From an uncultured Eubacteriales bacterium (GTDB taxonomy: Bacteria; Bacillota; Clostridia; Christensenellales; DTU072), in the NCBI GenBank assembly GCA_902766965.1, contig CACXFJ010000130.1, forward strand, positions 1 through 33,496: a stretch of DNA of 33,496 nt. Reading direction: 5' to 3'. Each line of letters starts with the position of its first letter. Positions within the stretch are counted from its first letter, which is position 1. The position numbers were made by a program, and so were the translations under genes. The notes under the pieces are model-generated. The model made no database searches, was not told the DNA's origin, and saw nothing but the letters and a program-made list of their open reading frames with translations. Positions 1 through 33,496 of this stretch are shown in pieces.

Positions 1-229
1 CGATAATAAAGTCGGCTATTACGCTTATAAATTTAGCGATAAGGATTATTATCGCGATAGCTATAAGGTTGGCGTTCATTATTTTGTTAAAGAACTCCGC
101 CTGATAGCTGTTCACAAGACCTATTCCGAAGTTTATACCCATTACGCCGAGTGCGTAAATCCACATGTTGGCGTTGCACCCGAAGAAGCGTTTTTCGGGT
201 TTTTCTCCCAAGGAAAGTTGTTTACCCAT
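1..229 (-). CDS. N-terminus of a multi-pass transporter, possibly MFS/GPH sugar symporter type (partial)
   Basis: The first 76 codons of a gene on the minus strand run off the left edge of the window. The start is the ATG complementary to 227-229, preceded by GGGAGGG, a good ribosome binding site. The visible protein begins with a short polar segment (MGKQLSLGEKPEKRFF), then a helix around residues 22-40 (MWIYALGVMGINFGIGLV) and a second very hydrophobic helix around residues 51-75. A polar N-tail followed by an aromatic/Asn-rich first helix resembles the start of major facilitator proteins of the glycoside-pentoside-hexuronide group, but only two helices are visible, so the family call is an inference. 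It has its own sigma-A-like promoter and diverges from the HtrA-like gene. Confidence 0.6.
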   Translation of the reverse strand, partial: MGKQLSLGEKPEKRFFGCNANMWIYALGVMGINFGIGLVNSYQAEFFNKIMNANLIAIAIIILIAKFISVIADFII

Positions 230-269
230 TTGTCCCTCCCGATATAAATAACGTCTTATATCAGTTAAA

Positions 270-298
270 AGTATATTATAATAAAAACCTTATGTCAA
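270..298 (-). promoter_or_regulatory. Sigma-A-type promoter for the transporter gene
   Basis: Read on the minus strand, TTGACA (293-298) and TATACT (270-275) are separated by 17 bp. It lies about 40 bp upstream of the transporter start codon. Confidence 0.65.
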
Positions 299-350
299 TA
301 CGGCTTTTCGCAAGAAGAGAGCCGATACCGCTTATTTCGCCGCTCGGGAA

Positions 351-380
351 TTGAATTTATCCGCGATTATATGGTATAAT
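351..380 (+). promoter_or_regulatory. Sigma-A-type promoter for the HtrA-like protease
   Basis: TTGAAT (351-356), an 18-bp spacer and a perfect TATAAT (375-380) lie about 100 bp upstream of the start codon at 483. This leaves a 5' leader of roughly 95 nt with no obvious hairpin. Confidence 0.6.
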
Positions 381-482
381 AAAAAAGATATAAATAGAGA
401 AAAAACGACCGAAATTAAAGTACTTTTAAGGTGAGAGTTTTATTTTTGAATTAAGAAAAGACGAAAAAAGGAAAACGACAGT

Positions 483-1892
483 ATGAAAAAATCAAATTAT
501 GCGTTAAAAATAATTATATCCGTGCTTCTCGTCGCGGTATTGTGCACGGCGCTTGTAGCTTGCGACAAAAGCGAAAACAAGCAGTACGTCACGGCTTACG
601 ACATAGCGGTAAAGAACGGTTTTGTCGGGACGGAACAGGAATGGCTCGACAGCCTCAAAGGAAGCGACGGAAAAAACGGACTTAACGGCAGAGACGGGGA
701 GGACGCCGACGGCGTGTCATACGTCAACGACCTCTACGCCGCCGCGGTAGAAAAAGGCTATGCGGGAACGTTCCTCGAATTTCTTAACGAGTACCTTACC
801 GTAAACGTCGGCAAAGATAACGTTTACGCCGTGTCCAAAGCAATAAGGAGCGCGGTCACTATAGTCAGTAACTTTACTAAAAACGAACTGTCCTACAATT
901 ACGGCAACGGCAAAGTCAACACGAAAGAAACCACGTATTCGGCAGGCGGAGCGGGAGTAATCTACGAAATGGATTCCGACGGCAACGCTTATATAATAAC
1001 CAACTTTCACGTAGTCTACGACGCCGACAGTAACGGGCGCGACCATATAAGCGAAGATATAAGCGTTTATCTCTACGGCGGAGAAACCGAGAGCGGAAAA
1101 ATAAAAGCCACGTTTGTCGGCGGAAGCGCGTATTACGATATAGCGGTCCTCAGAGTGGAAGCAAGCGAAACCTTGAAAAATTCTTGCGCGACGGCAGTTT
1201 CGGTATCCAAAAACAATATTACGGTAGGACAAACCGCAATGGCAATAGGTTTTCCCAAAGGTGAAGGAATGAGCGTCACGAGCGGCGTAGTAAGCGTAGA
1301 CAGCGAAAGAATACAAGTAAAAGTAGACGGTAACAACACGTATCAACTTCGCGTATTGAGAATAGACACCGCCGTAAATTCGGGCAATTCGGGCGGCGGA
1401 CTTTTCGACAGCGACGGCAATCTTATCGGAATAGTCAACGCAAAGACAAGTTCTTATTCCACCGAAAACATAAGCTACGCTATCCCTAAGGAAATAGCGA
1501 TAGGCGTCGCGAAGAACGTAATAGCGAATTGCACCGACTCGTCGAAGCGTTCGGTATACAAGTGTCTTTTGGGGGTCACTTCAAAGACTTCCGACAGTAA
1601 AGCCGTGTTCGAAGAAACCACCGGGCTTACCCGCATTAAAGAAACGATAGTCGTGGACAGCGTGGAAGAAAGCGGACTTGCCTACGGCTCGCTACTTAGC
1701 GGCGATATTCTTCTTACCGCTACCTTTAACGGAAAAACCGTCGATATAGACAGGTCGTTCACGTTAAGCGATATGCTCCTCGAAGCCAAAGCAGGCGACA
1801 GCGTTACGTTAAAGTTAAGTCGCGACGGCGAAGAAAAGTCGATAACTTTGACTTTCACCGAAAACGACGTCACCGAGTATTTCGTGGCGTAA
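483..1892 (+). CDS. HtrA/DegP-like trypsin-fold serine protease, lipoprotein with PDZ domain
   Basis: A 469-residue secreted protease. Residues 1-27 form a lipoprotein signal peptide ending in the lipobox LVAC (Cys27), so the protein should be anchored on the outer face of the membrane. Residues 38-60 (YDIAVKNGFVGTEQEWLDSL) and 84-105 (LYAAAVEKGYAGTFLEFL) are two related helical repeats around a short collagen-like run of about five Gly-X-Y triplets (60-74). The S1C trypsin fold spans about 115-350. The expected triad is His176 (TNFHVV), Asp219 (YDIAVL) and Ser303 (GNSGGG). A PDZ-like domain covers about 361-460. The family degrades misfolded envelope proteins. The ribosome binding site is weak (AAAGGAAA). 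The gene is monocistronic, with its own promoter and a terminator at 1917-1943. Confidence 0.9.
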   Translation: MKKSNYALKIIISVLLVAVLCTALVACDKSENKQYVTAYDIAVKNGFVGTEQEWLDSLKGSDGKNGLNGRDGEDADGVSYVNDLYAAAVEKGYAGTFLEFLNEYLTVNVGKDNVYAVSKAIRSAVTIVSNFTKNELSYNYGNGKVNTKETTYSAGGAGVIYEMDSDGNAYIITNFHVVYDADSNGRDHISEDISVYLYGGETESGKIKATFVGGSAYYDIAVLRVEASETLKNSCATAVSVSKNNITVGQTAMAIGFPKGEGMSVTSGVVSVDSERIQVKVDGNNTYQLRVLRIDTAVNSGNSGGGLFDSDGNLIGIVNAKTSSYSTENISYAIPKEIAIGVAKNVIANCTDSSKRSVYKCLLGVTSKTSDSKAVFEETTGLTRIKETIVVDSVEESGLAYGSLLSGDILLTATFNGKTVDIDRSFTLSDMLLEAKAGDSVTLKLSRDGEEKSITLTFTENDVTEYFVA

Positions 1893-1916
1893 AGACAAGC
1901 GGTAATATAAAAAACG

Positions 1917-1943
1917 GGCGGAACAACGAAGTTCCGCCTTTTT
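1917..1943 (+). terminator. Intrinsic terminator after the HtrA-like gene
   Basis: A perfect 8-bp stem, GGCGGAAC (1917-1924) and GTTCCGCC (1931-1938), with a 6-nt loop, is followed by TTTTT. Confidence 0.85.
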
Positions 1944-2043
1944 GTTGCCGTCAAGAAAGGTCTTTACGGAGCAAATTTACCTTCCGAGAGGATTTTTCGG
2001 CGTAAAAAATGTAATTTATACGCTTTTTTTGTAAAATTCCCCC

Positions 2044-2072
2044 TTGAAAGTTGTTTTGGTAAAGTTTATACT
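2044..2072 (+). promoter_or_regulatory. Promoter of the enoate reductase-AcnX operon
   Basis: TTGAAA (2044-2049), a 17-bp spacer and TATACT (2067-2072). The implied 5' leader is about 85 nt and ends in a strong AGGAGG. Confidence 0.7.
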
Positions 2073-2163
2073 ATAAATAAGGTAAAGATTCGCTCGCGGC
2101 GAAAGGTAACCGTCGGCGTTTTCAGATATCGGTATTTACAGCAATTGCAGGAGGATTTTTTTG

Positions 2164-4218
2164 ATGAAAGACATTTACAAACCGTTATTCACCCCTTGGA
2201 AAATCGGTAACGTGGAAATCAAGAACAGAATAGTAATGACTTCCATGGGCGGAACTTCGATTTTCGGTTGGATGGAGCCTAATCACTTCGATAAAGAAGC
2301 GGCTGACTTTTTGCTCGAAAGGGCAAAAAACAACGTCGGACTTATCTTGCCCGGCATAGCTCCCATTCGCGATATTCTTTTGGGAAAATGGCTCTATCAG
2401 GGCAACGGTAAATTCAAAAAATTGAAAGAATTTATGGAAGAATTTCATAAGACGGGTTGTAAAATGTTCGTTCAGCTTACAGCCGGTTTCGGTAGAAGTT
2501 TAGCTATAAACGATATAATGATAAAGGCTATCCACAACAAGGTTTTGGGCGCGGCGCTTAAACCCGTTCTTGACGTAAGTTATCTTACCGCAAGCGCTTC
2601 CGCTACCCCTAATCGTTGGGACGAAAGTTGTATATCCCGTCCTCTTACCGTAAAAGAAATCCACGAAATGATAGAGGCGTTTGCAAAGACGGCAAAACTC
2701 TGTATGGACGCGGGAGTGGACGGCGTGGAAATTCACGCGGTACACGAAGGATACCTTCTCGACCAGTTCACGATGAAGTACACGAATTTAAGAGCCGACG
2801 AATACGGCGGTTCGTTCGAGAACAGATACCGTTTCCCCGCAGAGATAGTCAAGGCGATAAAAAAAGAATGCGGCAAGGACTTCCCCGTGTCGTTGCGTTA
2901 CTCGGTAGTGTCCAAGACCAAAGGTTTCGGCAAGGGCGCTTTGCCGGGAGAAGATTACGTCGAAGTCGGCAGAGATATGGAAGAAAGCGAAAGAGCGGCT
3001 AAATTCTTGCAGGACGCAGGTTACGATATGCTCAACTGCGATAACGGCACCTACGACGCCTGGTACTGGGCGCACCCCGCTCCTTATATGCCCGAAAATT
3101 GCAACCTTGCCGAAGTGGAACACATTAAAAAGTTCGTCGATATTCCCGTCGTATGCGCGGGTAGAATGTCTCCCGAAGCAGGAGCCGAAGCGGTGGCGGA
3201 AGGCAAGATAGACGGCGTGGGTATCGCAAGACAGTTTTTGGCGGATCCCGAGTGGATAACCAAACTTATTAACGACGATACGGAATCGATAAGACCCTGT
3301 ATCTGCTGTCACAACGCCTGTTTCAATATGGCTCACTACAACGGGGTAGGTAACGATCAAAGTCTTAGCGACAACGCCGGAATGGCTCGTTGCGCTCTCA
3401 ACCCGAGAACCATGCAAAGCAAGAAATACAAAATTGTTCCTGCCAAAAAATCGAAAAAAATAGCTGTAATCGGCGGAGGAATAGGCGGAATGGAAGCGGC
3501 GAGAGTGTGCGCTCTCAGGGGACACAAAGTCACCGTTTACGAAAAGAAAGACGTTTTGGGCGGCGTATTTATTGCGGCGGCGGCTCCGTCGTTTAAGGAA
3601 AAGGACAGAGAACTTCTCGCTTGGTACGAAAAGGAGATGAAAGACCTCGGTATAGAGATAAGACTGAATACCGAAGTCACCGACATATCGGGACTTAACG
3701 CCGACGAAATTATTGTGGCTACCGGCAGCAAACCGAGAAAACTCCGTGTTAAGGGGGCGGAAAAGGGCGTCGAAGCGTGCGATTATCTGTTCGGCAACAA
3801 GGAAGTCGGACAAAAAGTGATTATAATAGGCGGCGGATTGTCCGGTTGCGAAATAGCTCTCGACCTCTTTAAGAAAGGCAAGACTCCCGTGATAGTGGAA
3901 ATGAAAAACGACCTTATCGCGGTGAAAGGCGTGTGCCTCGCCAACTCCTCTTATTTAAGAGACTTCTTCGCGCTCAACAAAGTCGAAGTTCACCTAAACA
4001 CCGCTCTTTGCGAAATCACCGATAACGGCGTAAAAGTAAAGGACAAAGAGGGAAAGGAATTCGATATAGAGGGCGACAGCGTGATTTTGTCGGTGGGATA
4101 TATTCCCGAACCCGTCGCGCCCAAAGGAAAGAACGTGCATCTTGTAGGCGATTGCAACGGCGTAGGAAATCTCCGTACCGTAATCTGGCGCGCGTGGGAC
4201 GTCGCGATGAAACTTTAA
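2164..4218 (+). CDS. Old Yellow Enzyme-family NAD(P)H:flavin oxidoreductase (2,4-dienoyl-CoA reductase / 2-enoate reductase type)
   Basis: A 684-residue flavoenzyme expected to reduce an activated C=C bond with NAD(P)H. About residues 1-370 form the FMN-binding TIM barrel, beginning YKPLFTPWKIGNVEIKNR and carrying the active-site stretch IHAVHEGYLLDQF (about 190-202) and the FMN phosphate region near GRMSPEAG (about 333-340). A [4Fe-4S] cluster motif follows: CICCHNAC, with a further Cys near residue 410. The C-terminal half has two Rossmann glycine motifs, AVIGGGIGG (about 434) for FAD and IIIGGGLSG (about 560) for NAD(P)H. This order matches E. coli FadH and the bile-acid enzymes BaiCD/BaiH. 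The start at ATG 2164 lies 9 nt after AGGAGG (2149-2154); a TTG at 2161 is also possible. It is 28 nt upstream of the AcnX large subunit in the same operon, so the substrate is probably the product of that dehydratase (inference). The third-to-fourth Cys spacing is unusually long, about 23 residues. Confidence 0.88.
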   Translation: MKDIYKPLFTPWKIGNVEIKNRIVMTSMGGTSIFGWMEPNHFDKEAADFLLERAKNNVGLILPGIAPIRDILLGKWLYQGNGKFKKLKEFMEEFHKTGCKMFVQLTAGFGRSLAINDIMIKAIHNKVLGAALKPVLDVSYLTASASATPNRWDESCISRPLTVKEIHEMIEAFAKTAKLCMDAGVDGVEIHAVHEGYLLDQFTMKYTNLRADEYGGSFENRYRFPAEIVKAIKKECGKDFPVSLRYSVVSKTKGFGKGALPGEDYVEVGRDMEESERAAKFLQDAGYDMLNCDNGTYDAWYWAHPAPYMPENCNLAEVEHIKKFVDIPVVCAGRMSPEAGAEAVAEGKIDGVGIARQFLADPEWITKLINDDTESIRPCICCHNACFNMAHYNGVGNDQSLSDNAGMARCALNPRTMQSKKYKIVPAKKSKKIAVIGGGIGGMEAARVCALRGHKVTVYEKKDVLGGVFIAAAAPSFKEKDRELLAWYEKEMKDLGIEIRLNTEVTDISGLNADEIIVATGSKPRKLRVKGAEKGVEACDYLFGNKEVGQKVIIIGGGLSGCEIALDLFKKGKTPVIVEMKNDLIAVKGVCLANSSYLRDFFALNKVEVHLNTALCEITDNGVKVKDKEGKEFDIEGDSVILSVGYIPEPVAPKGKNVHLVGDCNGVGNLRTVIWRAWDVAMKL

Positions 4219-4246
4219 TTACCGACAGCAAATAAGGAGGGTAGAT

Positions 4247-5518
4247 ATGGAATTAACGAAAGAACAACAAGCCATACTTAACGGTTCGCAAGGCGAAGTA
4301 ATGGCTAAAATTATGAAGACGCTCGTTATGTACGGCGAAACTTTCGGAGCCACGAAAATGGTTCCCGTCACGTCGGAATACGGGCATATCGTGACGAGCT
4401 TCGGCGTAATAGTCGTAAAGGGCGTGTTCGACCTTATGGACGAACTCCTCGCCGCCGGCGTGGTAAGCAAACAGAAATTCACGGCGGACCCCCGTCCGTG
4501 CGACCCCAACGTGCCGAAAAATCTCTTGCAGGACATAGTCTTCAAGGTAATGTACGGTCCGCAAAAAAGATACGAGGCGCAGCTTAAAAAGATAGGACTT
4601 CTCGGAGACGATAAGTTTACTTGCGCGTGCTACTTCGACGAAGTCGGCAATCGTCCTAAAAAAGGCGATATCCTTTCCTGGGCGGAATCGAGCGCGGTAA
4701 ACTACGCCAACTCCGTTTTGGGAGCAAGATGTAATCGTAATTCAGGTATTATAGAAATGTTCGGCTCGATAGTGGGGTACGTTCCGTACTTCGGACTTCT
4801 TACCGACGAGGGAAGAAAGGCAAGCTGGATTGTCGAAATTAAGACCTCGGAGAAACCCGAAGCACAACTTTTGGGTTCCGCAATCGGTATGAAAGTGCTT
4901 GAAGACGTGCCGTACATAAAGGGACTCGACAAGTATATCGGACAGGAACTTACTAAAGAGGCCTGCACCTATCTTAAAGACTTCGGCGCGGCGACCGCCT
5001 CCAACGGTTCGGTAGGTCTTTACCATATCGACAATCTTACTCCCGAAGCGAAAGAGCAAGGCGAAAGCCTTATTAAAGAAGGGGCGAAAGTCTACGTAAT
5101 AGACGACGCGGAACTTGCGAGAGTGAAAGCGTCTTACCCCGTAATCTGGAAGGACAAAGACGCCAAGCCGAAACTTTGCTTTATGGGTTGCCCCCACATG
5201 ACGTTAGCTCAGCTTAACGACTGGACGAAAAGACTGGAAGCGAAACTTAAAGAAAAGGGCAGAAAGAAAGTTACGATAAAGACGGTATTTACTTCCGCTC
5301 CCGACGTAATTAAGGAATTCGATAAGGGCGAGAACGCGGCTAAACTCAAAGCCATGGGCGTCACGTTATCGTATATTTGTCCTCTTATGTATATGAATAA
5401 CCCGCTTTGCGCGAAGATGCCGGTAATTACGAACAGCAATAAGCTCCGCACCTACACGACGTCGAGATATTACACCGACGCCGAAATACTCGAACAGATT
5501 ACGGGAGGTAAAAGATAA
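4247..5518 (+). CDS. Aconitase X catalytic (large) subunit, DUF521 family
   Basis: A 423-residue protein matching the large subunit of split AcnX hydro-lyases. The N-terminus is characteristic: NGSQGEVMAKIMKTLVMYGE (12-31), then TKMVPVTSEYGHIVTSFG (36-53). Candidate iron-sulfur ligands are Cys162 (ARCNRN), Cys315 (GCPHMT) and Cys378 (YICPL). Studied AcnX enzymes hold a [2Fe-2S] cluster by three cysteines. Known family activities are cis-3-hydroxy-L-proline dehydratase in bacteria and mevalonate 5-phosphate dehydratase in archaea; the sequence alone does not choose between these or a third substrate. The start has AGGAGGG about 7 nt upstream. The stop TAA shares its last A with the ATG of the small-subunit gene, giving translational coupling. 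No ornithine-cyclodeaminase-type reductase, the usual hydroxyproline partner, lies nearby. Confidence 0.88.
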   Translation: MELTKEQQAILNGSQGEVMAKIMKTLVMYGETFGATKMVPVTSEYGHIVTSFGVIVVKGVFDLMDELLAAGVVSKQKFTADPRPCDPNVPKNLLQDIVFKVMYGPQKRYEAQLKKIGLLGDDKFTCACYFDEVGNRPKKGDILSWAESSAVNYANSVLGARCNRNSGIIEMFGSIVGYVPYFGLLTDEGRKASWIVEIKTSEKPEAQLLGSAIGMKVLEDVPYIKGLDKYIGQELTKEACTYLKDFGAATASNGSVGLYHIDNLTPEAKEQGESLIKEGAKVYVIDDAELARVKASYPVIWKDKDAKPKLCFMGCPHMTLAQLNDWTKRLEAKLKEKGRKKVTIKTVFTSAPDVIKEFDKGENAAKLKAMGVTLSYICPLMYMNNPLCAKMPVITNSNKLRTYTTSRYYTDAEILEQITGGKR

Positions 5519-5952
5519 TGACTAAAATATTCAGAGGAAGAACGGTAGTTCCCGGCGAAGCCACCCTAAAAGCTCTCGTATCTCACGAAGGATTCAACAC
5601 CCTTGCTTCTTTCAAGGACTGCAAGGAGGGTAAGAACGTCTGCACCGACCAAAACAACAAGGATTTGTACGGCAAAAACACAGTCGGAGTAGCCTTGTGC
5701 CTGCCGCAGACCATAGGCTCGACCACGGGCGGTATGGTACTCTACAACGCCGCCGTAATAGGCTGTAATCCCGGCGCGCTTCTCTTCTCGAAGCCCATCG
5801 ACTCGTTGGCGGCGGCGGGAGCAATATTAGCTTCCGTGTGGACTCCCAACGGTATGCCCACGGTAGATAATCTCGGAGACGAGTTTTTGGACTACGTAAA
5901 AGACGGAATGGAAATAAAAATTCACGCCGACGGCACCGTCGAAGCGGAATAA
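5518..5952 (+). CDS. Aconitase X swivel (small) subunit, DUF126 family
   Basis: A 144-residue protein of the usual size for a separate AcnX small subunit, the swivelling beta-barrel domain that closes over the active site of the large subunit. The diagnostic stretch is LPQTIGSTTGGMVLYN (about 62-77), including the conserved Ser/Thr-Gly loop, followed by the hydrophobic core NPGALLFSKPIDSLAAAG. The start codon overlaps the large-subunit stop by one base, and GGGAGG lies within the upstream gene. In some bacteria the two subunits are fused; here they are split, as in the archaeal and type II enzymes. It is the last gene of the operon and is followed by a terminator at 5989-6021. Confidence 0.88.
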   Translation: MTKIFRGRTVVPGEATLKALVSHEGFNTLASFKDCKEGKNVCTDQNNKDLYGKNTVGVALCLPQTIGSTTGGMVLYNAAVIGCNPGALLFSKPIDSLAAAGAILASVWTPNGMPTVDNLGDEFLDYVKDGMEIKIHADGTVEAE

Positions 5953-5988
5953 TCGAGTTTATCGTCCGATAAAAATCCGAATTAAAGC

Positions 5989-6021
5989 AATCGACGCTTC
6001 TTGACGGGGCGTCGATTTTTT
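5989..6021 (+). terminator. Intrinsic terminator of the AcnX operon
   Basis: A 9-bp stem, AATCGACGC (5989-5997) and GCGTCGATT (6009-6017), continues into a run of six T. Confidence 0.85.
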
Positions 6022-6195
6022 GTATAACAAAAACCATACGATAGTCGCGGAAGTACGAATAAGGTCAATCGGTGAGTATTGAAATTAGCGCTCCGATTGT
6101 ATAGAATTCAAGTAGACCTGCCAGTCGAAAGGATAAAACACAATCGGAGTAAAAGTCGGTTTCCGGGGGTCGGCACACAAGGCGGAGCCGAAAAC

Positions 6196-6224
6196 TTGTA
6201 GAAAAAATGGTTTTATGCTACAAT
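6196..6224 (+). promoter_or_regulatory. Promoter for a short leader or small RNA upstream of the ECF sigma gene
   Basis: TTGTAG (6196-6201), a 17-bp spacer and TACAAT (6219-6224). Transcription would start near 6231 and meet the terminator at 6345-6379. Confidence 0.55.
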
Positions 6225-6230
6225 AATAAA

Positions 6231-6380
6231 ATAAGGATAAAGAAACGTTATAGATAATAATATCAAGAGGTAGCACAGACAGTAACAAACAGATTATAAG
6301 AACTCGCGACGGGAGGAACCGCCTATGAATTACGTTTAATTATAAGCGCAGAGAAAAGACTTTTTCCCTGTGCTTTTTTG
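6231..6380 (+). ncRNA. Candidate ~150-nt leader/small RNA with a four-codon ORF
   Basis: The interval is bounded by a promoter (6196-6224) and a strong intrinsic terminator (6345-6379). Near its 3' end GGGAGG (6311-6316) is well spaced before ATG AAT TAC GTT TAA (6325-6339), encoding Met-Asn-Tyr-Val. It could be an attenuator leader for the downstream sigma operon, a stable small RNA, or a decayed remnant. I do not recognise an RNA family. Confidence 0.35.
6345..6379 (+). terminator. Strong intrinsic terminator between the leader and the ECF sigma gene
   Basis: AGCGCAG (6345-6351) pairs with CTGTGCT (6368-6374) including one G-U. The stem continues past a single mismatch through GAAAA/TTTTC to a 4-nt loop, and T6374-6379 follows. 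Any transcript from the 6196 promoter should mostly stop here unless the hairpin is disrupted. Confidence 0.8.
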
Positions 6381-6484
6381 TTATAAAAGCAAAATTTTTA
6401 GCAATTTTATATTTTAACGCAACGAGACAGGCTTTTTTGTTGTCTATATAAGTGAAAGGACGCTGCACAACGAAAGGAAACGCT

Positions 6485-7045
6485 ATGAACGATCAAGAAA
6501 TCATTGCTTTGTATTGGGCAAAAAAGGAATGCGCGATATCTGCAACGGCTGAAAAATACGGAAATTACTGCTACACTATCGCTTACAATATTTTGTACGA
6601 CCATTTTGAAGCGGAAGAATGCGTCAACGATACATATTTAGGCGCGTGGAACAGTATACCTCCGCAAAGACCGAACAGATTGCCCGCGTTTCTCGGAAAA
6701 ATCACTCGCAACCTCGCTTTGAATCGATACAAGCACAAAAAAACGGCAAAACGAGGAGGAAGGCAGGTTGAAATCGCCTTGTCGGAGTTGGAAAACTGTA
6801 TACCCGACGCCGTAGGCGTAGAACAAATTGCCGAAGAATCATTTTTAGTGTCCGTAATAAATCGTTTTTTGTACGCCCAAACAAAAACGAAACGCAATAT
6901 TTTAATTCTCAGATACTGGTATCTGTATCCGATAAGAGATATTGCGGATATGTACGGCGAGAGAGAAAGTAAAATAAAAGCGTTATTGTTCCGTATGCGC
7001 AACGAACTTAAAGAAATTCTCAAAAAGGAGGAAATATACCTATGA
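6485..7045 (+). CDS. ECF-type RNA polymerase sigma factor
   Basis: A 186-residue sigma-70 family protein with only regions 2 and 4, as in extracytoplasmic-function sigma factors. Region 2 spans about 20-85, with YNILYDHFEAEECVNDTYLG followed by GKITRNLALNRYKHKK, the -10-recognition helix. Region 4 spans about 128-182, with the helix-turn-helix RDIADMYGERESKIKALLFR. The start is taken at ATG 6485 because AAAGGA lies just upstream; an in-frame GTG at 6452 would add 11 unconserved residues. The stop overlaps the next gene's ATG in an ATGA, so sigma and lipoprotein are co-translated. This suggests the partner gene controls it or is its target (inference). Its leader region contains a terminator at 6345-6379. 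Confidence 0.88.
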   Translation: MNDQEIIALYWAKKECAISATAEKYGNYCYTIAYNILYDHFEAEECVNDTYLGAWNSIPPQRPNRLPAFLGKITRNLALNRYKHKKTAKRGGRQVEIALSELENCIPDAVGVEQIAEESFLVSVINRFLYAQTKTKRNILILRYWYLYPIRDIADMYGERESKIKALLFRMRNELKEILKKEEIYL

Positions 7046-8304
7046 AACGACCAAACAGTAAGTTTATATGGACTTTGATATTGTCGACGTGCCTTGTCTT
7101 GGCGATGTGTTTCGGCACGGTATTTTTGCTTGCCGGTTGCAACGACGCGGAAGCCGCCGCGGGAACGGTAACGATGGAAATCAATCCCGGAGTGGAGTAC
7201 GTAATTACCCGAAAAGGCGACGTGAAGTCGGTACGATTCCTGAACGGCGACGCGAAAGGCTCGCTCGAAGAAGTAGAGCTGACGGGACAAAGTCTGAAAA
7301 CAGCGGTAGCGCTGACCATTGCGGCATATAAGAACGCCGGATTTATGGAAAAGAACGATACGGTATTGATTTCGTTCGACAAAAAATTGAGCGACAACGC
7401 AAAACTCAAAGAATCCGTGTCGGGATTCATTAGCGAAGCGCTCGAAAAATCAAAATCCGTTCATACCGTGGTTTACGTCGTCGCAACGGACGACGAAAAA
7501 ACAACCGCAATTGCGGAAAAACACGGTATCTCGCAAGGCAAAGCCAAACTTGTCGCCGACGCGGCGACAAACAGCGATATGTCCGAAGAAGAGCTTGTCA
7601 AACTTCCGCTTGACGAACTGGTAGGACTGCAAAAAGAAGTTGCTTCGACTGTAATAAACTCTCAATATATCGGTATGCTCAAAGCAAAAGAAATCGCGTT
7701 GAACGATGCAGGCTGTACGACGAGAGTGGAGTTTACCGAAGCAAGACTTGTCGATAACGATATAAAGAATCCGTATTACCGCCTCGTATTCAACGACAAA
7801 CGCACGCAATGGACCTATCTTGTAAAAGCGACGGACGGCGAAATTCTCGAAAAGAACGAAGTAGCGTTGTTCATATCTTTGGAAGAGGCGAAAGAGATAG
7901 CCCTGAAACATGCCGGGTTAAAGGATAAAGCCGAAGTGAAAATCGTATTTACCAAAGAAGAGTTGAGCCGCAATCAAGGTCGACCGTGCTGGATTTTGGA
8001 GTTCTATACGTCGGAATATCAATACGGATATAAAATCGACGCAAAGACGGGAGAGGTAATCTATTTCGACTATCATATAGACATAAGGGAAGCGAGAGAA
8101 ATAGCGTTAAAAGACGCCGGAGTATCTGCGGAAAGCGAAAGAATAACCTTTACCGTAGAGGAATACGTCGGCGGCGGTATAAAAACTCCGTATTTTCATT
8201 TTGTTTTCATTGCCGGACGGACAAAATGGACTTACCGTATCGATGCGACCGACGGTCAAATACTTTATAAGAACGTCGCAAAGGACAAGGATAGCGCGGT
8301 ATAA
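7042..8304 (+). CDS. Lipoprotein with RsgI-like domain and three PepSY-like repeats, coupled to the ECF sigma factor
   Basis: A 420-residue exported protein. A short basic N-terminus and a hydrophobic helix end in the lipobox LAGC (Cys33). Residues 41-112 (TVTMEINPGVEYVITRKGDV, later TVLISF) resemble the extracellular domain next to the membrane in RsgI-type anti-sigma factors. Three PepSY-like repeats follow at about 211-272, 277-342 and 346-410, each starting with an AKEIALNDAG-type helix and ending in Y-x-(V/I)-x-A-T-D-G-(E/Q)-I. There is no cytoplasmic anti-sigma domain: only about 8 residues precede the hydrophobic segment. It therefore cannot sequester sigma the way RsgI does, unless a partner encoded elsewhere helps. 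The 5' end overlaps the sigma gene by 4 nt. The last codons and the stop lie in the first copy of a repeat (8293-8465). Confidence 0.75.
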   Translation: MKRPNSKFIWTLILSTCLVLAMCFGTVFLLAGCNDAEAAAGTVTMEINPGVEYVITRKGDVKSVRFLNGDAKGSLEEVELTGQSLKTAVALTIAAYKNAGFMEKNDTVLISFDKKLSDNAKLKESVSGFISEALEKSKSVHTVVYVVATDDEKTTAIAEKHGISQGKAKLVADAATNSDMSEEELVKLPLDELVGLQKEVASTVINSQYIGMLKAKEIALNDAGCTTRVEFTEARLVDNDIKNPYYRLVFNDKRTQWTYLVKATDGEILEKNEVALFISLEEAKEIALKHAGLKDKAEVKIVFTKEELSRNQGRPCWILEFYTSEYQYGYKIDAKTGEVIYFDYHIDIREAREIALKDAGVSAESERITFTVEEYVGGGIKTPYFHFVFIAGRTKWTYRIDATDGQILYKNVAKDKDSAV

Positions 8305-8465
8305 ACGGACCACTCGTATATACCGTTGTCCCTGCTTTAAGGGCGTTACGGTTTCAGAGTTTAGAGTTTGGGAATGGGCGTGTGTTTTCTCGTCAGAATT
8401 GCCTGCGGCAATTTTGCGAACCGCATTTTGCGCGGTTCGCGGGTCCGGTATAAGGCAAATAAAAA
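8293..8465. repeat. Hairpin repeat, copy 1 (173 bp)
   Basis: Nearly the same sequence recurs at 8484-8655. It contains two perfect hairpins: AATTGCC-TGC-GGCAATT (8397-8413) and GCGAACCGC / GCGGTTCGC (8416-8440). Its left edge, GCGGTATAAACGGAC, is one inserted base away from the 3' end of the nearby tRNA-Val read in the same direction. The copy overlaps the end of the PepSY lipoprotein gene and supplies its stop codon. The body between the left edge and the hairpins is less conserved between the copies. Confidence 0.85.
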
Positions 8466-8483
8466 GAACCAACCACGATTATG

Positions 8484-8655
8484 AGCGCGGTATAACGGAC
8501 CACTCGCATATACCGTTGTCCCTGCTTTAAGAGCGTTACGGTTTCAAGGTTAGGCGTTCGGGAATGAGTGAATACTTGCTCGTCAGAATTGCCTGCGGCA
8601 ATTTTGCGAACCGCTTTTTGCGCGGTTCGCGGGTCCGGTATGGAGCAAATAAAAA
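8484..8655. repeat. Hairpin repeat, copy 2
   Basis: The second copy lies 18 bp after copy 1, with the same two hairpins at 8587-8603 and 8606-8630. Its left edge GCGGTATAACGGAC (8487-8500) is identical to 14 nt covering the T-stem and acceptor end of tRNA-Val at 8690-8703. Its right end runs into the tRNA terminator. Confidence 0.85.
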
Positions 8656-8682
8656 ACCGAGTACATATATACTCGGTTTTTT
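8651..8682 (-). terminator. Terminator of tRNA-Val
   Basis: A perfect 13-bp palindromic stem (8651-8663 with 8670-8682; core ACCGAGTA/TACTCGGT) with a 6-nt loop. The A/T arms make it work in either direction. It lies 3 bp past the CCA end of the tRNA on the minus strand. Confidence 0.85.
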
Positions 8683-8685
8683 ATT

Positions 8686-8761
8686 TGGTGCGGTATAACG
8701 GACTCGAACCGCTGACTTTCTCCACGTCAAGAAGACACTCTACCAGCTGAGTTAATACCGC
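8686..8761 (-). tRNA. tRNA-Val (anticodon GAC)
   Basis: Read on the minus strand this is a full 76-nt cloverleaf. The acceptor stem is GCGGTAT/ATACCGC, the D-arm ACTC-AGCTGGTA-GAGT, the anticodon arm TCTTC-TTGACGT-GGAGA with GAC at positions 34-36, and the T-arm AGCGG-TTCGAGT-CCGTT. The discriminator is A and the CCA is encoded. It reads the Val codon GUC. It has its own promoter (8782-8810) and terminator (8651-8682). Confidence 0.95.
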
Positions 8762-8781
8762 ATAGCTTTTTAGCAAGGATT

Positions 8782-8810
8782 ATATTATCATAAAATAAAG
8801 TGTTTGTAAA
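8782..8810 (-). promoter_or_regulatory. Promoter of tRNA-Val
   Basis: On the minus strand TTTACA (8805-8810), 17 bp and TAATAT (8782-8787). It ends about 20 bp before the tRNA 5' end. Confidence 0.6.
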
Positions 8811-8898
8811 GAGATTTTTGAAGATAGGGGGGGGGAGTTTCTGATTGCGATTAGGGCGGTTCTTGTCTGACGGGGGATTTACGGAGCGTTAAGTAAGG

Positions 8899-8931
8899 AA
8901 AGAACCGCCCGAAAATTCGGACGGTTCTTTT
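8899..8931 (-). terminator. Hairpin terminator after the membrane alpha/beta hydrolase gene
   Basis: The stem AAAGAACCG-C-CCGAA pairs with TTCGG-A-CGGTTCTTT across an AA loop with one mismatch. The T-tract on the minus strand is short, so it may be only moderately efficient. Between here and the tRNA promoter I see nothing except a run of nine G (8827-8835). Confidence 0.65.
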
Positions 8932-8966
8932 GAAAAAGAAGAACTTGTTATGATTTTCAGTTCGGT

Positions 8967-10958
8967 TTATCCGAGAACGTATGCGAAGGAAGCGGCGGTG
9001 TTTGCGCAGGTTATCATCGTAAACAACAAGGTGTTTATTATCGCGCCGAGCCACATATTGCCGGTCTTTGCGGTCATTCTTCTCGATATTACGGTAGATA
9101 TAGCAAGGATGGGAACCATCGGGATAAGGACGATATATCCGAGAGCCATATCTTTTTGCCACAGCACGCCGGTGGTCGTGAAGGTACCGTATTGAATAGC
9201 TATCACGAGCAGCACGCCGAAGATATTGAAGAATACGTTAATCAGTATCGAAGCCCATTCGGGAAGGTTCTTCGCTTTGTAGTTTTCGTTAAATAACGCG
9301 CTTACTGTGAAGAATATTCCGAAGAGAAGAGCGTATCTCATCATCGTGGGCAACATTTCTATGTTGAATACCTTAATAGCGAGAGTCCATATTCTGAAAT
9401 CAACGAGCCAGATTTTCCAGTTTATATAGGTTACGATATATACCGAAGCCACGGTGATTATCGCAAGAAGGAAAGTCTTCGCAAAACCGGTAAGTCCCGT
9501 TTGCATTCTACCCGCAAGAAAGGGATTTTCCGCCATGCCTACGCCGTCTTTACCGTATCTTACGCGGTTTACTATACCGTTTACCGCCCAGAAGAACAGG
9601 ATTACGGCAAGGGAGAACAACGCGGTGCATATACCCCACATAACGACCCAGTTCGTGGTGTCCTGCGGATAAAGTTGCGTATTAGGGAAGAATTTATCGC
9701 CGAATTCGGTGCAGATAGAGTGAATACTGAATCCGCTGAACATTGCTATTCCTATCGCGCCGAGCCAGTAGGTAAGGTGCTTTTGCAAGCCCTTTAACGG
9801 TGCGTGTTCCACGGGGGCGTTGCCCACCCAGACGAGTTCTCCGTTCGCGTTGGTTTCTTTACGTCCGATAGAGACGGAACGGAAGAAGCGAGTGGTAAGA
9901 AGAAGGCTTACGAGCGGGAATATCATAGCGAATACAGCTATAAGACCGATAAGGGAGAACATTTCTTTTACCCACCAGGTCTGATGATTTTCCGCGATGT
10001 ATTCGTGACCGTTAGGCGTGCCGAATGCGGAGTAGAAGAAGTTTACTACGGCGTTCGCGCCTTCGACCGAGCAGTGGTTCTGCGGGTGTACGCCCGCGAT
10101 TTCGTATATAACTCTGAAAGTTCCGTCCACGGCTTGTCCGCCCGCGGGGGCGACGAGTTGTCCGTTTTTATAGATGCCTTTGTTCACGATAGTGGCGTCC
10201 GCGCCCAGTCCAAGGAAGGATTTGGCGGTGGTAGTGGACAGATAATCTCTCGATATAGTGCCGCCGTTTTCTTTCGTGGTGAAGAAGAATTCGTCGTCTT
10301 TCGCTTTAAGAAAACCTACCGACACGTCGTTGCCCGCTCCCATGAAAGAACTCCACGCCTGCATAAGTCCTGCTGAAATTATGCCTACGTTTTTGTCCTG
10401 AGCAAGGGTAGCCGCCGTGGTATAACCGCCCATGGAGTGACCGGAAATACCGATTTTCGACTTGTCTACTATGTCGAGATTGTAAAGATATTTTGCGGAG
10501 TCGTATAGTCCGTTAGTCGCCATCATGGCGTTTTGCGAACCGCTGTTGTTATAGTTGCCGTGGCCTTCTCTGTCCACCGCAAGCACGATAAAACCGCGAC
10601 GGGCAAGCTCTATCGTGTTCTGTAACTGCATTTCGCGGTTGTTAAGGTATCCGTGCGTAAGAACGACTGCGGGCAAAGGATTGCTTGCGCTTGCGTCTTT
10701 CGGCACGAACAAAATGCCCGATACGACTTTACCTTTAACGGCGGTTTCGGCGGCGTTGCCTTCGGCGTCGGTAGTGGTAATCGTACCTTGATTGGTTTCG
10801 TCTCTCAGATCGAATACTTTAACGGAAAATCCGTCGGACTGTATGCACGACGCGCAGAAACTGCTTACCAAAATGACTGCCAGGCAAACCACCAGAAAAA
10901 TCAGCATTACTTTGTTCTTTTTACAATAACTCGAAACGCTGTCTTTGATGTAACTCAT
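8967..10958 (-). CDS. Alpha/beta hydrolase fused to a multi-helix membrane domain
   Basis: A 663-residue protein. Residues 16-38 form an N-terminal membrane anchor. Residues about 75-315 form an alpha/beta hydrolase fold of the dienelactone hydrolase/acyl-peptidase type: THGYLNNRE (oxyanion region, 101-109), DREGHG (129-134), the nucleophile elbow GHSMGG with Ser175, and a likely catalytic His at 291 or 295 (VHPQNHC). From about residue 333 to the end there are roughly 7-9 hydrophobic helices with no recognised domain. With an N-in anchor the hydrolase domain would be extracytoplasmic (inference). The ribosome binding site AGGAGG lies 9 nt before ATG. It is transcribed away from a PocR-AraC regulator from a promoter that abuts the regulator's, so it may be that regulator's target. 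The substrate is unknown, probably an ester or short peptide. Confidence 0.78.
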   Translation of the reverse strand: MSYIKDSVSSYCKKNKVMLIFLVVCLAVILVSSFCASCIQSDGFSVKVFDLRDETNQGTITTTDAEGNAAETAVKGKVVSGILFVPKDASASNPLPAVVLTHGYLNNREMQLQNTIELARRGFIVLAVDREGHGNYNNSGSQNAMMATNGLYDSAKYLYNLDIVDKSKIGISGHSMGGYTTAATLAQDKNVGIISAGLMQAWSSFMGAGNDVSVGFLKAKDDEFFFTTKENGGTISRDYLSTTTAKSFLGLGADATIVNKGIYKNGQLVAPAGGQAVDGTFRVIYEIAGVHPQNHCSVEGANAVVNFFYSAFGTPNGHEYIAENHQTWWVKEMFSLIGLIAVFAMIFPLVSLLLTTRFFRSVSIGRKETNANGELVWVGNAPVEHAPLKGLQKHLTYWLGAIGIAMFSGFSIHSICTEFGDKFFPNTQLYPQDTTNWVVMWGICTALFSLAVILFFWAVNGIVNRVRYGKDGVGMAENPFLAGRMQTGLTGFAKTFLLAIITVASVYIVTYINWKIWLVDFRIWTLAIKVFNIEMLPTMMRYALLFGIFFTVSALFNENYKAKNLPEWASILINVFFNIFGVLLVIAIQYGTFTTTGVLWQKDMALGYIVLIPMVPILAISTVISRRMTAKTGNMWLGAIINTLLFTMITCANTAASFAYVLG

Positions 10959-11059
10959 AAATTTTACCTCCTAATTTTTTCTGATAATTTCGTCTGTATT
11001 TTGTAAGTTTTCGCTCAAAACAGGGAAAATTATTTCGGCAAAAACCTCTTATCAATTTA

Positions 11060-11088
11060 AATATAAACAAAATCCGAAATGTTTTCAA
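11060..11088 (-). promoter_or_regulatory. Promoter of the membrane alpha/beta hydrolase gene
   Basis: On the minus strand TTGAAA (11083-11088), 17 bp and TATATT (11060-11065). Its -35 box touches the -35 box of the divergent regulator promoter with no gap. Confidence 0.65.
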
Positions 11089-11117
11089 TTGACAAATTCG
11101 CAATAAATATGTAGAAT
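11089..11117 (+). promoter_or_regulatory. Promoter of the PocR-AraC regulator gene
   Basis: A perfect TTGACA (11089-11094), 17 bp and TAGAAT (11112-11117), 38 bp upstream of the start codon. Confidence 0.7.
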
Positions 11118-11154
11118 TTAGTTGTACTTAACGGACAAACGGAGAGAATTCGTT

Positions 11155-12027
11155 ATGAAAAACAAACTGAGCGACTTGGTCGAAATAGAAAAATTACGAT
11201 TATTTTTAGGTAATCTCGCGCGAGCTACGGGGGTGTCTTTGTGCGTTGTGGACGACAACGGAAACTTTATAATACAACCCGCGAACGAAGCTCCTTTTTG
11301 CGTGGCGGTAAGGAAAGACCGGCACATAAAAGAACGGTGCGTTTATTCCGTTCTGCACGGAGCGGTCGACGCTATGCACTATAAGCGGACTGTATTTTTT
11401 AGATGTCCGTTCGGCTTGTTGGAGTTCGTCGTGCCGATTATAATAAACGGAGAATATCTGGGAGCCGTGTGCGGCGGGAAAGTGGCGGCTAAGGAGTTGG
11501 ACGCGTGCGTCGATATATCCGCACCGCGGGAAGAACCGATAAAAAACGCCGCTATCGCGACGTTATACGAAAATATCCCGACGATAGACGGCAAGAGATA
11601 TATTGAAATAACGAAGTTTATTTCCGAAGCGGTCACCAATTTTACCGAATACGGCATTATGTCCAAGATTATGCAGAAAAAGGAAAACGTCAACGCCGAC
11701 GAAAGGATAAAACCTGCCTTAGCGTACATAGAAGACAACTACTCGCAGGAAATAACTTTGGAACAGCTCGCCGCCGCTTGTTTTATAAGTAAAGATTATA
11801 TGTCTAAACTCTTTTACAGAATAACGAAAAAAAACGTGACCGAATACATATCCGATTACCGAATAAACAAGGCGAAAGAGCTTTTGCGCGACACTAATAT
11901 AAAGATAAGCGGCGTCGCCGAAAAAGTAGGTTTTTCCGACGCGGCGTACTTTTACAGAGTCTTCAAAAAGAGCGTCGGGGTCACTCCCGCGCAGTACCGT
12001 GCCACGCACAGGTCGGTTACGATTTAG
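11155..12027 (+). CDS. AraC-family transcriptional regulator with PocR sensory domain
   Basis: A 290-residue regulator. Residues about 6-115 match the PocR ligand-binding domain: a C-x12-C spacing in FCVAVRKDRHIKERC (Cys49, Cys62), then FFRCPFGLLEFVVPI (Cys84) and YLGAVCGGKV. This domain is thought to bind small organic ligands such as hydrocarbon derivatives. Residues about 184-285 form the two-helix-turn-helix AraC DNA-binding domain, with ITLEQLAAACFISKDYMSKL and the C-terminal signature GFSDAAYFYRVFKKSVGVTP. The start is ATG 11155 with GGAGAG upstream; a TTG at 11122 would overlap the promoter. It sits between a divergent hydrolase gene and the downstream sulfatase-maturase pair. Either or both could be under its control (inference). 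Confidence 0.87.
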   Translation: MKNKLSDLVEIEKLRLFLGNLARATGVSLCVVDDNGNFIIQPANEAPFCVAVRKDRHIKERCVYSVLHGAVDAMHYKRTVFFRCPFGLLEFVVPIIINGEYLGAVCGGKVAAKELDACVDISAPREEPIKNAAIATLYENIPTIDGKRYIEITKFISEAVTNFTEYGIMSKIMQKKENVNADERIKPALAYIEDNYSQEITLEQLAAACFISKDYMSKLFYRITKKNVTEYISDYRINKAKELLRDTNIKISGVAEKVGFSDAAYFYRVFKKSVGVTPAQYRATHRSVTI

Positions 12028-12133
12028 AAAGTATAGGGAACCCGAATTATCGTAAAAGATAACGAAATAAACATATTTCCGGTTTTTTGCGGCGTAAAGC
12101 AACGTGCATGTGACGCTCCGAAATAATTAGCCG

Positions 12134-12163
12134 TTGACTTCGGTATAACGGACATAGTAAAAT
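12134..12163 (+). promoter_or_regulatory. Promoter of the sulfatase-maturase operon
   Basis: TTGACT (12134-12139), 18 bp and TAAAAT (12158-12163), about 34 bp before the GTG start. It makes the operon separable from the regulator gene. Confidence 0.55.
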
Positions 12164-12196
12164 AGACTTACGACGGACGAAAGGAGAGGAAATAAA

Positions 12197-14191
12197 GTGA
12201 GCAATAAACTTTTGAAGATAGAAGACGGGTTATCGAAGGCTATGCCTTGTGCGGACTGCGGTCTGACGAGGGGTAAAATAGCGGCGTTTTTTATAAGCGT
12301 TGCGTTCACGGTGGCGATGATTGCCGCGGGGCGGAACTTTTTTCCGCTCGTAGGGGCGGTTTTGTGTGCGGCGTATGCGTTAATCGAAGTTATTTTCGTG
12401 TTGAAAAACGGCAAGCCGTCGGTTGCGATTTGCTGCGGCTACGCCGTTATTATGGTCGGGTTATATTTATTTTTCCTTATCTACGGAGCGGAAAGTTTCG
12501 GACGGAGAGTGTGGTGGAACCTTATTTTCTGCCTTCCGTCGTTGGCTCTGTGTGCGGCGACGCTGTTTTTAAGGGTCAAACCGTCGATTATGAAAGCCAC
12601 GGCGATAGTAATAGCTATCGTTATGATAGGCACTTCTATATTGTATTTTCTTTATATGAGTTTACGCCTTACGCCGAGAGTGGACAGAATGTTCGAGGGG
12701 GAAGAGGAATACTTATCCTATCTTAAAGGAAAACGAGCAGAACAGGCCCCGAACGTTCTGTTTATCTTAATGGACGATATGGCGTACGCCGATTTGTCGT
12801 GCTATTCTTACGAGAACGCGATAAACACGCCGAACATCGACGAAATAGCCGACGGCGGAATATATATGGAAAACTTTTACGCCTCCGCGCCGGTATGCAC
12901 ACCGTCAAGGTTCAGCGCGCTTACCGGAAGATACGCGACGAGAGGTTATCTCGACAACGTGATTTTCCCGACGGTGGTGGACAACGAAACCTTTTCGCCC
13001 ACGCATTTTATAAATCCGTATCAGTTTGAAAACAACGTCGACGGTATACTCGGCGACGAAATAACCATTGCCGAAGCTCTTTCTTCTCTCGGATACGACA
13101 CCGCGTGTATCGGCAAATGGAATTTGGGCGATTACGGCGAATATCTGCCCACTAATCAGGGGTTCGATTATTTTTACGGCAGTCACTACGTCAACGATAT
13201 GACGCCCTACACCTGGGTGGAAGAAACGGGCGGAAAATTTACCGAGGTTCGTTCCCACAAAGACAACCTCGACCAGTCGGAAAGCACGCGGATTTTTACC
13301 GAAGTCCTTAAAAAGAAGTTTTCCGAATCGGTGGAAAAGAACAACCCGTTTTTCGGGTTCTACGCCACGCCGTGGCCGCATTATCCGATATATTCCGACT
13401 ATAACGGCAACGGCAAGGGGGATAAATCGGACGACAGTTATATAAAGTGTATAGAAGAGTTCGACCGCAGTTTGGGAGAGATTTTTCAATATATGAAAGA
13501 CACGCCGTCGCCGGACGGGAACGGTTCGGTCTACGACAACACCCTTATTATCTTCACTTCCGACAACGGACCGGGAAGAGAGGGCGTGACCGGCTCACAC
13601 AGGGGAAGGAAGAACACGACTTTCGAAGGGGGAATGAAAGTTCCGGCGTTGATATCTTACCCTAACGGCGGCGTGGGCAAAGGCACGGTGGCAGTGAGTA
13701 AAGAGTTTATTGTAAAAAACGGCGACGGAACCGAGCGGAAAACCGTCCGTACGAAAAAACTTACTTCGGCGGCGATGCTTACCGACTTTTTCCCGACGAT
13801 TATCGACTACGCGACCGACGGACGAGCGGCAATGCCCGCCGACAGAATAATAGACGGGGTAAGTTTACGCAAGATTTGGAGCGGCGACGAGCCGAGCGAC
13901 ACGAAAGTTCACGACGCCCTTTATTATATGAAAAAAGGCAAAGTGCAAGCGGTGAGAGCCGAGATAGAAACCGACGGCAAACCCGTAAACTACAAGTATT
14001 TCGAGAACGTAGCCACGGAAAATTCCGCGTTTATAGACCAAAGGTACAAAAACTATCTTTTTAATCTCGACAGCGACCCCGCCGAAGGATACAACATATC
14101 GATGACTTATCCCGAGGTGGCGGCTAAAATGAAAAATATGCTTAAAGACTTCCGAAAAGAACTGAAAAACAACCGCAGAGGGAAGAAATAA
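12197..14191 (+). CDS. Membrane-anchored sulfatase, Cys-type formylglycine
   Basis: A 664-residue sulfuric-ester hydrolase with an unusual N-terminus. Residues 28-45, 48-69, 75-97, 105-127 and 131-156 are five predicted transmembrane helices. The sulfatase domain (about 183-650) follows, placed outside the cell if the N-terminus is inside. Metal-binding residues are visible in FILMDDMAYAD (Asp193, Asp194) and TSDNG (Asp456, Asn457). The formylglycine motif is CTPSR, with Cys234 as the residue converted to formylglycine, followed by FSALTGRY. A small cysteine pair (CADC, 18-21) precedes the first helix. The start is GTG with AAGGAGAGG upstream. The stop shares one base with the start of the maturase gene, which is expected to oxidise Cys234 before export. 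The substrate is not evident; host or dietary sulfated glycans or small sulfate esters are possible. Confidence 0.87.
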   Translation: MSNKLLKIEDGLSKAMPCADCGLTRGKIAAFFISVAFTVAMIAAGRNFFPLVGAVLCAAYALIEVIFVLKNGKPSVAICCGYAVIMVGLYLFFLIYGAESFGRRVWWNLIFCLPSLALCAATLFLRVKPSIMKATAIVIAIVMIGTSILYFLYMSLRLTPRVDRMFEGEEEYLSYLKGKRAEQAPNVLFILMDDMAYADLSCYSYENAINTPNIDEIADGGIYMENFYASAPVCTPSRFSALTGRYATRGYLDNVIFPTVVDNETFSPTHFINPYQFENNVDGILGDEITIAEALSSLGYDTACIGKWNLGDYGEYLPTNQGFDYFYGSHYVNDMTPYTWVEETGGKFTEVRSHKDNLDQSESTRIFTEVLKKKFSESVEKNNPFFGFYATPWPHYPIYSDYNGNGKGDKSDDSYIKCIEEFDRSLGEIFQYMKDTPSPDGNGSVYDNTLIIFTSDNGPGREGVTGSHRGRKNTTFEGGMKVPALISYPNGGVGKGTVAVSKEFIVKNGDGTERKTVRTKKLTSAAMLTDFFPTIIDYATDGRAAMPADRIIDGVSLRKIWSGDEPSDTKVHDALYYMKKGKVQAVRAEIETDGKPVNYKYFENVATENSAFIDQRYKNYLFNLDSDPAEGYNISMTYPEVAAKMKNMLKDFRKELKNNRRGKK

Positions 14192-15261
14192 TGCCCCCTG
14201 TATCCGTAATGATAAAACCCGCTTCTTCGGCGTGCAACCTTGCTTGCAGGTATTGTTTTTATCATTCCCTTGCCGAAAAAAGAGAGTCGGGTTGTCGCGG
14301 CGTAATGAAGACGGAACTCTTTTCCGAGATTATGAAAAAAGCTTTTTCGTTTGCCGACGGGGAAGCGGTAACTCTCTCTTTTCAAGGGGGAGAACCTCTT
14401 CTTGCAGGGAAAGAATTTTTTATTAAAGCCTTTGCCGAGATAGAAAAACTCAACGTAAAAAAAAGCCCCGTGTATATAGGCGTGCAGACGAACGGAACTC
14501 TTATAGACGACGAGTGGTGCAATATATTCGCTTCCTACGGCGTTCTCGTAGGGTTATCTTTGGACGGCGACGCCTGCGCCGACGCGTTAAGGACTTATCC
14601 CGACGGTAAAGAGAGTTTTTCCGAAGCGTTGAGGGGATACGAAAAGTTGAAAAGGCGGGGCGCGGATATAAACGTTCTCGTCGTGGTGACGAAACAAGTC
14701 GCGGAAAATATAGAAAGAATATACGATTTTTTTAAGGAGAAAGGGGTAAAATACCTTCAATACATACCCTGTCTTCGTCCTTTTGACGGAGAGGATTACG
14801 GACTGTGCCTCGACGGCGAAGAGTACGGAGAATTTTTAATAAAGGCTTTTAATCTCTACGCAAAAGACTATTTCGGCGGCAGATACGTTTCGGTAAGAAT
14901 TTTCGACAACTTCGTCTCGTTGGCTCACGGACGGAGGGCAGAACAATGCGGAATGAACGGACACTGTACTCATCAATACGTAATTGAAAGCGACGGCGAA
15001 GTCTATCCCTGCGACTTCTATTGCGCCGACGAATACTCGTTGGGCAATATAAAAGCAAACGACTTTTCCGAGATCGAAAAGAAAAATACGGCGGTAGAAT
15101 TTATTAAGGAAAGCCTTGTCAAAGACGAGAAGTGCCGCCGCTGCAACCTTTACGCGTTGTGCGCGGGCGGATGCAAAAGAGAACGCCTTTCTTTCGACTT
15201 GTGCGTCGCGTATAAAAAATTCCTGCCGTACGCCGTACCGATACTGCGTAGAATGTATTAA
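14191..15261 (+). CDS. Anaerobic sulfatase-maturating enzyme (radical SAM, SPASM)
   Basis: A 356-residue radical SAM enzyme. The N-terminal motif CNLACRYC (Cys15, Cys19, Cys22) holds the SAM-binding [4Fe-4S] cluster. SFQGGEPLL (about 63-71) is the SAM-contact GGE motif. The C-terminal SPASM region carries the auxiliary-cluster cysteines in MNGHCTHQY, VYPCDFYC, KCRRCNLYALC and GGC. Start MPPVSVMIKPASSACNLACRYC closely follows the family pattern (PFSVMIKPASSxCN). It works without oxygen in the cytosol, converting the active-site Cys or Ser of a sulfatase to formylglycine, and it is coupled directly to a CTPSR sulfatase. The one-base overlap (TAATG) indicates coupled translation. Confidence 0.93.
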   Translation: MPPVSVMIKPASSACNLACRYCFYHSLAEKRESGCRGVMKTELFSEIMKKAFSFADGEAVTLSFQGGEPLLAGKEFFIKAFAEIEKLNVKKSPVYIGVQTNGTLIDDEWCNIFASYGVLVGLSLDGDACADALRTYPDGKESFSEALRGYEKLKRRGADINVLVVVTKQVAENIERIYDFFKEKGVKYLQYIPCLRPFDGEDYGLCLDGEEYGEFLIKAFNLYAKDYFGGRYVSVRIFDNFVSLAHGRRAEQCGMNGHCTHQYVIESDGEVYPCDFYCADEYSLGNIKANDFSEIEKKNTAVEFIKESLVKDEKCRRCNLYALCAGGCKRERLSFDLCVAYKKFLPYAVPILRRMY

Positions 15262-15335
15262 AAAGCCGATAGGGTATCCGTAATAAAGATACAGGATACC
15301 TATTCAGACGTTTTATCAACGCGAAAGGAGAAAAC

Positions 15336-15370
15336 AAAGCCGATTTTATGGAATCGGTTTTCGTTTTTTT
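15336..15370 (+). terminator. Terminator of the sulfatase-maturase operon
   Basis: AAAGCCGATT (15336-15345) pairs with AATCGGTTTT (15352-15361), one G-U, and is followed by a run of seven T (15364-15370). A second inverted repeat lies closer to the gene (GGTATCC 15273-15279 with GGATACC 15294-15300) but lacks a T-tract. Confidence 0.75.
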
Positions 15371-15406
15371 AGGCGTAAATAAATACGGCGTGTAGGGTTT
15401 AATATG

Positions 15407-15435
15407 TTGATTTTTATTTAGTTTCATAGTAAAAT
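15407..15435 (+). promoter_or_regulatory. Promoter of the serS operon
   Basis: TTGATT (15407-15412), 17 bp and TAAAAT (15430-15435). The leader is only about 30 nt, so there is no room for a T-box. Confidence 0.65.
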
Positions 15436-15460
15436 ATTATTTATTCTTAAAACACGTTAA

Positions 15461-16735
<1,275 letters not shown>

Positions 16736-16737
16736 AA

Positions 16738-17499
16738 ATGAAAAAAAGGGCGAAAGATATTCCCGTCGGGGAAGAAAAGAAACGCCCCAATGCAGGGACT
16801 TTCATCGGGACGATTATCCGTTCCGTTGCGATAGTCCTCGGATTTATTCTTAAAGTAATCTTCAAAGCGTGTACGCTGCTCGGACTGTGGATACCCATAA
16901 TTTACAGTTTGTTCGGCGTCGCGCTTTATTTGATTTTTAAGTTCAACCCCTTCGCTTTCGACACCTTAGGCACGCTCTATCTTTGCGGCGGAATAGCCTG
17001 TGTTATAGGTTCGGCTATTATCGCCGTCCGAAATCTCATCGTCCGTCCCGTCAAGTCTATATATAACGGCTACAAACACCCCTTGTGGGAGAAAGCCGAA
17101 GACGCTAAAAATATCGAAAAGAAAGAAGAAGAGAGCCGTTGGAGCAGGTATAAGAAAGAAAAAGAAACCGAAAAATATCTCCCCCCCGAAGTTCCGCAAT
17201 GGGAAAGACCCGTTACTAAAAGAACCGTCGATTACGGCTCTTTTTTAGCTCCGCTCGACGATTTCGACGAAGTTCTTAAAGAAGAACGAAGCGAAAAAAT
17301 ATCGTTGGATTGGCTCCCCAAACGCAACAGAAAAGAAGCCGAAAACGTGAATATAGTCGCGGAAACGCCTACGGAAAAACCGCAGGTATATTTCAGCGCG
17401 CTCGAACCGGACATTCTCGTCCACGAGTATTCGGACAGGTTCGAACTGTACAGAGTAAACGGGAACAGAACCACTCCCGTGGGGGTGGAATATAAATGA
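16738..17499 (+). CDS. Uncharacterised membrane protein with two or three N-terminal helices and a charged tail
   Basis: I do not recognise this 253-residue protein. Hydrophobic segments lie at about 21-46, 48-68 and 78-103. They are followed by a highly charged, probably cytoplasmic region (about 115-215, rich in Lys/Glu, KNIEKKEEESRWSRYKKEKE) with Pro/Trp motifs (LPPEVPQWERP, LDWLPKR). A more conserved-looking C-terminal block follows (QVYFSALEPDILVHEYSDR, about 216-234). It starts 2 nt after serS and has no clear ribosome binding site, so it may depend on read-through by terminating ribosomes. Its stop overlaps the next start in an ATGA, which supports it being a real gene. Confidence 0.7.
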   Translation: MKKRAKDIPVGEEKKRPNAGTFIGTIIRSVAIVLGFILKVIFKACTLLGLWIPIIYSLFGVALYLIFKFNPFAFDTLGTLYLCGGIACVIGSAIIAVRNLIVRPVKSIYNGYKHPLWEKAEDAKNIEKKEEESRWSRYKKEKETEKYLPPEVPQWERPVTKRTVDYGSFLAPLDDFDEVLKEERSEKISLDWLPKRNRKEAENVNIVAETPTEKPQVYFSALEPDILVHEYSDRFELYRVNGNRTTPVGVEYK

Positions 17500-18374
17500 A
17501 CGCGAAGGTAAAAAGAAGCAGGATTTGGGAACTTGACTTTTTCCGCGGTTTAAGTATCTTGCTCGTGGTGATAGACCACGCCATGTACGATTTTTCGGGC
17601 GTTTTTAGTTTTTGGGCGTCGTCGGGTTCTAAATTTTTGAGATTCCTTAACGCGACCGGTACGGCGTATCTTAGTAGCGACGTAAGATTTTTGTGGCGTC
17701 CGGCGTTTTTGTTCATTTTCTTTTTTACGAGCGGACTTTGCACCGCATTTTCGAGGAATAACTTTTTACGCGGACTTCGTCTTTGCATAGTAGCGGCGGT
17801 TATTTCCGTATCGACGTATCTTGCGGACAGGCTGTTCGGCACGAGCGTTTACGCTATGTTCGGCGTAATTCACTGTATAGCGACGGTCATTCTCATTTAC
17901 GCCTGCGTCGATTTTATAATAAGGTTTATACCGAAAATCTATTCGAAGATAGCGAAAAAAGAGGCAAAGCCGCAGTTTGAAAGGATTTTACATATAGTAA
18001 TTTGCCTTGCGATAGGGGTGGCGTGCTGTTTTATCAACAAAAAGTATAACGTAAGTCTGCACGAAGTCAACGGCAACTTTACCGCGATAGACACCGACTC
18101 GAAAATATTGGGATTGTTTTTCTATTGCGACAACTGGTGGACGGCGGACTATTTCCCCCTTTTTCCGTTCATTGCGTTTTTCTTCCTCGGAGCGGGATTT
18201 ACAAGAATACTTTACGAAAAAAAACGTTCTTTGTTGCCGCAACTCGACGGCGTGTGGCATAAAGCCTTTACCGTTCCCGGCAGGTACTCGATATTTTTCT
18301 ATCTCGGCGGACAGGTCGTAGCGATAGGTCTTGGAATGATGTTGTCTTTAATTATCTGCGGCAGAGCATTTTAG
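17496..18374 (+). CDS. DUF1624/HGSNAT-like membrane acyltransferase-family protein
   Basis: A 292-residue polytopic membrane protein. The N-terminal block RIWELDFFRGLSILLVVIDH matches the heparan-alpha-glucosaminide N-acetyltransferase catalytic family (DUF1624), with Arg17 and His28 in the positions conserved in these and other membrane acyltransferases. About seven hydrophobic helices follow (for example near 69-86, 98-110, 125-145, 167-180, 225-245 and 270-290), and PLFPFIAFFFLGAG (about 221-234) is typical of the family. The likely role is acyl transfer to a carbohydrate at the envelope, but no bacterial substrate can be named. The ATGA overlap with the upstream gene indicates coupling. 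The stop codon lies inside the left arm of a repeat element (18361-18610). Confidence 0.78.
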   Translation: MNAKVKRSRIWELDFFRGLSILLVVIDHAMYDFSGVFSFWASSGSKFLRFLNATGTAYLSSDVRFLWRPAFLFIFFFTSGLCTAFSRNNFLRGLRLCIVAAVISVSTYLADRLFGTSVYAMFGVIHCIATVILIYACVDFIIRFIPKIYSKIAKKEAKPQFERILHIVICLAIGVACCFINKKYNVSLHEVNGNFTAIDTDSKILGLFFYCDNWWTADYFPLFPFIAFFFLGAGFTRILYEKKRSLLPQLDGVWHKAFTVPGRYSIFFYLGGQVVAIGLGMMLSLIICGRAF

Positions 18375-18610
18375 TAAGGAGTGTCCCATGCACATTGCTT
18401 TACGCAGCAAAAAACGGGAGAAAGTAATTTTACGCAAGCGGTATATGGTAAAACAATAAAAAAGCGGATATAAATCATAGTTTTTTGCTACTTTTGCGAA
18501 AACTTCACCTAACGTACTCAGTACGTCTACGTCTCGTTTTCACAAAAAATCAACGCACCTGTGTCACTCCTTTGCTCTGCGTCCCATGCACATTGCTTTA
18601 CGCCGCAAAA
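18361..18610. repeat. Small non-coding repeat element with inverted and direct repeats (MITE-like candidate)
   Basis: The left arm GCAGAGCA-(7 bp)-AAGGAGTG (18361-18383) is the inverse of CACTCCTTTGCTCTGC (18565-18580) apart from the 7-bp insertion. Each arm is followed at once by the same about 28-nt sequence, starting TCCCATGCACATTGCTTTAC (18384-18412 and 18582-18610, one mismatch). Between them lies a hairpin: GAAAAC and GTTTTC around the palindrome ACGTACT-C-AGTACGT. There is no ORF of substance inside. Its left arm forms the 3' end of the DUF1624 gene. Confidence 0.7.
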
Positions 18611-18685
18611 GCATATTTTTTCGTCCGAAAATTTAATACAAATTAAAGAATATAAAAATATAATATCGTTAAACAAGTTTAATAA

Positions 18686-18714
18686 TTGTCAAAAGTCTTG
18701 CGATATAGTAAAAT
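18686..18714 (+). promoter_or_regulatory. Promoter of the walJ-to-mfd operon
   Basis: TTGTCA (18686-18691), 17 bp and TAAAAT (18709-18714). A perfect TATAAT at 18731-18736 lacks a well-spaced -35 box and may be an alternative. Confidence 0.6.
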
Positions 18715-18789
18715 TAACGTAGGCTTTGCGTATAATAGTTCGCTTACGTTACGGCGAAAGGACAAAAAGTAAAGTCGAAAGGGAAGTAA

Positions 18790-19563
18790 ATGGCAATTAC
18801 CGTATGCTCTCTCGGGAGCGGCTCGAAAGGCAACTGTGTTTTAATATCCGACGGAAAGACGCGACTACTTATAGACGCCGGACTTAACGCTGCCGTGATA
18901 GCAAAAAAACTGTCGGAATTAGGGTTAATGCTTACCGATATGGACGGGCTTCTCATTACCCACGAACACGGCGACCATATAAGAAGCGTCGATATGCTGG
19001 CGCAGTTTATGCCGGTGTATTCCCACCCCGACACGCTGGAAAAAATTACCGAAAAATATACTATTCCGCTCAAATACCTTTTCGAAGTGGAGAATAAGTT
19101 TTCGGTAGGCACGCTGGACGTGACGCCTTTCGACGTAAGCCACGACGCGGTTCACCCGTACGGGTATTCCATAAGCGACTGGGAAAGTAAATTTACTTAC
19201 CTTACCGACACGGGATACGTATCCAAGGGTATAATGAACGTACTTAAAGGCAGCGATATAGTTATGCTGGAAAGTAACCACGATAAAGAGCTTCTGTTAC
19301 GCGGAGTTTATCCCGAACGGCTTAAAAGGAGAATTATGTCGGAGAAAGGACATTTAAGCAACGCCGAAAGCGCGTTGACTGCCTTTAATCTCGCCGCGGA
19401 CGGAACGAAAACCGTAATACTCGCCCATCTGAGCGAACAGAATAACCTGCCCGAACTTGCTTACTGGACGACGAAAAATTATCTTCGGAAAGAAATGGGC
19501 GACGAAAGCCGCGGGTGCAATATACTCGTAGCTACGCAAAAAGACACGGTGGTGGCGGAATGA
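18790..19563 (+). CDS. walJ: WalJ/YycJ-type MBL-fold metallohydrolase
   Basis: A 257-residue metallo-beta-lactamase-fold protein. The start ITVCSLGSGSKGNCVLI and the metal motif THEHGDH (His58, His60, Asp62, His63) match the WalJ/YycJ family, along with a central DVSHDAVHP and TDTGYV (metal-bridging Asp). The family is linked to cell-wall homeostasis and to DNA repair-type exonuclease activity in Firmicutes. In Bacillus it belongs to the walRK operon, but no walR or walK is present here. GGGAAG stands just before the ATG. It opens a run of eight genes extending to mfd, and its stop overlaps the next start in an ATGA. Confidence 0.87.
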   Translation: MAITVCSLGSGSKGNCVLISDGKTRLLIDAGLNAAVIAKKLSELGLMLTDMDGLLITHEHGDHIRSVDMLAQFMPVYSHPDTLEKITEKYTIPLKYLFEVENKFSVGTLDVTPFDVSHDAVHPYGYSISDWESKFTYLTDTGYVSKGIMNVLKGSDIVMLESNHDKELLLRGVYPERLKRRIMSEKGHLSNAESALTAFNLAADGTKTVILAHLSEQNNLPELAYWTTKNYLRKEMGDESRGCNILVATQKDTVVAE

Positions 19564-20423
19564 CGGAAAAGAAGAACCTGACCCCCGAATTATCGTCGAT
19601 AATCTTCCTTATAGGTTTTGCGTTCTATCAGATAACGGGACTTATTTTAGCTACGGTCATGGACGTAAAAAGCAACGCGTATATCTTCGTCGCGTACGCT
19701 CTGCCGCAGGTAGCGTATATTGCCGTCACTTTTATTACCGTAAAGGTATGCAAGGTTGAGTTTAAGTTGCTGCCCGAAAAAGGTTCGGTGGGCAAAGCGG
19801 ATTATCCGCTCGCCGTTTTATTGGGATTAGGGATATTCTTCTTTGCGTTACTGCCGAATTTCGGAGTGCAGAAACTCATCACGCTTTTGGGCAAAACGCC
19901 GCAGGTTACGTTACCCGACCTTACTTCGCCGGTTAGTTGCGTCGTTGCGGCGATAGTAATATGCGTGTTGCCGGCAATAGGGGAAGAACTCGTTTTCAGA
20001 AAGGTTTTCGTAGACGGGTTCTCGAAATACGGAAAGATAAACGCCGTTATTATAAGCGGAGTTTTGTTTGGGCTTAGCCACCTTAACTTAGCTCAAACGA
20101 TACATCAGATTTTCTTGGGGTGTATCCTTTCGTATCTGTACGTTAAGACTAAAAATATAACGCTTACCGCGATAATACATTTTATCAACAATTTTCTCGC
20201 GTTGTTTCTTACCCGTTTTACGGGAGAAGAAGTGTGGAATAATCTCGTTACGCTGGGAATTTGTTGCGCGATAGGCGCGGTATTTATAGCGATAAACGCA
20301 ATATATTTAATTAAAAGAAAGCCGAAAATTACCAACGACGGCAGGGAAAAACCGTCGACGTTCGCGATAGGATTTTTCGTTTTCGTGGCGGCAATGTGGG
20401 TAATAGCGGCGGTCTTTTCATAG
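19560..20423 (+). CDS. CPBP-family intramembrane metalloprotease (first of two)
   Basis: A 287-residue polytopic protein of the CAAX protease/bacteriocin-processing (Abi) family. Motif 1 is EELVFRKVF (Glu142, Glu143, Arg147), motif 2 is FGLSHLNLAQ (His174) and motif 3 is IIHFINN (His207, Asn210). These form the glutamyl-type catalytic site within the membrane. About seven to eight helices are visible. Start ATG 19560 is chosen for the 4-nt overlap with walJ; upstream in-frame codons overlap walJ further without support. In bacteria such proteins are used for bacteriocin self-immunity, membrane-protein cleavage or stress responses; the substrate here is unknown. Confidence 0.87.
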   Translation: MTEKKNLTPELSSIIFLIGFAFYQITGLILATVMDVKSNAYIFVAYALPQVAYIAVTFITVKVCKVEFKLLPEKGSVGKADYPLAVLLGLGIFFFALLPNFGVQKLITLLGKTPQVTLPDLTSPVSCVVAAIVICVLPAIGEELVFRKVFVDGFSKYGKINAVIISGVLFGLSHLNLAQTIHQIFLGCILSYLYVKTKNITLTAIIHFINNFLALFLTRFTGEEVWNNLVTLGICCAIGAVFIAINAIYLIKRKPKITNDGREKPSTFAIGFFVFVAAMWVIAAVFS

Positions 20424-20438
20424 AATGACGGAGGAATT

Positions 20439-21452
20439 GTGACAAAAACTACTAAAATAAGCGCAATATTCTTTATTACCACGTTGTGGCTGGTTATTAT
20501 GAGGATAGTTTTTTCTTTCGTGGAGCTGAGCGACAACGTTTCCGGCTGGCTGTTTTCCATAATGATGCAGGTAATCGGCATGGGGGTTATTCCCTTCGTA
20601 TTATTTAAGTTCTGGGTTAAGGAAGACGTGGTAAGTGGATTTTCTCTTAAAGTAAAAATTCCGCCCGTTACCTACCTTCTCGCGATTGTCCTCGGATTTT
20701 TGCTTAGTTACGTCACCACCGGCGTGAGCCTTATATGGCAAAATATTCTTATCCTTTTAGGATACACTCACGTTAACGCCCCCGGCACTATTTATTCCGA
20801 CGCAGGGGTTCTTATAATGGAACTTTTCACCACGGCTATGCTCCCGGCGTTCTTTGAAGAATTTACCGACAGAGGGCTTGTTTTACGAATGTTCAGAGGG
20901 ATAGATAACGAAAAGACCGTGGTTATATTGACCGCAGTCCTGTTCGGACTTGCTCATCAGAACATTATGCAGACGGGGTACGCTTTCGTCGGCGGACTTG
21001 CATTCGCATACCTTGCATTAAAGACGAAGAGCATCTTCCCCGGCATGATAATTCACTTCATCAACAACGCGCTCAGCGTAATAAGCGGTTATTCTTCGCA
21101 GCATAACGGTCTTTACGCGGCAGTGCAAGACAAATTTTACGCCTTTATCAGCGGTCACTTCCTCGTAGCGGTATTGACGTGGGCGGCGGCGGGAGCTTTG
21201 ATTGTCGTTATATTGAAATATATCGCGAAAATACAGCCGAAAGAAAAACCGTCGGAAAAGGAAGGAGACGTATTTTTCTTCCCCAACAAATTGCAATACG
21301 TCGACGATATTTTCGGAGCGGGGTTAAGAAAAGACGTCGCGAGAATTTCCGTAGCCAAGCCTTACTGGTACGAGTACGCGTTTTTGTACGGTTCGATAGC
21401 CATGATGACTCTCACCACCTTATTTACCTTTATGTGGGGAGTGTGGCGATGA
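20439..21452 (+). CDS. CPBP-family intramembrane metalloprotease (second of two)
   Basis: A 337-residue relative of the gene just upstream, 15 bp away and not a close copy. Motif 1 is FFEEFTDRGLVLR (Glu140, Glu141, Arg145), motif 2 is FGLAHQNIMQ (His173) and motif 3 is IIHFINN (His206, Asn209). It differs in having a charged insertion near 272-300 (KEKPSEKEGD, then FFFPNKLQYVDD) before the last helix. The start is GTG 20439 with GGAGG upstream. The stop overlaps the rlmH start in an ATGA. The paired arrangement suggests two proteases that either cooperate or act on different substrates. Confidence 0.86.
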   Translation: MTKTTKISAIFFITTLWLVIMRIVFSFVELSDNVSGWLFSIMMQVIGMGVIPFVLFKFWVKEDVVSGFSLKVKIPPVTYLLAIVLGFLLSYVTTGVSLIWQNILILLGYTHVNAPGTIYSDAGVLIMELFTTAMLPAFFEEFTDRGLVLRMFRGIDNEKTVVILTAVLFGLAHQNIMQTGYAFVGGLAFAYLALKTKSIFPGMIIHFINNALSVISGYSSQHNGLYAAVQDKFYAFISGHFLVAVLTWAAAGALIVVILKYIAKIQPKEKPSEKEGDVFFFPNKLQYVDDIFGAGLRKDVARISVAKPYWYEYAFLYGSIAMMTLTTLFTFMWGVWR

Positions 21453-21889
21453 TAAAGATAAATATTCTCGCCGTCGGCAACCTTAAAGAAAAATTCTGGA
21501 CGGAGGCGGTGAGCGAGTACGAAAAGAGAATTTCGCGCTACGCCCGTTTCAAGATAACAGAACTACCCGAAAAAAGAACCAAAGAGGAAGAGGGTAAGGA
21601 GATATTAAGGAAAATAACGGGTTATCCCGTGGCGATGGACATAGCGGGAAAAGAGGTGTCGAGTACGGAGTTCGCCGATTTTTTCGATAAAAAACTTACC
21701 GACGGAATTAGCGAATTCAGCCTTATAATAGGGGGAAGCGACGGATTAAGCGACGAAGTCAAGTCGGCGTGCAAGGAAAGAATATCTTTCGGCAGAGTTA
21801 CTTTCCCGCATCAGCTTATGAGAGTAGTTTTGTCGGAACAAGTTTATAGAGCCCTTACTATTATGAATAACGTGACTTATCATAAATAA
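21449..21889 (+). CDS. rlmH: 23S rRNA (pseudouridine1915-N3)-methyltransferase
   Basis: A 146-residue SPOUT-class enzyme that methylates pseudouridine 1915 in helix 69 of 23S rRNA in assembled 70S ribosomes. INILAVGNLKEKFW at the start, the SAM-binding knot segment SLIIGGSDGLSDEV and the C-terminal MRVVLSEQVYRALTIMNN...YHK are all characteristic. It is about 10 residues shorter than the common 155-160, with the shortening spread through the middle. Start ATG 21449 overlaps the upstream stop by 4 nt; a longer in-frame ORF from 21179 lies inside the protease gene and is not conserved. Confidence 0.93.
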   Translation: MIKINILAVGNLKEKFWTEAVSEYEKRISRYARFKITELPEKRTKEEEGKEILRKITGYPVAMDIAGKEVSSTEFADFFDKKLTDGISEFSLIIGGSDGLSDEVKSACKERISFGRVTFPHQLMRVVLSEQVYRALTIMNNVTYHK

Positions 21890-21925
21890 AAGAACCTTTC
21901 TGTATCTTTCCGCGTAATTTAACGT

Positions 21926-22747
21926 ATGGATTATTACGATAAATTATTGACGGAATGTAAAAAAGCGGGTAAAGTTACTATAATCGGCAAGACGGTGTGC
22001 AATCGAAACATACCGCTTGTAAGCGTAGGCGACGGCAGAGCCTATACCCTTATCGTAGGGGCGGTTCACGCGCGGGAACATATAACGGTCGAACTTATAA
22101 AGAAATTGTTCTTTACGACTAAACTACCGTTCGACGTAATTCCCTGTCTTAATATAGACGGGGTATTGCTGTGCAAATACGGGCTTGACGCGGTACCCGA
22201 AGACAGGCGGGAGTACTTAAAGATAATTAACGGCAGCGACGATTTTTCTCTATGGAAAGCCAACGCCGCCGCCGTGGATATTAACGTAAACTTCGACGCC
22301 GGGTGGGGAACGGGAAAACAAAACGTAAAGTACCCGTCTGAAGCTAACTATATAGGTCCGTACCCCGAAAGCGAACCCGAAACGCAAGCCGCCGTAAACG
22401 TTTTGCTCGGGAAAAAGTATTCGCAGGTAATATGTTACCACTCGAAAGGGGAGGTGATATATTGGGGTTTCGGGAAGAACTTTCATCACTACGCCGAAGC
22501 GAAAGCCTACGCCGATAAGGTAGGGTATAAGCTGTCGCACGCAAAGGGGAGCGCGGGCGGACTCAAAGATAAATTCGACCTTATATCCGACGGATTAGGG
22601 CTGACGGTAGAAGTGGGAGAAGATAAATACAGTCACCCGTATCCCGAAGAACGGCTACCCGAACTTATAAATAAACACAAGGAGAGCGTAAGGCTTCTAT
22701 ATGACAACGGAATTAAAATCGCAAGAAAAATCGGCGTATATGGCTGA
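21926..22747 (+). CDS. M14-family zinc metallopeptidase (carboxypeptidase A / gamma-D-Glu-mDAP peptidase type)
   Basis: A 273-residue peptidase without a signal peptide, so apparently cytoplasmic. The zinc ligands are His48 and Glu51 in VHAREH and His172 in CYHSKG; the catalytic base is Glu229 in LTVEVGED. The substrate-binding loop reads WKANAAAVDINVNFD, where carboxypeptidase A-like enzymes have N-R-N-F: the Arg that grips the substrate's free carboxylate is Val121 here. This favours a cell-wall peptide endopeptidase, such as one acting on gamma-D-Glu-meso-DAP, over a true carboxypeptidase (inference). The length is that of a bare catalytic domain. There is no clear ribosome binding site before ATG 21926. 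It sits between rlmH and tadA, and the tadA start overlaps its end. Confidence 0.82.
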   Translation: MDYYDKLLTECKKAGKVTIIGKTVCNRNIPLVSVGDGRAYTLIVGAVHAREHITVELIKKLFFTTKLPFDVIPCLNIDGVLLCKYGLDAVPEDRREYLKIINGSDDFSLWKANAAAVDINVNFDAGWGTGKQNVKYPSEANYIGPYPESEPETQAAVNVLLGKKYSQVICYHSKGEVIYWGFGKNFHHYAEAKAYADKVGYKLSHAKGSAGGLKDKFDLISDGLGLTVEVGEDKYSHPYPEERLPELINKHKESVRLLYDNGIKIARKIGVYG

Positions 22748-23165
22748 GGCGTACGCCGAAGCGGAAAAAGCCTATAAGGAAGGAGAAGTTCCCGTAGGGT
22801 GCGTTATCGTAAAGGACGGCAAAATAATTGCCCGCGCGCATAATACGGTGGAAAGAGACGGCTCCGTACTGTCGCACGCGGAAATCAAGGCGATAAAGAC
22901 AGCCGAAGAAAAGGTAGGGAAATACCTTGACGGGTGCGATATGTTCGTCACGGTAGAGCCTTGCGCAATGTGCGCCGGAGCGATAGTAGGCGCGAGGATA
23001 GGAAGACTGTTTTACGGAGCGAGCGAAGAAAAGACGGGTTGTTGCGGCAGTCTGTATTCGCTCACCGAAGACGACCGTTTTTTCGCTACCGTACCGACGG
23101 AAGGCGGAATTACGGAAAAGGAATGTAAAAAACTTATGACGAGTTTTTTTATAGACAGGAGGTAA
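22701..23165 (+). CDS. tadA: tRNA-specific adenosine deaminase
   Basis: A 154-residue zinc deaminase that converts A34 to inosine in tRNA-Arg(ACG). Zinc motif HAE (His59, Glu61) and PCAMC (Cys88, Cys91) are intact, and AEKAYKEGEVPVGCVIV and LFYGASEEKTGCCGS are typical of TadA. With ATG 22701 the gene overlaps the M14 gene by 47 nt and keeps the N-terminal helix present in homologs. ATG 22740 would shorten the overlap to 8 nt but drop 13 residues; neither has a strong ribosome binding site. Confidence 0.92.
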   Translation: MTTELKSQEKSAYMAEAYAEAEKAYKEGEVPVGCVIVKDGKIIARAHNTVERDGSVLSHAEIKAIKTAEEKVGKYLDGCDMFVTVEPCAMCAGAIVGARIGRLFYGASEEKTGCCGSLYSLTEDDRFFATVPTEGGITEKECKKLMTSFFIDRR

Positions 23166-23168
23166 CGA

Positions 23169-23729
23169 ATGATTATAGTCGGTTTGGGAAATCCCGGCGA
23201 AGAATACGCCGACACCTTTCACAATATGGGATATATGGTAGCCGACGCTATTGCGGAACTACTCAATAAAAAGATAACGAAAATAGAGTGTTCCGCCCTC
23301 ACAGCGGTAAAGGATTATAAGGACGGAAAACTTATTTTGGCTAAACCCGTCACCTATATGAACGCAAGCGGAGAAGCGGTAAAAGGCTTGCTTGCCAAGT
23401 ACAAACAAACCCCCGCCGACCTTATCGTAGTTTACGACGATATAGATTTAGACAGGTTTAGCGTAAGGGTGAGGGAAAAGGGCAGCGCAGGCACGCACAA
23501 CGGTATGCGTAACATAGTCGAAAAACTCGGCACGGAAAATTTCAAGAGGGTAAGAATGGGTACCGGCAGAGAGGCAGGCGACCTTAAAGACTTCGTTCTG
23601 AAAAAAATAAAAGCCGAAGACCTTGCCGTGTTCCGCGACAGAGCGAAAAAGATAGCCGAAATAATTTTGGAATACGTCGATACGAAAGATTTTGACCGTT
23701 TTATGCGAAAGGGCAATTCGATAAAATAA
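23169..23729 (+). CDS. pth: Peptidyl-tRNA hydrolase
   Basis: A 186-residue enzyme that frees tRNA from stalled peptidyl-tRNA. The start MIIVGLGNPGEEYADTFHNMG contains the conserved Asn8 and the catalytic His18. KPVTYMNASGEAV, VVYDDIDL and GTHNGMRN are the other family signatures. AGGAGG lies 6 nt upstream of the ATG. It is followed by mfd after one base; the pth-mfd order is common in Firmicutes. Confidence 0.96.
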   Translation: MIIVGLGNPGEEYADTFHNMGYMVADAIAELLNKKITKIECSALTAVKDYKDGKLILAKPVTYMNASGEAVKGLLAKYKQTPADLIVVYDDIDLDRFSVRVREKGSAGTHNGMRNIVEKLGTENFKRVRMGTGREAGDLKDFVLKKIKAEDLAVFRDRAKKIAEIILEYVDTKDFDRFMRKGNSIK

Positions 23730-23730
23730 A

Positions 23731-26700
23731 ATGCCGCTCGAAAAACTTTTCAAACTTAACGGAGGACAGTTAAAACAACTTTCCGTCGCGATTAACGCGG
23801 GGCGGTCTTCCGTCGTGTTCTACTGTTCGGAATACAACCGCTATCATATTGCTTCGCAGTTAGGGAGACCTTTTATTTACGTCGTCGGCGATATCGTCGC
23901 GGCAAGGAGAGCGTACGACGCTCTTAAAGAATACTGCGACGGCGAAGTATTGTTTATGCCCGACAGGGAAGACCCGCTTATCTTAAGAAAGAGCGTCAAC
24001 TTTTCTCTCTTGCAGGAAAGGCTTAAAGTCCTTAACGGGCTTTTGGACGGCACGGCTCAAGGGGTAGTGGTTACGGCGGAAGGCTTGTCGCAGCTATACC
24101 CTAAACCCGAAATATTTTTCGAAAACCGCTTCGAGATAAAAAAGGACGAAGATATAGACTCGGAACTGTTCGTGTCATCTCTTACGACGATGGGATATAA
24201 AAGGGTGGAAAGTCTGTCCGCCCCTGCGGAATTTTCGGTAAGGGGCGACGTAATAGACCTCTATCCCGTGTGCAGTCGCGATCCGATAAGGATAAGTCTT
24301 TTCGGTGACACCGTTGAAGAAATAAAATCTTTCGACCTCGAATCCATGCAGTATAAAGAGGACTTATCATCGGTTAAGATTACTCCATCCACCGATATAA
24401 TTATTCCCGAAAAAGCGATTAAAGGGATACTTAACAATATAAAAAAGGACGCTAAAAACCTTAATTCGACTAATTACGACCGACTGTCGGAAGAGGTGGA
24501 AAGGTTCTCCGTTTTCCCGTCGAGTCCGCTTAACAATTTCTTTTTGCCGTACGCAAGAGAGTATACCGCGGGGATATGCGATTACCTTAGCGAAGGGGGA
24601 GTGGTCGTATTCGACGACACGAAACAGACCGAAGATAAGTTAAGGCTTTCCACTAACAGACTTCACCAGAGAGCGGCGAGCGGCAAGGACGGTTTCTTAG
24701 CCTTCAACACGCACAAAAAGAGCTTACTCGACATAGAAGAACTAAAAAAGGATACCCACGTCAAGTTAGGTTTCGGACTGATTACGAGCAACGTAAACTT
24801 GTTCGTTCCGCAGGAAGTTTTTTCTATAAAAGCCAACTCTTTGCCGCCGTTTTATAACGATATGCCGTCGTTTTTCGAGCAGCTCCGCAATATGTCCGCT
24901 ATGGGGGCGGATATTGCCGTCGTGTGCCGCGACGAAGAAGGGCTTAATTCTCTTAAAAAACATTTGCAGGACGAATATATAGGCTGTTACGAAGGCGAAA
25001 ATCACGGCGGAATAAGCCTTACGGTGGGAAAAATAAACAAAGGTTTTATTTACCCCGCCGAAAAAATAATGCTCGTCGGAATAGGCGACCTTACGAGAAA
25101 GGTAGAAAGGACGAAGAGCGACAGAGCAAAAAGAATAGCTTTCGAAATTCCCGAAAAGGGCGATTACGTCGTCCACGAAAAGCACGGTATAGGTATAAGC
25201 GAAGGTATACAGAGAGTCAAGACCACTTCGGGAGAAAAGGACTTCTACGTCGTGGCGTACAAGGACGGAGACAAGCTGTATCTTCCCTGCGACAAACTCG
25301 ACACGTTGGAAAAATACACCGGCGGCGACACGCCTACTTTGCATAAGTTGGGCGGAGCGGAGTTCGAGCGGGTAAAGAAACGCGTAAAGGAAAGCATAAA
25401 GAAACTTACCATAGACCTTTTGTCCATTTACAAATCGAGGTTTAACAAAAAAGGATACGTTTATCCCCCGGATACGGTATGGCAGAAAGAAATGGAAGCC
25501 GACTTCCCGTATACGGAAACCGACGACCAGCTTATCGCCATTAACGAAATTAAAAGGGATATGGAATCGGGCAAGATTATGGACAGACTTCTTTGCGGCG
25601 ACGTAGGTTTCGGCAAGACGGAAGTCGCGATGAGAGCGATTTTCAAGACCGTCGTCGAAGGCAAACAGGTAGCCGTTCTCGCCCCGACCACCATTTTGGC
25701 TCAACAGCATTACAACCTTATCAACGCCCGTTTCAATAAGTTCAAAATAAAGACCGAGCTCCTGTCAAGGTTCGTCACCCCCGCCGAAATAAAAAAGTCG
25801 CTCGAACGGATAGAGAAAGGGGAAAGTAGCGTAATAGTCGCCACGCACAGAATTTTAAGCAAGGACGTAAAGTTCAACGATTTAGGTCTGCTCGTACTCG
25901 ACGAAGAGCAGCGGTTCGGCGTGGAGCATAAAGAAAAGTTAAAGCAGTATCGTGAAAGCGTAAATATCCTATCCTTGTCGGCTACCCCCATTCCGAGAAC
26001 CTTGCACATGGCTTTGTCGGGGATAAGGGACATTTCCACTTTGGAAAACCCGCCGAAAAACCGCTTGCCGGTGGAAACTTACGTCACCGAATACAGCGAC
26101 GACCTCTTAGTGGACGCAATAAACAAAGAACTGTTACGAAACGGTCAGGTTTTCGTCCTTTACAACAGAGTTCAGACGATAAACTCTTTCTATAAACACG
26201 TTCAGGAACTTCTCCCCGACGTAAAGATAGTGGTAGCTCACGGGCAAATGGACGATATTACTTTGGAAGACAGGATAAGAGAATTCTACGAAAACAGAGC
26301 GCAGGTACTTATCTCGACTACCATTATAGAAAACGGTATCGACTTGCCGAACGCAAATACCCTTTTCGTCATCAACGCCGAAAGATTAGGGTTAAGTCAG
26401 CTTTATCAGATAAGGGGCAGAGTAGGAAGAAGCGACGTGCCTGCCTACGCATATTTTACCGTACCCGAAGGGGCGGTTCTTACCACCAACGCGACGCAAA
26501 GACTCGAAGCCCTTATGGACAATACGGAGCTCGGGAGCGGTTTCAGAATAGCGATGCGCGATTTGGAAATAAGGGGCGCCGGCAATATTTTAGGACGCGA
26601 ACAGCACGGACAAATGGAAAAAGTCGGGTATGAAATGTACCTTAAACTAATAAAAGAAGGCATAGACGAAGCGCAGGGAATAGTAACCGAAGAAGTCCGC

Positions 26701-27138
26701 GACGTAGAGCTTATCGTCGACGCCGATTACGCTCTCGACGAAAAGTATATCCCCGACGGCAGAGCGAGAGTGACGTTCTACAAGAGGGTGAGCGCGCTTG
26801 CCACGATAGAGGAAGGGCAGTATTATTACGACTCGCTCAAAAAGACCTACGGCAAACCGCCCGAATGCGTCCGTACCATTATCCGCTGCGCGATAATAAA
26901 GAATATGGCGCAAAGACTCGGCGTAAGCAAAGTCGTTATCTCCGCAAAAGGCTCGGGAATATACTTCTACGACTCGAAGTGTTTAAGTAACGAAAAATTA
27001 TTTGTCGCTATGGACAAGTTCTCCCGTTACGCCGTCCTTTCGCCGAAGAATCCCCCCGCCGTGGTGTTCAATACTTCGGGTATGACTCCCGCCCAAAGGG
27101 TAAAATTCACGCTCGAATTTCTTAATACGGCTATATAA
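23731..27138 (+). CDS. mfd: Transcription-repair coupling factor
   Basis: An 1135-residue DNA translocase that removes stalled RNA polymerase at lesions and recruits UvrA. Domains in order are an N-terminal UvrB-like region (about 1-350), the CarD-like RNA polymerase-interaction domain around 477-527 (GDYVVHEKHGIGI), the RecG-like motor with Walker A GDVGFGKTE (about 622-630) and DEEQ box VLDEEQRFGV (about 720-729), the motif LRGAG-like EIRGAGNILG with GREQHG, and the C-terminal TRCF domain. Length is normal. It starts one base after pth and has no obvious ribosome binding site, so it is probably translated by coupling. Confidence 0.96.
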   Translation: MPLEKLFKLNGGQLKQLSVAINAGRSSVVFYCSEYNRYHIASQLGRPFIYVVGDIVAARRAYDALKEYCDGEVLFMPDREDPLILRKSVNFSLLQERLKVLNGLLDGTAQGVVVTAEGLSQLYPKPEIFFENRFEIKKDEDIDSELFVSSLTTMGYKRVESLSAPAEFSVRGDVIDLYPVCSRDPIRISLFGDTVEEIKSFDLESMQYKEDLSSVKITPSTDIIIPEKAIKGILNNIKKDAKNLNSTNYDRLSEEVERFSVFPSSPLNNFFLPYAREYTAGICDYLSEGGVVVFDDTKQTEDKLRLSTNRLHQRAASGKDGFLAFNTHKKSLLDIEELKKDTHVKLGFGLITSNVNLFVPQEVFSIKANSLPPFYNDMPSFFEQLRNMSAMGADIAVVCRDEEGLNSLKKHLQDEYIGCYEGENHGGISLTVGKINKGFIYPAEKIMLVGIGDLTRKVERTKSDRAKRIAFEIPEKGDYVVHEKHGIGISEGIQRVKTTSGEKDFYVVAYKDGDKLYLPCDKLDTLEKYTGGDTPTLHKLGGAEFERVKKRVKESIKKLTIDLLSIYKSRFNKKGYVYPPDTVWQKEMEADFPYTETDDQLIAINEIKRDMESGKIMDRLLCGDVGFGKTEVAMRAIFKTVVEGKQVAVLAPTTILAQQHYNLINARFNKFKIKTELLSRFVTPAEIKKSLERIEKGESSVIVATHRILSKDVKFNDLGLLVLDEEQRFGVEHKEKLKQYRESVNILSLSATPIPRTLHMALSGIRDISTLENPPKNRLPVETYVTEYSDDLLVDAINKELLRNGQVFVLYNRVQTINSFYKHVQELLPDVKIVVAHGQMDDITLEDRIREFYENRAQVLISTTIIENGIDLPNANTLFVINAERLGLSQLYQIRGRVGRSDVPAYAYFTVPEGAVLTTNATQRLEALMDNTELGSGFRIAMRDLEIRGAGNILGREQHGQMEKVGYEMYLKLIKEGIDEAQGIVTEEVRDVELIVDADYALDEKYIPDGRARVTFYKRVSALATIEEGQYYYDSLKKTYGKPPECVRTIIRCAIIKNMAQRLGVSKVVISAKGSGIYFYDSKCLSNEKLFVAMDKFSRYAVLSPKNPPAVVFNTSGMTPAQRVKFTLEFLNTAI

Positions 27139-27227
27139 ACCTACTATTATGATACGAGCAGATAGTGTTTTTGCGGCGGGAAAGGGAGTTTAACGCAGTA
27201 AAATTCGTCTTATGATAATGCGAAAGA

Positions 27228-27265
27228 AAAAAATAAAGGCGTAAGGAATTTATCTTTACGCCTTT
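27228..27265 (-). terminator. Shared terminator between convergent mfd and ldh
   Basis: A perfect 10-bp stem, AAAGGCGTAA (27235-27244) and TTACGCCTTT (27256-27265), with an 11-nt loop. On the minus strand it is followed by a run of seven T (27228-27234 region), so it mainly serves ldh; on the plus strand a T-rich stretch follows 10 nt later. The rest of 27139-27287 shows nothing else. Confidence 0.8.
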
Positions 27266-27287
27266 GTCATTGCCTTTTTTAATAAAA

Positions 27288-28232
27288 CTATATTTTTAAT
27301 TGCGAAATGGTTTCTTTAAGAATGTTCGCGCTACGGTTGAGCAAGGCTTCTTCTTCGGGGGTGAGCTTTACGTTTACCTTGCCGTGAACGCCGTTGTGTC
27401 CGACCAAAGTAAGGGTGCTTAAACATACGTCTTCTATACCGTATTCGCCGTGCATCATACTGGATACCGTCATAGTGGTGTCGAGTCCGCCTAAAAGACA
27501 CTTGCAGATATAGCAGACCGATACCGATACGGCGTAGTAAGTGGCGCCCTTTCTCGCGATTACCGCCGCGCCCGATTTTCTGACGTAAGATTCTATGTCC
27601 GCTATGTCTATGTCGGGACGAAGTTTGTCGGCGGTGGCTATAAGGCGGTTACATTCGCTTATGGGTACGTTACTTATATTCGCTATCGACCACGGAATAA
27701 AGGAAGAATCGCCGTGTTCGCCGAAAACGTAGGCGTGTACGTTACCTTGATTTATGCTGAAATATTCCGAAAGTCTCGCTCTCAGACGGGAAGTGTCGAG
27801 AATTGTGCCGGAACCTATTACGCGGTTTTCGGGGATACCGGAAAGTTTCGTGAAAGTGTAGGTAAGGACGTCGACGGGGTTGCTTACGATTATGTAAGTG
27901 GCGTCGGGAGCGTGCTTCGTTATTTCGGGAATAATGTCTTTAAGAATATCGACGTTTGTTTGCGCAAGGTCGAGACGGGACTGCCCCGGTTTTCTCGCTA
28001 CGCCCGCGGTTATTATTACGATATTACTGTTGATAGCGTCGCGATAGTCGCCCGCGTATATAGTGCAGGAACCGCAAAACGGCGTTCCTTGCCTTATGTC
28101 GAGAGCTTCTCCGACGGCTTTTTCGTTGTTGACGTCAATCATTACGATTTCGGAAGCCAAACCCATTACGGTAAGGGTGTAAGCTATGGTAGAACCAACG
28201 CTGCCGCTTCCTATTATAGATATTTTGTTCAT
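27288..28232 (-). CDS. ldh: L-lactate dehydrogenase
   Basis: A 314-residue NAD-dependent dehydrogenase converting pyruvate to L-lactate. NKISIIGSGSVGSTIAYTL holds the NAD-binding glycines. ARKPGQSRLDL carries Gln84 and Arg86: Gln at this position selects pyruvate, while malate dehydrogenases have Arg. The catalytic His173 is in GEHGDSSFIPWS, and NPVDVLTY is conserved. The start at the ATG complementary to 28230-28232 is preferred, with GAGG upstream; a start 12 codons earlier (28268) would add an unconserved tail and has no ribosome binding site. It is monocistronic and convergent with mfd. It indicates fermentative metabolism. Confidence 0.93.
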   Translation of the reverse strand: MNKISIIGSGSVGSTIAYTLTVMGLASEIVMIDVNNEKAVGEALDIRQGTPFCGSCTIYAGDYRDAINSNIVIITAGVARKPGQSRLDLAQTNVDILKDIIPEITKHAPDATYIIVSNPVDVLTYTFTKLSGIPENRVIGSGTILDTSRLRARLSEYFSINQGNVHAYVFGEHGDSSFIPWSIANISNVPISECNRLIATADKLRPDIDIADIESYVRKSGAAVIARKGATYYAVSVSVCYICKCLLGGLDTTMTVSSMMHGEYGIEDVCLSTLTLVGHNGVHGKVNVKLTPEEEALLNRSANILKETISQLKI

Positions 28233-28438
28233 TAGTGCCTCGCTGTCGTGGGGCGTTTTTATCCCCATTTGTGTGAATTACGATAAGTATAACATCTTTT
28301 TCCGATAATCGAAAACGATTTAACGCAAGTTGTCCGTCAAGGAAAGAATAAATTAAGTAAAACAGCGACTCCTATATTTAATCAATTAAGAAATCATTAT
28401 TTTGCGGAAAAACTGTTCGTATTATTAAAGCTATTACG

Positions 28439-29272
28439 CTAGTTGGTTCTAAAAATATTATCAAGCGTTTTTCCGTCTGTATTTTTCCATTCGACCCAAC
28501 CGTTAGTTGAACCGCCAAGAACAAATCCGCTTGCAGCACTCGGAGTATTGAATTCCAACGTGGTTTTTAATATGTAAATTCCGTTTTCCATCACAATATT
28601 GCCGCTTGATAATAACTCTGCGCGTTGTTTATTGTATTTTTCAAGGTTTGTAGGTCTTGCTATATTTATTTGTGACCCTTCCAAAACTTGAAACTTGTCG
28701 CCGTCATAAATACCGTAAGCAAGTATGTTGTTCCTTGTCGTGTGGAATATTTCGCGATTATCGCTATTCTGTTTGGCATCGTCCATCTTATATCCGAGAG
28801 TAGCCATTACGAATTGAATTTCGTCATAAACTTCTTCTATGTACGGAAGGTCATAGTCGTCGATTTCATATTTAGGGCTAACGGTATTTTCTACTTTATA
28901 ACGCTTCGAATCGTGAGCTTTTATTATAGCGTACTCTTCAAGTCCGCTTATCATATCGAGAGAAAAAGTCTTATTATCGGCGAGAAACATGATAGCCTTA
29001 TTCCAAAAATCCTTTGAACGATTATGGTCATCAAGGCGAGAAACCCCGTTTCGGGTTTGTCCGACGTAAATTTGAGCAATTTTATTCTCATCGTTTTCGT
29101 TAATTAAGTAATATATTCCCGGACGCATAATCCCGGAAATCTTTTTCGCTTCTGGTAGCAACGGGCGTGGAATAACATAGGTGGTTATCGTTGATAAATG
29201 GCGTCTGACAGAACGTATTCCGTCAGGTTGTCCGTTATAGTATATTGTTTCGAATTTCTTACTTATCGCCAT
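28439..29272 (-). CDS. GIY-YIG nuclease family protein with C-terminal DUF4357
   Basis: A 277-residue protein. An N-terminal segment (about 8-48, NGQPDGIRSVRRHLSTITTY) typical of this subfamily precedes a GIY-YIG endonuclease domain (about 50-135): GIYYL (52-56), YVGQT (69-73), Arg79, His83 and Glu112/Glu113. These supply the usual catalytic Tyr, Arg and Glu. The C-terminal 60 residues (about 216-275; SAASGFVLGGSTNGWVEWKN) match DUF4357, a small domain often attached to nucleases and restriction enzymes. AAAGGAG lies 8 nt before the ATG. It follows a KilA-N gene by 46 bp on the same strand, and the pair is AT-richer than its neighbours. Function in defence or mobile-DNA maintenance is an inference. 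Confidence 0.82.
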   Translation of the reverse strand: MAISKKFETIYYNGQPDGIRSVRRHLSTITTYVIPRPLLPEAKKISGIMRPGIYYLINENDENKIAQIYVGQTRNGVSRLDDHNRSKDFWNKAIMFLADNKTFSLDMISGLEEYAIIKAHDSKRYKVENTVSPKYEIDDYDLPYIEEVYDEIQFVMATLGYKMDDAKQNSDNREIFHTTRNNILAYGIYDGDKFQVLEGSQINIARPTNLEKYNKQRAELLSSGNIVMENGIYILKTTLEFNTPSAASGFVLGGSTNGWVEWKNTDGKTLDNIFRTN

Positions 29273-29318
29273 ATTGTATCTCCTTTACTCTCTAATCGTT
29301 ATAATTTTAATATTTCCG

Positions 29319-30137
29319 TCAAAACTCGCCGTCGGGCAATTTTGGCGTTTCTTCCGTCAAAACTTTCATTTGACGAATTGCCGTTTTGTTAAGTTCTATA
29401 AGTCTATCTTGCTGACTTAATCCGCGCTCTATAAGATAAGCGTTAAGGTTTTCGAGATTAGAAAGGCATACGAGTTGCGATACTTCGGCGTAGTCGCGGA
29501 TATTGCCTTTTTTATCGGGGTTTTTATCTCTCCATTCACGCGCGGTCATACCGAATAACGCGACGTTGAGAACGTCGGCTTCGTTGGCGTAGACGAGAGA
29601 CGCTTGCTCTTTTGAAATTTCAAGCGGAATAACGATATTATCCTTAATAGCGTCGGTATGGATACGATAATTTATCTTCGCAAGTTCCCGTTTCACCGTC
29701 CAACCGAGTTGCTTTTGTTCGTCCGCTTTCAACCTTTGGAATTCTTTAATTATATATAGGTTGATTTCGGGCGAAATCCACGACGCAAACTGTAACGCAA
29801 TATCCTTGTGCGCGTAAGTGCCGCCGTTATACTTCCCCGCCTTTGAAACGATACCGATAGCGTTTACGCCGTCTATCCATTTTTTCGGCGACATCGTAAA
29901 GTAATTATATCCCGCTTCGTTTTTAAACCGGTCGAATTCGACCACTTTAAAGTTCGGGTTATTTAATTTTTCCCACAAACCGATGAATTCTATCGTATCC
30001 TTACGCCTGAGCCAATTCTTTACCACGTCCGCAGGCGATTCTTGATTTTTATATCTTGCAATATCCGTCAAAGAAAAATAATCGTCTTTGTTAATATGTA
30101 TTTCCTGTTCCAATACGGTAATTTCTTTGTTTTTCAT
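29319..30137 (-). CDS. KilA-N domain protein
   Basis: A 272-residue protein. The first 140 residues match the KilA-N DNA-binding domain found in phage and large-virus proteins: DYFSLTDIARYKN (19-31), VVKNWLRRKDTIEFIGLWE, the YFTMSPKKWIDGVNAIGI block and AHKDIALQFASWISPEI (109-125). The remainder (about 140-272) is mostly helical and polar, with no recognised domain. The start at 30137 is chosen because an upstream in-frame ATG (30173) lies in the -10 region of the promoter at 30172-30199. It is upstream of a GIY-YIG nuclease gene in the same operon. Such proteins are common on prophages and in accessory islands, and their role is not established. Confidence 0.83.
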   Translation of the reverse strand: MKNKEITVLEQEIHINKDDYFSLTDIARYKNQESPADVVKNWLRRKDTIEFIGLWEKLNNPNFKVVEFDRFKNEAGYNYFTMSPKKWIDGVNAIGIVSKAGKYNGGTYAHKDIALQFASWISPEINLYIIKEFQRLKADEQKQLGWTVKRELAKINYRIHTDAIKDNIVIPLEISKEQASLVYANEADVLNVALFGMTAREWRDKNPDKKGNIRDYAEVSQLVCLSNLENLNAYLIERGLSQQDRLIELNKTAIRQMKVLTEETPKLPDGEF

Positions 30138-30171
30138 TCGTTCGTACCTTTTATTAAGATTATATGTATAC

Positions 30172-30199
30172 ACTATAACATATTTTAGAGAAAAATCAA
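30172..30199 (-). promoter_or_regulatory. Promoter of the KilA-N/GIY-YIG operon
   Basis: On the minus strand TTGATT (30194-30199), 16 bp and TATAGT (30172-30177). A perfect TATAAT a few bases downstream might be an alternative -10. The promoter supports this pair being expressed apart from the upstream rRNA methyltransferase gene. Confidence 0.55.
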
Positions 30200-30222
30200 G
30201 AGCATACCGCTTTTGACAATTC

Positions 30223-31599
30223 TTATCTTTTCGTCATTTTGACGAGGGTTTCCACGTGCGAAGTATTCGGGAACATATCGTAAGGTTTTATATAGTTTAT
30301 TTCGTAATCGCCGCCCGAAAGGAGAATTTTTAAGTCTCTCGTAAGGGTTGCGGGGTTACAGCTTATATAGTGAAGCGTAAAGGGTACGGCGAGAGAATTT
30401 ATCGCGTTAAGGACTTTTTCGTCGCAACCTTTTCTCGGCGGGTCCAAGATTATGGAAATGTTAACGCTATTTATATTTTGGGTGTCCGAAAGTCGGGATA
30501 TGAATATCGGAAGTTCTTTTGCGGCGTCGCCGTTTATATTAGTGATTTTGTCTGTAAGACCGTTTAGACGGGCGAGCTTATCGCCGTCGGCGGTGGCTTC
30601 CTTTACTATTTCTATATTCTTTACCGTACAGCCTTTTTTTGCGAGAACCGCCCCCAACGTGCCTACGCCCGCGTAAGCGTCTATTACTACCGAGCAGGCG
30701 GGAATATCGTCTATTATTTTCGTGTAGATTTTGTCGCGTATTTCGTCGTTGAGCTGTAAAAAGGAATATGGGTTAAGTTCGGTTTTTATACCGAGTACGT
30801 CGATAATGAAAGGAGAATATTTTATGGGGATTACGGTTTTACCCATAATTACGTTGGTCTTTTCGGGTTTTTTCGACTGGTACAAAGAGAAGTCGTCGAA
30901 AGTTTCGCCGAGTTTTTTAAGGAGATAATCGACGTGGCGGAGGGGCTGATTGTCCGTTACCACCGTGACGGAGATTTTTCCGTCGACGTATCTCGCCACG
31001 AGATGTTTAAGGTGACCTTTGCCCGTGCTTTCGTCGTAGACCGAGAGAGAAAACCTGTTGGCGTAGTCCAAAAACACGCCGATTAGTTTTTCCGCCCATT
31101 CGCCGTGCAGGAAACATTTCGTAATAGCGACCACTTTATGCGTGTTCTCGCGGTAGAAACCGAGCGTAACCCTTTTTTCCAACGCGACGTATCCGAACGG
31201 GAGCTGAATTTTGTTGCGGTAGGAGTAGGGGTGGGAACAGGGTTCGGTAGGTTCGGGAACGAAGTCTATCCCGGCGTTTTTACGGAGTAGCCTTATAAGG
31301 TTCTGCCGCTTTATTTCGGGCTGAACGGAATAATCTATATGTAAAAGGTTGCACCCGCCGCATTTTCCGAAACGGTTACAGGGAGGGGTTACGCGGTAAG
31401 GGGAGGGAACTAACACTTCCTTTAAGTCGGCGTAGGCTACGTTGCGTTTTGCGTGGCTTATTTTCGCGGTCACTTTTTCGCCTTTAAGACAATAAGGAAT
31501 AAAGACTGTCGTATCGTTCGTCCGGGCTATTCCTTCGCCCTCCATTCCGTCGTCGATAATCTCTACCGTTATTATATCGTTTTGTTTAAGTTCAGGCAT
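30223..31599 (-). CDS. rlmCD: 23S rRNA (uracil-5-)-methyltransferase, RlmCD/RumA family
   Basis: A 458-residue class I SAM methyltransferase that forms 5-methyluridine in 23S rRNA. An N-terminal TRAM domain (about 3-62) binds RNA. An iron-sulfur site follows (Cys74, Cys80, Cys83 in CNRFGKCGGC, with a likely fourth Cys near 162). The SAM-binding fold carries DAYAGVGTLGAVLA and DPPRKGCDEKV, and the catalytic Cys414 is in YISCNPATL. One paralog that modifies both U747 and U1939 (RlmCD) is usual in Firmicutes, but the dual specificity cannot be read from sequence. The start overlaps the end of the upstream metallohydrolase gene by 8 nt, indicating one operon. Confidence 0.9.
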   Translation of the reverse strand: MPELKQNDIITVEIIDDGMEGEGIARTNDTTVFIPYCLKGEKVTAKISHAKRNVAYADLKEVLVPSPYRVTPPCNRFGKCGGCNLLHIDYSVQPEIKRQNLIRLLRKNAGIDFVPEPTEPCSHPYSYRNKIQLPFGYVALEKRVTLGFYRENTHKVVAITKCFLHGEWAEKLIGVFLDYANRFSLSVYDESTGKGHLKHLVARYVDGKISVTVVTDNQPLRHVDYLLKKLGETFDDFSLYQSKKPEKTNVIMGKTVIPIKYSPFIIDVLGIKTELNPYSFLQLNDEIRDKIYTKIIDDIPACSVVIDAYAGVGTLGAVLAKKGCTVKNIEIVKEATADGDKLARLNGLTDKITNINGDAAKELPIFISRLSDTQNINSVNISIILDPPRKGCDEKVLNAINSLAVPFTLHYISCNPATLTRDLKILLSGGDYEINYIKPYDMFPNTSHVETLVKMTKR

Positions 31600-32749
31600 T
31601 TTTCAAGGTAATGGTACGCGGGTTTTCGTTTTTGGTGTTGTTCTCTACCTGAACGTTCTTTTCGGGGAGAAAACCGAAATCTCCGTCAAGGTCGACGTAA
31701 AGAACGATATCGCCGTGGCGGTTGGTTCTGTAAGTGGTGATACCGTAGTTAAACAGACGGTTCATCGTTTCGGGGTGCGGGTGGTGGTAAGCCTGCCCGT
31801 TGTCGCAGCTTATCACGGCGTATTCGGGTTTTATAAAATTAAGGAACTCTTCCGAAGTACAACTGTAAGAACCGTGGTGACCCACTTTAAGTACGTCCAC
31901 GTCGAGAGAGGTTCCGCCCACCGTTTCCATAAAGAACTTTTCCGTCGGCACTTCCGCGTCGCCCGTGAACACGACTTTGCGTTGCCCGTAGGTAAGCACG
32001 CACATTATGGAAAGGATGTTGCGATTGTTTTGTTCCACCGCTTCTTCTTGAAAACGGGTATATCCCGAAGCGTAAATGTCCACGGAGTAATCGTCTCCCG
32101 TGACGGTGTACGTAGCCGGGTTCGCGCCGATGGCGTAGGCGTTCGCTCCCGGTTCTTCCGCCGCTTTCGTCATAAAGGTCTGATAGGTCTTCGTGGGAGT
32201 AGCGTAGGAATAATCGTTGTAATAAATATTCTTTACGTCGTATTTATCCAATACTTCGCTCGCCATATTGACGTGGTCGGCGTCGGGGTGGGTAATTATG
32301 AAGTAATCTATCGTGGTCGAAATGTTAAGGTTATGTTGAAGATAATTAAGATACTCTTCTTTCGTAGCCTTGCTCGCGTTGGTGCCGCTGCCGGCGTCGA
32401 TAAGCATATTCTTTCCGTCGGGGAACATTATCGCTATCGCGTCGCCCTGACCTATGTCGATGAAGTGAACTTCGAGACAGTTTTCCGCGTCGAACTCCGT
32501 CGGTAAAGTCACGTTACTTACGCCGCTTAATATAGAAGTATAATAAGTCCTGCCGCCGCCGTCAGTACCGCTTCCGCCCGTAGTATTCGAGTCGTCGTTA
32601 CCCTTGCCGAAAATTATTTGCAGCTTGTCACCCATAATAAGGGATACCGCAAGAGCTATTACGAGTACCGCAACTAACAAAATAAGAACAAGTTCTCTCG
32701 ATGTGAGTTTAGTGCTTTTAGCCTTTGAAGAGCCGCCTTTTTTAGCCAT
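31592..32749 (-). CDS. ComEC-C-terminal-like MBL-fold metallohydrolase, membrane-anchored
   Basis: A 385-residue protein. A basic N-terminus and one hydrophobic helix (about 19-40) act as an uncleaved anchor, and a Gly/Ser/Thr-rich linker (50-67) follows. The metallo-beta-lactamase domain starts with LEVHFIDIGQGDAI (92-105) and carries the metal motif THPDADH (153-159), FTGDAE and VGHHGS. This order matches the extracellular nuclease-like domain of ComEC and free-standing relatives, so it could act on DNA or other phosphodiesters outside the cell (inference). ATG at 32749 has GGGAGG upstream; the longer in-frame start at 32941 crosses its promoter. It is the first gene of an operon with rlmCD. 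Confidence 0.85.
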   Translation of the reverse strand: MAKKGGSSKAKSTKLTSRELVLILLVAVLVIALAVSLIMGDKLQIIFGKGNDDSNTTGGSGTDGGGRTYYTSILSGVSNVTLPTEFDAENCLEVHFIDIGQGDAIAIMFPDGKNMLIDAGSGTNASKATKEEYLNYLQHNLNISTTIDYFIITHPDADHVNMASEVLDKYDVKNIYYNDYSYATPTKTYQTFMTKAAEEPGANAYAIGANPATYTVTGDDYSVDIYASGYTRFQEEAVEQNNRNILSIMCVLTYGQRKVVFTGDAEVPTEKFFMETVGGTSLDVDVLKVGHHGSYSCTSEEFLNFIKPEYAVISCDNGQAYHHPHPETMNRLFNYGITTYRTNRHGDIVLYVDLDGDFGFLPEKNVQVENNTKNENPRTITLKNA

Positions 32750-32829
32750 AAATTTACCTCCCGACCGTTCGTCGCTTGATTTTCGGTCCGTTTGAAACGC
32801 CGAAACGCCGCGTATATCGTCGCATATAC

Positions 32830-32858
32830 AGTATATATTTTTTTTCTCGCGTACGCAA
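32830..32858 (-). promoter_or_regulatory. Promoter of the metallohydrolase-rlmCD operon
   Basis: On the minus strand TTGCGT (32853-32858), 17 bp and TATACT (32830-32835). Confidence 0.5.
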
Positions 32859-32934
32859 CCTAATTTATCGAGCGTTCGGTGCTTTTTCGCCGAAAATAAA
32901 ACGAAAGCAGAACGCGTCGTAAAACATTTCTCTA

Positions 32935-32963
32935 TTGACAAACGCGTGCGGAAAGTATAATAT
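32935..32963 (+). promoter_or_regulatory. Promoter of the InlB-repeat lipoprotein gene
   Basis: A perfect TTGACA (32935-32940), 17 bp and TAATAT (32958-32963) in an AT-rich tract; TATAAT also occurs at 32956-32961 with 15-bp spacing. It diverges from the promoter at 32830-32858. Confidence 0.7.
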
Positions 32964-33007
32964 ATAATATATATTTTTGTTTACGCACACGCGTACGGGA
33001 GGAAACA

Positions 33008-33496
33008 GTGCTTAGAAAAAAACGGCTTACGCTTATTCTGGCAATTACGATAATAATAGCGGCTTTCTGTCTGACGGCTTGTTCTTTGGCGGGCAGAGTC
33101 ACCGTAAAATTCGATTCCATGGGGGGACCGAGCGTTCCGTCCATGAGAGTTTCTTCCTCCGCTGCAGGCGAGCTCGAACTTCCCGCTCCCGTAAGAAAGG
33201 GCTACAATTTCGGCGGTTGGTTTTACGACGACGCGTGTTCGCAACCGGTGGACGCGACGGTTATTCCCAAAGAAGACGTCACGTTCTACGCAAGATGGAT
33301 TAAGCAGACGGTTCAGGTAGGATTTGCGGCGGAAGGTTTTGCTACGAAGTACGTTTACGTACCCTACGGCGACGACCTTACGGCGGAGATGATGCCGGAA
33401 GTTCCCGAAAAGGCGGGGTATACCGGCAAGTGGAACGTAAGCGTGGTAAAAAACGTGACCGAAAAGACCACGATAAAGGCTATCTACACGCCTAAG
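33008..33496 (+). CDS. Lipoprotein with InlB B-repeat-type domain (partial, runs off the right edge)
   Basis: 163 codons without a stop, open at the window end. The start is GTG 33008 with GGGAGG 6 nt upstream. The N-terminus is a lipoprotein signal, basic (LRKKRL), then a hydrophobic core, ending in the lipobox LTAC with Cys25. Two or more repeats of the Listeria-Bacteroides (InlB B-repeat, beta-grasp) type follow. The first reads VTVKFDSMGG, then PVRKGYNFGGWFYDDACSQP and VTFYARW; a second begins VQVGFAAEGF and ends with TIKAIYTPK. Such repeats form stalks in surface proteins. The protein probably continues well past the window, so its terminal domain and role are unknown. Confidence 0.85.
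   Translation, partial: MLRKKRLTLILAITIIIAAFCLTACSLAGRVTVKFDSMGGPSVPSMRVSSSAAGELELPAPVRKGYNFGGWFYDDACSQPVDATVIPKEDVTFYARWIKQTVQVGFAAEGFATKYVYVPYGDDLTAEMMPEVPEKAGYTGKWNVSVVKNVTEKTTIKAIYTPK

Follow-up and report, generated by a model that had tools for sequence, protein, structure and literature searches.

A five-helix formylglycine-type sulfatase, probably at the cell surface, and its coupled anaerobic maturase in a clade of Clostridia

Five transmembrane helices followed by a sulfatase-like domain are already known from LtaS and PbgA, and PbgA is described as having no formylglycine (FGly) residue (PMC4973235). Membrane-anchored sulfatases have also been predicted in Kiritimatiellales (PMC6388578). 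Here, we describe a gene pair in a 33,496-nt stretch of DNA from an uncultured Eubacteriales bacterium (the window, meaning this whole stretch) that joins a five-helix frame to an FGly sulfatase and its own maturase. A sequence-only reading of the window had left room for the helices to be common in an already described sulfatase subfamily. They proved to be typical of one clade within this order, yet a full-text literature search found no description of a five-helix FGly sulfatase with a dedicated anaerobic sulfatase-maturating enzyme (anSME), nor of a sulfatase subclade with the His-to-Asn substitution reported below; the one paper it returned that brings together LtaS, sulfatase, and formylglycine was that on PbgA.

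The sulfatase gene (positions 12197–14191; all features given here are on the forward strand) encodes 664 residues from a GTG start, 5' of which lies a purine-rich, ribosome-binding-like sequence, AAGGAGAGG, at ~12181–12189. Kyte–Doolittle hydropathy predicts five transmembrane helices at residues 26–44, 51–69, 77–95, 109–127, and 134–152 (12272–12652). They are followed by a juxtamembrane linker (residues 155–184; 12659–12748), in which G168, Y172, and L173 are invariant and an HDEYL motif is common, and by the catalytic domain (residues 185–539; 12749–13813), which matches the Pfam Sulfatase family PF00884 with an E-value of 1.7e-43 and 149.5 bits against a cut-off of 25. The CTPSR motif starts at residue 234 (12896–12910), Cys234 being the expected FGly residue. 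The first reading from the sequence, that of a genuine FGly-type sulfatase built on five helices, is supported. An AlphaFold2 model built from five sequences has low confidence (mean pLDDT of 50.3) and also contains the helices. The 50 best Foldseek matches listed for it are S1-type sulfatases with a TM-score of ~0.37 by query, and the model is support for the fold class only.

The first base of the maturase gene (14191–15261) is also the final base of the sulfatase stop codon, a one-base overlap (TAATG). Its product contains radical SAM (PF04055) and SPASM (PF13186) domains, and residues 1–352 align near full length with a solved anSME, 4K37 (E-value of 7e-86). Its two top NCBIfam matches are to families of anaerobic sulfatase maturases, although the scores stay below the curated cut-offs (PRK13758, 345.6 against 441 bits; TIGR03942, 310 against 349 bits). 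The protein resembles the anSME structures 4K36–4K39 of Clostridium perfringens in its near end-to-end alignment and in keeping CxxxCxxC and [YF]PCD, both found in 30/30 complete maturase homologues. It differs from them in falling below the family cut-offs and in that its gene is coupled to one dedicated membrane sulfatase. In the source genome (1.67 Mb in 141 contigs, 96% complete), the single PF00884 match and the single TIGR03942 match are this sulfatase/maturase pair.

How constant are the frame and the pairing? By protein search, 15 of 40 genomes of the GTDB family had matches, as did, at E ≤ 1e-40, 34 of 297 genomes of the order, the source genome included in both counts; one of the 34 (G198) has a 482-residue frame that is probably helix-free. 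From 42 loci (L001–L042), removal of the duplicates L001, L021, and L015 left 39 distinct proteins, one of which (L002) comes from a Clostridia MAG from roe deer caecum. C[ST]P[SA]R is kept in all 39. N-terminal to the motif Cys, 34/39 have five hydrophobic segments at a hydropathy threshold of 1.6 and 37/39 at 1.3, with none behind the Cys; L032 and L033 have four only, at both thresholds. Across homologues, the last helix stands 79–94 residues before the motif Cys. Since this architecture recurs in 39 distinct homologues, it is more than chance. Beyond the order, 391 genomes of the class gave seven matches besides the source genome's own, all in frames of 462–519 residues, and 398 genomes of the phylum, with at most three candidates scored in each, gave one (466 residues); neither set held a member with the membrane domain.

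The maturase gene adjoins the sulfatase gene in 35/39 homologues, with a gap of −4 to +80 nt in 34 and of 658 nt in one (L016). Of the four exceptions, L023 carries a second sulfatase gene in tandem, followed by the maturase gene, the stretch of L022 ends at a contig edge, and the remaining 1.03 kb of L012 and 0.73 kb of L017 contain no maturase gene. Distance matrices for the two proteins correlate with r = 0.75 (n = 28), the maximum in 2000 permutations being 0.231. The coupling to an anaerobic maturase proposed earlier is supported. In contrast to the maturase, no other gene is kept beside the pair family-wide in the 21 stretches compared, one of which (L054) was not resolved by the simple gene caller. 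We thus ruled out a conserved substrate operon, and the best explanation is a self-contained unit made up of these two genes. A few neighbor genes are shared, solely among five closely related genomes.

Within its own genus, the sulfatase gene occurs in 1 of 10 genomes, that of the source. The next gene 3' of the pair, serS, is found in all 10, and the two genes after serS are kept in 7 of the 8 neighbor stretches read. In six of these genus stretches (L088–L092 and L094), each with 3.9 kb or more of sequence 5' of serS, no gene from 483–15261 of the window is present there. The pair occupies an accessory stretch, with a GC content typical of the window. Upstream of the sulfatase gene, a protein with a PocR-type sensory domain and an AraC-type regulator domain (11122–12027; Pfam) is encoded, but since it is not conserved beside homologues, its link to the pair is uncertain.

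The distribution of charge indicates how the frame sits in the membrane. Predicted-inside loops carry 9.0 Lys/Arg per protein and predicted-outside loops 1.7, with the same direction in 22/22 aligned members, which supports an N-in topology with the catalytic domain outside. An N-in start and an odd number of helices would place this domain outside, and the outward-facing catalytic domain of the sequence-only reading is thus supported by charge bias. Were the membrane domain inverted (N-out), the sulfatase domain would be cytoplasmic, the maturase would reach it without a timing problem, and the export problem would vanish; the nearest relatives (genes L126/L127 at loci L067/L068) lack any hydrophobic segment at the N terminus and are thus probably cytoplasmic. 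Because the charges favor N-in/C-out in every aligned member and the odd helix count puts the domain outside, we regard this inversion as unlikely.

Within the outward-facing arrangement, conservation of the membrane domain is highest in the loop between helices 3 and 4 (residues 96–108, GAxxFGxRxxxN; 12482–12520), which is predicted to lie outside and has a mean column identity of 0.65, compared with 0.38–0.44 for the helices. This conservation suggests that the membrane domain is probably more than an anchor. An alignment of the membrane region of 21 members gave scattered Pfam matches, with no family in more than 3/21 members (the best, DUF6056, at 6.3e-05 in 2/21), and nothing significant in the PDB (best E-value of 0.094). 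These scattered or insignificant matches speak against a known Pfam or PDB membrane domain.

Since LtaS has the same layout, kinship of the two frames had been suggested. The present protein resembles LtaS, and also PbgA and EptA-type proteins, in having five helices and then an alkaline-phosphatase-superfamily domain predicted outside, and it differs from them in its maturase partner and in having the Cys of CxPxR instead of Thr; its nucleophile position is the Cys of CTPSR and not an LtaS-type catalytic Thr. For comparison, we drew from the relatives proteins with multiple helices and a G-G-x-T-x-x-E-F-type motif, which we take to be of LtaS type; 13 had at least three helices, and the 10 of these with a findable motif were used. 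By hhalign, the catalytic domains of LtaS and of the sulfatase family are homologous (probability of 97.4%). In contrast, the membrane regions match at 2.8%, while the controls, halves of the sulfatase family and halves of the LtaS set, match at 100% and 97.4%, respectively. Since the membrane regions are unmatched where both controls match, the resemblance to LtaS is analogy, and the proposed kinship of frames is not supported; among proteins of this layout, the comparison covered LtaS.

A descent from LtaS, with the FGly motif gained later and the frame, perhaps with polymerase or transferase chemistry, kept from LtaS, would account for the identical number, order, and predicted orientation of the helices and for the homologous catalytic domains. 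Besides the membrane regions, however, the scores argue against it, with ~20 bits against the family profile for LtaS-like proteins and up to 488 for helix-free FGly sulfatases, and so does the tree, in which helix-free sulfatases adjoin the membrane clade. The three LtaS-like proteins matching the family profile contain no C-x-P/A-x-R in any case. An LtaS-lineage origin is thus already largely refuted, and we give it hardly any credence.

The tree instead places the family among glycan-type sulfatases. In a midpoint-rooted tree of 54 rows, for which the tool warned of long branches, the 40 membrane rows form one group (support of 99/97), adjoined by the helix-free L126/L127 (100/100); all further rows are helix-free as well. 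L126 and L127, which come from the same class, have the closest catalytic domain found and an HDEYL-like N-terminal linker: the short linker at the start of L126 contains the HDEYL motif, of which L127 has a close variant, and in most members of the membrane family this motif stands behind helix 5. They differ from the present protein in having His at position 309, no membrane domain, and no maturase gene in the 9–12 kb examined. Their genes are surrounded by genes for alpha-L-rhamnosidase, GH43-CBM6, and GH2 proteins. Since the nearest relatives found are helix-free and sit in glycoside-hydrolase loci, a glycan-type sulfatase probably acquired the membrane domain in a single event, one fusion being the simplest reading of these sequences. 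The expectation of a cleavable signal peptide on sulfatases is too broad in this setting: none of 17 distinct FGly-motif sulfatases (21 rows) of the sampled relatives has a hydrophobic N-terminal segment. Of the long-frame PF00884 matches, those with a locus were covered, and unrelated multi-helix FGly sulfatases may exist elsewhere.

The nearest solved structures of the family are those of GALNS, steryl-sulfatase, ARSA, and the carrageenan sulfatases S1_19 and S1_16. With GALNS, arylsulfatase A, S1_16, and S1_19, the family shares the catalytic domain, CxPxR, and most metal- and sulfate-binding residues; it differs from them in its five N-terminal helices and, in its larger subclade, in an Asn at the His115/His125 position. 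D193, D194, C234, R238, K307, H395, D456, N457, and K472 are invariant in a 22-sequence alignment. By alignments to GALNS and ARSA, on which the active-site assignment rests, nine of the 10 metal-, FGly-, and sulfate-binding residues in the table for PAS, ARSA, and GALNS (PMC4014121) are present and invariant, and the tenth, His115/125, is Asn309 (codon at 13121–13123), which aligns with PAS His115, ARSA His125, and GALNS His142. The corresponding His is named as a possible sulfate-eliminating base for SGSH (His125; PMC4014121) and PAS (His115; PMC5066984).

Position 309 is Asn in 25/25 rows of the larger subclade, the present protein included, and His in 17/17 other rows. The Asn309 subclade has a support of 85/86, and of 98/98 together with its His-bearing sister L018 (GKWH). 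In a DNA search of the 391 class genomes, GKWNLG gave 15 matches, of which only the source genome's own lies in a sulfatase (A1 profile), whereas 26 of the 28 frames examined for GKWHLG, from 30 of 52 matches, are sulfatases. With the usual elimination His replaced by Asn, either a different base must serve in turnover or the reaction must take another course, and the substitution could mean altered or lost turnover. Yet in the PMC4014121 table the FGly hydrolase BcPMH carries Thr here, so the absence of His does not by itself imply lost turnover. Judging from conservation, His354 (13256–13258) might be a stand-in base; it is invariant in the Asn309 subclade (25/25) and also occurs in L018 and L017. 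A bolder idea, which we consider very improbable, is that the Asn309 subclade consists of membrane sulfotransferases, in which loss of the base would stabilize the sulfo-FGly intermediate and the membrane domain would present the acceptor. If true, it would be an independent FGly counterpart of the LtaS design, in which a nucleophile-bound group is passed to a membrane acceptor.

Taken together, these findings lead us to favor, with a probability of about 0.68, a dedicated pair producing a cytoplasmically matured, membrane-integral, cell-surface sulfatase, probably glycan-directed, whose membrane domain was added independently of LtaS. anSME enzymes act in the cytoplasm, so modification of Cys234 would need to precede the exit of the segment that follows helix 5. 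The maturase would thus oxidize Cys234 to FGly on the nascent or not-yet-translocated chain, and the one-base coupling of the genes would help. As the charge bias suggests, the five helices would insert with the N terminus inside, and the catalytic domain would end up on the outer face of the membrane. There, the conserved active-site residues point to hydrolysis of sulfate esters by the S1 FGly mechanism. The membrane domain itself would be a clade-specific addition to a glycan-type sulfatase and not the LtaS membrane domain.

Judging by the nearest relatives, a sulfated glycan, or a fragment of one, that reaches the cell surface is the most likely substrate; since the loci of the membrane clade have no conserved glycoside hydrolases, this assignment is carried over from those relatives. 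The helices could instead bring the active site to a membrane-bound or lipid-linked substrate, such as a sulfolipid, a steroid sulfate, or a sulfated lipid-linked precursor. An integral membrane domain is kept across the family, its best conserved part is a predicted outside loop, and among solved structures the family profile matches human steryl-sulfatase, which is membrane-associated, second best. However, GALNS and carrageenan sulfatases match about equally well, none of the genes conserved beside the pair in the 21 stretches is a lipid or steroid gene, and the anchor may serve only to hold the enzyme at the cell surface, which makes a lipid substrate possible but rather doubtful.

If the cell-surface, probably glycan-directed reading is true, a five-helix frame in front of an alkaline-phosphatase-superfamily domain would have been assembled at least twice during evolution, in LtaS and in an FGly sulfatase. 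It also raises an export question, because the Cys that a cytoplasmic radical SAM enzyme has to reach lies 79–94 residues past the last helix of a polytopic protein. The Asn309 subclade, standing beside His-bearing membrane relatives, offers a natural experiment for studying the base proposed to eliminate sulfate in FGly sulfatases. For the source organism, it would mean that surface substrates are desulfated by the sole enzyme of this superfamily in its genome.

An accessory region has one of its boundaries at serS, the next gene downstream of the sulfatase/maturase pair, at about position 15464 of the window. Within the genus, serS and the genes just after it (window 15464 onward) are syntenic, including one encoding an HGSNAT_cat membrane protein (17496-18374), but this synteny does not extend upstream of serS. 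Further along the window, two genes encoding Rce1-like CAAX proteases lie side by side (19515-21449).

Upstream of the pair, at 2161-5952, a gene for an OYE flavoenzyme resembling BaiCD/bilirubin reductase adjoins a two-gene aconitase X, made of the AcnX large subunit and the swivel, and these genes possibly form a single catabolic operon. At 6452-8304, the gene for a Sigma-70 region 2 protein overlaps a second gene, whose product combines a PepSY domain with a central anti-sigma domain of RsgI-like type, an arrangement that resembles a SigI/RsgI pair.

Among relatives, the five-helix sulfatase is duplicated in tandem in one genome (G207, locus L124, 2206-7527), with one maturase after both copies, and a second copy with its own maturase is found at the start of another contig in G185 (L125). 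The helix-free sister sulfatases (L126 and L127) are surrounded by rhamnosidase, GH43-CBM6 and GH2 genes, and in L127 the sulfatase lies between the genes for two URO-D-family proteins. Finally, two very long ORFs (2448 and 2201 aa) near the pair in G153 (L052) may encode giant proteins of the cell surface.
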